From assembly GCA_003290165.1 (NCBI GenBank), contig QNQO01005866.1, positions 48,073-112,072 on the forward strand: a stretch of DNA of 64,000 bases, given 5' to 3'. Within the stretch, counting starts at the first letter, position 1. Each line of letters starts with the position of its first letter. Of this stretch, positions 1-64,000 are shown piece by piece. A program made the position numbers and the translations under genes. The notes beneath the pieces were generated by a model. That model was not told where the DNA came from and did no database searches. It saw nothing but the letters and a program-made list of their open reading frames with translations. The DNA comes from Berberis thunbergii (lineage: Eukaryota; Streptophyta; Magnoliopsida; Ranunculales; Berberidaceae).

Positions 1-1500
1 CTTATCTGTGAAAGTCAAGGTCGGAATTGGGCTCTATACTCGCGAGTAATACACGCATCGATCCTCGCTGGTAGGCTGTGTCCGTATCTCAAGGAGTGTC
101 CGCTTTTGAGACTTGTTTGATTGTTTTTCTTTTGATCCGATTTTGTGAAGGACATATAAAATTCCTAGAGCCTCCTTTTCGGTTTCTTTGGCCACCTCTT
201 CTCTTTCTCTGGTCAGATAACTCCTTCAGCTTGCCTTTTCGAATCCAGTACTTGATCTCGTACCTTAGACTCTTACATTCATTGGTGTCATGGCCACCCT
301 CCTTGTGGTACGAACAATACTTGCAGTTATCTCATTTGAAGGGGTCTTGTGCAGCTTCAGGGCCATTTTAGATCTTCTTAGTTTTTCATGGAATTAAGGA
401 CGTCCAACAAACTAGAGTTGGGGTGGGGGGGGGGGGGGGTCATGGTTATGGATCAACATAGTTGGAAGATTTCTCTAGCCTGGTGTGGCTTGAGTCCAAC
501 CTGCCATCGTTGCACTTCTTTTTGTTTCTATCTTTGTCTCGCTTCTTTCCCTTCATTCTGTCTTTAGAAACAGAGGGTTTCTTCTCTACTTCTGTTTCCT
601 TTTTTACTGTTCTCATTTTATCCAAAGTGATGTGCCTCTAGGCTTTTTTCAAGAGTTCTGCAATATTTAAGGGGGGTTCTAAGGTGAGGAACTTGTAAAA
701 CTTTCCCTATGTTAGACTCGCAGTAATAGCCGTAATGGTTGTATTGTTGCTGTAGTCATCAATAAGCGTCAACTTGTCATTGAAATGCGTGACGCATTCC
801 CTTAGCTTTTCATTTGACTTCAGCCTCAGGGAAGTATATTGTGCGGGCCCTTCCAGATTCGCTGGCTGCCGACAAAGCTTGTCAACAATTATTTGGCCAA
901 TGTCTTGAATGATTTGATTGACTTTGGCGAGAGGTATGAAACCATGTCAGCACTGACTTCTTTCATCTGGAAGGCGATGTTATGCATATCACCGATTCAG
1001 AACCTTCTTTGAGCGCCATTACATGTTGATAATGGCGCAAGTGATCAAACGAGTCACCGATCCTGTCATAAAACTCATGCTTCGGAGAGCTGAACATTTT
1101 TGGCAGAGTTTCGTTCATGATGCGGTCCATGAACGACGGAACAAAAAGGCAGTACAACACGTCTGGGAACTGACCGGGGCTTGACTCTATTGTACCTGCA
1201 CTCAGTTGTCATTTGGAGATTGTGGTCTGTGTTGCTCCTGATCTTCTTCAGCGGGTGGAGGGTTCTGTTGAGTGAGAATCTCCATTGCTTTTGTGATCTG
1301 CTGTATTGGTAATGATAACAAATCTATCCTGGAGTCCGTTACTGCTGTTGCTGGTGCGAGGGTGTGATCCTACTGCCATTGTGTCACCGGCACTACTGGA
1401 AGCAGTGGTATAACGCTAGTTTGAATGTTTGACGTGTCTCCTTGGTCTGCATTGTTGCGGGATTTGGTGGTCACCATCTTCTTGAACACTGAAGAGAGAT
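1..1500 (-). pseudogene. gag remnant of Tat-type element
   Basis: Gag packages the element RNA into virus-like particles. Around 963-1160 the minus strand encodes a conserved gag stretch, with DSFDHLRHYQHVMALKEGSE followed by the hydrophobic part of the domain. Near 270-330 it encodes a zinc-knuckle-like motif, CSYHKEGGHDTNEC, typical of Tat gag C-termini. Several frameshifts and stops separate these pieces and no single frame covers gag. A run of about 19 G/T bases at 421-439 marks one local disruption. The homologous copy at 42740-43743 shows the same order of motifs. Family identity is clear; function is lost. Confidence 0.7.
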
Positions 1501-1552
1501 GATGTTTGTGTTTTGCTAGGAACTATGTCATTCCCCACGGACGACGTGAAAC

Positions 1553-2228
1553 TGATGCACTCGATTTTTGCTTCCTGCTCGACCTTGACCTGCTGACTTG
1601 CACAAGGAACATATGTGAGCCACGGACCACTGTTGTGGTGGCCGATGCAACTCCGATGCTAAAGTAAGACAAGGATCAGAAAAAGGCTTAATGTTGTAAA
1701 TAGGAAATTTGTACGCACCTTTGTTCACCAACCTCATGTCTTATTTATAGTGTTGGAGTCCTGGTTCGACCAGACCATCGTTGACGTAGTTTAGGAAAAA
1801 TGATCTTCTTGGAGATCCTTCTTTAATTAGGAATGGTCCTGTGGAGGGAAGTTTCCATGTTAGACCTGTGCTCCTAGATACGTGGGAGATAGTTCCCAAT
1901 TGGAGAGTTGTCCATAGATGAAAATTTCCATGTTACGACATATACTCTAGTATTTGCTTCCTAGTTAGAAACAAAGTGTTGTTGCCTTGCCTGTCCGAAG
2001 TTGTTCCTGAGACACTTACCTTAGTAGGCCTTCTGGGTATTGGGGATGGTTGTGAGATGTGTGGGCTTAACAGACTGTAATAATTTGGGTCCGTTAGCGG
2101 ACTGTGCTATGTGAGTTTGATGCCCCTTGGGCCGGATCAGTGTTAGACTGACGCTTAGGCCTGTTATTCCTTGAGATCATCATGACATGTGTACGGTGTA
2201 GAAGAGATGACGTTTTGGTGTATCATTA
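1553..2228 (-). repeat. LTR, Tat family 1 (5' LTR)
   Basis: This 676-base LTR starts TGATG and ends ...TATCATTA on the plus strand, a slightly decayed form of the TGATG...CATCA termini in the copies at 29300, 43869 and 51798. It shares with them the internal block around 'cgatgctaaagt' and the terminal block 'cacgtgtacggtg'. Gag lies on its left, so it is the 5' LTR of a minus-strand element. Confidence 0.8.
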
Positions 2229-2906
2229 GTTATATAATTTTCTAACTCTGAAGCCTCCAAATAGCATGGCGAACCTACTAAAGAGCGCACATAAATACAT
2301 CACTATTAAAAAGATGTGGGCTGCTATGAAAAACAACGAGTCCGAGAGGAAATTCTTCTTGTACACGTGGCAGATATCATCCATCACGAGGAATAGACAC
2401 CTCACACTAAATATAGATAACAAGTCTAGTCACTAAAGCTCAAAGATGCATTTAGTCACAAACCTTGACTAAAGTTAAAGGCCCAAATCTAAAGCCCAAT
2501 TGATCTCTTCTCTTCTCTTAGAGAAAAGAGACGTTACGAATGAGACAAGTCATGGCGAAAATTACTCCCCCGAGGATGCATCTCGATGAAGGAGGAGACC
2601 GTTGTGAGAAACATTCCTCTTCATTGCGCCCTGCATGCTTAAGTCATGCACCGAGTTAATTACTCTTATTATAAAAGGTAAAAGAAAGATTCACGAAGGG
2701 GGTATGTAAACACAATACAACTATACTCTGTCCAGGTTCATTCTCTCTTAGAGTTAATTGACTTAAGTATCGGAGTGCCTTCGACCACCGAACAGATGGT
2801 GTCCAACAATCTAACCTTATTTTGCAGGTCAGATCTCGAGGAAAACAAATTTGAATGCATCACTTATAAAACCAAAGCTATGAAGAAGGAATACTTGCTT
2901 GCAGGT
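2229..2906 (+). other. Intergenic, possible LTR 3' part of another Tat-like element
   Basis: No gene is visible. From about 2650 the plus strand has TATTATAAAAG, then TTGACTTAAGTATCGGAGTG and, later, TTTTGCAGGTC. This order is typical of the end of Tat-type LTRs. I found no matching second copy in the window and no clear boundaries, so the LTR reading is tentative. Confidence 0.3.
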
Positions 2907-4132
2907 TGATGCGGATTTAATTAACCTAAATAAATAGGTTATTTCAACCAACTTGTAATAACCGCAAGTGCACGGTGCCTAACTAGTAGACAACGGCAAG
3001 TACGGGTCGATCCCACGAAGAAGGTGGATGCAATTGAATTTTAGAAATTATCTAAACCAATTTAAATGGAAAATGGGGTTACAACATTTTTAAAGCTAAA
3101 CTAAAAATAAATTAAAACTAAGAAAATAAAATAAAAGATAGATGAGATGGGTTTTGTGGGCTTGGACTCACCAATGAGTTAGTAAAATTATTTAAATCTA
3201 AATTACTGAATTTAAAAACGAGAAGCGTTAGGGATGAGAATCCCTTGCTTACACCGAATATGTGATCGTTAAAATCCAATTCAACTTATATCATGTTTCT
3301 ATCAAACATTAACAAATTATTTCAAGCAAATACGCTCTTACCAAGTATTAAGTGTCTTTTTATGGCACACTTAATCAAAGTTTAAGCAGAACCGGGGGTG
3401 TGAATAGCCAAAAACGGTTTTGACTCATTCTCCCGCCTCTGCTACAGTACCCGCTACAGTGCCGACCTTCTTCTCCAGCGCGACAGCGCCGCTTGCGGTG
3501 CTTTTCTTCGCTCCTCGCGACCGTCCCGTCCTCCAAACGATTCTAAAACCTGAAAAAGATAAAGAAGGTGAGGAAACAATCGAGAGAGAGATGCGAAAAT
3601 AACAGAGAGAAGTCGGGAGAGGACTCCCCTGTTTTCGCTGTCGCGATGGTGGTGCGCCGCGGTGAGGCTATCTGTGGTGGTTGTTCGATGGCGGAGAGAT
3701 GGTAAGGAGGCCTGGACGAAGATAGGACAGAGAGGATAGGAGGACGACCTGCCTGGCTCTGTCGCAAGGCGGAACAAAGTCGCTGTGATGGCGGCTCTGT
3801 TTCGCAGTGGTTGTGGTGCTGGTTCTCGGTCTGTGACGGTGGTCAGTGGTTGTTAGGTGGTGGCGGAAGGACAGATGGTGGATGGAGGATGATGGACAGG
3901 GAGAGGAACAGTGTGGTGATGGTGAAGATTTGACGTGAAATAGTGTTGTCACGCCCCTGTTTCATGGTGGTGGCGGTGGCGGTTGTGTTGTCTTGTGGTT
4001 TAGGTTATGAATTAGGTTTCGGGTTTAGGTTTGTGACTGCTTTATACCATCGTTGAAATCGACTAATTGTCGTTCCTTAACTTATCGCCTTAATATGATT
4101 TCATCGTTTACGCTCAAATTCCTACAAAGACA
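2907..4132 (-). repeat. LTR of a second Ty3/gypsy family (copy 1)
   Basis: It aligns with 14846-16584 over its whole length, starting TGATGCGGATTTAA and ending CTACAAAGACA. On the minus strand it therefore begins TGTCTTTG and ends CGCATCA (TG...CA). It lacks about 295 bases present in copy 2 (around 15328-15610) and another block near 16110-16440. The left flank (CAGGT) and right flank (TGGGG) do not match, so this is not an intact solo LTR. Its right end joins endogenous viral sequence at 4133. The short GC-rich ORFs inside it (3454-3952) are low-complexity and look spurious. Confidence 0.75.
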
Positions 4133-4997
4133 TGGGGGTTTGACTTTAGAAAGACTAATTGTTGAATCAGGGATGGAACAGACATAATCCCAACACATGA
4201 TCCAAGCAAGATTGAAACGGATGAAGAACCAGGTTGAGAGTGACTGTTGGTCAACAGGCTTTGGAGGCTGGTACTTGTCTCTGAAGATATTCCATCCTTC
4301 TCGAACGGGAGAGGGAAGGATCTCAATAACTGGACCAAAGGAGCTCCACCATTGATGTTGGAACCAGAACGGCAGAACTTTGGCATTGAATTTTTGCAGA
4401 AGAGGAAGAACCAAGAATGGCCTGATTGATGAGGACTTATAAGAAATGCTCTAGTCCAAGCATTCTTATAATCATAATAACTGTATATTGGGGAACATAG
4501 CTCTGTGAGAGCCTTTTGTGAAAACGGGGGTGTTGGCCCCATTCAGCTTCTGTCAGGACTTTGAAAATCTGACATTTGGAGAAGGTGATTCGCGTTTTAG
4601 TGTCATCAAAATGATGAGTAACACTAATCGAATCAGAGTCTACCAGAACGAATTCGTAGAATTCTCTGGTTTTGGTTGCATCTGACTCTTCATACTGTTG
4701 TTCTGGAGAGTAAAGGTGTCTTGAAATTGCTTGGGGATCAGAGATTAGAACTCTAAATTGAGGTTCAATCATACATAACAAGTCTAGATTGGTCTTGTTG
4801 ATGTATTGGAGCGGTGCCTGGTTAGGCTTTGGAAGACTTACCAGAGAGGTCAACTCTTCATTTTGAGCAAGAGCTGAATATTTCTGGGTTAATTGGAGGG
4901 CATAAGAAAGAGGGGCTGGCTGCGGAGAAGTAGAAGGCTTCTTCGCATAACTTGCCTTTGATTTGGGTTTGGGAGATGAGTTGGAAGAAGAACTCAT
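4133..4997 (-). pseudogene. Viral ORF2 (copy 1), truncated
   Basis: This protein of unknown function follows the polyprotein. Its ATG (4997-4995) overlaps the TGA of the polyprotein (4996-4994) as ATGA, an arrangement that suggests translation by re-initiation. The N-terminus is rich in Ser, Pro and Lys, and no known domain is recognised. The frame breaks near 4480, where this copy lacks a base present in copy 2. The 3' part is cut off at 4133 by the LTR junction. Copy 2 (12473-13612) shows what follows, an acidic C-terminus. Confidence 0.7.
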
Positions 4998-5551
4998 CTT
5001 TGAAGGAACTCACGGGAGAGGAAGTATGCCAGTGAGTTGTCTTTCCCCTTTATATACTTGATATCAAAATCAAATGCAGAAATCAAACCTTGCCATCTGG
5101 CGAAAATCTGTTTGGAAACCAAATTTAAAACATCTTTAGTTAAAATGTCTTTTGCAGATTGGCAATCAATTTGTAATAAAAAATTTTGATTAATCAAATC
5201 ATCTTGAAATTTCATGATGCACAATACGATCGCTAAAACTTCTTTTTTGACCGTAGAGTAATTCATTTGAGTAGAATTCCAAATACCAGAATGGTATCGG
5301 ACTAATTGAATAGTAGAAGACTCAGGTAGACGCTGTTTGAGGATACCACCATACCCTTGGTTGGACGCATCTGTTTCTACTATTTTGAAGGCATTGGGAT
5401 CTGCAATTCCTAAACAAGGAAGATTTTTTACTTGACTTTTGACTTGACGGACTTTAGAAGTATGGGCTTCAGTCCATGGGCCTGGATTTTTCTTAAGACG
5501 AGAGTATAAGGGCTTAATCAAAACTAAGGCCTTGGTAAAAATCAGCAACAT
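4994..5551 (-). pseudogene. Viral polyprotein: RNase H region
   Basis: This is the C-terminal RNase H part of the polyprotein, which degrades RNA in RNA-DNA hybrids during reverse transcription. The motif VETDASNQGYGGILKQ holds the first catalytic Asp of retroelement RNase H. The frame differs from that of the reverse transcriptase upstream, so a frameshift lies in the overlap at about 5514-5551. The stop overlaps the ORF2 start. Confidence 0.85.
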
Positions 5552-6383
5552 AGTTTAAAGATCCAAGAAATCGTTGTAATTGGGTTTTATCCCGGATTTC
5601 ATCTGGAAATTTGTCAGCAAATTCAATTGTTCTTGAAATCGGGGTAATCATCCCATTGAAAATCTTGTGACCTAAAAATCTAACATTTGTTTGAAACAAA
5701 TTGATTTTGGTTGGAGATAAAACCAATCCATTCTTTTTAATACAATTTTCGAATTGATATAAATGTTTCCAGTAGGCTGGAACTGAATCAGAGAACACCA
5801 GTATATCATCGATATACACAATGGTGAATTGAGATAATTGGGATAGAATATCATTCATGATATTCAGGAACTCGCTAGGAGCATTTTTGAGGCCGAATGG
5901 CATTACGTTCCATTTGTAATGACCAAAAGGGACATTGAAGGCGGTTTTATACCGATCCTTGGGGTGAATCTGGATTTGACAAAATCCAGATTTAAGATCA
6001 AACTTAGAAAAGACACAGGCATTGTGTAATCTTTTAAGCAGATCTCTTTGAGAGGGAATTGGATATCGAATCCATTGAAGAACCTGATTTAAAGGTTTAT
6101 AATTGATGACTAAATGAGGACTTCCTCGTTCGAGTTCTGCATTTTTATTTACATAGAAAGCAGCACAACTCCATGGAGATTTGGAATCTCTAATGAGTCT
6201 TTTTTGCTTTAATTGATGAATTTCTTGTTTGCAAAATTCCATAAGTTCGCTATTCATTTGAATAGGACGAGCCTTAGTGGGAATTTTTCTTTCATCAAAC
6301 CCTGGTTCATAAGGAAGACAAACCACATGTTGAGATCTATACCAAAATGCATTAGGCAAATTAGAACAGAGTTCATCTTGCAA
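5514..6383 (-). pseudogene. Viral polyprotein: reverse transcriptase region
   Basis: This is the polymerase core of a caulimovirid polyprotein. The catalytic YIDD is encoded at 5816-5805, and the upstream FDLKSGF and MPFGLKNAP blocks are visible in one open frame of 289 codons. This is the best-preserved part of the virus. The joins to protease upstream (near 6380) and RNase H downstream (near 5520-5550) are out of frame. Confidence 0.92.
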
Positions 6384-6969
6384 ATGTTTTGGTATTGGAT
6401 TATTTGAGATTGAAGTTTAGGTTCACTGATTTGATCAGCTACCCTTTTATATTCAATTTCTTGTTTCAGAAAGTTTAACTGCTGTTGTTTGCAGATTAAA
6501 CGATTCAAAAACTTTTGTTTAGAAACTTGATTAAGTTCATAAACTTCTGATTTAAACAAGAATGGAAATTCAACCTTAGTACCAAGCATGGTAGTTGAAA
6601 TCCCTTGTTTAGAAACAGAAAAAGGAGAAATTGCATTAATAAAGGGCGTACCTAAAATCATTTTTGTTCCATATTTTTAACAAGAAGAAAATGTTGTTTA
6701 ATGCAAATCTTATTCTTGCAAATATGAGCATTTGTTAATTTGAAAGCAATTTGAAGTTTTGAGTTATCTGTAGTATACAGACTTTGAGTTGTTTGTTTAA
6801 AGTATTGTACAGATACAATACCTTCTTGGATACAATTCATATCAGCCCCTGAATCTATCAAGGCAATTACTGATATGCTTGTTTCATTATAAATATTTAA
6901 AGTTATGGCTACATACCATTTTTGGATGGTAACAATATGGGGATTAACTTGTTTTTGTTTAAATTGCAA
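6254..6969 (-). pseudogene. Viral polyprotein: aspartic protease region
   Basis: This region corresponds to the retropepsin-type protease that processes the polyprotein. The active-site motif DSGAD is encoded at about 6855-6841, and the downstream ILGTPF block, equivalent to the conserved hydrophobic-Gly motif, is in another frame. The frame changes at about 6658-6665. The region is therefore broken, but recognisable from its place between coat protein and reverse transcriptase. Confidence 0.8.
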
Positions 6970-9337
6970 AGGAAATCTGCTTGTTTCTGCTTTGAAGAAG
7001 AAAGTTGTTGAGAAGAAATAACAGGAGTTATATCTTCGTCTTCTTTTTCAGAAATAGCGGGAAACTGATTTTCTTGCAACATTTGAATTTGAAGGTCAGT
7101 TAAATTTTGATGTTGTTTTAACTGATTAACCTCTTTTTTAAGATTGTTTACTTCATGTTGTAAGTCTGCAAGACTAACAGGAGAAGCACTTGCTTTTGTT
7201 TGATTAAACCTTCTAATGATTTCTCTGTGATCATAAAAAGAACTGATCACATCAGGAGGAGATTTCGTTTGGGAGAGAGAGTTCTTGATGTGTTGAAGAT
7301 ATTCAGTCTTCATTTGAGGATCATCAATTTTATCTACAAAATCAAGCAATATTTGTGATTGCTTATTTTGTGATAGCATATTGATTTGGGTTTAGCTGAA
7401 AGGTGGCATAAGCATGCACCAGGAGCACAATCACATGATTGTTCAGAAGAATCAGAAGAATAATTGAAGTTATTCATCTGTAGTTCTGGTTCAGAAGAAT
7501 CGGAGTCTGAATCTATCAGACAATTTAAAAACATATGTTTCATATGTTTGGGTATATCCAGGGCTTGGATCTTTTGGGTCGTTCTACATTGTTTTGCATA
7601 ATGGCCAGGTTGACCACACTTAAAGCAAACAGGCTTTGAAGTGGAGCCTTTCTTAAAGGGTTTGGACTTACGAGTCCCATGTTTTTTGGGCTTGCTATAG
7701 TACTGTTCAAGTGGCTTAGCAGGCTTTGGGCCATAAGGCTTTTTTCTGTTTAAATTGTCGGGCCGGGTTGGACCGATACTTTTGTTTGGATGTCAAATGG
7801 TGTTTAGTGATCAAACACCGGCTTGCCTTTCAAAAAAAAAAAAAATTAATTAATTTTAGCCTTTCAAAAAAAAAATTGGTGTTTAGTGTTCAAATGGGCC
7901 GGATAATGGAATTCATCAAACCCATATTGTTGACAAAAGTCACCTAATTCTCTAGGTCCATAAATATGCTGTTTTTTTAATTGTTTTTTAATTTTAAATC
8001 ATTGCAAATTTGAAGGGCGCATTTATTGATAAACGCAATTAAATCACCAAATGTTAAGAGCTCGTACTGTATATCACCTCCATGCTGTTCCTGGAGTTTA
8101 GTACGAACAGTTTCAGCAAAGATTTCAGGAAGACCTGAAATAAACTTACGTTTCCAGAATGGATTTGCTGCATCAGTCTGAAGCATCACCCGTTTCATAA
8201 AGATATCTTTGTAATATCTAAAATGACTCAAGGTAGGACACTTGTGAGACATCAGTAAATCTTTGGCTTTACCTTGGTATTCATTAGGATTTCCTACGAA
8301 ATAGCTAAGAATACTTTGGATTAAGGTAGGCACACTGTCTGGAACGAAAGTTTCTTGACCAAGATTATTTTCAACCTTGATTGGGTTACCATCAGGGCCA
8401 ATTTCTTAGCAAATAAAATTTCTGTTTTTTCAGCAGTAGTGAGATAATTATCCCACCATCCTTTGATCAAGCCGGAAAATCCTTGAATAATGATAGTTGC
8501 AATGGTGTGATCATCTTTGCCTTCTGCTCTATGAGTAGAAGCCATCATCACCATTTCTTGAGTAAGCTCAAGAACTGCATCTTCACTAATGCCATCAATA
8601 TTCCAGATATACAATTCTTTTGGGGAAAAAGAACCAAAGGTTTGAAGATTTCTTTCTTCAAACTGCATATCAGGGAATGAAGGTCTAGGATAGAAATTCC
8701 TAGATGTTGGCATGGGATTTTTCCATTTTGGAGTTTTTGATGCTGTCTTAGCATGTCTAATAGGATTTGCCTGATATGGAATGTAATTTAAACGATCCAA
8801 TTCAGACATAGGGTCAAAATCAACACTTATGTCTGATTCACAGTCAGTCATGGCTGGATGAGACAAAGTATTGATTCGTAATCTTGAATCCATTTTTAGA
8901 GCATCTAATTTGGCATCAATTTCTTTTAATAAATTTGTTTTAGAAGAAAATGTATTTGGCGCCAAAGGATCAGGAATTTGAAAATAAACATTTTGTCTCT
9001 TTATTTCTTGTTCCTTGCTTACCTTTTCTTCTAATTGTTTTTTTCTCAGTTCGTTGGTTACGAGTTGGTCTTGAACTAATTTTTCACCGAGTTCAGACAG
9101 AAGAAGGTTAGTATAATTATTCTGATGAATAAGAATACTAACATAATCTTCAGTTTGGTGAGAAAACGGAGAAGCAATATAATTTTGATTTGAAACTTTA
9201 AACTGGAGGTCTACCATAGGAGGTAAAACAGCTCTAACAGTTTTCTTGTCTGTAGAAGTCCAGACTTTAGGTGTTACATTTAAGACATGAATTTGAGGGA
9301 TGTGAACGTTGAAATACCAATCTAAAAAGGGTAGATT
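6909..9337 (-). pseudogene. Viral polyprotein: coat protein region with CCHC zinc knuckle
   Basis: This is the nucleocapsid part of the polyprotein. A Cys-x2-Cys-x4-His-x4-Cys knuckle is encoded at 7627-7586, followed by an acidic Ser/Asp/Glu stretch near 7500, typical of plant pararetrovirus coat proteins. A predicted coiled coil (QHEVNNLKKEVNQLKQ-type heptads) lies near 7100-7180. Breaks: a single in-frame TAA at 9340-9338 separating it from the movement-protein part, a frameshift near 8405, an A-rich insertion at about 7805-7870, and further frame changes near 7380 and 6960. Confidence 0.8.
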
Positions 9338-10074
9338 TTATTTCAATTCTTCACAACATTCATAGAAAGATTTGCTAAGTTCTTTGCGTTCTGACTCAGT
9401 TGTCTGAGCAATGAACTTTTCTCTTCTTTCATCATTGTCTGTAGACAAGAAGTCTCTTTTAATTTTTTCTTTATCAAGTTTAAAATTTGTTGTTAAACAT
9501 TGAACCCTGGGAATCTGGAATTCCATTTCAGATTGTGTGGGTGATTGATTTGCTTCTGAAGTTTCAGGAACTTCATTTTGATTATAAATGGGTTGAGGAA
9601 TCTGGGGATAATTAGGATTTGTCCTAATATTTCTTAATTGAAGATGAGGAATGACTTCAGGGGTTGGTGTCCTCGAAGGGAGTCTGGTTGGAGCAGTTCT
9701 GAATGAAGATTCAGATCTTCGTCCAGATTCAAACTTAGAAGGATCAAGAGTAGTAACTCTTGCATCATTGAATCTCAGTTCAACAGATCCATCAGGGAAT
9801 GATAAGATTTTGTCGATCTGACTTGGAGGAAGTTTCTTTGGGTTAGAAACTCCTTCAATGATCCATGATTCAGGAAGAGTGACCTGATCCCATTGAATCG
9901 TTCTGGGTACGATTACATTGGTCTTTTGGTCATTTACCTCAAAGAGGATTGTTTGTCCTCTGTCATCTGTCTGCAAGGCACGAGGCCTCAATTGAGTTTT
10001 CATTGCTCTATAAGTGGTCTTATAGATTAGAGCAAAGGGTTCAGAACCTTCAGCCATGTCAAAGCTAGAGGTCT
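9338..10074 (-). pseudogene. Viral polyprotein: C-terminal part of movement-protein region
   Basis: The minus-strand frame from 10057 to 9338 is open for 239 codons and lies directly upstream of the coat region in the same frame, separated only by one stop. By position and length it is the end of the movement-protein region and the linker after it. No catalytic motif is expected here. Its 5' side is replaced at 10075 by satellite DNA, so the conserved core of the movement domain is missing. Confidence 0.65.
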
Positions 10075-11023
10075 GTTAAGCGCAACCAAACTAGTTTGTT
10101 GAGTCAAAAATGTTCCATTTGTCATTATTAACGTCCACGCGAGGTTAGAAGTCAAACGGAGTCCATTTGGTCACTCAAATCCTTGTATTCTCGGATTGCA
10201 CCCAAATTGGTCTCCAATGGAGCCTACAACGTACAAACGAGTTTTATTTCTTCGTTAAGCGCAACCAAACTTGTTTGTTGAGTCAAACATGTTCCATTTG
10301 TCATTATTAACGTCCACGCGAGGTTAGAAGTCAAACGGAGTCCATTTGGTCACTCAAATCCTTGTATTCTCGGATTGCACCCAAATTGGCCTCCAATTGA
10401 ACCTACACGTACAAACGAGTTTTCCTTCTTCGTTAAACTTAACCAAACTTGTTTGTTGATTCAAACATGTTCCATTTGTCATTATTAACGTCCACGCGAG
10501 GTCAGAAGTCAAACGGAGTCCATTTGGTCACTCAAATACTTGTATTCTCGGATTGCACCCAAATTGGCCTCCAATTGAGCCAAAACGTACAAACGAGTTT
10601 TCTTTCTCCGTTAAACTTAACTAAACTAGTTTGTTGAGTCAAAAATGTTCCATTTGTCATTATTAACGTCCACGCGAGGTTAGAAGTCAAACGGAGTCCA
10701 TTTGGTCACTCAAATCCTTGTATTCTCGGATTGCACCCAAATTGGCCTCCAATTGAGCCAAAACGTACAAACAAGTTTTCCTTCTCCATTAAACTTAACC
10801 AAACTAGTTTGTTGAGTCAAACATGTTCCATTTGTCATTATTAACGTCCACGCGAAGTTAGAAGTCAAACGGAGTCCATTTGGTCACTCAAATCCTTGTA
10901 TTCTCGGATTGCACCCAAATTGGTCTCCAATGGAGCCTACAACGTATAAACGAGTTTTATTTCTTCGTTAAGCGCAACCAAACTTGTTTGTTGAGTCAAA
11001 CATGTTCCATTTGTCATTATTAA
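10075..11023. repeat. 178-base satellite array (about 5.3 units)
   Basis: Units start at about 10075, 10254, 10432, 10610, 10788 and 10967, with spacings of 179, 178, 178, 178 and 179 bases. Each begins near GTTAAGCGCAACCAAACT (or AAACTTAACC variants) and contains the fixed block CATTATTAACGTCCACGCG. Units differ at a few positions only, so the array is young or homogenised. It starts next to the movement-protein remnant and breaks off at 11023 inside a unit, directly against viral sequence. No ORF is conserved between units. The length is typical of nucleosome-sized plant satellites. Confidence 0.95.
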
Positions 11024-11281
11024 ATCTTCAGTTTTTTGAGAAAATATAGATTTGGAGATTTCATAAATTTCTTTTTGGGGTATTACTGGTATGGACCAGT
11101 TTTGTAAATCTTGTTCAACTTCAGAAATTCTACCTGCCATTTTGGTCGGTAAACTGTTTGACTTAGAACTAGAAGTTCTGGAAAATTTTGAAAACAAAGA
11201 CATCTTTTTCAATTTGCTTGAAGGATGGGTAGGAACACTGTACTCGGACCACCTACAGCTGGACCATCTGAGTGGGACCAC
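11024..11281 (-). pseudogene. Viral polyprotein N-terminus
   Basis: A minus-strand frame runs from an ATG at 11281, with a second in-frame ATG at 11203 which I prefer as the start because the sequence before it is low-quality leader. It covers about 60 codons rich in Ser/Lys and then acidic residues, and is cut at 11023 by the satellite array. It lies downstream of the primer site, as expected for the start of the polyprotein. Upstream short ORFs in the leader are usual in this family. Confidence 0.6.
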
Positions 11282-12472
11282 CTAACCTAGATCTCGCTGG
11301 CGCTCACCATGGCGACTTACACTGGATCTGGTTCTTAACGGCTGACCAACACTCTATGCGACTGACCAACGCTATCAACGGCTGACCAACAGTACCTTGG
11401 ACTCACTAACCTTCCCGGGGCAAAAAGGAAAAGGATGGCTCTGATACCAATTTATCCTAGGACCTATAGTTTTCCGTTTTCAGTTTACAGACTTACAGAA
11501 GAGATAGAATAAATGGAATGAAGAAGAATACAACAACAATCCACAACAGAATAATAGGAAAGGAAGATAACAACCAGTGGAATAAAGGAGAAAAGAGGAA
11601 TAATATAAGCATGAGATAACATAAAAATGCAAGAACGAGGAAAATTACTTCCATCAGAAGATTGAAGAACTTAACTTTGATCACTACAATCGATCGATCT
11701 AGCTCTAAGACAGTTTTCTGCTTTACACTTAGAGAGGACCTAGAAGATCTTATCAGAGTGTGATCTTTCTTTTAAGTTAAGTATTTTGAAATTAGGGTTT
11801 CAAGAACTCTACTTTGTATTGTCCAAGAGAACACCCGATTCACTTCTTAGGGTGACTTTGATAGTTCAACCAAGTCCAATACTGTGTTTTAAGTAGAGGT
11901 TTTATGAAGAAAAGAAAACAGAGAGATATATATAGGAAAATATGCTTAGATTAATAAGAAATTAAATTGAAAATAATTACAGAGGAGACTTACTAGTACA
12001 AGCTCGAGAAGAATGTACAAGAGCTGGAAGAGGAGAGGAAAGCTTACAATATTAAAGATCTAAGGGTTACAGAGTAGGTTTGGGGTTCTAAAAAACGTCT
12101 GTCTCGCTCTGAAAGAGCTTCTCTTATTTATAGATAGAGGAGGAGATAAGAAGAGACGAAGAGATAAGGCTTTTCATTGAGTGGAGGATGAGCTGGAGGC
12201 TTATCCTTTGCTTTGTCTTGTTGCATTGAGTGGAGGTGGACTGTTGAAGATGCTTCGACTGTTCACCTTTGGACTGTCGGCAGGTGCTGTTGAAGATACT
12301 TCGACTGTAGCTGCATAATTGAGAGGACTGTAGCTTCACTCGGAGGCTTTTGCAAAGATAATTAATGCTTGTCGGGCTGTCTGTTGACTGTGGCCGAAAG
12401 CAGTTTTGGTGTTTTGTGGAAGTGCAAGATACTGCAATTGATAAAAGTGGACGTGGGTCCATTTACAAATCT
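11282..12472 (-). promoter_or_regulatory. Viral intergenic region and leader
   Basis: This stretch lies between ORF2 (copy 2) and the polyprotein. On the minus strand a TATA box CTATAAATA sits at 12133-12125, about 680 bases before the tRNA primer site, which matches the long leaders of this virus family. A second AT-rich candidate (TATATATA) is near 11926-11934. The leader holds several short ORFs and no long frame. Confidence 0.6.
11437..11449 (-). promoter_or_regulatory. Primer-binding site, tRNA-Met
   Basis: The minus strand reads TGGTATCAGAGCC, complementary to the 3' end of plant initiator tRNA-Met. This is the standard minus-strand DNA primer site of Caulimoviridae and sets position 1 of the viral map. 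It lies about 235 bases before the preferred polyprotein ATG. Confidence 0.92.
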
Positions 12473-13612
12473 CAAGGATCGATGACTCCATAACAGTCAT
12501 CTTCATTGAGATCCACTGTTGGATCGTCTTCTTCATTTTCATCAGCTTCATCAGAACATATCTGGGACAGAGTTTCGATGAGCTGAGCTCTAGTTGGCTT
12601 GGTCATGATCTTCTATAGAATCTGCTGCTTCAACTGTTTAACGTTGGAGGATGATTCTGAAGGGAGACCAATTGGAACTATTGGTGGTGTAGACAACACC
12701 TCTTTTTTGGAGAAGAAGGCTGTTACACCTTCTTTTGTGACCTTCGAGTGGTCAAATCTTTGCCACCACTTAACCTTGAAGCGTCGGCATAACCATGGGG
12801 GTTTGACTTTAGAAAGACTAATTGCTGAATCAGGGATGGAGCAGACATATTCCCAACACATGATCCAAGCAAGATTGAAACGGATGAAGAACCAGGTTGA
12901 GAGTGACTGTTGGTCAACAGGCTCTGGAGGCTGGTACTTGTCTCTGAAGATATTTCATCCTTCTCGAACGGGAGAGGGAATGATCTCAATAACTGGACCA
13001 AAGGAGCTCCACCATTGATGTTGGAACCAGAACGGCAGAACTTTGGCATTGAATTTTTTGCAGAAGAGGAAGAACCAAGAATGGCCTGATTGATGAGGAC
13101 TTATAAGAAATGCTCTAGTCCAAGCATTCTTATAATCATAATAACTGTATGTTTGGGGAACATAGCTCTGTGAGAGCCTTTTGTGAAAACGGGGGTGTTG
13201 GCCCCATTCAGCTTCTGTTAGGACTTTGAAAATCTGACATTTGGAGAAGGTGATTCGCGTTTTAGTGTCATCAAAATGATGAGTAACACTAATCGAATCA
13301 GAGTCTACCAGAACAAATTCGTAGAATTCTCTGGTTTTGGTTGCATCTGACTCTTCATACTGTTGTTCTAGAGAGTAAAGGTGTCTTGAAATTGCTTGGG
13401 GATCAGAGATTAGAACTCTGAATTGAGGTTCAATCATACATAACAAGTCTAGATTGGTCTTGTTGATGTATTGGAGCGGTGCCTAGTTAAGCTTTGGAAG
13501 ACTTACCAGAGAGGTCAACTCTTCATTTTGAGCAAGAGCTGAATATTTCTGGGTTAATTAGAGAGCATAAGAAAGAGGGGTTGGCTGCGGAGAAGCAGAA
13601 GGCTTCTTCGCA
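12473..13612 (-). pseudogene. Viral ORF2 (copy 2), 5' end missing
   Basis: It is nearly identical to copy 1 from about 13610 down to 12797, and continues beyond the point where copy 1 is cut. The C-terminus, ending with TGA near 12473, is strongly acidic (runs of Asp and Glu between about 12570 and 12480). The start codon is lost at the junction at 13612. An extra base near 13057 and other small changes break the frame. The function is unknown. Confidence 0.7.
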
Positions 13613-14845
13613 AAGGATTCTAAGAAAAGTTTCTAGGAATGTATACACCCATTATACGAACAATTAGGGCTGTCAAGAATAAATTAATGTTGCGCACCAT
13701 CAATTTTTTTCTTCATTTTCACATCTTTATCCTCATTGAAAATCATTTTTTTTTCCTATTTTTCTTTTCTTCAACTTTTTTTTTCCATAGAGGATTTATG
13801 AAATATCTCATATTTTGCTCTTCATGCCCTTTTGACACCAAGTATATCCATCCATACACATTCCCAGAAAAGTTGGGTAAAGGTTAATAGGTTAACAAAT
13901 AAAAGTTAATCTAAGGCTCAAAAGGCTACAAAAAAAAGGTTAATGTTATGGATAAGTTAAAAGGCTAGTTAATGGTCTAAAGAAAGAAAAAAAAAATGCC
14001 TAGATCATTTCCTAAGTTCGGGCCAGTATTATGACATCTCAATTGAATAAGCCAAGAAGTTCTAGTGTAATAATTCAATTTTTATGTCATTCCCAAAGCA
14101 ATTGATCAAAAGAATGAAAATAATGAGATCATCAACGAGATAATGTAGACTCAAGAAAAATCAGAGTTTATGTATAACCCTCAGAAAAATAGAAATGCTC
14201 AAAGCTTTCAGGGTTAAGTCTCCACTATTATTCTAAGGTTTTCTAGTATATATTTCACTCATCAACTTTAAGTTATGCTAATATGGCTCATGGTGCAAAG
14301 ATAATCGAGTTGAAAAATCTTATGAACTAGATCTAACTTAAGGATCATACTAAACTTTCAGTCTTTATCAATATACCAATATGTCAAGTTAGCTTGCATT
14401 TTCTTGAGCATAAAACATTTAAAATCCATTTTAATACTCGCAAAAGACCAAGTTTTTTTTGACAGAAAAAACAAATTTTTTTAAAGATAAGAAAAGAACA
14501 ATTTTTTATTGTTTTTTTTGTTTAATTTATTTATTTAGTTTTTATTTATTTATTTAGGATAAGAAAAGAAAATACTTTGAAAAATTCACCGACTCATGAA
14601 TCCTACCCACAAACCTAATCAAAACATTGTCCTCAATGGTTAACACAATAATTTTTACAAATGAATGAAATAAGTACATGAGAGGAGGTTAGAACGGTAT
14701 TACTGCGGTGAAGATTTTACCAATTTCCAAGAAGTCATCCATCAATGAGGCTCACAAACATAAGAATCATGGAGTTTTCATTAGAAATTGATAAAATGCA
14801 GACTCGACACTAATAAAGAAAACTAAAAAAGCGGCGCCAAAAACT
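13613..14845 (-). other. AT-rich stretch, probable 5' untranslated part of second Ty3/gypsy family
   Basis: No coding frame is recognised. At 14831-14843 the minus strand reads TTTTTGGCGCCGC directly inside the LTR end at 14846, a primer-binding site of the TGGCGCC type common in plant Ty3/gypsy elements. So 13613-14845 would be the start of the internal region of a minus-strand element whose 5' LTR is 14846-16584. The join to viral sequence at 13612 truncates it before gag. Confidence 0.5.
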
Positions 14846-16584
14846 TGATGCGGATTTAACTAACCTAAATAAATAGGTTATTTCAACCCACTTGTAATAA
14901 CCGTAAGTGCACGGTGCCTAACTAGTAGACAACGACAAGTACGGGTCAATCCCACGAAGAAGGTGGATGCAATTGAATTTTAGAAATTATCTAAACTAAT
15001 TTAAATGGAAAATGGGGTTACAACATTTTTAAAGCTAAACTAAAAATAAATTAAAACTAAGAAAAATAAAATAAAAGATAGATGAGATGGGTTTTGTGGG
15101 CTTGGACTCACCAATGAGTTAGTAAAATTATTTAAATCTAAATTACTGAATTTAAAAACGAGAAGCGTTAGGGATGAGAATCCCTTGCTTACACCGAATA
15201 TGTGATCGTTAAAATCCAATTCAACTTATATCATGTTTCTATCAAACATTAACAAATTATTTCAAGCAAATACGCTCTTACCAAGTATTAAGTGTCTTTT
15301 TATGGCACACTTAATCAAAGTTTAAGCTTAACATTTTTAGCACATGCTTTGAATATTAATAAAGGGTAATTCTAACTACCAAACATATCAAGTTTAATTT
15401 CTCGAACATGAAAGGTGAAAGCAATTTATCAAAAATTCAGAAATAAATTGTAATTAACAATTAAGCACACAATTCAGTAAAATAAATCAAAATAACTTAT
15501 ACAACTCATTTAGTTTGTCACAAACTTGATGTGGTGGTACTCAGCAGATCAGCAGGTGGTCCGAACACGAATCCCGAGACAAATGATCCCAAAACGCTCT
15601 GTGGTGGTACAGAGCAAAACCGGGGGTGTGAATAGCCAAAAACGGTTTTGACTCATTTCTTCGCTCCTCGCGGCCGTCCCGTCCTCCAAACGATTCTAAA
15701 AACCTGAAAAAGAGAAAGAATGTGAGGAAACAATCGAGAGAAAGATGCGAAAATAACAGAGAAAAGTCGGGAGGGGATTCCCCTGTTTTCGCTGTCGCGA
15801 TGGTGGTGCGCCGCGGTGAGGCTTTCTATGGTGGTTGTCCGGTGGCGAAGAGATGGTAAGGAGGCCTGGACGAAGAAAGGAGAGGAGGACGGCCTGCCTG
15901 GCTCTGTCGCGAAGCAGAACAGAGTCGCTGTGATGGCGGCTCTGTTTCGCGGTGGTTGTGGTGCTGATTCTCGGTCTGTGACGGTGGTCAGTGGTTGTTA
16001 GGTGGTGGTGGAAGGACAGATGGTGGATGGAGGATGATGGACAGGGAGAGGAACAGTGTGGTGATGGTGAAGATTTGACGTGAAACAGGGTTGTCACGCC
16101 CCTGTTTCACGGTGGTGGCGGTTGTGCTGTCTGAAGGTGGAGGTGGTGCTAGGGTGATGGTGGTGGCGAGGTGGTGATTGCTGAGTGAGTGGTGATGGTG
16201 GATAGGTGGTGATGGTCACCTTGTGAGAATCACCTTTGAGAGAGGAGAGGTTTTGATATTTTTCTAATTCTCTTCTTTTCCTTTCTCTTCCTCCCCCTCT
16301 TTCTCACCCTATTATCTTCTATTTATAGAAAATGACCAAGATGAATAGGGATGAGATGAGGGGATGATTCATCAATGAGGGTAGGATTGAGCTTGGCATT
16401 GGGTTTGGGTTTAGGTTATGGATTAGGTTATGTATTAGGTTTCAGGTTTAGGTTATGAATTAGGTTTCGGGTTTAGGTTTGTGACTGACTGCTTTATACC
16501 ATCGTTGAAATCGACTAATTGTCGTTCCTTAACTTGTCGCCTTAATATGATTTCATCATTTAGGCTCAAATTCCTACAAAGACA
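14846..16584 (-). repeat. LTR of the second Ty3/gypsy family (copy 2, 5' LTR)
   Basis: This 1739-base LTR has termini TGATGCGG...AAAGACA on the plus strand (TGTCTTTG...CGCATCA on the element strand) and a primer-binding site at its inner edge. Its first ~480 bases are almost identical to copy 1. The GC-rich part (15600-16250) contains direct repeats of the type 'ggtggtgatggtgg' that give spurious ORFs. The right flank is TGAAA. Confidence 0.8.
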
Positions 16585-17193
16585 TGAAAACAAAATAATT
16601 ACTATAAAATATAATAATCGAAACACTAATATGTATAAATTAAGAGATATATTATGTAATAATTATGTGAATATCACATGTGTTTGACGATCCGACCGAA
16701 GCAGTTTCGAGGTTTAGTATATTGTTTGCAATTTACAAATACCATTAATCTCAGAAGGCCCATTCAAAGGCCTAGAGACCAAAAGGTTATTACAGGTTTT
16801 AGTCCAGCCTGAACATGTTTGGCTAATCTCCTTGGAGGTGTTTATAATACAATTTGACAATCTGCACAGCTGAGTCATTTATTTAGAAAAAAATAAAATA
16901 AAACAAGTTAACTATGTCTCATGTCGGTGGTTCCGGTCGCAGAACAATCACCGTAACATTGTACTCAGATCCAAATAAGACCAACTCACCAACATAAGAC
17001 CAAGTATGCCTTTTACAAAATCAAATCCCTGGATTTCGATTGTAAGAATCGGTCTAGAGAGCCAGGGGAGGCGCGCCAAAGGAACGCAAGAGAGCCTCCT
17101 AACATGTTTTTAGGTGAGAGAGGATTGAGTTAACAAAAAAAAACTCCGGCTGGAGTTACAGCCATTTAACTCACATTATCCCTTCTCTCAAAA
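16585..17193. other. No gene seen
   Basis: AT-rich sequence with no recognisable coding frame, repeat or transposon end. Confidence 0.5.
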
Positions 17194-17435
17194 TCAGCTT
17201 GAGTTAATAGCTTTTGGTATTGTTTCTGAAACTGGATTTTGTTCAACTTTTCTCTTTAACTGCACCAAACAAGCATCTGGGTTGGTGGAAAAATCCCATT
17301 TTTCCAGTAAATTAAGCTTTTTTGAGATTTGGGTAATTGAGTTTCTCTCCAAAGAATGCATCTTTTTGGGATCCGGGTGGCCATTGTATGTTGCCTTTGC
17401 ATTCTGCACTGTTTGTGTCTGTTTAGAAGTCTCAA
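17194..17435 (-). pseudogene. Exon-like fragment of an unidentified gene
   Basis: On the minus strand a splice-acceptor-like TCTATTTCCAG (17446-17436) precedes an 80-codon open frame ending TAA/TGA near 17194. The peptide is hydrophilic and of ordinary composition (for example HPDPKKMHSLERNSITQISK). I do not recognise the family. It could be a last exon of a host gene or a chance frame. Confidence 0.25.
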
Positions 17436-17611
17436 CTGGAAATAGAAATGAGTGTGGTCATGTGAGATTTTGCTCATAGCGTCAGAAAGGAAGAATTTTT
17501 TATGGTACTAGGCAATGGTATTGTCTATTTAGCTCTATAAGTTAGAAAATTTTGAGGGTTTATTGAGTTTCTCTCATATAATTTAGTTGAAGTAGAAGCA
17601 CTTTTGTGATA

Positions 17612-18300
17612 ATGGAGGACAATGGCATGTTGTCCAGGATGGGGTCTGGAATACTGGGGTTAGATATGTTTTTGCATTCCCACCAACACCAAAATCACCC
17701 CAATTCTAATAACCTCGACAACAACCCCAAACCCCTTCTTCAACACCCATTCCAAAATCAACACCAACAGTTATAGCAACATCATCACCAACAAATACTA
17801 CATTAAATTGACATTTTTATAACAACCCCAAAACAGTATCACTTTTGAAGTGTAATAATTCACCTAACAATTTTACACATTTTCACAAACAAAATAATAC
17901 AATAATTGTATCACCATGAAGAGTATGGTTATAAAAGTGATACTATTCATGGTGATCCAACTTATTGTATCATTTTTTTGTTACTGTTTTTCATTTTTTT
18001 GATTAAATTTAGTTTTGACTTGAAATTGTTTGGTGGATTGTATTATCTCAAAAGTGTTACTGTTTTGAGAGTTATTACAAAAGTGCCAATTTGATGTAGT
18101 GAAATGGGTTTTTTCACCTCTTATGATGGTGACCACTATAATACCCAATCCCCACAACCTCTAAAGCCAAGTGCTTTCCCTTACCTTGCCAAAGTGAAGC
18201 AACAACCCAATCATGTAACATTGAGAAATGAAGAAGATGGTGGGAATGATGGTGGTGTCGATGGGAGGAAGTGGTGCCGTAAGTGCTCATCACTTGGCCC
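17612..18300 (+). pseudogene. Trihelix-like transcription factor, N-terminal fragment
   Basis: From the ATG at 17612 the frame reads MEDNGMLSRMGSGILGLDMF and then a His/Gln/Asn-rich stretch. This resembles the N-terminus of a plant trihelix (GT-factor-like) protein family. The frame stops at 17774 (TAG). A 306-base MITE interrupts the gene at 17796-18101. Beyond it the sequence resumes with YDGDHYNTQSPQPLKPSAF and KVKQQ, still like the same family. The DNA-binding trihelix domain is absent after 18300. This is a processed or truncated pseudogene. The assignment is from memory of the family N-terminus. Confidence 0.4.
17796..18101. mobile_element. CACTA-type MITE
   Basis: This 306-base element has ~50-base terminal inverted repeats with few mismatches. 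The left end reads TACTACATTAAATTGAC and the right end, reversed, CACTACATCAAATTGGC. It is flanked by AAA on both sides (17793-17795 and 18102-18104), a 3-base duplication as expected for CACTA elements. It has no coding capacity. Confidence 0.8.
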
Positions 18301-18660
18301 TGTCTTACCATCATCAGCAACATAATCAACAACACTTCAATTTGTAGGCATGCACTAGTATCAAGCAATTGTTTCTAAAAAAGGCTTACTTCCATTTTGC
18401 AATATAACTTACAGATACAACATCACCAGATTGTAAGAAAGCTGTTGCAAATTCATTTGTAATAACCTGAACAAATGCATGCTATATTCATTTGTAATAA
18501 CCCGCAAATTCTGTTGAAGTTCACTGAATTATTGCTATATTCTATATTTGTAATAACCTGAACAATGCATTTTCAACCTGAACAAATTCATTTTCAACCC
18601 GAAGAAATGCATTTTTCGTTCAAAACTAATACCCAAGATGTATAGAAATATATAGCAGCA
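18301..18660. repeat. Short imperfect direct repeats
   Basis: Between 18440 and 18610, variants of 'catttgtaataacctgaacaaatg' recur three to four times with different spacing. No gene is seen. Confidence 0.5.
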
Positions 18661-18907
18661 ACAGAAACTTGAAGCAAGCTCTTCGATTAACCCAAATGAA
18701 TCAGAATTGCTCCTGTTGCTTGGGTTAGTCTTATTAGTTCTCGGCCCCGAATCAAGTTACTTCTCCACAAAAACGAGCTCAAATGCACCCAAAAAACCAT
18801 TCGTTTTGATCGAATTCATCTGACTTTTTTCAATCTGAATTGGCTGAAGTGGAATTGGGGTTTCACCAATTGTTATTGGGATTTCATTTGATTGGATGTT
18901 TCTAGTG
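18661..18907. other. Non-coding, possibly 3' side of the DUF506 fragment
   Basis: No gene or repeat is recognised. The position suggests remnants downstream of the minus-strand DUF506 fragment. Confidence 0.3.
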
Positions 18908-19066
18908 TAGGGGGAGAACTATTTGGCCTTCATGTACTCCACCTTCCTCCATGGTGGCAAATGCATCCCTTTCTTCTTCAAGCTTTCCTTTGCAGCATCG
19001 GACACAATCGAAATGATCTCCTCCAATCAATCTGCCTTGCCTACGAAGATCCGGGAGCGATAAAAT
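18908..19066 (-). pseudogene. DUF506 (PDDEXK-like) family protein, C-terminal fragment
   Basis: The minus strand encodes RSRIFVGKAD, one in-frame stop (TGA), then EEIISIVSDAAKESL and KKKGMHLPPWRKVEYMKAK, a stop, and FSPYT. The 'KKKGxHLPPWR...YMxAKW' block is the hallmark of the C-terminus of plant DUF506 proteins. The Trp of AKW is replaced by a stop. The function of the family is poorly known. Only about 50 residues remain; the rest of the gene is absent. Confidence 0.75.
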
Positions 19067-19079
19067 GGTAGTTATGTGA

Positions 19080-19500
19080 TCATAGCAACAATAACAACTT
19101 GAACAACTTGCCACCTGAACAAATTGCAACCTGAACTAATACAAATTGCAACTTGTTCAAAACTAATACAAATTGCAACCTGTACAACTATAGAAACAAC
19201 TTGAACAAGTTCTATAGCAGCAGTAACAACTTGAAAAACAACTTGCACTAACAGCAATGGCAGTGGATAGAACATGCTTATGCTGTAAATTACAACTAAC
19301 AGTAACTTGCACTATCAGTAACAACATGAACTGCAATTCATTTCTTCTGTAAAATTACAGCAGCAGCAGTGGATAGAGTAATGGAACAACAACAACTTGC
19401 ACTAACAACAGCAACAGTGGATAGAGTAATTTACAGAAGTTCATATAAAATTACAGTAGTTCATTTCCTCTGTAAATTACAGCAGTTCACTCGTTCAACA
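19080..19500. repeat. Low-complexity AAC/TTGCA-rich repeats
   Basis: Irregular recurrences of 'caacttgcactaacag', 'acaacttgaacaa' and 'cagtggatagag'. There is no gene; the ORFs crossing it are composition artefacts. Confidence 0.6.
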
Positions 19501-19504
19501 CTTC

Positions 19505-20760
19505 AATCGTTGAAAGTCTTCGATTTGAGATGGGATGGGTTTCTTTGAGGTGGATCTGAGTTTTTAGGGGTTTATTCGTCTTCGATCTGAGATGGGGTGC
19601 AATTCTTCTTCTTCGACTGGGATGAAAAGGGAAATAAGGGAAGTCTCTTTTTCTTCTACTGATATGAAAAAGGGAACAATGGTGAAACCTATTCTTCTTC
19701 GACTAAGAATCTGAGTGGTGAAACAAGCGGAGGCTCTTATTCGACTGAGATGAAAAGAGAAACAAGGGAGACTCTTCTTCTTGACTAAGATAAAAGGGAA
19801 AAAGTGGTGAAACCTCATCTTCTTTGACTACGATGGCGTTTGTTTTTTAAGCGCTTAGAAACTAACTTCTAACTGGAGTTAGAAATTTTTAACGAGGTTC
19901 TAAATGAACTGTTTGTTTTACTTTTGAATGAGCTGCTGATTAGAAACTGCAAAATTAAAAGGTGTTTGTTTTTAGGTGTTGAATGGGAATTGTTTGATAA
20001 TTTTGGCTAACTGAACTGAAAAAATTTATGACATAAATATTGTGCTTAAAATCATACCGAATACGACTCTGGCATTATTGTTGAATCTGAACAATATGTC
20101 TGTGGTGTTTTAATTAGTTATATGATGAAATCAATAATCCAAACATGGGTTATTTGATTTGATATCTTATGATACACATAAGCCATAAAAATTACATGTT
20201 AAAAACTTGAAAATATACATGAGATGGAGAGTTGGAGAGATGAAGAAAAACTTAAAAATACAAATAAAGAAAATAAAGATGAAGGAGGGAAATGAGAACA
20301 ACAATGCTTGGTAAAGAGAATGAAGGTGTGTCGTAAAAATTTAGCCCTACTTACGTTTAAGAAGATGGGGTAGCAATTATCATTACAAAATTATGTTAAG
20401 GTTATTATTGGAATAACTTTTTACTAAGCACTCAATGCTAAGTGATCAACACCTCCCTATTGCATACTCCAATCAGAAGTATAACTTCTGATCAGAACTA
20501 AAAACAAACACTCCAAACAAGGTGGTCCACTTCTTATTAAGACTTCTGACTCCATTCAGAAGCAAAAACAAGCACCCTATCAGATTCTGAGCGGTGCAAC
20601 AAGGGGAAAAAGTGGTGAAACCTCTTATTCTTCGACTAAGAATCTGAGTAGTGAAACAAGGGGAAGCTCTTCTTCGACTGAGATGAAAAGGGAAACAAAG
20701 GAGGGTCTTATTTGGGGAAACGCGAATGTAATGCCGTCTAGAGAGGGTTTTTCCAAATTT
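19505..20760. repeat. Dispersed 'cttcgactgagatgaaaagg' repeats split by MITE
   Basis: Variants of 'tcttcgactgagatgaaaag' and 'aagaatctgagtggtgaaac' recur about six times at 19560-19820 and again at 20578-20720, on both sides of an inserted element. No coding sequence is supported. Confidence 0.6.
19835..20577. mobile_element. Nested pair of short inverted-repeat elements (MITEs)
   Basis: The outer element has ends GGCGTTTGTTTTTTAAGC and (reversed) GGGTGCTTGTTTTTGCTTC. The inner element, about 19961-20514, has ends GGTGTTTGTTTTTAGG and (reversed) GGAGTGTTTGTTTTTAG. Both ends resemble the GGGTGTTTG-type termini of hAT or PIF/Harbinger MITEs. Target duplications are not clean: GAT/TAT outside and a trivial AAA/AAA inside. 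The superfamily is therefore uncertain. Confidence 0.5.
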
Positions 20761-21260
20761 TGGTGGATCTCTGATATTCACGTGCAAGGGAGCGTCCCTG
20801 GCACCGTCCTTTATTTACTTAAAATGAATTTGAGCTAGATAAAGGATTGAACAATTTACAAAGAATGGAAATGAGTCACAAAATAACTAGATTGGTATTG
20901 ACTAATTACTAATTGCTAACCACAGCCTCAGAGAACTCACAGACATTGAAACATTCATAGCCTACATGTGTTTCTAGCATCCACGTTTCGCTTAAAAATA
21001 ATGTTATTGATACTAAAGTGATTGCGTAAGTTTCTGAAAGAATTGGTGAATGGTATCAAGATGAAAATAGTTACACTTCATGGGTGTTCCATTGCCTGGG
21101 TGACGTTATTTTCTTCAGTCAATTCATTCATATCTTTGTCTAGTGACATCTTGTTCATTACATCGTCTAGTATCAGGGTGCCGACCATGTCCAAATGATC
21201 ATATCATCTAATATCAGGATGTCAATAGAAACATTATTAAAGAGGATCTTAAATCACTAA
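20761..21260. other. No gene seen
   Basis: Nothing recognisable in this stretch; ordinary AT-rich intergenic sequence. Confidence 0.5.
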
Positions 21261-21578
21261 AGGTGTGTTTAGTTGCATGGAATCATATGCCATGAGAATC
21301 CATGACGGGACACCTACATTTTAGACTAAATTAATGTATCACTTCACATCCACCATTTGATTTTGTGATCAATGGTGGGAATGAAAGTCCCATGAATATG
21401 AGAATCTCACTCATTGATCCCCCAAGGCATGTGATTCCCATGTTCATGGGACTTCCATTCCCACCATTGATCACAAAATCAAATGGTGGATGTAGAGTGA
21501 TATCTCAAATTAGCCCAAAATGTAGAGATCCCCTCATGAATTCCCATGGCATAGGATTCCATGCAACCAAACACACCC
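21261..21578. mobile_element. Tourist-like MITE (PIF/Harbinger type)
   Basis: This 318-base foldback element has left end AGGTGTGTTTAGTTGCATGG and right end, reversed, GGGTGTGTTTGGTTGCATGG. It is flanked by TAA on both sides (21258-21260 and 21579-21581), the target duplication of this superfamily. The two halves are complementary almost to the centre (for example 'ccaccatttgattttgtgat' and its reverse complement), so the RNA would form one long hairpin. An 80-codon ORF inside it is a by-product. Confidence 0.9.
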
Positions 21579-21581
21579 TAA

Positions 21582-22496
21582 GAGTCACAACATACCTTGA
21601 TCCATAATGCTTAAATGATTCATGTTGAAGCATCCAATCCTGAAGAGCAAGAACCATGAACCTGAAGAACAAGGAAGCTCGTTTCTCTTTCTTCCATTAC
21701 AATAATATATTGAAATACATACATAATTTCCTAATTAGACGACAATTCCTACTTCCCATCACAACAACATAAATAATAATAGAAAGCATACAACTCATTT
21801 TTCCAATAGAATTCTTAATAAGATTTTTTTTTTTACAATTTATCCCTTAACCTTTTCACCCTAGATGCCTCCGGCAGGGTTCGAATTCTGGATTTGTGAT
21901 TCCATCTGCCATAGGTCTAGTACTAAGCTGGTACCCCATTGGCTTCTTAATATGATTGGATTCATTCCATAAAGTATTAACTCATGTATATTTTAGAAAT
22001 ACTGAAATACTAAATACATGTGGACCACATAATAAATTATTAAATCCTCCCACTAATTTGCGTGATTTTTTAAAAAAACTATTTTATATAAAATTTTCAT
22101 AAAAATTGACTCATCACGAGTTTTACTATAAAACAACTTATATGCGATCAATAAAAGAATTAATAAGGAATCCAATGCATGTGTTAACATCCGTTAGCCA
22201 TCATAATATCATAATCAAACAACTTACTAATGTGAGTTATAGCAGTTATATATTATTCTGGGACACATTTCTTTCCATGTACCACACCACTAGCAACATG
22301 TTTGACATGATTCATAAGTAGGAGTATAAGCTAATATTTATATTTTCCATAAGAGTCCCTCAACAATATTATGTTTCATTCATAATATGTACATACTCTC
22401 ACTAATGAAACATAAAATATATCATAAACACGTAATAATGATCAAATAGTGTTTATTCATAATGAACATAAATAATGATATCCAAATTAATTATAA
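21582..22496. other. No gene seen
   Basis: AT-rich sequence. A SINE-like GGTTCGAATTC block at about 21887-21897 has no convincing A box or poly(A) tail and was not called. Confidence 0.4.
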
Positions 22497-22499
22497 TTA

Positions 22500-22965
22500 C
22501 ACTACTACAAATATAGGCTTGCATAGCGCTTAAAAATAGGCTTAGATAGCGCTATGCAAGGCGCGTACTTGAATAGCGTTTCGTATTAAGCGCTATCTAA
22601 GCGTTGATTTTTTTTAATTAACTTCAATAGTGCCTTAGAAAGCGCTAATTTTTTTTTTTTTAAATTAGCTTGAATAGCACTTTGATGAGCGCTATTTAAT
22701 TTTGTTGATTTCTTTTAATTAGCTTCAATAGCGCTTTAGAATTTCGGTGAATTTTTTTTATTAACTACCATAGCGCTTAAAAGCGCTATTTAATTTAAAT
22801 GAATTTTTTAAATTAGATTTGTTTATCTGCTAAGATAGCGCGTAAATAAGTGCTATGGAAGTAATTAGATTGTTCTTAGATAGCGCTAAAAGAAGCGCTA
22901 TTGTAGTATATATGTTAAACTTAGATAACGCTTATTTGAGCGCTATCTAAGTTATTTGATTTGTT
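22500..22965. repeat. CACTA subterminal repeats, left end
   Basis: At least a dozen copies, in both orientations, of the palindrome-centred motif 'tagcgct' or 'agcgctatctaag' lie within ~450 bases of the left terminus. In CACTA elements such subterminal motifs bind the transposase. The matching cluster is at 27230-27510. Confidence 0.85.
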
Positions 22966-23186
22966 TTTTCTATTTTTCCGATACCGATTTTCTGGGCTAA
23001 ATATAATATTTAATATAATAATGACAACGTTCAATCAATCAATAAAGACACAACATGATAACTAACTGTTTCTCATTCATTCAAAATATAATTTAAGCAT
23101 TCATACAAAGTGCAGCAGGTAACGGGACCCCTAGCTGTTTCTCAAATTCCCATCTACCAGTCAATATATAACACGATCGTACACAC

Positions 23187-23660
23187 CTAAATGATCAACT
23201 GCACATCATTGATGTCCAAACCCCTAGCTGCCACATTTGTGGCCACCAATGTCATGAACTTTCCAGACCTAAACCCAGAAAGTGTGACCTAGAAAGAATC
23301 ACCCAATTATTAAGAAGAAAAAGATTGAGTGCTACATGTGTTAAATAAAAATAAGAACACAATCCAAAAGGAGCAAGTAACACCGGCGGCACGCTTGCCT
23401 TTCGAAAAAAAAAAAGTGTAACAAAGAAAGAGAACTTTCTCAGAAATTGGAAGTACATATTTTGAAGATCTTAATCGAAGTGCAAACTTTGCAACCAAAT
23501 TTAAGGAATAACAAAAAGGGCATACTACCATGTAGCTAGTAAACTTACATCACGTGTTGCCTGTTGTATATCTCCATGTAAAGCACGTGCACCAGGCAAT
23601 AGGCCCGAAAGCACAGAAGCAGAATCCTTTGTTTCTGTGAAAATAATTGTTCGCCCACCA
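23187..23660 (-). pseudogene. Captured exons of a DEAD-box RNA helicase (RH7-like)
   Basis: Exon 23660-23549 (112 bases) follows an AG acceptor, encodes GGRTIIFTETKDSA...ALHGDIQQA and ends at a GTAAGT donor (23548). Exon 23288-23187 follows TTTCTAG, encodes [18 protein letters not shown] and ends against GTGTGT. The phases of the two exons fit, so they are consecutive exons of one gene. They span helicase motifs IV-V of the plant nucleolar RH7 type. The last codon is TAG where the family has Gln, a likely C-to-T change directly before the donor. All other helicase motifs are missing. Confidence 0.85.
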
Positions 23661-24472
23661 CTTTATAAAATTAAGACCAGAAATAATACACCATTAGGTC
23701 ACCGAAGATTATACAAATGATGCAAAGGTTATTGTTTATAAACACTGTTACACATATACCAATAGAAAAATAGTGTGCAAAGGCAAACTATGAAGAGCCC
23801 AAAAATATTATTTCAAGCGAGCAAAACAAAAATGCAGCAGAGAATCCCCATATAATTGAGTCAAGGTTCTCATTGTACTCAACCTGTTGCCAAAGTATAA
23901 GTTGGAGACTTGGAGTGCATCGGAGGAAGTGTTAATTAAGGAAAAGATGGAGCTAATTTGGACATGTGTAAAGGTTTTTAATTCTATTATATTAGTAAAT
24001 GGAAAGTGTGGCAAGCATGAAATTAATATTCATAATAAAAAAGAGTACCGTGACTTTCACAGGCATTTCAGAGAATAAGCGCACAAGATTTTTCATGTTG
24101 AAGTCGTGTCATGCAGTGTCGTAGGCATGAGCAATACCTATAACTACATTAATAATCTCTCTTTCTCACTTTCATTCAAAACTCAAGACGGCCAAACTAC
24201 AACTTTGAGACACTTTTGATCAATCAAAAGTCATTACACTGCCCTCAACCCTTACACCCATAATAGAACTAAAGAATGAACATAAATAGCAAGAAAAATT
24301 ACAAAGGAAATGGAGGTTAATAAAAACAGGTAGATCCAAAATGAGTAGTTGACACCTCTCTTTTATCCCTTAACTCCATGTGTAAACTACAAACATTCTT
24401 TATGGATTATCAAATTTTACAAAAATTCATCACACCGTGTGATAAAACAGAAAATTAGTATGAAATACACAC

Positions 24473-25078
24473 CTTCGAATTCTTGCACAAGTTTCTGAAG
24501 CACATGCAATTAAATTCAGCTTCCCACACCAAGAAACAGCACTGAAAATTACACATGTAACCTTTCAGTCACCAACTCACATAACGAAAATAGCCAACAA
24601 TTCCTAAATGGATTTTAGATTGAATAAATAAATAATGAAAAAAATAGTCTGATTAAAGCTTGGGGCATTAGGAGAAAACCCCAACTCTGTCTACAATTCC
24701 AACGGAGCACCAAATTGAGGTCAAAATTCACTCGAACTTCATCGATATCCTTGTAGGTCTTACAATTCAGCCAACTGTAAGACAAACTCTTGTTTTGAAG
24801 CAAACCCATTGCAATGCTTACAAAACTGATCACTTAAGCCAACTGGGAACACCATAATTCAACAAAAACAGACCCAAATTGCTTCACGTTAAACTCCAAA
24901 GACCCCAAAATTAATCAAATTAAACAAAGCAAGAGGAAGGGGTGTGACCTGAAATTTCTACAAAGACCTGGAACGCTCATCTTGTGCTTAAGATTGGAGG
25001 GGGTTGTTTGAGACTGATACGAAACACAGTTGCAGGACCCACTGAGGGCTCCTCCGCCGAATGGGTAGAACAAATGCC
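24473..25078 (-). pseudogene. MED16: Captured N-terminal exons of Mediator subunit MED16 (SFR6)
   Basis: Two minus-strand exons. The first, about 25078-24949, encodes PATVFRISLKQPP and MSVPGLCRNF, with a one-base frame change between these near 25000, and ends at an AG|GT donor (24948). The second, 24541-24473, follows TTTTCAG, encodes CGKLNLIACASETCARI and ends at a GTGTGT donor. Joining phases are compatible (the serine codon is split across the intron). This matches the N-terminal region of plant MED16, a tail-module subunit of Mediator. More than 90 percent of the protein is absent. The exact 5' edge of the first exon is not certain. Confidence 0.85.
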
Positions 25079-25619
25079 AATGTTTTTCCCTATACAAGTT
25101 ATCCCAATCAATAATAAGTTTCCCAATCTAACCCCCATCAAAGCTGAAGATAGGAAACAACCTGAAAGGTGGTAGAACTGTCCAAGCCATTTGATATCTC
25201 ATCCATGAATCTCTTGTTAGGCCAACAATCATCTCCCTTATATGAACCAATTGTGTTATTTAGTGAAACACTAACATATAAACCTTTCTGTAGTGTACTT
25301 TTGCTTCTTCTTTATTTTAATATGAAGGTTCGAGGTCCTCAAAACTCCACTTGCCTATATGACCTGACTGAAGATTGTGTCTAATTAAACATTGCTACTA
25401 AGTAAAGCACACAAAATGGTTTTATACTTAAATAATCTATTACACTTCTCATTTTCTGATTACCAGTACCTGTAGTTAATCTCTTTTTTTGGCCGCCTGA
25501 TAAACCTCATCTCATTGCATCTCCAACCATTGTATCAACACATATATCTAGTCTCAGAATCTGACATGTGATGGCCATCAATTGAAAATTAAAAACAAAA
25601 CCAAGGTGAAAATAAGAAA

Positions 25620-25860
25620 TCTTAGATGAACATCAATTTTCAAAGACTTCCTCGATGGGGATGTTTTCCTGCAAGAATCAACTTCTAATTTTATCACATT
25701 TGAAAATAATTCTTTCTGGCACGACTCCATAAATTGCTTAAACTTCCAAAAAAAATTAGAACAAGTAAAAAAGTTTAAAAGGATCATGGGGTGTTAAAGT
25801 GTATACCAGATCAACAGCTTCCTTGTTAACTGCTTCAAGGGCTATTGATTTGTCATCCAT
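25620..25860 (-). pseudogene. Captured N-terminal exons of a plasma-membrane H+-ATPase
   Basis: From the ATG at 25860-25858 the minus strand encodes MDDKSIALEAVNKEAVDL and reaches a GT donor at 25806. After a 137-base intron ending TTCTTGCAG (25669), the next exon encodes ENIPIEEVFEN and then meets a stop. This is the cytosolic N-terminus of P-type proton pumps (the usual intron lies exactly after the VDL residues). The catalytic DKTGT region and all membrane helices are absent. A one-base loss near 25635 causes the stop. Confidence 0.85.
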
Positions 25861-26355
25861 TTTCACTTCTTTGTCTAAGCCTCAGAAGAGAATCTGCGGT
25901 AATTTCATAAGTAATGCAAGTACAAAATTCAGTTCCAGAGTATCAGTTAAGAGACACTACATTGATTCAAACAGAATTTTCATAATCCGCCTTTTTTAAA
26001 TTGTTAATTTTCAGTGTAATTTCTATTTGATGAAAGAGACCTTCATATTAGAATCTGTGCATTTTGAAATTTCTATAGAACACATGGATGAATATCATCG
26101 GCATAGAAACCCCAAACCCTTGATTTGTTCATTGCTCATTTCAAAGTTCATTATGATTTTCACTTTTTACATTATGCACCCAACAAAATATGTTTAAAAA
26201 GATGACTAAATATTACTACTGAATCAAGTCCAAAACACACCCTATAGATCAAACTATCACTGACATAAAAGTTTCTGCCAATTCAAATACTTAAAAGTTC
26301 CAATTATTATCAAGGCTTAAGAAACAAAGATGAAAATGAGTGAATAAACTCATAC

Positions 26356-26650
26356 CTAGATGATATCAAACAGTCCTCTGCTCCTCAAATCATACTTCAC
26401 TTCATTCCCATTCTCTCCTTCTCCTCTTCCATCCTGCAAACAAATGGTCAAAATCAGAAAAAACCCAAAGGAGAAATGGTAAAATTAAACACAAAAAAAT
26501 GGTTTTTACCTGATGGGCAGAAGATGGCATGCGCTGCAAATATGGAGAACTCAAAACCTAAAAACCCCAAACCCAAAATTTTAGAGATCTTGATTGAGTG
26601 AAGAGCTCGATTGGGGGAAAAGGGAACTCTCTGTTTGTTGTATTTATAGA
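26356..26650 (-). pseudogene. Captured promoter and first two exons of an unidentified gene
   Basis: On the minus strand a TATA box CTATAAATA lies at 26649-26641, then about 110 bases of leader, an ATG at 26530, codons MPSSAHQ, a GT donor (26509), an intron ending TTTGCAG (26434), and a 26-codon exon (26433-26356) encoding DGRGEGENGNEVKYDLRSRG and ending TAG|GTATGAG. The exon phases fit. I do not recognise the gene. It heads the series of captured exons and could supply transcription for all of them. Confidence 0.65.
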
Positions 26651-26859
26651 GAGGAAAAACAAGAGAAAATAGAATTCCCTACCTAACAGTAGCATAAAAA
26701 TCCCTAACTCAAACAAATAATTCTAGCATACTGCATTGTCAACCAATTCAAAACCCAATATGCAATAAACCCTAACAATATCAAAGATATAAACTTTTCA
26801 ACAAATCATCCAAGAAAACAAATGCCTTAAGCTAATCAGACAATCTTGAGAGTGCAAAG

Positions 26860-27240
26860 AGTAATAGTTGACCTAATTCAACTTGGAATCGATTCGTTGT
26901 TGTGAATTATCAATAGAGATAGATGAAATTACTGGACTAAAAAGTTTTTGATCTTGAGAGATGAAAAACTGACGATCAATTGGAGAAAGAAAGAGAGGAG
27001 CACCACAGAAAGACAGCAACAACACTCCGTCGAGAAAGAGCCAAAGCTCGAAAGCGAGAGAGAGTGAGAGCGGTGGAGTGAGGGAGGCAGGGAGAGCAAT
27101 GGAGAGAGTGAGAGCAATGGAGATAGGGAGCAGGGCGAGAGAGAGGGAGGGAGAGCTACGCACAGAGGGGGACGAGAGAGAGAGAAGGAGGCGTTGTTCT
27201 CCCCTTTTAGGTTAGATCGAGCGGGCTTTTAAAAATTTGG
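26860..27240. repeat. GA-rich stretch inside the CACTA element
   Basis: Dense GAGAG and GGAGAGAG runs (about 27050-27190) on the plus strand. They give a serine/leucine-rich minus-strand frame which I regard as spurious. The stretch lies upstream of the captured promoter and may be part of its original 5' region. Confidence 0.5.
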
Positions 27241-27521
27241 GTGAAATAATAAGCGGTTTTATGTATTTGATCTCCCGCTTTTATTCAGAAGCGCTATGGT
27301 AGCTTTGGTAACACTTTTTCTCATAGCGTTTTGTAAAGCGCTATCTAAGACATAACTAAGATAGCGCTTAACTGAAAAAAAAATTAAAAGCGCTATTGTA
27401 GTGTTTTTTTTTTTTGATTTTTTTTTTAAGACAAATAAGCGCTATCCTAGTGCCCACTTGGATAGCTCTTTAAAAAAGCGTTATCTAAGTGGCGTTACCT
27501 AAGCTAATATTTGTAGTAGTG
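27230..27521. repeat. CACTA subterminal repeats, right end
   Basis: Repeats of 'aagcgctat' and 'agcgct' in both orientations, mirroring 22500-22965, up to the terminal ATTTGTAGTAGTG. Confidence 0.85.
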
Positions 27522-27524
27522 TTA

Positions 27525-28305
27525 GTTACGTCGAAGACCCACTTTGTCAATATATCTTCTATGTTTTTGGTGATAACTCTTTTGTTAATGAATATACAAA
27601 CATAAGTATTGCTAGGTATTAAATAGACACGTTTGTTTCTGAAAGTGATATGCAATAATAATTCAACTCCACATAAGTAGCACCTATAACTTGGAGAAGA
27701 AATTTTTTGCAGTATTATTACAATAAATTCTTAACAACTTAGATGTAAAGCTAAACTCCAAATGCTAAAATAAAGTTAAACCTTAATTTATTAATTGTGG
27801 TCTCAAAGCAATCCACATATTGATTTTTGTAAAGTATGTAGCTATAATAGAACGTACTTTAGGTTCCCTATAACTAATCATAAGCGACTTAAAATCAAAA
27901 TCATGTTTTGGATATTCTTTATAACTTAGATATTTCGTGCATAAAATTAAATATTCATACTTACTTATGTCAAACAATACCAAAATAGAAACTTCTTCCC
28001 ACTGTAAGTAAATACATTAACAAAAAATGTTGTTCCTAAACTTGAAAAAATAATGATGCTACTAAACTAAATGTATCACTAGAGGGAGTCTAAATATAAA
28101 TTGATCGATTAATCATGTAAACGTAATTTACCAACCAATTGGTCATTGTAATCCTTAACAAAAGCGATCTACAGTAATTGGTGACATTCCATCATGGAGT
28201 TTCATATCGGTATATTACTTTCCATTGTCGTTGAGCTAGTTAACTACGTTAGGGAAAACAACATCATTTGAAATTAAGAATAGAACGTATACCCTATTTT
28301 CTTTA
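27525..28305. other. No gene seen
   Basis: AT-rich; no repeat, transposon end or coding frame recognised. Confidence 0.5.
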
Positions 28306-28309
28306 ACTT

Positions 28310-29070
28310 TCACATACTGTAATAGTGTCATGCATAGTTTCTTCAGTAGACACACTTTGTGTAATTATCAGATATGTTGGCTGCATCAGATACTATAATA
28401 GTGTCATGCATAGTTTCTCAGTGAAAGAATTTTCAGATATGTTGGCTGCATCTCATTATGAGACCTACTCTAACCCCTTCATTTCCTCCCACAAAAATCT
28501 GGTATGGATGAAAACCTTTTTCCTCGGATTAATTTCTTTAGTTGGTCAGTTTTGCATGAGAAGATCTTGACTAAGGATAGGTTAAGAAAAAGAGGAATCC
28601 TCAAAGGGAGTCTTTGTGTGCTTTGCAATGAATTTGATGAGACACTGGACCATTTGATGCTTCACTGCAGTTTCTCCAAATCCATTTGGAGCAGTTTCTT
28701 GGCGGAATTCGGTTTGAGTTTGATGTTTGAAGGCTCCATTTTAGATTGGCTAAGTTGGTAGTCTCAAGCTAATCCTTCCCGTCTAGGGGAGTGGTTATGG
28801 CGTAGGGTCCCTCACGTTCTCATGTGGTGTGTGTGGAAAGAAAGAAATAAAAGGGTATTTGAAGGACTCAACAGATCAGAACACTTTATCTTTATCGAGA
28901 TTAGAGAATTGCTGTGGAGGATGGGTACGACATGTAATTTGTTTAGGGATTTGGGTTTTGACACTTTCATAGTGTCTTGGCATTTCTTGATATAGGAATG
29001 TTTCTCTTTGTAATTTGTTTCCTTTTCTTTCATTAATAAACATCTTCGTGTTTGAACAAAAAAATAAAAC
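28310..29070 (+). mobile_element. 5'-truncated LINE (zf-RVT end)
   Basis: This is the 3' end of an L1-type element. The plus-strand frame encodes FSVKEFSDML and then the zinc-binding reverse-transcriptase domain (zf-RVT) with PRINFFSWSVLHEKILTKDR, CVLCNEFDETLDHLMLHC and SKSIWSSF. It continues after a stop with MWCVWKERNKRVFEG and ends at about 28996. AATAAA (29034) and an A-rich tail (29058-29069) follow. Near its start two blocks, 'aatagtgtcatgcatagttt' and 'cagatatgttggctgcatc', occur twice, a 65-76-base tandem duplication. Confidence 0.8.
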
Positions 29071-29299
29071 TATCACTCCCACTAATTTCACCATTTTAAA
29101 AAATCTAATATTATCAATATATATACTCATATTATAGTTAGAACAATAACAAACCATTTAGATTTTTCTGGTAGCTAATAAAGTAATCACCATCAATTCA
29201 AAAATAAATCCAAATTTCTTTAATGTGCGTTCGATTACGCATCCATATAAATACAAGTTTCCTCACAGTTCAATTTTCAAAATGAATCTTTATAATTAT

Positions 29300-29911
29300 T
29301 GATGCAATTTTTTTCGCTCTCTGCTTTGACTTAATCCCGTCGACTTGCATAAGTAACGCACGCAAGTCACAAACCACCGTGGGGTGGCTAATGACACTCC
29401 GATGCTAAAGTCAGACAGGGCTATGAGGAAGGTGTAATGTTGTAACAGGGAATTTGTAGCGTACCTTAGCTTAGGAGTTCTGTTCTACTAGGCCATCGTA
29501 GGCGTAATGTATGAGGGAGATCTTCGTGGAGATCCCTCCGTAATTAAGAGTCGTGCTATAAGAGGGAAGTTCCCTCTTAGATCCGTGCTCCTAGATACGC
29601 GAGAGATATTTCTCAATTCAAGAGCAATCCGTATAAGGGAGTTTCCTTGTGTGGAATATACTCTGGTGTTTGCTTCCTAGTTGGAAGCAAAGCAACTGTA
29701 GGTACCCGTTTGAATCTAATCCTCGAGATACTAGCCTGAAAAGGGCTTACGGGTATTGAGGATAGTTGTGAGATGTGTGGCGAACCGCAGTTGGGCAGGC
29801 TTAGAACCACTTGGGCCAGATCAAAGTTGGGCAGACACTTGAGGTCGTAGTTCCTCGAGATTATCATTACACGTTTACGCTCCGGGATGTGACTGTTTTT
29901 ATGTATCATCA
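29300..29911 (-). repeat. LTR, Tat family 1 (3' LTR of element A)
   Basis: 612 bases from TGATGCAATTT to GTATCATCA. It shares the family blocks 'tccgatgctaaagt', 'gctcctagat' and the terminal CATCA with the copies at 1553, 43869, 49612 and 51798. The antisense ORF and integrase of the element lie to its right. Confidence 0.85.
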
Positions 29912-30073
29912 GCTACTCCCTCCGAGTTAGTGGTGTGTTAAGTCGGTCCATTGACTCTTTGAAAAGACAACTGTACCGTCGTGATGATTGGACTCGAAGC
30001 ATTGGTTTCGAGTGGCGCATGACTTTTAATGGATACGTGTCTGCTCGAGGAGGGAAAGTCTGGTTTGCCTCCC

Positions 30074-30082
30074 TTATAAATA
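30074..30082 (+). promoter_or_regulatory. TATA box before antisense ORF of element A
   Basis: TTATAAATA lies 79 bases before the ATG at 30161, on the strand opposite to the element's own transcription. A TATA box in the equivalent position exists in element C (44657-44666). Confidence 0.5.
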
Positions 30083-30160
30083 TTTACTGCTCTGTGTAAG
30101 ATTTTCCCATTGTTATCTGCGCTATCTTTTGGAACCATAGTACTTGTTTTCCTTCCCAAT

Positions 30161-31713
30161 GGCTGATAATGTTAAATTTTCTTCCAAGGATAAGTTATCC
30201 CTTACCTGCATGAATTTCTTTGATGGTAGCTTGGTTGACGAAACTGAGTTGATCAGGCTCCGTAGTCTGTATCATATCCCTGGAGATTTGCAAATTGTCC
30301 TGCGTTTGGAGTTTTAGGTCCGACTATGCCCCCTCATGAATTTGTAGGCTTGCACTGAGGTATGTTCAAGTTTGGGCTCCGATTTCTGGTGCGAAATGAC
30401 GCCTAGCGCTTTTTCACCTACTTTCACATGCCTCCCGCTCAAATGGTGTCGAGCGGGTTCAAGATTCTGCTCGCAATTCTCCTGAGGGCTCATGACGTTG
30501 GACTTCACGTGATTTCGCCAGTGATTCATCACTTGACTGATGCTCGAAAATATTTCAGAGGTTGTATGCTGACTTGTCCTTCTTGTCTAAGACTGACGGC
30601 GAACAACACCGAATCTTGGGAAAAACAATGGTTCTTGGCTTTGGCGAATTTTGGTTACTTTAGGCTCGAGAGTCGTTGAGTGTCTCAGTACTTTCAGTTT
30701 GACCTTGGTGAGTCCCTTGGTCGCTGGTGCATTCATATCTTCATGTGCTCTTTTTGTGGTACGTGTTCTAACATTGTTTCTTTGTTTTTGGGAAATTCGT
30801 TATTTCATCTCTTAGTGAGGAAGAAATGCAGATAGAAAGGGCGTTTCTCGAGCTCTCTTTGATTTCTGTTGAGGAGGTCGTGATGCCAAGCAATGTCGCG
30901 CGCAGCGGGCTGCTGCGGTGCTCACCTCATGTCAAGTTCACCGGCTGAGGGGTGGTGGCTCGTAGTATGAGGAAGAGAAGCCTAGCCCCGCTCAACCCTT
31001 CCAGGCTTTCTGAATTGGAGGCAAATGTACCTCAGGTTGTAGTCCCAAGGAAGAGGTAGACTTCTGTCTGGGCGACTTCTCACCATAGTACTCGTGGCCC
31101 AAAGCTGCATGGTCCTGTCTTGCTTCACCCTGAAGCCCGTAGGAGGGTATTTGCTTTGGAGAAGGGCTTCATTGATATGCTGATGTCGTATTCGGACTCC
31201 CTCGATTGGGCGAAAAGTTCTGGCATTGTCGCAAACCGCAAGGGTGAGAAGGCCACAACTTTTGTTACCAATGCGATAGTTGCTGATGTGAGGGCTCGCC
31301 TGAAGGCTAACGAGTTCGATTTGAAGTCAACCCGTGCTGAGCTGAAGCAGGCTAGGGTTGAACTAGGGCGCCTGGATGCGGTTGTGGACAGGTAGTCTTA
31401 TGAACGAGAGGCTCGGGAAGCCGAGAGAAAGTGGGCGGAGGAAGAATGGGCCATTGAAAGGCAACAACTGGAGGTTGCGGTTGAAGAGGGACTTTGTCGT
31501 GCTGAGGCAAAGCGGTCGCTGGCGAAGGAGCGCTCACACTATGAGGCCTTATTGGGCGCAATAGACTTTGACGTGTCCGACAAGAGGCCACTGATCTCGT
31601 CTGAGGTCATTCGAGGCAGATTTGAGCTTTTGAAACTAATTAGAAGAGAGCACCCCGATATCGATCATGACTTTGCCAACCATAGGAGGGCTGCTTTTGG
31701 GTCGATCAATTGA
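30161..31713 (+). pseudogene. Antisense extra ORF of element A (Transposase_28-like plus coiled coil)
   Basis: It starts MADNVKFSSKDKLSL at 30161. A Transposase_28-type ('putative gypsy type transposon') domain follows in broken frames: LIRLRSLYHIPGDLQIVLR, then MPPAQMVSSGFKILLA at 30428. The C-terminal half (31120-31713) is rich in Glu, Lys, Arg and Leu heptads, a predicted coiled coil (RARLKANEFDLKSTRAELKQ), and ends DHDFANHRRAAFGSIN. Copies at 34140 and 44780 carry the same parts. Such antisense ORFs between pol and the 3' LTR are known in Tat elements such as Grande and Retand; their role is unknown. Several stops and frameshifts are present. Confidence 0.7.
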
Positions 31714-31949
31714 GGGGAGGTATCTGGTACTGCAAGGCTAACAGATGAGGAGGATGTTTCTCCTTATATTGATTGTAATGTCTCTTCCTGGGCGGATATT
31801 ATAAAGACATGTTTTTTTGAATGAAAGTGTTGTTTTTTCCCTGTATTATCGTATTTGTCTTGGTTATTTTTTAGACCGTAGAGTTTGTGCTACTAGGCGA
31901 AATGCCTATCTTCTTCGATCAAACTATATTGCTATTGTGACATATTAGG

Positions 31950-32450
31950 GGTTAACCAATGGAAGTCATTGTTGGCCAGATTCCATTAGGCATTGTCTGT
32001 AATGACGCTTTCAGTGTTGGCGGACTAACGCTGACTTCTTCTTCCATTTGTTTGGTCATCACTACCCGCGCGGAGCGAAATAGGCTTGGTGTACCAGAAG
32101 TTGTCATCTTCAGTCATGAATTGACTAAGCTTACCTGATAAGTTCGACAATCATTGTCTGTATTGAGAGCAATGATCCTTGGTGAGTCATTGTCATCAAT
32201 GGACAAGCGCTGACTAGACTCCCACTTCCTCAGCCATCACGACCCCCCCGAAGCGGATTAGGCTTTGAGCACCAGAAAAGCCGTCGTCATCAGTCACAAA
32301 CTGACTAAGCTTACCTGGTAAGCTCGGCGATCATTGTCTGTATTGAGAGCAATGATACATTGGCAAGTCGTCGTCATCTGCAGACAAGCGCTGACTAGAT
32401 TCCCACTTCCTCAGCTGTCGTGACCCACATAGAGCGGATTAGGCTTTGGA
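31950..32450. repeat. Tandem repeat in spacer of element A (~179-base unit)
   Basis: The block beginning 'tcattgtctgtattgagagc' occurs at about 32150 and again at 32329, a 179-base step, with a diverged first unit from about 31970. It lies between the antisense ORF and the end of pol, the same place as the arrays at 35610 and 46520 in related copies. Confidence 0.75.
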
Positions 32451-32569
32451 GAGATATTCAAGTTTGGTCATAGTCGGGTTGGTCGAGAGCTGACAGTGGA
32501 AATTTCAATAAAAGAAATTTTTTTTATTGATAATATTTTTTGAGGTGCTCTACATTCCATGGTCATTTA

Positions 32570-33735
32570 AGCTCGTTGCCATCTGCGTCTTCTAGCTAGT
32601 ACGTTCCTAGCCTATTGACCATGGCGACCCTGTGAGGTCCCTCCTAATTCAGATTTAACTTTTTCGCTCCGACTTCTTTGGTGTTCTGCTGGGTCTTTTT
32701 GAGTACCAAATCCCCTACCTTGAATTCACGTGGCTTGACCTTCTTATTATAGTATTGCGCCATATGTTGTTGGTAGATGGCTATCTTGGTGGAAGCTAGA
32801 TTTTGTTTTTCATCGAGGAGGTTTAGTCCCACGTGTAAGGCCTTATCTTTACCTTTTGTTCTGAACTCTTTAGTTCTACTAAAACCACAACTTCTGACCT
32901 GAATGCTAGGGCGAAGGGTGTCTCTCGGTAGGGACTCTTTCAGTCGTTCGATACGCCTAGAGTATTCCTGGTAGCTCTGAAACCCATTTTCCTTTGGCTG
33001 CATCGAGTTTTCTCTTGATGGCCTCTAGGATTGTCCGGTTGGTAACTTTCGCTTGCCCGTTAGCCTGTTGGTGCCTTGGCGATGAGAAGTGGTGCTTGAC
33101 TCCCAGACTTTTGCATAGTTATTTGACCTTGCTACCTTCGAATTGAGTTCTGTTGTCACTGACCAATACTTTGGGAATGCCAAATCTGCGGATGATGGTG
33201 GTCCATATGAATTTTTCAATATGGACCTACCCTATTTTGGATACGGGCTCTGCCTCGACCCACTTGGTGAAGTAGTTGATGGCGACTAGAAGGAATATTT
33301 TACCAGCCAATGCTGGGAGCGGCCCGACAATGTCCTTTCCCCATTGTGTGAATGGCCATGGACTAGTCATTGAAGTCAGGGGCTAGGCCAACATATGGGT
33401 ATATAGCGCAAAACCTTGACATTTGTCGCACTTGTGGACTGTATCTTTGGTGTCTCTCTGCATGGTTGGCCAATAATACCCTAGAGTCAGGGCCTTATGG
33501 GTGAGGGTTCTCCCGTTTGGGTGATTCCCACAAATACTGTTGTGGATGATTCCCAAGACTTGGCTTGCCTCTGAAGGCGATAGGCATCGGAGCAGAGGCT
33601 CTGTCACTGATCGCCTATATAACTTGTCATTTAGGAGAGTGTACCTTGCTGCTCTATTTTTAATTCTTCGTGCTTCGACCTTCTCGGTTGGTAGGGCTCC
33701 CGACGCTATATATTCTAGTATCAGAATCATCCAAT
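32570..33735 (-). pseudogene. Integrase of element A
   Basis: The minus strand encodes, in order, the His/Cys zinc-binding part (IIHNSICGNHPNGRTLTHKA and CDKCQ, about 33600-33420), a decayed core (33360-33030), and the C-terminal part with YQQHMAQYYNKKVKPREFKV and GDLVLKK (about 32760-32700). Integrase inserts the element DNA into the genome. Frameshifts separate the three parts. The order and sequence agree with the better-preserved copy at 47839-49130. Confidence 0.8.
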
Positions 33736-33742
33736 TTAGCTG

Positions 33743-34080
33743 TTATTCCGCGGCGTAGATATCTTTATGTTCATCCTCGTCGAGGCTTGACCTTTTTTGA
33801 TACTCGATGAGGTCACTGGAGACTTCGTTGGAGGCTGAGGCTTCTTTTGCTAGCTCATCAGCTCTTTGGTTAATGTGTAGGGGGCACTGTGTGAATTGGT
33901 AGTTCTTGAATTTGCCCATTACGCCATGTACCTTGTTACGATAGGCTATCATGCGGGGATCTTTGCTATTGAAATCACCTTTAACCTGGTTGACTGTTTG
34001 TTTGCTCTGAATGTAGTGAAAATGAGCAATCGGGCCTGGCACCAGAAGGTTGACATTGATTATGCTTCAAGGAAGCATAT
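33743..34080 (-). pseudogene. Second RNase H (Tat type), element A
   Basis: The minus strand encodes SKQTVNQVKGDFNSKDPRMI and CPLHINQRADELAKEAS, the C-terminal part of the extra RNase H domain found after reverse transcriptase in Tat-lineage elements. The last motif, with its Asp before Glu-Leu-Ala, is the final catalytic Asp. The N-terminal part is lost at the break near 34110. Confidence 0.75.
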
Positions 34081-34139
34081 ATGTAGATGTTGTAGCTGGC
34101 TGGCAAACTATGCTCCAAACCTGAATAGATAAGGGGCTA

Positions 34140-34990
34140 AAACACCTTATGCTAGGGATGTCCCCATTGAGCCAGGTGGCCATCGCCAGGACGGAAGTTG
34201 AAGCGGCTCGTGAGAGGGAATACACCATGGAGTGTGTCTTATCAATTATGCAGAAGTCATATTCTAATGCAAGTTTGAGATTGAGTTGGTGAGAAAGTAG
34301 ATTGAGGAAAAGAGGCTAGAACAGTCAGCCGTTGATGCTGAGACTCAGAGTTCATTTGGAAGCCTTTGAGTTTGATTTAGCATAAAAGGTGTTCGCAAGG
34401 GACAAATCTAGAAAAGAGCTGAATCGGGTCCGCCATGATCTGGAAGTTGCATAGGAAGCTATGGCTAAGATGCGTACTGAGTTACAATCTCTTGTTGAGG
34501 AGAATACCATGAATGAACTAAGAGGGTCGTCTAGACACAGAAGTTAAAGGCTGATGTGGAATTCAATGCTCGTGGAGTAAGGAAGGCAGGGGACCAACTT
34601 CTACTGGAACAACATGAACTTAGCGCGGTTAAAATAACATGATTACTGAATTGTCTCAGGTTTATGCGTTGACAGGCAAGCTGGAGCTGTTGGAGTGTGA
34701 ACTTGCTGAAGCAAAGGCATGCGAGGAAGAGTTTCTCAAGGCACAAGGCACATGCGAATTCTGCAGAGTCATGCATTGGAGGTTAAAACTGTTGGCACTG
34801 ATGAAGGAAGAACATCTGAAATTGGACCTTGCTTATTACAAGATGGTGTGATATGCAGACTTCGGAGTGGTCTCTGAGTTGTCAGAGGAAGAGGGCGATC
34901 AGGATCGTGAAGCTCAAGCTAAGGTACGCGCAGATGCAGCTTCTACTTCCTCTCCTGTTAAGTATAGTTTCTTTAGTTGTACCTCCTCCT
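34140..34990 (+). pseudogene. Antisense extra ORF, partial copy (element D)
   Basis: A second copy of the coiled-coil half of the antisense ORF. It reads ITELSQVYALTGKLELLECE, continues with a Cys-containing heptad region, and ends with HLKLDLAYYKMV, homologous to HLELDFDRYRKAAFW in element C. No Transposase_28 part is present. It abuts the RNase H of element A at about 34110 with no LTR between, so it is the remains of a different element. Confidence 0.6.
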
Positions 34991-34999
34991 GATGAGGAG

Positions 35000-36560
35000 T
35001 GAATTTCATTTATCTATACCTTTTTTTCAACTCTTAATTAAAACAAGTTTCTTTTGAGTATGCTTTGTTCCCGTATCTGTTCGGTCTCCCTGTTGCACGC
35101 TTTCCATTTTGCCTTCTATTTTATTTTGACGTAGATTCAGTTGGGTTAGCAGGGAGTCGAGTGGTCTATTTGCTAGTGAGAGTTCGACCGTCTATGTCGC
35201 GAATAATTTGACATGTATTTCTGCGAGGTCTCAGAGTTGTTATCGCGTGGTTACATCTCATAGTAGACGTTCTGTGGATGGTTTGGCGGCGGGTTACATT
35301 ACCAAACCGCAACTCATTCTTGAGGTAAGCCGTTGGAGACTCAAGATATGCATTTGATCATCGGTTGCGGTCATTGGCATGAGTGAACAGTTGCAGCCGA
35401 GCACATGCATTGTAGTTGAGCAAGAACGTTTGGCTCGAGTCAGGTTTCCTAAGCTAGGGCTGGCATCCCATGCAGTATTCGTCCGCGCTTTAGTAGGTAG
35501 ATTTTTGAGTCGGCTCAAGTGGCAATTGCTGATAACAGGATGTCAGCCTGTGTGGGCGTATAGATGCTGCTTGAGCTGTAATCAGATTCGGCGACTACTA
35601 CCCTGAGAAAAAACTGTGGTCCCGTGGCAAGCCGTTGACATCAGTCGGGGTTGACTAAGATTCTACCATCCAAACCATCTACACTTTTGCAGAGCAAGCT
35701 ACAAGTTTGGGATGAGAGAATTTGGTGATTATGGTCTGTAGGATAGCAAGGATCTCGTGGCGAGCCGTTGACATCAGTCAAGGCAGACTGGGCTCCCACC
35801 TTCCAAACCATCTACACTTGCGTGGAGTTGACTACAAATTTTGGGATGAGAAAATTCGGCGACCATGGTCTAGGCTCCCACCTTCCAAACCATCTACACC
35901 TGCGCGAAGCAGGTTACAAGTCTGGGAGTTGGTAATTCGACGACCATGTTCTGTAGAAGAGCAATGGTCTTGTAGCGAATTGTTGACATCAATCAAAACA
36001 GACTAGGCTCTCACCTTCCAAACCATCTACACTTGCACAAAGAAGGCTATAGGCCTGGGCTTTGACCAGAAGTTGTCGTTGTCAGTCGCCTATGACTAGG
36101 CTTACCTGATCGGGTTTGACGACCATCATCTATGAAGGGGGCGTTGGTCCCTGGCGAGTCATCGTCATCAGGCGTGAGAGCGCCATCGACATTCGCGCGT
36201 GGCGAACTAGGCGTCGGGGTGAAACAAAAGTCATCCTCGTCATCAGGTTAAACTGACTAAGCTTGACTGGCTAGGTCGGGGCTCCACTTGTTACGGGCAT
36301 TCCCGCCTACTTCCGTAGATGAATTGCATTGTGCGGATTAGTTTTTTACTAATTTTAAGAAAAAAAAAGGTACCTTAAATCCGCTGGTGATAAGTAGGTG
36401 TGCTCCATGTGTCAAAAGTGACTAGGGCATCTCTACTTGCGTCAGAGCACTTGGTAGAGCACCGCTCAAATAGTGGGCCCTGTTGAAGGATCGCATGTCA
36501 CATGTACAACGTAGATTGCATGGTTCCAAGTCTACGGCTTAGGTCGCAAGACGGTTGAGT
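35000..36560. repeat. Spacer of element D with tandem repeats
   Basis: From about 35610 to 36060 the block 'ccttccaaaccatctacac' recurs four times (near 35670, 35800, 35880 and 36010) with 80- to 136-base steps. No coding frame is supported between 35000 and 36560. The place, downstream of the antisense ORF, is that of the arrays in elements A and C. Confidence 0.6.
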
Positions 36561-37560
36561 CTCGGTTACTCACCCCAATTAATGAGGTTGTGTGCAACAT
36601 CATTAATTGGTTGAACGTGGTTCTCTGTGGTTTCCTTGGGAACCGTCGCCTCCTCATTTCCCACACGGTATTCAATGCTAATATTTAATGCTGACGTGTC
36701 TGTTTGGTGAACCACTATGTCTATATAATGGTGTTCCTTCATCGTTGTAGGCATTATCTTCTACCGAGTGCACTTCTTCCAATGCTCATACTCAAAGAAT
36801 ATGCTTTGGGTTTTCCAAGGCTGAAGGAAGATCTCCACCGTTGGAGTCTTCAAATGTTCTAACATTTGTGTCGATGAGTCTTGATAAGACTTGCTATTAT
36901 ACGTGGTCACCTGCTTTAGATGAGCACCCAATTGGTTCGCTGAGACCTTGTAATTTCTTCTCATATTTCGTAGAAGATGTACAGACTTTTCCTCAAGGGA
37001 TGTGTCTTTTGTTTATGTGTTGGTGCCCTGCCGGTGCTTCGAACCGCATAATTTCTGAGATAACACCAGTATCAAACCTTGGAGCGGTTGCTTCCCTCCC
37101 TTATCAGCTAACCTTGAAGCATTTTGCTGTGTTGAAATTCAGGGTTGTGGGGTGGAGAGGAGTTGGACATGGCCTATCAGAGTGGGCCATTAACTCCTAG
37201 ATGCCCATTTCCTCCCTGAGCAGGAGGGTGCACTCAATCTGTTTCAACTTGATACTTGTCCCAAGTTCGTATGGTTGGGCGGATCGAGCGTGTGAGTTTG
37301 TTATAGCTTTAGCTGGCATGTCGCGGGGTGTCCGTTTGTGGATTTTGTACCACCTCAGGTCATCCTTGCGAGGTGGGTCATCTTCTTCGAAGAAGTTGCT
37401 AAGCGGAACTCTTAGAAGGCTTCGTAATTTACCCGGGGTACCTTCGTTGTCACTTCTGAGTCCTCTTCTGAGTCCTTTACTGTACGTCACATCAGATTCG
37501 ACTGCTTGTAGTTTGTAATCTTTTGTACCCGCTTATGGATGATCGTTGTTAAATCTTTCC
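36561..37560. other. Unidentified repeat X, copy 1
   Basis: A 200-base block (about 36790-36990) is closely similar to 50475-50690 ('gagtcttcaaatgttctaac', 'gtcttgataagacttgctat'). CTATATAATGG at about 36720 could be a TATA box on the plus strand. ORFs of 60-119 codons exist on both strands, but none is conserved between the two copies. The identity is unknown; it may be part of a third Tat-like family. Confidence 0.4.
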
Positions 37561-37689
37561 AGTAATGAATAGAGTGTGTTTTCGTAATTCTCTTTTGTTT
37601 CTTAAATGATTGCAAATCACATAAGCTCCTAAGAATTAAAACTCTATATTGACTACTGAAAGAAAACTAAACAACTAAATGGATTGACT

Positions 37690-38460
37690 TTTGGCAGAAA
37701 GAGTTTGATCCAGCCTTGAAGTGAATTCACATAGCCCTTGTTTGGATCGTGAGCACCTTCAGCGAATTCTCATAGCCCAGTGCAATAAGGGTTCCCTTAA
37801 TGCTTGACAAAGCAACTAAGTAAAGAACTAGGCTTTCTTTTGCAAGTGTGTGTGTGGAGATTAGTTCAAACAACTTGTACCCTACTGAGATCCAAGTTGT
37901 TTCAGATGATGGAAGGACCACTAGAATAGAAGTTGAGTATTCCTGGAAGCCGGAGAAATGCAAGCATTGTGTAGGATTTGGTCATAACTCTGCCAAGTGC
38001 CCAAAGCAAAAGAAAGCAACAACTCCAACTGCTAGGTACTGGAAAGAGGTTCAGGGAAAGCAAGGACCAAAAGATACACAAGAAGGTTGGGCAACAGTGA
38101 CCAGTAGGCGCAATGCTACTAACAAGCAGGCAGAAACATAGAATGCTTCTCATATAGACTTACATAATAAGACACAGCAAGAGGAGCTTAGAGAACAGCC
38201 AAATGAGAGTCAGGTGGAGGTGCAGAATGGCAAGCACAATGAGATGCTGACGGACAAGCTTAATGCTAAGGATGTGGGGCAAGATAGTACTCAGAATGAG
38301 ATACAAACGGGAATGCAGAGTGAGACAGATAATGAGATATAATATGAGGCACAAAACAGGACTCACAATGACCTACCAACTGAGATACAAACAACAACAC
38401 CTAGCCTATCAGTAGTGGCTATCCTATCACCCAGGCTTGTACAAGGAACACAATGCACCT
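37690..38460 (+). pseudogene. LINE1 ORF1 (nucleic-acid-binding protein)
   Basis: The frame from 37848 encodes VEISSNNLYPTEIQVV, then RIEVEYSWKPEKCKHC and GFGHNSAKCPKQ, the zf-CCHC-like end of the DUF4283-type ORF1 of plant L1 elements, with the Cys-x2-Cys-x4-His-x4-Cys spacing. A Gln/Glu/Asn-rich low-complexity tail follows (38150-38780). The N-terminal DUF4283 part is mostly missing or out of frame. Confidence 0.75.
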
Positions 38461-38784
38461 AGCATGGTGCGAGATACTGGACACAGAAAGGAAATAACTT
38501 TGAGGTCTTCACAGGGAGGTACAAGCAAGAATATGGACTCTACAATGAGTAACACTTCAAAACAGAATAAAGGAGGTAACAAGCAACCACAGACTCAGAC
38601 CAGAACGCACAACCTACGAAGTAAAAGCAATCCTTTTGAGGTGTTGCAAAGACTAGAGCAAGGGTATGAGAATGCACTAGCCAGGAAGACTCATACTACT
38701 AAAGCGCCTAGGTCTCTCACAGGACAAGGAAGGTCTAACCCTATTAGGGGAGGAGAACAAAACCAAGACTGTTTAGATGATTAG

Positions 38785-39905
38785 ATAAGATTGTTGGAAT
38801 GTTAGGGGCCTAAATGACCCCTTAAAGTAGAGTGAATTTAGGAAACTTGTACACAAATAGAATGTCAGCATTATAGGTCTGGTTGAGACAAAAGTTAGTA
38901 ATGAAAAAAAGGAGAAAATTCAGAAGGAACTGATACGTGATTGGCTAGCAGTTGATAACAATGACATAGTCCAGGGAGGTAGGATATGGGTCATTTGGGA
39001 TCCTCATGCAATGAACATAAGTGTTGTTTCTAGGTCTGATCAAGCAATCTGCTTGAAATCTACATGGCCTAATGGATACACTTGCAATTTGACATTTGTA
39101 TATGAGAGCAGTTACAACAACATCAGAAAGATATTATGGCTAGAACTTGAAAATTTCTCGAGGAACAACAAACTCCCGTGGTCAGTGCTGGGAGATTTCA
39201 ACTCGATCCTGAATTCCAAGGAAAGAGTTGGTGGGGAGGAGATATCACCATGACAGTTTATAGACTTTACAGAATGCGCAGTGAATGCAGGTTTGTTTGA
39301 TTATAAGTTCAAGGGTTGTTTCTTAACATGGAGTAATAAGCAGAGTAGGGACAATAGAATCATGTGCAAATTAGACAGGGCAATGATAAACCAGGAATGG
39401 CTTCTTGATATGCCTAACTCTGAAGTTGACTTTCTCAACCCAGGAGTGTCAGACCACTCACAAGTCATCTTAGCCATCTATGAACATACAAACCCTGGTC
39501 CTATTCCGTTTAGGTTTTTCAATTTTTGGGTGCATGAGAAGGGCTATATGGAGGTGGTACAAGACACTTGGGCTCAACCAGTGATTGGTAATGCAACTTA
39601 TTGTTTTGTTCAAAAGCTAAAAAGAGTGAAAGCTCAACTGATAGTGTGGAGAAAAAAACAATTTTGTTAATGCTAGTAGTGGAGTAAATACTGCTAAACA
39701 ATTCATGGAGTTCACACAAAGTGCGCTTCAATTGGACCCCCTAAACTCTAGCCTAGCTGAGACAGAAAAAGAAGTAGAAAAGCAATATGCACTAGCAGCC
39801 TGTAAGGCAGAATCAGAGGTAGTGCAAAAAGCAAAAGCAAAACATATGAGGCCAGATGATGAAAATGTCACATATTTTCATCACAACCTACGGGAAAGGT
39901 GATCA
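38785..39905 (+). pseudogene. LINE1 ORF2: endonuclease domain
   Basis: This is the apurinic-type endonuclease that nicks the target DNA. Visible blocks: NVRGLNDP at the start, GLVETKVS, LPWSVLGDFNSILNSKERVG (39175-39235), NRIMCKLDRAMIN and GVSDHSQVIL. The last holds the catalytic SDH. Stops lie between blocks (for example at 39253 and after 39670). No single frame runs through. Confidence 0.82.
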
Positions 39906-39917
39906 AAAAATAAAATC

Positions 39918-41070
39918 TTGTCCATCTATAACTCTCATAATGAGAAACTGGAAGATATGAAGGAGATTGAGAATGAATGCTTCAGGCACTTTGATGATGT
40001 TTATGCTGGTGAACAGGAAGACTATGACATAACTATTATTGACAGTTTGCGAGCAGAAAGAACAATTACTGAGGCTGAGGCCGTGGAGCTGACCCAAGAA
40101 GTGACCAGGAATGAAATAATAGAGGCTCTGTCTTCAATTGGCTCAGACAAGGCACCTGGCCTTAATGGCTTCTCGTCACTATTTTCAAATCAACTTGGAG
40201 GATTATAGGGAATGATTTTACAAAGGCGATCAAGAACTTTTTCAGAAACAAGAAGCTTCTGGGTGAGGTAAATGCAACATATATTACTTTAATTCCAAAG
40301 GTTTCTAATGCATCTTATCTGGGTTATTTCACACCAATTTCTTGTTGCAATGTGCTATACAAATGCATTACTAAGATCTTGACAAATAGAATGAAGAAAG
40401 TAGTTCACAGACTGGTTAGCTTGGATCAGTCAGCATTCATTAGAGGGAGATAAATGCATGACAATGTGATGTTAGCTCATGAATTGGTCAGAAACTATCA
40501 TAGAAACCAGGGAACTCCCAGGCGTGCAGCCAAGATTGATCTTAGAAAGGCATACGATATGGTTAGATGGGAAGCAATAGAGCTTGTCATGAGGAAGATG
40601 CGATTCCCAGAGCAGTACATTGAATGGGTGAAGGCCGACACTACGACCCCTAGGTTCTCCATCTCTATCAATGGTTCTCCTAAAGGTTTTATAAGGGCCA
40701 AAAGAGGAATACGACAAGGGTGTCCAATGTCGCCATATTTATTTGCTCTTGTTATGGAACTATTGCACCTTATATTGAAGAAGAAAGTGGATGAAGGAGA
40801 ATACATTTTGCACCCTAAGTGTAGTAATCCTCTGATCACACATCTATGTTTTGCATGACCTCATTGTTTTTTTTCATGGGAGCATTAAGTCTGCAAAGGC
40901 ACTATCTAGTACTTTGAGCATGTTCAAAGCAAGCACGGGACTAGCTATAAATTGCTCAAAGAGATACTTGTTTGCTGCAGGGGTACCCAATGAGGAACTT
41001 TCTCTGATTACTGGGTGCCTAGAATTTAATGTAGATGTGCTCTCTGTGAAGTACCTGGGATTGCCTTGAT
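39918..41070 (+). pseudogene. LINE1 ORF2: reverse transcriptase domain
   Basis: Blocks in order: SDKAPGLNGFS (about 40145), LIPKVSNASYLGYF, RMKKVVHRLVSLDQSAFIRG, AAKIDLRKAYDMVRWEAIE, GIRQGCPMSPYLFALVMELL (to 40770), and LIVFFHGSIKSAK. The catalytic FADD is damaged: near 40853 the sequence reads TTTGCATGACC, two bases short, which removes one Asp and shifts the frame. Confidence 0.88.
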
Positions 41071-41196
41071 ATCTTCTCCCCTGGCTTATAACCAATGTCT
41101 TCAATTAATTGACAAAATACGCCAAGAATAGGACCCTGACATATGCAGGCATCTGATTAAAGCAGTATTGAATAGCCTGCATGTGTACTGGACCTC

Positions 41197-41418
41197 TTGT
41201 TTTATACTCCTTTCACTGAAAGGATTCCTAGACATAGTTTCATCACTTGGCTTGTTTTGCATAGGTCTCTTAAGACCCAGAATAAGTTGGAAAAATGGAG
41301 AGTCATAACTAGTTCAGTTTGCTCTCTATGTAGTGATGAACCTGAATGTGAAGAGCACCTACTCTTCAAATGTAGGTATTCAAGTTTTGTATGGTCACGT
41401 ATAGGCATCAACCCATGA
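41197..41418 (+). pseudogene. LINE1 ORF2: zf-RVT domain
   Basis: The frame encodes RHSFITWLVLHRSLKTQNKL and CSLCSDEPECEEHLLFKC followed by SSFVWSRIG, the zinc-binding domain after reverse transcriptase. The join to the preceding domain near 41190 is shorter than usual, so a deletion is likely. Confidence 0.85.
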
Positions 41419-41739
41419 ATTTGACAACAGAATGGAAATGGTGTGAGATGAAGTTTGCTGGTAAATAACCAAGCACTATGGTAAAAAAAACTTGCTTTGA
41501 ATGCAACTGTTTACCATTTCTGGACTGAGAGGAATTGTAGAGTATTCCCGTCCAAGTTCAAAGCAGCTGTTGAACTAGTTCTAAAGGTCATTGAAGATGT
41601 CAGACTACGAGCTTCAGTCCTGGATCTTGAAGTAGAAGACAATGCTGACAATAGAGGGCTATTTGACAAATGGATAATTGGAGCTCAGTTTCATATGTGC
41701 ACGAGCACTTGGCATGCTTGGCAGCGGCTTGAACAAGGA

Positions 41740-42211
41740 TGGGTTAAAGTTAATACGGATGGATCTCTAACATGTGCTAGGGGGTTATGGTGCCTTGATC
41801 AGGGACCATGAAGGACTGGTGGTGGCAGCTGCAACAGGGTCCCATAGAGCACAAACAATCATTTTGCACGAGTTACAGGGGATTGAGTTGGGCATCAAGT
41901 TAGCCCGCAAACATGGTTTCCAGATAGTGAAGCTTAGTATGGACTCAAGCAATGTTTTCAAGTACTTTACAACCACTAAAGCTCCTCCATGGGAAGCAAT
42001 TCATACTGCTAGGAGTATCAAGGAGGAAATGAAGAAGTTTGTGGGATGCAGGGTTATGCATGAAGTTAGGGAAACAAACCAGGCAGCAGATAAGCTAGCT
42101 AAGCTTTTACCTAATCTAGAATTTGTGGAGATCATTCCAAGCTCTTTTGTGGAAAACATCAAGAAGATTGTATTTGATGATGCTAGAGGTAAAAAATACC
42201 CTCGAATGTAA
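41740..42211 (+). pseudogene. LINE1 ORF2: RNase H domain
   Basis: All four acidic positions of the RNase H site are visible: VNTDGS, HELQGIELG, LSMDSSN and ETNQAADKLA. A one-base shift near 41775 separates the first motif from the rest. Plant L1 elements with a C-terminal RNase H are known. The domain is otherwise complete (145 codons open to the stop at 42211). Confidence 0.85.
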
Positions 42212-42289
42212 CAAATCTCAATTCCTTATTTTCAGTGGTTTGGGGAGCCCATATAAACCCCCACGCTTGCCTTTCAAAAAAAAAAAATA

Positions 42290-42690
42290 GTGACAACCCT
42301 GTGCCATTAGTTGGTCCCCGCGAATTATTTTCTCCTAGTGATTGGTGGTATACTTGACACATCGCTGAAAGGTGGAAATGACTGCCTCCATCTGATGAAG
42401 CCAAGGTCTTCCCAAGATGAGGTTATAGGTAAACGGTGCACCTACCACCATGAAGCCCAGGAACATGGCCTTCCTTAGTTGTGGCTCTCCTGCCACCGCT
42501 GCTAGCCTTATCTTCCTGATCGGGAAGCATTTTCCTCTGCTAAACCCAGTCAGCGGGTAATAGGAAGACGTTGGGTTCTCTACCTTGAGGTCCATAATGT
42601 GAAATGCATTGTAGAACGAGATGTTGAAAAAGCTTCTCGTGTCCACCAGGGCCCTCTACACTTCCCACATTGTAATAGATACCAAAATGA
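42290..42690 (-). pseudogene. Protease of Tat element F
   Basis: This minus-strand retropepsin region has a decayed active site, MDTRSFFNISFYNAFHIM (the family has Asp-x-Gly-Ser; here the Gly is Arg). FLGFMVVGAPFTYNLILGRP and ISTFQRCVKYTTN follow, then RGDQLMAQGC. LINE1 cuts the sequence at 42288. Gag of the same element is to the right. Confidence 0.82.
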
Positions 42691-42729
42691 CAGTAGTGTC
42701 ATTGTGCGATCCGCGGACACCTTCGAGGC

Positions 42730-43743
42730 CCTTATCTGTGAAGGTCAAGGTCGGGATGGGGCTCTGTACCCACGAGTAATACACGTGTTTGTCCTCATTT
42801 ATGGGTTGTGTCCGCATCTCAAGGAATGTTCGCTTATGGGACTTGTTTGATTGTTCTTCTTCTGATGTGATTCCATGATGGACATATTATGCTCGGAGTC
42901 TCCTTTTCAATTTCTTGAGCCGCCGCTCCCCTTTCCCTAGTTCAGTCATGCAATTTCTCTGAACCCATGAACTCTTTTAGCTTGCCCTTGACAATCCAGT
43001 ACTCGATCTTGTACCTTAGACTCTTGCAGTCGTTGCTGTCGTGGCCACCCTCCTTGTGGTATGAGCAGTAGTTTTTGTTGTCTCGTTTGGAAGGGTCTCC
43101 ACGCTTTCTTGGGGTCACTTAAGATCTTCCCAGTTCTTCATGGAATTAAGGACGTCCGACAAGCAAGAGTTTAGATGGTCATCGATCTAGATCCAACATA
43201 GTTGGAAGATTTCTCTAGCTTGGCATGGCCAAAATCTGACCTGCCGTCATTGCACTTCTGATTGTTTCTTTCTTCGTCTTCTCGCCTTTTCCCATTCCTT
43301 TTTTTCTCTAAAAATGGAGGATTTCTTGTCTACTTCAATTTCCTTCTTTGTTGTTTTCATTTCCTCCAGAGTGAGGTACCTCTAGGCACCCTTCAAGAGT
43401 TCAGCCATATCCAAGGGGGGGGGGGATCCAAGGTGAGGAAGTCGTAATACTTTCCTTGTCTTAAGCCCGCAGTAAAAGCCGACACAATGGTGTCGTCGCT
43501 GCTGCCGTCAATGAGCGACACCTCGTCATTGCAGCACGTGATGTATTCTTTTATCATTTCGTTTGACCTCTGCCTAATATTTGAAAAAATAGAACGCTTG
43601 CCATTCTCTTTACAGAAGAGACACTTCTTTGTCTTAATCCTTCTTACGAGCTGAAAAACATAATTTAGCATTTGACGATGCTCGATTCTTTTCATTTGCA
43701 GACTATCTTTTTCTAGCATTATTTACAATAAAATTGCAGATAA
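42730..43743 (-). pseudogene. gag of Tat element F
   Basis: Minus strand: the end of the gag domain, KEYITCCNDEVSLIDGSSDD and SAFTAGLRQGKYYDFLTLDP (43600-43400), then a linker and a zinc-knuckle-like CSYHKEGGHDSNDC (about 43070-43030) followed by KIEYWIVKGKLKEF. The N-terminal half of gag is absent. A run of eleven or more G (43415-43426) shifts the frame. Homologous to 1-900. Confidence 0.8.
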
Positions 43744-43868
43744 AATACACACTGATTCACAATATTTTTCAGTTTTGTAAAGTAAATGGCTAATAACAAC
43801 TCATGACATAATCATGATACATATTGGTTTTATTTTTTCCATTCCTAAAGAAAAAATTTCATTATAGC

Positions 43869-44494
43869 TAATGTAGTCGATTCCTGCTCTCATTCCTTGC
43901 TGCTTACTTAGACCTGCAGAAGTAGCAAATGTGAGCAAGTGACCACCGTGTGGCGGCCAATGGCATTCCGATGCTTAAGTTAGATAAGGCTTAGTAGAGG
44001 CTTAAAGCTGCAAATTGGTATTTTGTAGAGTACCTTAAGTTCATTGACCTTATTTCCCTTTTTTTTCCTTTTATAGTGTGAGAGTCCTTGTTCAGCTACA
44101 AAGAGATTTTGCTGGAGACCCTTTCTTGTTTAGGAGTTGTCTATGTGGGTTAGTCTCCCTACATGAGTTGTGCCCCAAGATCTGCAGAAGAGGTTTCCCT
44201 TTCTGGGTGTTATCCATGCAAGGAAGTTTCCTTGCTGGACTTATACTCTAATATTTGTTTCCTAGCCAGAACCAACGTATTGCTAGTCTGCATGTCTTGG
44301 GTCGATCACCCAAATACTTTCCTTATCAAAGCTTATGACTATTGGATCCGACCTTCTGAAGCCTGCCAATACTGAGCTTAATGTTGTCTTGGCCTCGCTG
44401 GATTGAACATGCAATCAGGCATGCTTTGTTCTGTTGACGAGATTATCATGACACGTGTACGGTGCTGATTAGAGGACGGTTTGGTGTATCATCA
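43869..44494 (-). repeat. LTR, Tat family 1, shared by elements F and C
   Basis: 626 bases from TAATGTAGTCGATT to GTGTATCATCA. Gag of element F lies to its left, as for a 5' LTR, and the antisense ORF of element C to its right, as for a 3' LTR. Flanks (ATAGC left, GCTGC right) do not match. A purine-rich tract (GAGGGGAGCAGC on the minus strand, 44506-44495) directly borders it on the element C side. Confidence 0.85.
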
Positions 44495-44656
44495 GCTGCT
44501 CCCCTCGAGTTAGTGGGCCATCATGTCGGTCCACTAAGTCTTTTTGAGAGAATTTTTACATTTATGATTGAACCCAAAACGTTGTCTTGAGCGGCGCATA
44601 TCATTAAATGAGTTTGTGACCATTCAGTAGGGAAAGGGGGCGCATCTGCATGTTGC

Positions 44657-44666
44657 TTATATAAGC
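44657..44666 (+). promoter_or_regulatory. TATA box before antisense ORF of element C
   Basis: CTTATATAAG lies about 115 bases before the ATG at 44780, on the plus strand. With the equivalent box in element A it suggests that the antisense ORF has its own promoter. Confidence 0.5.
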
Positions 44667-44779
44667 CACAGCTTTTGCCAAAGGGAGTTTCTTTATATTT
44701 GTCTCTGTTGCTTCCTTTTTGTTTTCTTTTCTCAATGTTCTTTGTTGCAACTCTTTTCAAAAGTCAAAACTTTTTCTTC

Positions 44780-46229
44780 ATGGCAGATAACGTCGAACTT
44801 ATCCCTGCACAAAATCTGATGTATGTCAGCCATAATTTTTATTGGGAACAAATGGGTTTGATTTGGATAAGCTTCGGAAGGACTATCAAATTCCTAAAGA
44901 CCTGGAGCTAACTTCGTTGGGTGCTACTCCTAATCCGTTGACGCCCCCGCAAGGGTTCATAGCCTTGCACAAAAGCATATTCCTGGTCTGGCTTTGCTTT
45001 CCAGTTCGGAAAGATATTTGGAGGTTCCAGGCACGCCTTTGCATTCCTCCAGCTCAAATGGTGCCTAATGATTTAGGACCTTGATTGTTGTTCTTATCAG
45101 GGCCAAAGATGTTGGTCTCCGGTTGACTCCGTGGGTACTTGACTTACTGACTTCTTCTCGACTAAATGCTCATGGAGTCTATTGGTAGAGTAGTACAAAG
45201 TGCTTGTGCTCCATGTCTAATGACTTCAAGTTTTGGCAAAAGTATTGTTTTCTGGCTTCTTCTAATTCCCAGTACTTTAAGGTGGACGGACAATCGCTTG
45301 TTAGACATTTCAAATTCGATTTTTATGAGCATAATGCCTCTCAACATTTTTTTTATGTGCCTTCGCAAAAACTAACATGTTGTCTTGATATTTGTATAGG
45401 TAAATTTGTGAGGAGGGCATTTAATGTAAGGTAGATGCCGACAAAGTCAATGTTGCCCCTGATGGTCTTCGACACATTGCTACTTTTGAAAGTGGATCTT
45501 CTCTCCTGCCCCTAGAGCCCGATGTTGAACGTTGGGCTAATCTTCTAGTTGAGAATGTTTTGGATGTGGAGCTGGTAACTCCCAAAAGTCCCTTGACTTT
45601 GTTTATTTAGGGTAATCTACACCCTAAAGCACGAAGTATAGATCATGCTTTGGAGGAGACTTTATGGAGCTTTGTAGGTTGTACTCGGACGTGTTTTGTA
45701 GGTTAGACCTCTTAAGTAAGTAGCTGGAGGAAATGGTGGGCAAGGCGCAAGCTCATCTGCAATCCCAAACCACTGAACAAGGGAGAACTGAGTCTAAGTT
45801 GGTTGTTTTGCGCCGTGAGTTTGAATTCGAGCTGGCTGGCGACACTGAATTCAGGAAGCTGAGGCTTGGTTTGCAGATGTGCTGGCTGAGCTGAGTTCGC
45901 TGATAGAGAAATTGGTGGAAGAGGAATCTCATGTGGTTGCGCTCTTGCACAGATTATCAAAGGCGAAGAAAAATTTAGTAGAGTCCAAGACTCAGCGTAT
46001 GATTTCAGAGTCTCTTGACATTGTCCGTGGTAGGCTAGAACTATTTGGAATAATTGAAGAAGATAGCCCCCACCTAGAGCTTGACTTTGATCGATACAGG
46101 AAGGCTGCTTTCTGGAAAATTGATGAGGCAGAAGTTTCTGACTCTTTGTCTCCGACTAGCAACTCAAGATCGGCTTCAGACAATGTTGTAACTAGCTCTT
46201 TGGCCTCTGGAACGAGTTATCCAAAGTAA
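44780..46229 (+). pseudogene. Antisense extra ORF of element C (Transposase_28-like plus coiled coil)
   Basis: It starts MADNVELIPAQN. After a frameshift near 44845 it continues GFDLDKLRKDYQIPKDLELT, TPPQGFIALHKSIFLVWLCF and IPPAQMVPN (45045-45075). This order of motifs defines the Transposase_28 family. KFWQKYCFLASSNSQYFKV follows at 45230. The C-terminal half (45735-46229) is a predicted coiled coil (LAELSSLIEKLVEEESHVVA) ending HLELDFDRYRKAAFW and a Ser-rich tail, stop at 46229. Three or more frame changes and a stop near 45611 break it. Function unknown. Confidence 0.75.
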
Positions 46230-46519
46230 TTGTAACTTTTGAAATATGTTAAAGAAAGTTTATCAAGTAGCTTTTTGCACTTGTACCTTCTATAGTTTAT
46301 CAATGTTATCATGTGATTGAGTCAGTCTGCTGCTTGCATACTAGATTATGACGTGTTTGTACTTCTCCTTCTTCAACTCATTATGACTTTGTTATGTACT
46401 GGGCCGTAGCTTTGGTCTTGATCTATCGTTAGCAGCCGAAACTGACTAGGTATTGATCAGTGATGTGGATCATTGCTTGCAATAATATAATGATCCGAGC
46501 GAGTTTATGTCAAGCAGCA

Positions 46520-47490
46520 TGAATACTGGCTAAGCTCCTGTTTCCCCACCCGTTGTCGTCTGTTATTTTTAGACTAGGTGTTAGAGTGATAAGGTTCGGC
46601 GACAATTGTCTGCGTAAGGGCAATGATCCCTGGAAAGCCGTCTTCACCAGGTTACATGAGCACTGACTAAGCTCGCATTTTCTAGGCCGTCGTCGTCCGT
46701 TATATTCGGACTAGGCATTAAGTGATAAGTTTGACGATCATTATCTATAGTCGGACAATGATCTCTAGCAAGCCGTCTTCACAAGCTACATGAGCACTGA
46801 CTAAGCTCCCACTTTTTAGGTCGTCGTCGCACGTTCTATTCGGACTAGGCTTCAAGCAATACGTTTGACGATCATTATCTATAGTCGAACAATGATCCCT
46901 GGCAAGCCGTCTTCACCAGGCTACATGACCATGGACTAACCTCCACTTTCTAGGTCGTCATTGTTGCCCATTCTATTCTGACTAGGCTTCAAGCAATAAA
47001 TTCGGAGATCATTATCTATAGTTAGACAATGATCCCTAGCAACCCGTCTTCACCAGGCTACATGAGCACTAACTAAGCTCCCAATTTCTAGGTTGTCATC
47101 GCTTGTTCTATTCGAACTAGGCTTCGAGCAATAAGTTCGGCGATTATTATCTATAGTTGAACAATGATTCCTGGCAACCCGTCTTCATCAGGCTACATGA
47201 GCACTAACTAAGCTCCCAATTTCTAGGTTGTCATCGCTTGTTCTATTCGAACTAGGCTTCGAGCAATAAGTTCGGCGATTATTATCTATAGTTGGACAAT
47301 GATCCCTGGCAACCCGTCTTCACCAGGATAAATGAGCACTGACTAAGCTCCCACTTTCTAGGTTGTCGTCGCCCATCTTATTTGGACTAGGCTTCGAGCA
47401 ATAAGTTTAGCGATCATTATCTATAGTTGGACAGTGATCCATGGCAGGCTGTCTTCATGAAGCGTCGAGAGCGCTAGCTAGGTTCCCACT
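46520..47490. repeat. Tandem array in spacer of element C (~136-base unit)
   Basis: About seven units. The phrase 'cactgactaagctcccactt' recurs near 46660, 46796, 46930, 47068, 47203, 47338 and 47474, spacing 134-138 bases. Each unit also holds 'gatccctggcaagccgtctt'. There is no coding frame. It lies between the antisense ORF and integrase. Confidence 0.9.
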
Positions 47491-47838
47491 TTCTAGGCCG
47501 TCGTAATCCGTTATTTGCAGATTAGGCTTTGAGCAGACCAAAAGCTATCGTCATTTGTATTCACCGATAAAGCTTCGGTTGGGTTCAGTGACTGTTATCC
47601 GTATTTCGACAACAATCCTTGACAAGCCATCTTGATCAGGCATTAGCGCATTGACTTAGTTTCCACTCTCTAAATCATTGACACCCGTTTAACGGACTGG
47701 GTGTTAGAGAGAATTAAAGGCCATCACCATCAGCCGAAGCTAACTAGGCACTAGTTGAGTGTGATAAGCCTGACTCTAATGTCCTGGATTACTGAGTGGT
47801 GGGAGTAGTAGTGGAATTTTAGAAAAAACAAATTTCAT

Positions 47839-49130
47839 TTATTGATAATACTTTTTAAGGTGTTCTACATTCCATGGCTGCATAAGGCTTCTACCATCTA
47901 GGTCTTCCAACCAATACGTTTCTGGCTTGTTGACTTCGGTCACTTTGCAGAGCCCTTCCCAATTTGGGTTCAACTTTCCTGCTCCTGGTTCTTTAGTACT
48001 CTCCTGAGTCTTTCTGAGTACCGAGTCTCCCATTTTGAATTATCATGGCTTGACTTTCTTGTTGTAGTATCGAGCCATCTTTTGTTGGTATGCGACTATT
48101 CTGGTAAAGGCCTGATTTCTCCTTTCCTCGATGAGATTTAACCTAACGCGCAAAGTTTTGTCATCGTCTTCTAGTCTGAATTCCTCTGTTCAGAAAGTTG
48201 GTATTCTGAGCTCCACTGGGACCATTGTTTTTTACCCATAGGCTAGGTTGAAAGGTGTTTTTTCGGTGGGAGTCTTTTTGGTGGTCCGATACGCCTAGAG
48301 TACCTCTGGTAGTGCCGAGACCCATTTTCCTTTTGCCGCATCGAGTTTCCTTTTGAGTACTTCCAAGATTGTTCTATTGGTGACTTCCGCCTGGCCATTA
48401 GCTTGTGGATGCCCTGGCAAGGAAAAATGGTGGTCGATGTCATGATCTTTTCGTAGTTTCTCAAACTTGTTGCCTTCAAATTGGGTTTCGTTATCACTGA
48501 CTAGTGTCCTTGAAATACCAAACCTACAGACGATGGATGCCCGTATGAATTTCTCAATTTGATCCTGGCCTATCTTGGACAGGGGCTCAACTTTGACCCA
48601 TTTAATGAACTAATCAATTGCAACAAGGGGGAACTTCTTATTGGTTGAGGCCGGGAGCGGTCCGACGATGTCCATCCCCCACTGCGCAAACGACCATGGG
48701 CTGGTCATCGGAGTCAAAGGTTGAACGGGCATGTGAGTATACGGCACAAACCTCTAGCACTTTTCACACTTGTGGACGGTGTCTTTCGCATCCTGCTATA
48801 TTTGTGGCCAATAGTACCCATAGTTAGGGCCTTATGAGCCAGGGTTCTCCCACCTGGGTGGTTCTCGCAGAAGCCGTCATGAATTTCTCGAAGGACGTGG
48901 TTTGCCTTCAAAGAGGTTAGGCATCTGAGCAGGGGACCCATGGTTAATCTTCTGTAGAGCTTGTTGTTTAGGAGGGTGTACTGTGCTGCCCTGTTTTTCG
49001 GTTTTGTGGCCTCTGTCTTTTCGATCGGGAGGGCCCCATTCTTGATGTACTCAATAAAGGGATTCATCCAGCTTGAGTCTACTTCTATTTCGTAGAGATC
49101 GTTGAACTCATCTTCTTCCAAACTTGACTA
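47839..49130 (-). pseudogene. Integrase of element C
   Basis: Minus strand: zinc-binding part HDGFCENHPGGRTLAHKA (about 48885-48830); catalytic core with GMDIVGPLP (~48680), LVSDNETQFE (~48500) and HPQANGQAEV (~48400), which carry the Asp, Asp and Glu of the DDE triad; then the C-terminal part YQQKMARYYNKKVKP (~48080), GDSVLRK and the ending LMQPWNVEHLKKYYQ with its stop at 47839. A few stops and frameshifts (for example near 48780 and 48040). This is the most complete integrase here. Confidence 0.88.
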
Positions 49131-49139
49131 TTCTTGAAA

Positions 49140-49606
49140 TTCAATAAGCCTATTAGCGGTCTCGACAATAGTTGAGCCTTGCTTGGCTAGTGCATCGACT
49201 CTTTTATTGTCGTCTTACGAACACTGTAGTAGTTTGAATCGCCTGAATTGGCCTACTGTGCTATTGACCTTTTCGTGGTAGGCTATCATCATCGAGTTTT
49301 CACTGTGAATTTACCTTTAACCTGGTTGACTACCAGGCATGAGTCGTTGTACGTGGTCAGCTCAGTTACCTCAATCCTCTCTGCTAGCTTCATGCCAACT
49401 AAAAGGGCCTCGTACTCTGCTTCGTTGTTCGAGGTCAGGAAATTGAACCTGATCTCTTTTCCAATGTGAAGAATCCCGGAGAATGAAGTGTGATACCTGC
49501 TCCGTTTCCTTTCTGTGTGGATGACCCATCACAGCGCTGGATCCACCCTTGTTCGTTCGATCTCTGCTCTGAGTTTTTTGACTCCAGTTCCTCATCTCTA
49601 GTAAAC
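49140..49606 (-). pseudogene. Second RNase H (Tat type), element C
   Basis: The minus strand encodes [20 protein letters not shown] (~49560-49510), the first catalytic Asp region, then ITLHSPGFF and a decayed '[10 protein letters not shown]' block near 49410. The domain is preceded at 49607 by the target site of a nested LTR. It is the same domain as at 51669-51797. Confidence 0.8.
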
Positions 49607-49611
49607 TCGAC

Positions 49612-50280
49612 CGATGCAGTCAATTTCTGTTATCCTTCCTCACTGCTTACCTAGACCTGCACAGGTAGCAAACATCAGCCATGTACCACCGTGTGGTGGC
49701 CGATGGTACTACGATGCTTAAGTTAAATGAGGCTAAGGAGAGGCTTAAACTGTAAAATGGGTTACATTGCATACCTTTAGTTCATCGACCTTATCTCCCT
49801 TTTATAGTGAAGGGGTCCTCGTTCGGCTAAGCCTTTGGTGGCATAGTTTAGGGAAAGTGATATTGATGTGGAGATCTTTTCCTGATTGCAAACTGTCGAT
49901 GTGGGATAATTTCCCTACATCACTTGTGCTCCTAGATCTGTGAGAGAGATTTCCCTTTCTGATTGTTGTCCATGTAAGGAAGTTTTCTTCCCCAACTTAT
50001 ACTATTATATATGTTTCCTAGTTGGATCCAATGTGTTGCTGACCTTCCTAGCTTAGGTAGATCTGTCAGATACTTGCCTTAGAGGTCTTACGAGTATTGG
50101 GCCTAACCTCGTGACATGTGAGCTTACTGGCTCATTACAACTCGGACCCGACTGTCTGGATTCTATCGATGATGGGCTTGCTACTATTTTGGCCTCGCTG
50201 GATTGAGCGTGCAATCGAGCATGCTTCATTTTTCTGAAGAGATTATCATGACACGCATACGGTGTTGATCCGAGGACAAT
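49612..50280 (-). repeat. LTR, Tat family 1, truncated, nested in RNase H
   Basis: Begins CGATGCAGTC directly after TCGAC (49607-49611), at the same codon as the complete solo LTR at 51798. It follows the family sequence to 'cacgcatacggtgttgatcc' and is lost at about 50280, just before the terminal CATCA. Confidence 0.8.
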
Positions 50281-51668
50281 TTGAAAGGATGTGGAGTTGT
50301 GACGTTGCTATCAGAACCGTCTTTTTCCAGATTTCCCGTAGGACATTATTGTTGAAGTAGTTGTTTGTTGACGCCTTTTCATAAACCATTTGGCCTACAT
50401 ATGGGTTGGCTATTCTGCGTTCAAGCACTGAAATGTAAATAGTATAGCATGTTAAACAAATGCATCTTACAAGAGAGTTTGCTTTGGGTTTCAAAGGCTG
50501 AAAGAAGATCTCCTCCACTGGAGTCTTCGAATGTTCTGACATTTGTGCCACTGAGTCTTGATAAGACTTGCTATTATGTCGTGTCGCCTGATCTGAGTGG
50601 CATTAGATTAATCTCATGAGATTTTGTAATATCTTTTTATATTTCATTGATGAAGTATAGACTGTTCCTCAGGGGATAGGTTCGTCTTCCATCTTTTGTG
50701 GCTCCTAAGTTCCCACTCGCCACTGCTGTTGGGTGATAATACCAGCAGCTAGTTTGTGGCATTTTTTAGCTCTGGGTTTCACGCGTGACACTCCAACTGG
50801 AAGGTGGATTGGCGTAGTGGGGTTTTGATGAATGCAACCTTCTTTCCAGTGATGCTAACTCAGCTGCATTTCAGACACTACCGCTGAGAGGGTCATCTTC
50901 ATTTTGCCTCCTTTTGTCCCTTTCCACATGGTAGTCCGCCAGGTTGAAGACGTATGTGCTTTGTTACGAGGCTTGTGTTGGCACCTTTGTATCATCTCCG
51001 CAAGGCGATTTGTTGGAGCAATGAATTAAGTGTTTTCCTTCGTTTTCTGTTGCGGACGGTTTACTTTCACCACCTTCTCTTCTGGATGCGGATTAGCGAC
51101 TCAGATTATCTACCCATCTTTCAGTGGATAGATGCTTGCATTGGACTTAGATACTTATAGTGTGTAAACTGATGTATTAGATGGAGGGCAAGCTTTGTAA
51201 TAACTCCCATTGCAATCAATAAATTTTTTTTATTTCTGGAATGTGTCATGTACGAACAACTCTTCTACACTGAAATGAAAAAGAAAAAACAAGAAACGAA
51301 ATCAAAGCAACAAATAATTTAACTCCGAGTGGAGACTAAGCTAATCTGGCTTTGAAAGAAACGCAAATGGTCCTGGCACGGATTGCGTGGTCCCTCTAAC
51401 GAAGTTATTTTTATTTAAAACTAACAAAGTTAAATAGTGGGCTTTGCACTGGTGGGCAGATCCTTGCTGATTAATAACTCTTACAGTTGTTGCCCGTTTG
51501 TTGAAGTATTGTTACTTAGAACATTGATAGTCTGGATTGACTAACTAGCTTTGACTTCTGGATCTCACATAGCTGCATAATGGCAGATCTTCTCTGATAG
51601 TCCCTTGAGCATGGTTGGTTGTATATTTTATGCATTGGTGCATAGTGGATACCACTACTTCCTATATA
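50281..51668. other. Unidentified repeat X, copy 2
   Basis: Block 50475-50690 matches 36790-36990. The rest is not recognised. The segment ends near 51240 with AATAAATTTTTTTTATTT, possibly a 3' end on the plus strand. From about 51250 to 51668 nothing is recognised. The whole 1.4 kb separates two copies of the RNase H plus nested LTR segment. Confidence 0.4.
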
Positions 51669-53050
51669 ATGGAGTGTGATACCTGCTCCGCTTCCTTTTT
51701 GTGTGGATGACCCATCGCACTGCAGGATCCACCCTTGTTTTTTCGGTCTCTGCTATGAGTTTTCTTGCTCCAGTTCACCACCTCTTGTAAACTCGGCTGA
51801 TGTAGTCGATTTTTTCTCTCCTTCCTCACTGCTTACCTAGATCTGCATAAGTAGCAAACGTGAGCCAAGGACCATCGTGTGGTGGCCAATGGCAGTCTGA
51901 TGCTTAAGTTAGATAAGGCTTAGAAACTGTTTAAAACTGTAAATTGGGTTATATTGCGTACCTCTAGTTCATCGACCTTATCTCTCTTTTATAGTGAATG
52001 AATCCTCGTTTAGCTAGGCCTTTGGGGTGTAGTTTAGGGAAAGTGATATTACCGTGGAGATCCTTTTCTGATTGGGAGCTATCTATGTGGGATAGTATCC
52101 CTACATGACTTGTGCTCCTAGATCTGCGAGAGAGATTTCCATTTCTGAGTGTTGTTTATGCAAGGAAATTTCCTTGCTCGACTTATACTCTAATATATGT
52201 TTCCTAGTCGGATCCAATGTGTTGCTGGCCTGCTTGTCTTGGGCAGATATCTCGGATACTTGCCTTAGAGGTCTTACGAGTGTTGGGCTTGACCGCGTGA
52301 CGTGTGGGTTCACTAGCTCATTGCAACTAGGACCCGATTGTTTGGATTCTGCCAACGAAGGGGTTGTTGTTGTTTGGGCCTCGCTGGATTAAGCGTGCAA
52401 TCGAGCCTGCTTCATTTTGTTGACGAGATTATTATGACACGTGTACAATGCTAATCAGGAGACTGTTTGATGTATCATCATCGGCGATGATGTCTGTCAA
52501 TGATTGGGCTTTGATGACTGTTCTTAGAGCATAGTTGATGTCAAACTGTCCTAATTCCACCGACCATTTAATCATTCTGTAGGATAACACTTTCTGAAGT
52601 GGATGTTTGATTAGGATTGTGGTAGAATGGGCCTGAAAGTAAGGCCGCAATTTTCTGGAAGAGACGACCAATGCCTAAGCCAGTTTTTCTCAATCCGGAT
52701 AGTTTGCTTCTCCTTCCACAAAAGTTTTGCTAGCATAATACACTGGTCTCCGTAACCCCTTATCATTCAGTACAAGAACTGAATTAAAGGCATGATTCGA
52801 GACGACAAGATATAAACAAAGTGTCTCTCCAAGGTCTGGTTTCTTGAGTAACTTAGTACTTCCCATGTATGCCTTCAAGTTTTGGAAAGCCTGTTTGCAC
52901 TCTTCGTCCCAGTTGAAGTTCTTGCTTCCTCTGTGAATCATGAAGAATGGAAGCACTTGTCTGATGATTTAGAAATAAACTTGTTGAGTGCTGCCAACCT
53001 CCCGGTTAGGCTCTAAACTTTCTTAATGGAGGTTGGTGAAAGATGACATG
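51669..53050 (-). pseudogene. pol fragment of a Tat element, split by a solo LTR
   Basis: Minus strand, right to left: the end of reverse transcriptase (SLTGRLAALNKFISKSSDKC, ~53010), the Ty3-type RNase H (DEECKQAFQNLKAYMGSTKL ~52900, SNHAFNSVLVL, RPVYYASKTFVEGEANYPD, then KLRPYFQAH, WSVELGQFDINYALRT, AQSLTDIIA at ~52490), and, after the inserted LTR, the start of the second RNase H ([19 protein letters not shown] ~51700). Reading frames agree on both sides of the insertion. This shows the reverse transcriptase / RNase H / second RNase H order of Tat elements. Reverse transcriptase proper is cut off near 53050. Confidence 0.88.
51798..52480 (-). repeat. Solo LTR, Tat family 1, with target duplication
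   Basis: 683 bases, TGATGTAGTC to TGTATCATCA, with perfect 5-base flanking repeats TCGGC at 51793-51797 and 52481-52485. It is inserted between the two RNase H domains of a related pol gene. A solo LTR forms by recombination between the two LTRs of a full insertion. Confidence 0.95.
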
Positions 53051-54540
53051 TTCAAGAAGATTAGCCATTTGGCTGATCTTCAACTACAAAGGCCTCTTTC
53101 TGAAACACTAGTGTTCCCTCTCTTGGAAGAGGATGCACACCGAGTTCTTTTCCTTGATGATTTCGTACCATTCTTTTGTTTTTTTGGAAGTGATTCGAAA
53201 TCAGTTGAGAACATGCAACTAGTTGAAACTATTTGTACCTCCAAATTCAAAGGCAGGAAAAGAAAATCTTCCATCAAGGATCTACTGTAAAATTTCTAGG
53301 TGGTTCATGATTTCCAAAATCATCCCTTTTCATCTACATACTTTGTGGTGAAGAGCTTCCTGTCCAGCTTCATAAATTGTAAACATGCATTTCTTTGGTG
53401 AAGAAGGCACTGCAACTAGTTTGGAGGAAATGTTTTTGGTTTATATCAATGGTGTATAAAATGCAAGCACGTAACTAAGAATAGTCTTTCAGTACCAAGC
53501 CCAATATGGCGCTGAGCTTCCTCAACTCCAAAATTCATGGTTGAAATTTGAAGGCCAGGCAGCTGTTTGGATTCCTAGGTTTCGCTCTACTTGGTTATGA
53601 AAACTTTTGCGTATAAAGAACAAGAAAACTCAAAGTTTGCATACAACACTCTCCACATGAATTTTTTGTTAGCAGAGATATTTGCTTTGAGAGCTGTTCA
53701 AGAAGCCTTCTGCTGTTGAACCATGTTATATTTGGTGCCTCGTGCATTCATTCTTCGGGTTACAGTTTTAATATTTATTTATTTATTTATTTATATAATT
53801 TTCTTAGTTAATGCTTTCACACATGACTAACAAGTATTGTCTTTCTGGCTTGTCATTGTATCTCATTGTTGAGATAAGCCATATAATCACACTTTGTTTA
53901 TTTACACTTTTTTGTGTATCATCTATCCTTGAATTGGAAAAAAAATAGTTGACACTGCGTTGGCCATTTAATGGCGATTGCTCACTGATCAGGATGATGG
54001 TTTTCCAAGTGCATGAAGAACTATCTTGACTCAGCTAGCACTCAGATGAGTGATGCACGTCTTAACTGGCACAGTTTCTATCGTGACTTTTATCTCTTAA
54101 TAAACGTAATAATAGTAAAAAAAAAAAAAAATTCAAGACAATCTACATCGAATCAAAATATCAATTACGAAATAAATAAATCTTAGACTATTCAAGCATG
54201 AGCCATCAACTCCAACATTTTTTTTTTCTGCATAAATCGGTATTATCATCATTGCTTCTAAAAGTAAGAAGAATAGCAAATTCAGAATAGTAATTATTTG
54301 ACATGTGAAATTCTTGAAATATCAATACATATATATAGCAGAAAAAATACTTGCACAGTTACAACTCGAGAGTGTTCTTAGATGCAGGTGTGTATGGAAG
54401 CTTGTTATCAATTATTGAGTGACCTTTCTTTTATAACTGTGAAAACAACGAAACCAATGATTTCTTGCTGCAACTTCAATCCTATCCGGTCCTAAATGAA
54501 CATTTCATTAATGGGGACAACACTAATGCTTGACAACTAA
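53051..54540. other. No recognised gene; one microsatellite
   Basis: An 85-codon plus-strand frame at 53033-53290 (with a basic KFKGRKRKSS) is not recognised and has no supporting context. An (ATTT)n microsatellite occupies about 53770-53797. A run of 14 A begins at 54118. I see nothing else. Confidence 0.45.
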
Positions 54541-54543
54541 AAT

Positions 54544-55190
54544 ATGGATAGATCTTCTACGATGGATTTGGTAGAATCTTCCAATCGCTTGTTACTTCAG
54601 TCCTTTCGAGATTACTGAGAAATGTGATGCATCCATGAATTTTCTTTTGAACCCTGCTACCGGAGAATACAAGAAACTCCCCAATTTTGATGATGAACGA
54701 CTTCTAGATTGGATGAAATTACTTCACTACGTTTCAAATTTGATCCCCAAATTGAAGACTACAAGGTGGTTAAAATCGTTTATGTGGGGCAGTGAGGTTT
54801 TCACTGGTACAAATTCATGGAGAAGTGTGACATTTGTTCCCTACCTTATTCTCAATAATTGCTCGAAAGCAATTGTACATGGATCATGGATTGGTTGGCA
54901 TGGAACGGAAAGTGGGAATGTCATCCCCAATAAGTCTGTTAATCTATACGGGTGATGGAGGAGTATGGCCTGAAAGAATCAGGCCATTAGAATTTTGGAA
55001 AAATGTCAACCTCATTCCCGAAAAGTTATTACTAAGAGATGGTTCGTATGATCCAGCAACCCAGCGGTTTGAGTTTCTTCAACATCGTACTGAGAACCAA
55101 GAGGTTGACAGTTATGATCAGAGTTTGGTTTCCCTACAAATCACCGAGAATGAAAAATCCAAATGTGAGAAAAAGAAAAGAAAAAGTTGA
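54544..55190 (+). pseudogene. F-box protein pseudogene (F-box-associated domain)
   Basis: The N-terminus has SSNRLLLQSFRDY and a stop. The frame from 54635 encodes NFLLNPATGEYKKLPNFDDE, then WGSEVFTGTNSWRSV and YLILNNCSKAIVHGS. The sequence continues in another frame with EFWKNVNLIPEKLLLRDG and YDPATQRFEFLQHR. This order (NPATxExKKLP, VGSEVFxLGTNSWR, NGxxYW region, final conclusion block) is that of plant F-box-associated interaction domains, which recruit substrates to SCF ubiquitin ligases. The F-box itself is degraded or absent, and at least three frameshifts are present. Confidence 0.75.
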
Positions 55191-56175
55191 CTAATGATAT
55201 TAGAGTTTGTCTATGAAACTACTTTTAGCCATTGAACTTTATACTAACCTTGATAAAATCATCATGTTTAGACTTACCAAGTGACATCATAATACCGAGA
55301 TTATTTTGAGGGAGAGCTATCCTTGATACACTAAAAAAAAGGGACTCTTGTCGAGTCTGCGAATACCTTTGCAGTAACTAGTCCCAGTACAACCCTCGTT
55401 CATCCTTTAGGGCTCCTCGTTCATCCTTTAGGGCTCAGTAACTAATTTGCAAGAATCATACTGGCATTAAACCTACTGGAGAAAACCTAATTTACCACTA
55501 CTAGCAGCTTCTCCCTATCTGTCCCTTTGAGCCTTGGAGCAGAATACACACCTTACAGGAATTGCCTTTACCTATTTGTTTAGGATCAAGTTGTTATTCT
55601 CTTTGATCACCTAGGAGTCAATTGGAATTAGACATACAGTGGCAATATTTAGAAATAACTCTATATTTAATAAGAAACCCCTTATTGAAAAGCTTCTTTA
55701 GACTTGTTTCTACAATATGGTAAAAATAACTGGAAGGTTTTGGTCCTACCAACACATGGAAGAAGCTAGAAACGCGATCAAATTTATTGATCAAGAAGGC
55801 AACCAGTCAAAAAGCGTTGAAAAGCCTTCTCATTTGATCCAACTGTTGCCAATAACTCTCCCAAACCTCCTAATAGGTAACAATGAAAACTAAAAAACAA
55901 AAGTTCTTGTGAGACTAATCCTGATAGATGAACAAAATCCCCTCCTTCCATATCCTCTCACACCATACAATTCAGAAAGTTCAAACAGACAAGGACTATG
56001 ACAGATCCATGACGCCACCAACTATTGGAAATGGCAAATGCATCGCGCAAGTGGATAAAGATGCAAACACAAGACTCACAAGTTCACAAATGTTTGATAC
56101 CATATATTAATTGAAAATCTAATCATATGTTCATTGAAAATGATGACCAGGCAAGGTGGCCCATCTTCCCAGGTT
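55191..56175. other. No gene seen
   Basis: No recognised frame or repeat, apart from a short duplication of 'gttcatcctttagggctc' at about 55396-55440. Confidence 0.45.
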
Positions 56176-56178
56176 TAA

Positions 56179-57570
56179 AATGATTGACAACATTATGTTT
56201 TGGAACGCTCGTGGAGTAGAGAATAGAGTCACGAGATGTTGATTAAAAAGAATGGTAGCAGAGCATAAGGTCCATATTATTATGTTATCGGAACCAATGA
56301 TAGAGGCAGACATACATTTGGAGATTGGTAATAAAATTAGATTAAAAAGATTGGTAGAAAAGCATAAGGTTCGAATGAAGCGATAGGTGGCAAGATTCGG
56401 GTCTTCCAGGCAGGGATTTGGCGGTTTCAGTGGTAGATATGAAGGATCATGTTTGATTTTTTTTTTTTTTTTGTCGTTCACCCTTTTTTATTTATTTATT
56501 AACCCATGTCTGAAGGCTACATGACTGACTTTATAGTGTTAACCAAACCGGACCCGAAGGCTACAATATTGTTGCTACTTAATATCCTTGTCGCCTCCAT
56601 CTTGCATGGAAACTTCCTTTCGTTCCGATCTATAACATCCACCTTGCATGAAGAATTGCTTTCGTTTTGCTCCAGTCTAGTCTATCTGAAATAGCAGCAT
56701 TCAATATCCGAAGGTTTATCAACAGCAGAACACATCTGTTCCTAATAGTCGGGCGAAAACTCATAAAATCCTAACCAGTGAGTCTCGAACCAGCAACCTC
56801 TCACATCTGCTCCAACTGAGCTGCAATTGGTTGATCAGGTTATTCACTGTAAGGTAATTGACTCTAGTTCTGGTAACTTTATGATTTCCTTTGTTTATGC
56901 TAAGTATTCAGTTGAAGAGAAAGGGAATTATGGGCGAATATGGAAGATTTACTATGCAGTGTGACATCTTTTGGATGATTGACAGGGATTTTCAATACTT
57001 TTGTTAATGAACAAGAAAAATTAAGGGTAATAATCCTTCTATGAGTAACATGACAAAATTTTCAGATTGTATCGAAAATTGTGGATTGTATGACTGTGGG
57101 TTCACTGGCCCAAGATTTACATGGTGTAATAATATGCGCGGAGAGAGCGAATTTGGGCAAGACTGGATAGAGTATTGGTGAACTCAACATGGCTTTCACA
57201 TATGCCTAGCACGAAGGTGGAACATCTACAACGGACTTTTTCAGATCATGCTCCTATTTTGGCTTCAATGCTTATGCAGTCTAGATCAAGTTTTACTCCT
57301 TTCAGGTTTTTAAATATGTGGACTACGCATCCAACATTTGAGGCATTGGTGAACTCGGTGTGGGATGTTGATATGGGTAATATAAGGGCGATGGACGTGG
57401 TTGATGTCAAGTTAAAATTGACGCGTAAAACACTTATTAAGTGGAATAAAGAATTTTTTGGCAATGTCTTTAATAGAATGAGAGCATTGGAAGATGAAAT
57501 GAACCAATGGAAAAAAATTCTACTTTCTGGCTGGGAGGAAAATGGAAGTAATAATTTTAATACGTAGGCA
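56179..57570 (+). pseudogene. LINE2 ORF2: endonuclease and linker
   Basis: It starts MIDNIMFWNARGVENRVT at 56179, then IIMLSEPMIEAD. The SINE interrupts at 56457-56845. Beyond it come ENCGLYDCGFTGPRFTW (~57070-57120) and TFSDHAPILASMLMQS (57237), with the catalytic SDH, and FTPFRFLNMWTTHPTFEALV. The frame 57175-57567 is open for 130 codons. Confidence 0.8.
56457..56845 (-). mobile_element. tRNA-derived SINE
   Basis: On the minus strand the head (56845-56770) has an A-box-like AGCTCAGTTGGAGCAGA and, 19 bases on, a B box GGTTCGAGACTC, the internal RNA polymerase III promoter of tRNA-derived SINEs. The body runs to an A-tail seen as 16 T at 56458-56473 on the plus strand. Flanks GATCATGTT (left) and GATCAGGTT (right) match in 8 of 9 bases, a probable target duplication. 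Confidence 0.75.
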
Positions 57571-57899
57571 AACTGGGATGTTAATGCATGTTTCAATTTA
57601 AGTAGGTGTCAGGTAGAATACAGACTAGCACTTAAACATGAGGAGTTAAGTTGGCTTTAGAAATCAAAGGAGAAGGAATTTAAAGAGTGGGATGCTTGCA
57701 CTAAGTATTTTTTCGCATCAGTTAATTTTAAACATAAAAGATGGGATAAATCTTCGATTACTTTTCCTTGTGGCAGGGAGATTTCATACTCGGAGGAAAT
57801 TCCACAAGAAGCAAAGGGATACTTTCATCAACTGTTTTCCTCCCAAGATTCTCATGTTACTGACTAAGAACTTCTTGATTGTATCCCTGCACTAGTTTC

Positions 57900-58960
57900 C
57901 AGTTTGAATTGTGATGAGTTAGTGGTTTCACGACCTACTATTGAGAAGGTCAGACAGACTACCTTTGGGATTTCGAAAAGCAGCACGCCATGTCGAGATG
58001 GTTTCTCGATAGGTTTCTTTCAGGCATGTTGGAGATGGTGGGTATAGACATTTGGAAACCTGCTATTCAGCTCTTTGAAAAGAGGCCCTTCCGTCGGCGT
58101 TTTCGGCTAATTTGATAGCCCCGATTCTTAAGGTCGACTCACCAGGTTCTTTATCTGAATTTCGCCCTATCAGTCTTTACAATGTTATTTACAAAATTTT
58201 CAGTAAATTATTATGCAATAGATTAGCCTTACTACTATTAGAGATGGTGGGCTCAGGAACAGGGGGCCTTTGTGAGAGGAAGATCTATTGTGGAGAATAT
58301 TGGACTCGCCCAACCAATTAGGATGAGAAATCAATAGAAAGGTAATAGGCGGTAATGTAGTTTTTAAAGATTGATATGGAAAACACTTATGATCGACTAG
58401 AATGGCCTTTTTCTTTCAGCGGTTATCATGAATGTTTGGATTCAACAATAGGGTGTGTCATATTATTGCAAACTATATTACTAACTGTGGTTTCTCAGCG
58501 TTGCTGTAGGAGTTTATAATGGATATTTCAAGTCTTCCAGAGGTTTGAGGCAGGGAGGCCCTCTTTCACCTATATGTTATTTATTATTGCTTCTGAGTGC
58601 TTAATAAGGATTGAAGGCGACATTTAATAAGGGGAGATTTTATTTTATTATACGCCTAAAGATTGCATGTCGATCACATACCTTCTGTATACAGATTGAC
58701 AGTCTGATATTTCTCAATGGTAAGAAATCTTCTATTAGATGTTGTATTAAATTCTTGGAGAGATATAGTAAAGCTTCTGGTCAAAAGGTTAATGTAAGAA
58801 AAAAGTTCATTATAGTGGAGGAAAAGGCCCGACAGAAAAAGTGGTTGCTTTGAAGACGTTTACCGATTTTCATTATAAAGGTTCCCCAATGAAGTATTTG
58901 GGGGTTCCTATTTACAAGGAAGATGTAAATTATCTTCTTTGATGATCTAGTTACTAAGAT
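57900..58960 (+). pseudogene. LINE2 ORF2: reverse transcriptase
   Basis: Blocks: FGISKSSTPCRDGFS (57965), LIAPILKVDSPGSLSEFRPI and SLYNVIYKIFSKLLCNRLAL (58110-58230), KIDMENTYDRLEW (58370), GLRQGGPLSPI (58545) and KYLGVPIYKED (58895). Frames change between most blocks. The catalytic FADD block is not recognisable near 58690, so the enzyme is dead. Confidence 0.8.
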
Positions 58961-59674
58961 TCAAAGGAAAATAAATGGATGGAAAGCGAAACTATTATCG
59001 CCAGGTGGTAGACTGATTTTAATTAAATATGTGCTTAGTTCCATTCCAGTCTACACGTTAAGCGCCAAATGTGCACCTCAGAAGGTTCAAGTAAGGATTT
59101 AGAAACTATTGGCGGATTTTTTCTAAGGGGATTTGAAGGTAGATTAGAAAAATGGGCATCTTAGGAGAAAATAAGTTTATTTTTGGAGGAAGGCAAATTG
59201 GGTGTTAGGAATCTATTCGCAGTCACAAAAGCTTTTCGCCTTAAAGCGTTATGGTACCTGCTTAACTCTAATTCGTTGTTGGCCAACATTATGAGAAGTA
59301 AGTACTGAAAAGTGGGGGTTCCCTTGATTTGCCAAAAGGAAAAAAGTGGGACCTCACCTATTTTTAAAGAGATTACGAAAATCAGGTCAGTGTTGGTTGG
59401 AAACTGTGTATGGCAGATTGGTAATGGTAATATTAGTTTTTTTTGGCAGAAAATTGGAATATAATGGCTATATTTATGCGTTCAGAGGAACTGATTGATT
59501 TAGGAAAATGCCCAACGGTTAATGCGGTAAAACAGAGGATTTTGAATTTGTTAGTCCTTCAGTTAGGGAATTGGCGATTTTATCATATGATGATAGAACT
59601 GAGGAAGGGAGAAAAGTAATGATTCCTGTGTTTGGACTCTATATGCGGATGGGTTATTTAGTAAATGTTGTGCC

Positions 59675-60650
59675 TATGATTTGATTCGTGTGAGGGGAAA
59701 CAAAGTAGCTTTATATAAAAGGATTTGGCAAAGAATCTCTGTTTTTGTGTGGAAGCTTTTGAGGAACGGTGCTCCGGTAGATGGAGAGTTGTATAGGTGC
59801 AGAATCAGTCTTGCTTCGAGATGCTTTTGCTGTGACAATCCGGATATCGAAACTTTGAAGCATTTATTCTTAGAAGGTTGTATGGCCAAAGAAGTATGAA
59901 GACATTTTGATGCCATTTTCAACATCCATGTGATAGATAGCAGAGATTTCAACCATGTTGACAGTGTGGTTTCGGAGAGCCAGCATGAGCACATAACTAG
60001 GTATGCTTTATTTTTTTACTCCGATATTTATTATTTGGGAATTATGGAAGCATTGTTGCAAGTGCATTTATGAAAATGGCAATCCGAATGCTATGGCGAT
60101 CATTCTGCTTAATAGGAGGGGATTGCGTACGACAAATTCCTTCGCCATTCCAAAACGAAACCGTGTTAATAAAGAGACATTAAGGGCATTGGGATTGCCT
60201 ATTGTGCCATTGATAAATAGAGGAAGTAGGTTAGTCTATTGGCTTTTTCTTCTTGCAGGTTTTGTGGCACTTAATGTGAATGGGGTCCTCGAGGGGAATA
60301 TAAAGCTGCAGAAGGAGCATTATTAGAGATGATAGAGGGGTCTGTATTGCTGCCAAACAATTAGTATTAGGAGAGGGATCTAACAACCGAGCAGAAGCAG
60401 TAGCTGTTCTGGAAGGTTTGCAATTGTGTCTGAGTATGGGGTTGAAGAAAGTTAGCACAAACTGATTCAGACTTAGTTTGTGGGTGGTTTCAGGAGGTTT
60501 ATAAAATTTCGTGGTTTCTGGAGAATATTTGGATAGATATTAATGAAATGACAAAAAATATGGAGTTTTATTGTAAACATATCAATCGTGAAGCAAATGT
60601 AGTGGTTGATGCCTTGGCAGACAAGGCTCAAAAGGAAGGGATATCGTGAG
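59675..60650 (+). pseudogene. LINE2 ORF2: zf-RVT and RNase H
   Basis: zf-RVT: YKRIWQRISVFVWKLLRNGA, CRISLASRCFCCDNPDIETL and KHLFLEGC (59710-59885). RNase H: NNRAEAVAVLEGLQLCLSMG (60385) and NREANVVVDALADKAQKEG (60590-60645), with the Glu and the last Asp of the active site visible. The first Asp block is not seen. Confidence 0.78.
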
Positions 60651-61119
60651 GCGTGAGATCTTCCAACCAAAATTGCAGGTTTGGGTTAGGTTAGATAAAT
60701 GCCAAACAACATATATTTGTCATAAATGATAACGTTTTGTCGAGTTTCATGTGTGAATTGGATGTTATTCATAAAGGTTGCTTAGAATCAGATGTCATGA
60801 TATTGAAGAAGTCAGGGAAACTTGTGTTAATGGAGGCAGATTTGAATCAGAGTCTGTATTGCAGGGTGTTGGGCATGGCTATTCAGACTGTGTTTTGGAC
60901 TGTTCTGCGTGAGGGTGAAATGAGAGCTGCAGGTAGCAGGAAGATGAGGATTACCTATTCTGAAGCAGAGTTGCGAATGGTATGTGGGGGAGGTGTTAAC
61001 GTGTTGGGGATCAATTTTTGTAGACGCTGTTGCAAAACAATGTTTGCATCTTTGTTCCAGCATTTGGCAGTCACATTTTCTATTCATTTAGATACTCTTT
61101 TATTTGTTGTTTGGTGATT
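60651..61119 (+). other. Region after LINE2 RNase H, with a 126-codon frame
   Basis: A plus-strand frame at 60737-61117 (starting MSSFMCELDVIHKGCL) has ordinary composition but no family I recognise. Its place between the LINE RNase H and the 3' repeats suggests 3' untranslated LINE sequence. Confidence 0.3.
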
Positions 61120-61335
61120 TAGGGCTTGCCCTTAGGTTCTTAGGTTGTTATTTGGATTTCGGGTATTTTTCGTGAATTAGAGCTAGCCCCTAGGTTCTCA
61201 CTTTCTTTTGTGAGAAGTTTAGTTTTTCTTGGTGAATTGGGGCCAGTCTCTAGGTTTCAGGGCTCTTTTGTTTGGATTTAAGGTAATTTGGTGAATTAGG
61301 TCTAGCTACTAGGTTCTTAGTTTTTGTTTCGGATA
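61120..61335. repeat. Tandem repeat, ~62-base unit, LINE2 3' region
   Basis: Four units containing variants of 'ttggtgaattaggtctagc' and 'ccctaggttctcag' (61125, 61175, 61235, 61295). They lie just before the presumed LINE 3' end. Confidence 0.75.
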
Positions 61336-61422
61336 AAGTCGTAATGAACCCCTAACAGGTTTAAAATCTTTTGATCAAATAATAAAGATCTGACATCCCA
61401 TAGTTACCCTCTATTTGGTCGT

Positions 61423-61457
61423 TAATAATAATAATAAATAATAATAATAATAATAAA
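61423..61457. repeat. (TAA)n microsatellite
   Basis: About 35 bases of TAA repeats with one interruption. Confidence 0.9.
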
Positions 61458-62130
61458 AGCCAAGCAAGAGTGGAGGCATAAGACTACATAGTGGTGGTTG
61501 CCAATAATACAATTACACTGCAAACTCATGCAAACATTATACAGTGAATAAACAAACATATGGGAAAGGCCTATAGACAACTAGAATGGGTTAGTATTTC
61601 AAAATTTTCCAGTTGAACACATCTTTTAATCAAAGCCCATAAAGACATGACTACAACAATCTTTATCTTCTAAAGTTGTGGGTGAGGATTATAGTTGAAG
61701 TTACTTTCCTATTTAATTACGATTAAATAGAGAAAGAACCCACAACGTGCAATGAAGAAAATAAAGGAATTGCCAACGTAATTATGTAGTTGTTTGATTT
61801 AAACTAAAATGGATGGAGTGAGAAACAAAATGCACATAGGATTAAGAGATGGAAGGTTTTGTTTATTTGATTAAATTGTTCCATCAATTTAAGTGGTCTT
61901 AGTGGGTACCAATTTGGGGTCTACACTAATATTAGCTACAAGATATATATTTTGCAACTCTGATTCCATATTCCATCCTTGTTTTTAATCATAGTATTTT
62001 GCAAGTTTTGGGATTTTGTAATGAGCTGCTTGACTTCATTGATTGTTAGTTTGTATTAGAGGCACATTAATTCAAAGAAGTATTTACAGAAAAACACTAA
62101 TGAAATTGAGTTTCACCAATAAAGAAACTT
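61458..62130. other. No gene seen
   Basis: AT-rich sequence without a recognised feature. Confidence 0.5.
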
Positions 62131-62136
62131 TTCTAT

Positions 62137-62469
62137 TTAATCCGAAGAGAAGTTTACAAGAAAACTAACACCAATAAAATTGATTTTCAGCAATAAAGCA
62201 ATATCACCCGAAATTAACAGGGCATGGTGTACATTGTTAGATTCATATCCAAGACTGGATTCAATTGCTTTCACCATTAACTCCATCAAGGATCTATGCG
62301 AAACCTCCATAGTGAATTCATTCAAATGCATTCTTGCCATACGTATCTGCATTATGACAGTACTGGGCCCTCTCGAGGCTATATATATGATACTATTTTC
62401 CTGGCGAATCAAGGAGTCATGTGAACCATTCAAGTTCAGGCTTTCACACTCATCAAACCTATACAACAA
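62137..62469 (-). CDS. Unidentified ORF or exon, 110 codons
   Basis: A minus-strand frame of 110 codons with protein-like composition (for example RMARMHLNEFTMEVSHRSLM and HHALLISGDIALLLKINF). I do not recognise the family. No TATA box or neighbouring exons are evident. It may be an exon of a host gene or chance. Confidence 0.25.
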   Translation of the reverse strand: MLYRFDECESLNLNGSHDSLIRQENSIIYIASRGPSTVIMQIRMARMHLNEFTMEVSHRSLMELMVKAIESSLGYESNNVHHALLISGDIALLLKINFIGVSFLVNFSSD

Positions 62470-62859
62470 AAACTGTCTTGAAAATCATCCACACCTGAAC
62501 ATGAAATGTTACAAAGCAGCACTGAACGCCAAAGTACAAAGCCAAAATACTTTATCTAGAAATCATCCACAAAACTGAACACGAAAGTACAAAGCAACAT
62601 GCCCAAGGATAAGTTTAAATGTGGCATACCTGCAGATAACATCTATCACATATAATTGGGTAAGTGAAAAGTGCGTGAGTGAGCATTTTCTTTAGGCAAA
62701 TTACTCCACACTATCAAAAGTGTTTTTCCATACCATCCATATATTTTTTTTTGTTTCTTTTTTCTTACTTACTCACACCACCAATAAAAATGCATAATCT
62801 AACAAAGAAACTCAAAATTCAAACCGAAAAAAACGCAAAATAGAGTAACTTTCGACCAA

Positions 62860-63565
62860 TGTGAACCCTCAATTGAGACCAATTCTCAAGTCATCAAAAC
62901 ACAAAAATTGTAGTACTATGAGTTATCTAATAAAAACAATTTGAATCACTTGAAAATGTTTTGAAATGAGCAAGTTACGATCATTTTAATAAAGTCGTAC
63001 AAATTTGTCTCACAATCCTGACTTTCGGCTAACTTATATGCTCCATCAATATTGATTATGAAGCTTATCAAACACAAAAATTGTAGTACTCTGAGTTATC
63101 TAATAAACACATATTGATCACTTAAAAATTTATTGAAATAAGCAAGTTATGGTTAATTTATTAAAGTTACACAAATCTGTCTCGTAATGAAAACGGGACA
63201 GTGTTCCTGACTTTTTGCCAACTTATGTGTTTGATTGAGATCGATTCTCAAGTTGATCGAAACACAAGAATGGTAGTAATCTGAGTTATTTAATAAACAC
63301 AACTTGAACACTTAAAAATGTTTTAAAATGAGCAAGTTATGGTCATTTTACTAAACTCGTTCAAATCTCTCTTGCAATAAAAATTGGATAGTGTTCTTGA
63401 CTTTCGTCCAACTTATGTGCTCAATCGAAACCATTATCAAGTTGATCAAAGCACAAAAGTTGTAGTACTCTGATTTATCTAATAAACAATTTGAATCACT
63501 TGAAAATGTTTTGAAATAAGCAAATTATAATCATTTTACTAAAGTAGCACAAATTTGTCCAAAAA
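62860..63565. repeat. Tandem repeat, ~170-190-base unit, about 3.7 copies
   Basis: The block 'cacaaaaattgtagtactctg' followed by 'agttatctaataaaca' and 'gaaatgagcaagttatggtc' recurs near 62900, 63072, 63264 and 63450 (steps about 172, 192 and 186). Units are clearly diverged and AT-rich. There is no shared ORF. Confidence 0.85.
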
Positions 63566-63599
63566 CTTTTGCTGAAATTTCCTGTTCCCCGAAACTCTA

Positions 63600-64000
63600 A
63601 GAGTTTTTGCAAAAACCTTGCATTGTTCCAGAAGATATTTTTTACTGTTTGCATTCTCTCAGGCAAACAATAGTTTTTTTAGTGATTTCTGAAAATTTTC
63701 TGAAGTTTACTTTGTTTTTTGTGATTAAAAATATTTATGAAGTTTTAATGAAATTACTTTGTTTTTCTGAAAATGTTTTGGGAGGTTGCATTTGGGGTTC
63801 GATTTTTAAGGGTTTCAATTTTGAGGGAGAGAGAAGATATTTTCGAGGAGGGGTGAAGAGATTTTGAGGGAGAGAGGAGATTTTCGAGGAGAGTGAAGAG
63901 ATCGAGATGGGAGGAGGAATCGCGTTTATTTGAATGGGGAGGGAAAAAATGTTGGTTTTTATTATATATTAGTTTGAAAAGTATAGTGTTGTGGGAAAAA
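63600..64000 (+). repeat. GA-rich short repeats near window end
   Basis: 'gagggagagaggagattttcgaggag' occurs about 2.5 times at 63818-63905. The 86-codon frame upstream (63607-63867) ends in it and is not recognised as a protein. Confidence 0.5.

Follow-up and report, generated by a model that had tools for sequence, protein, structure and literature searches.

A CACTA transposon of Berberis thunbergii that carries pieces of about five plant genes

One of the questions that this locus raises is how exons of several plant genes came to lie one behind another within some 5 kb, and whether their series yields anything of use to the host. The window, meaning the whole stretch of DNA that was analysed, covers 64,000 nucleotides of Berberis thunbergii contig QNQO01005866.1. 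An earlier note on it had described a non-autonomous CACTA element carrying exons of at least three host genes; about five genes were recognised here. The element is a CACTA transposon with pieces of about five ordinary plant genes that has been copied around the genome, and gene-carrying transposons of this sort are already known (Pack-CACTA, Tgm-Express1). We hold with considerable confidence that it is a non-autonomous transposon of the Pack-CACTA kind, which would depend for its movement on a CACTA transposase supplied in trans and which most likely has no host-useful product. Its limits are the following.

22500..27521, no strand: whole non-autonomous CACTA element, CACTACTACAAA/TTTGTAGTAGTG ends with TTA/TTA
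22497..22499, no strand: left target-site duplication, TTA
27522..27524, no strand: right target-site duplication, TTA
22500..22529, plus strand: left terminal inverted repeat (31-nt arms 81% complementary)
27492..27521, minus strand: right terminal inverted repeat, from the arm comparison
22520..22956, no strand: left subterminal repeat array, AGCGCTAT / ATAGCGCT units
27283..27494, no strand: right subterminal repeat array

The termini and the exact TTA/TTA duplication delimit an element of 5,022 bp at precisely the positions that had been claimed for it. Inverted CACTA/CACTG ends, a 3-bp duplication and subterminal repeats of the AGCGCTAT type near both termini place it in the CACTA superfamily. 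When up to two mismatches are allowed, the genome has 2,240 matches to its first 30 bases, compared with 0 for a reversed control. A search by the element ends, which the earlier note had proposed, gave sister copies with their own duplications, identical at 8 of the 10 sites where both ends were read and differing by one base at the other two. Such copies, together with the 2,240 against 0 terminus matches, show that the element is not a chance arrangement. Helitrons are without inverted repeats and without target-site duplications; this element has both, and a Helitron identity was dropped. The longest of the 119 ORFs listed in the element has at most 112 amino acids, and a scan of 20 pieces, 10 from each strand, gave no transposase match.

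The sister copies form subfamilies that have end regions in common and different interiors. The 5-kb type was found at 6 distinct sites among 13 fetched, one sister subfamily carries a nucleotide-sugar transferase piece (Nucleotid_trans) and another an amino-acid permease piece (Aa_trans). Pfam gave no match for most of the short exons, the matches being confined to these two pieces and the helicase. The alignable left halves of the copies diverge by 1-2% (K80 between 0.0118 and 0.0206 for the 23 site pairs listed, out of 55), whereas comparing the 7-8-kb type with 25442-27521 is meaningless because the middle of that type is different DNA. As expected of a Pack-CACTA, the element occurs in multiple copies and carries host DNA for which a source locus exists in the genome (MED16; also RH7, where the gene compared is perhaps a paralogue). 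The left part of the interior holds these two genes.

23840..25062, minus strand: MED16 piece, 98.7% over 1,224 bp to L035 (C11:1365300-1368300)
24949..25061 and 24473..24541, minus strand: part of MED16 exon 1, then an intron, exon 2 and part of intron 2
23161..23844, minus strand: RH7 (DEAD-box helicase) piece with Helicase_C; 687 bp align with the RH7 gene L037 at 96.2%
23549..23660 and 23187..23288, minus strand: RH7 exons, GT/AG intron ends retained, the second exon ending in TAG
about 25062..25097, minus strand: RH7 remnant (GKTLAFVLPI exon), on the far side of MED16 from the main RH7 piece

The MED16 match takes in introns and lies on C11, where more exons of MED16 follow about 8 kb downstream; among the MED16 loci found, the comparison was with this one only, and from sequence similarity it is likely the locus of origin. 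The N-terminal exons 1 and 2 are thus present as described before, except that the piece begins within exon 1 and has no promoter of its own. A Med16_N family search gave no match here and none in control genomes either, and a PDB search for MED16 gave nothing useful. The claim of two RH7-type helicase exons held: the Helicase_C profile matches them with E = 2e-7 (above the cut-off) and 0.013 (below it), and RH7 gene matches reach 96.2%, introns included, and 93.9%. The TAG of the second exon is seen in 8 of the 8 loci compared. Since this genome has a great many RH7 exons and two RH7 loci were read, the actual donor may be a paralogue of L037.

MED16 interrupts RH7: in the elements it occupies the place of L037 positions 3204-3733, about 530 bp, and the 6-kb sister copies hold about 1.3 kb of RH7 at the site of the remnant. 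Capture at the DNA level, as proposed earlier, agrees with the intron-bearing matches of both pieces, and retro-capture was rejected because introns are kept. A single normal gene was also dropped, as MED16 and RH7 sit apart in the genome. The earlier note had named two findings that would tell against it, the same exons contiguous in a normal gene or no donors with matching introns; for MED16 and RH7 neither was found. The right part of the interior is made up differently.

25093..26583, minus strand: block (ABCG, H+-ATPase and unnamed gene) common to repeat family B, 97.3% to L046
25140..25236, minus strand: frameshifted exon piece of an ABCG/PDR transporter, FMDEISNGLDSSTTFQ, with approximate borders
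25470..25505, minus strand: second exon piece of an ABCG/PDR transporter, LSGGQKKRLTT, with an approximate start
25807..25860, minus strand: coding part of a presumed H+-ATPase-like exon 1, MDDKSIALEAVNKEAVDL, with a GT donor
25622..25668, minus strand: H+-ATPase-like exon 2, ENIPIEEVFEN then stop, weak AHA2 match
26356..26433, minus strand: unnamed gene exon 2, TAG at the donor site
26510..26530, minus strand: unnamed gene exon 1, coding part, MPSSAHQ
26640..26649, minus strand: TATA-like box CTATAAATAC, putative promoter, the same in all 8 loci compared

An unnamed gene's putative promoter and its exons 1-2, noticed earlier, were located at 26649-26356, and a Pfam scan of exon 2 gave no match. 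The exons 1-2 at 25860-25622 are in place too, and we take them to be H+-ATPase-like, but theirs is the weakest identification among the pieces (joined peptide against AHA2, E = 0.21). The ABCG piece, whose joined peptide matches PDR proteins with E = 6e-5, had been missed, and RH7 had not been seen to be split around MED16; the succession unnamed gene, H+-ATPase, MED16, RH7 stands, corrected on the minus strand to unnamed gene, H+-ATPase, ABCG, RH7, MED16, RH7. The search for donor loci therefore succeeded in part: it gave the MED16 locus and the RH7 gene, while the H+-ATPase, ABCG and unnamed pieces yielded no gene of origin. DNA searches with the promoter block and with H+-ATPase/ABCG gave candidates (the best 40 of each) that resemble repeat copies in the part examined, and an H+-ATPase protein search of the genome gave 174 candidate matches.

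Of the four pieces in series first described, two (H+-ATPase and unnamed gene) form with ABCG one block that also occurs in family B. The right end of family B is CACTA-type and different from that of the 5,022-bp element; its assignment to CACTA comes from this right end alone (3 of 4 sites), and its left end was not found. The other family-B loci (L038, L039, L044 and L045) are 94.2-94.7% identical over the block; L038 and L039, on C10639 and C1641, align over nearly their full length and were treated as alleles, not as two copies. Being common to repeats with a different CACTA-type right end, the block was probably taken over ready-made, and its three pieces need not be separate captures by the element. 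One could instead suppose that the element captured each piece singly and that family B took the block from it later. The block is in both families, and its tree is unrooted and gives no direction of transfer; yet three B copies besides L046 differ by 3.0-3.7% mutually and by 3.9-4.2% from L046, whereas six copies of the element's family are only 1.1-1.8% apart, and L046, in its B context, is only 1.7-2.3% from that family. We consider this order of events rather unlikely.

The origin that we propose is stepwise. A CACTA element with these ends would have acquired an RH7 fragment, about 530 bp of which would then have been substituted by 1.29 kb of MED16; the assembled ABCG, H+-ATPase and unnamed-gene block would have been obtained from, or shared with, family B; and recent multiplication would have followed, the copies diverging by internal deletion and module replacement. 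The order of these steps, the direction from B to the element's family and the transposase acting in trans are what we infer. Two junctions have 5 bp and 4 bp of common letters and another a short filler; repair with template switching or end joining may have made them. The published Pack-CACTA model, joint excision of neighbouring elements, may be the capture route.

Another question is whether the captured exons are expressed as a chimeric protein, for which the model offers one candidate.

23187..24980, minus strand: possible spliced ORF, 104 aa, MED16 and RH7 exons in frame in the model
24980-24949, 24541-24473, 23660-23549 and 23288-23187, minus strand: its parts, namely MED16 exon 1 starting at an internal Met, MED16 exon 2 and the two RH7 exons

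The modelled picture is mixed: against this in-frame ORF stand the stops with which RH7 exon b and the second exons of H+-ATPase and of the unnamed gene end. A young gene, in which the right-part promoter drives spliced captured exons into a functional product such as the MED16-RH7 fusion, would agree with the unvarying TATA box, canonical splice sites in phase, the single orientation of the pieces, an ORF that is open at 10 of 11 sites and free of frameshifts in all 11, an H+-ATPase exon 2 (49 bp) with 0 differences in 735 comparisons, and the exons of Tgm-Express1 that are spliced into chimeric mRNAs according to the portions of PMC1947982 used. An open ORF is indeed predicted by a coding role, but recent origin accounts for it equally. 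Its changes over the 11 sites are 28 nonsynonymous and 5 synonymous, where 75% nonsynonymous is expected at random, so that it bears no sign of purifying selection, a weak test in young copies. L013 has a stop in it and L010 has lost the donor of MED16 exon 1; it begins at an internal MED16 Met, a long way downstream of the model's first ATG; and exons vary at least as much as the rest of the internal DNA (1.76% against 1.27%, from six loci of the 5-kb type, L019 and L022 being left out for misaligned ABCG columns). Such a gene seems to us most improbable.

The copies could also act through small RNAs, either by siRNAs to MED16, RH7 or H+-ATPase that alter silencing or by gene pieces that shield the element. 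So close a MED16 match in many copies makes cross-matching small RNAs possible, and shielding is discussed for CACTA elements in the excerpts of PMC8978399, but the pieces are sense, not antisense, to the putative promoter. We judge this very unlikely, and return to a transposon most likely without a product useful to the host.

The earlier claim of one orientation was borne out: every captured piece recognised is on the minus strand, including those of the sister subfamilies, and so are the H+-ATPase exons that adjoin 4 of the 100 termini listed. In a plus-strand control of 20 ORFs no family was above its cut-off. It is an unlikely proposal that CACTA elements of this genome take gene pieces only sense to a right-end promoter and trade ready-made multi-gene cassettes between families. 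If true, the orientation rule could come from a capture mechanism that works in one direction, or from selection against elements whose antisense RNA would hit genes that the plant needs; fusions in frame, MED16-RH7 among them, would then arise as a side effect.

Captured gene fragments in plant CACTA elements were, as stated before, already known. In the portions of its report consulted (PMC1947982), soybean Tgm-Express1 is a 5.7-kb CACTA element that carries exons together with introns from five host genes unrelated to one another, and resembles ours in its intron-bearing pieces of several genes; it lies in the F3H gene with its exons in spliced transcripts, whereas the element here has many copies and swapped modules. 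Pack-CACTA and Pack-TYPE elements are likewise non-autonomous, with CACTA ends and captured coding DNA, but the MED16-inside-RH7 order and a block common to two CACTA-type families are not met in the parts of those accounts consulted. Maize Helitrons, too, carry several gene fragments each, gained stepwise (PMC3288121, in excerpt), and differ, as discussed, at their ends. Grapevine Cactavine-5 is a CACTA element with a captured PPR piece, which in the excerpts of PMC2528002 lies opposite to its transposase gene, whereas our recognised pieces point one way.

What is notable in this genome is that modules seem to pass between CACTA-type families and that the captured pieces seen have one orientation. 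The element offers a worked case of how such a transposon is built, with a likely MED16 origin locus, a close RH7 gene, a capture into an earlier capture, a shared cassette, and recent spread with module deletion and swapping. It is also a warning for annotation, as intact-looking MED16, RH7 and H+-ATPase exons occur inside transposon copies. Since this one genome still has copies from different stages, it could serve to measure in what order and orientation CACTA elements capture genes.

The exact extent that an earlier note gave to the CACTA element was confirmed by reading its termini in the sequence, with a TTA target-site duplication on both sides and subterminal repeat arrays of AGCGCTAT-like units at both ends:

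22500-27521: CACTA element, starting with CACTACTACAAA and finishing with TTTGTAGTAGTG

All recognised gene pieces lie on its minus strand. In 5' to 3' order, the series opens with a TATA box and then two exons belonging to an unnamed gene, followed by exons 1-2 of an H+-ATPase-like gene, a pair of ABCG/PDR pieces, a short remnant of RH7, exons 1-2 of MED16 and, last, two exons of RH7. The series described in the note was seen in this order, but the two ABCG/PDR pieces were absent from its list. The RH7 exons match Helicase_C (E = 2e-7 and 0.013), and the joined RH7 exons of a fuller sister copy, L022, match nucleolar RNA helicase 2 (E = 1e-48). The joined ABCG peptide matches PDR proteins (E = 6e-5). 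The H+-ATPase-like piece shows a weak AHA2 match (E = 0.21) and is a putative identification; the MED16 piece was likewise first presumed to be such and later recognised through its locus.

The whole element was searched in the 2.24-Gb assembly (11,732 contigs), where the best 40 of 4,516 first-pass candidates were scored and gave at least 95 matching pieces. Twenty regions were fetched and grouped by their flanks into 13 sites including the window. A copy on contig C95 is 99.8% identical over the element with identical 200-bp flanks, and is thus the same insertion; the assembly therefore carries both alleles, at least partly, and copies were counted as sites rather than contigs. The sites fall into four types:

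Sites by type, as fetched loci
5-kb type, six sites: window/L009, L010/L011, L012, L013, L014-L016, L017/L018
6-kb type, two sites: L019/L020, L022/L024
Longer type, three sites: L021 (7.0 kb), L023, L025
L026-L028 type, two sites: L026/L027, L028

The 3-bp duplications are identical in eight of the ten sites with both ends read and differ by one base at L013 and L019/L020. Allowing at most two mismatches, the first 30 bases of the element were found 1,136 times on the forward and 1,104 times on the reverse strand, alleles counted separately, against 0 for the reversed control. Left-half K80 is 0.0118-0.0206 among the 23 of 55 site pairs listed, about one million years at a substitution rate of 7e-9. 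In the longer type, nucleotide-diphospho-sugar transferase exons (PF03407, E = 2e-14 and 2e-7) replace the middle. In the stretch fetched of the L026-L028 type, which stops short of the left end, the junction of RH7 with MED16 is retained, and an exon for an amino-acid transporter (PF01490, E = 6e-27) follows to the left of it, also on the minus strand. When the termini and the H+-ATPase exon matches listed were compared by hand, an H+-ATPase exon was found within 1.5 kb of at least 4 of the 100 listed termini (contigs C4, C20, C41 and C44, each seen at one end), on the opposite strand and ~0.3-1.4 kb away (for example C20:481664-483080); these are perhaps further gene-carrying subfamilies.

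A protein search located MED16 exons on six contigs, of which C11 alone was compared. On the same strand as the C11 MED16 exons, and ~8 kb upstream of the first one, lies a stretch in which exons 1 and 2 are open; it is 98.7% identical to the window piece over 1,224 bp, introns included (98.0% for L022, 98.6% for L021, 98.4% for L028). The RH7 gene L037 is 96.2% identical to the window RH7 piece along 687 bp of exons and introns; with the other RH7 half, which L022 retains, its identity is 93.9% along 1.3 kb. The second RH7 locus, L036, reaches 78-87% over shorter stretches. The search for donor loci proposed in the note thus gave a likely locus of origin for MED16 and a close RH7 gene, perhaps a paralogue of the donor, both with matching introns. 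RH7 C-terminal exons are very widespread, with at least 174 matches in the best 150 of 868 candidates, many without stops (for example L036, L037, C5:2502642 and C4799:245215).

The RH7 halves lie 528 bp apart in L037, and in the elements this place is occupied by the 1.29-kb MED16 piece. This arrangement indicates that the MED16 capture occurred within an RH7 piece. The RH7-to-MED16 junction has 5 bp (GAGAA) common to both sources, the MED16-to-RH7 joint of the window copy shares 4 bp (GAAT), and the other MED16/RH7 junction in L022 has short filler; such letters would be compatible with repair by template switching or end joining. Joint excision of neighbouring elements, described for Pack-CACTA elements (PMC13317346, PMC8903248), may be an alternative.

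The ABCG, H+-ATPase and unnamed-gene exons (element 2594-4084; window 25093-26583) recur as a block in other surroundings. Using 25101-25900 as query, 35 of the best 40 of 262 candidates cover it fully at 93-100%: 11 had been fetched before as copies of the 5-kb type, and 24 lie elsewhere (alleles separate). Five of these 24, read as four sites, define family B: C10639/C1641 (alleles), C351 (L044), C231 (L045) and C859 (L046). The C10639 stretch, L044 and L046 have a CACTA-type right end, TTGTGGTG(T/G)AGTG, followed by differing flanks, and L045 stops before it; a left end was not found in the four sites. Block divergence is 1.1-1.8% within six window-family copies, which differ from L046 by 1.7-2.3% and from the other three B copies by 4.3-5.4%; those three differ by 3.0-3.7% among themselves and by 3.9-4.2% from L046. 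We read this as the probable takeover of a ready-made cassette from an L046-like B element. Since the block tree is unrooted, it also allows the reverse direction, in which family B got the block from the window family. On C10639, locus L038 (88500-98400) has minus-strand ORFs in which, by eye, likenesses to a PAS domain, PsbS, a Raf-like kinase, more ABCG exons and a mitochondrial presequence were seen; of six pieces scanned (PsbS left out) none was supported by Pfam. L038 together with L042 holds two 537-bp direct repeats, 93% alike and ~1.1 kb apart, which are probably the LTRs of a retroelement near the B block.

Across the six 5-kb-type sites, with corrected exon borders, differences amount to 233 in 13,205 comparisons in exons (1.76%) and 491 in 38,657 in other internal DNA (1.27%). 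When the exon set is shifted, the mean is 1.40% (sd 0.23), and 280 of 300 such sets do not exceed the value observed; the exons are therefore no more conserved than the rest; H+-ATPase exon 2 by itself shows 0 differences in 735. In a spliced model of ten exons and 882 bases, where the ABCG and H+-ATPase exon 2 borders are partly guessed, the longest ORF (104 aa) joins MED16 exons in frame with RH7 exons and terminates with the TAG that closes the RH7 exon; leaving out exons of the model while keeping their order yields none longer. Of 11 sites, 10 keep the ORF open and L013 has a stop; frameshifts are absent, and L010 has a GC donor in place of GT. The 28 nonsynonymous and 5 synonymous changes from the majority, against a random expectation of 75% nonsynonymous, give no sign of purifying selection. 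Based on this model, a 104-aa MED16-RH7 product is possible; the frames are inherited from the parent genes, and only the single fusion joint needed phase, a one-in-three chance.

The window also holds other elements. A minus-strand ORF run at 4082-10075, with similar ORFs near 12723-13482, includes one ORF with a reverse transcriptase and another with a CCHC zinc knuckle (Pfam), and we take it to resemble an endogenous pararetrovirus. LINE-type remnants lie on the plus strand at 38861-42208 and, by eye alone, at a further place:

40454-40855, plus strand: reverse transcriptase (PF00078, Pfam)
41771-42208, plus strand: RVT_3 (Pfam)
57133-57567: LINE-type remnant (by eye alone)

As minus-strand ORFs had been picked by eye, a plus-strand control was scanned, in which none of 20 ORFs, half from the window element and half from L021/L028, reached the family cut-off (best E = 0.013); this control is weak because even the exons of MED16, H+-ATPase and ABCG have no Pfam match. 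Seven donors in one orientation have a chance of 1/64 under independent capture, an assumption that the shared block puts in doubt. A limited literature search met no report of orientation bias in Pack-CACTA elements, though such reports may exist. In a grapevine CACTA the gene piece is described in the orientation opposite to the transposase gene (PMC2528002), whereas all recognised pieces here run one way. From its published description, the nearest known case is Tgm-Express1, a CACTA of 5.7 kb whose five gene fragments are spliced to form chimeric transcripts (PMC1947982); DNA of several loci is reported in maize Pack-CACTA (PMC8903248) and stepwise capture in maize Helitrons (PMC3288121). 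The observation is sound and of an already known kind, yet richer than the note said, adding nested capture, a cassette common to CACTA-type families, a single orientation for every piece seen, and a predicted in-frame MED16-RH7 fusion that may or may not be expressed.
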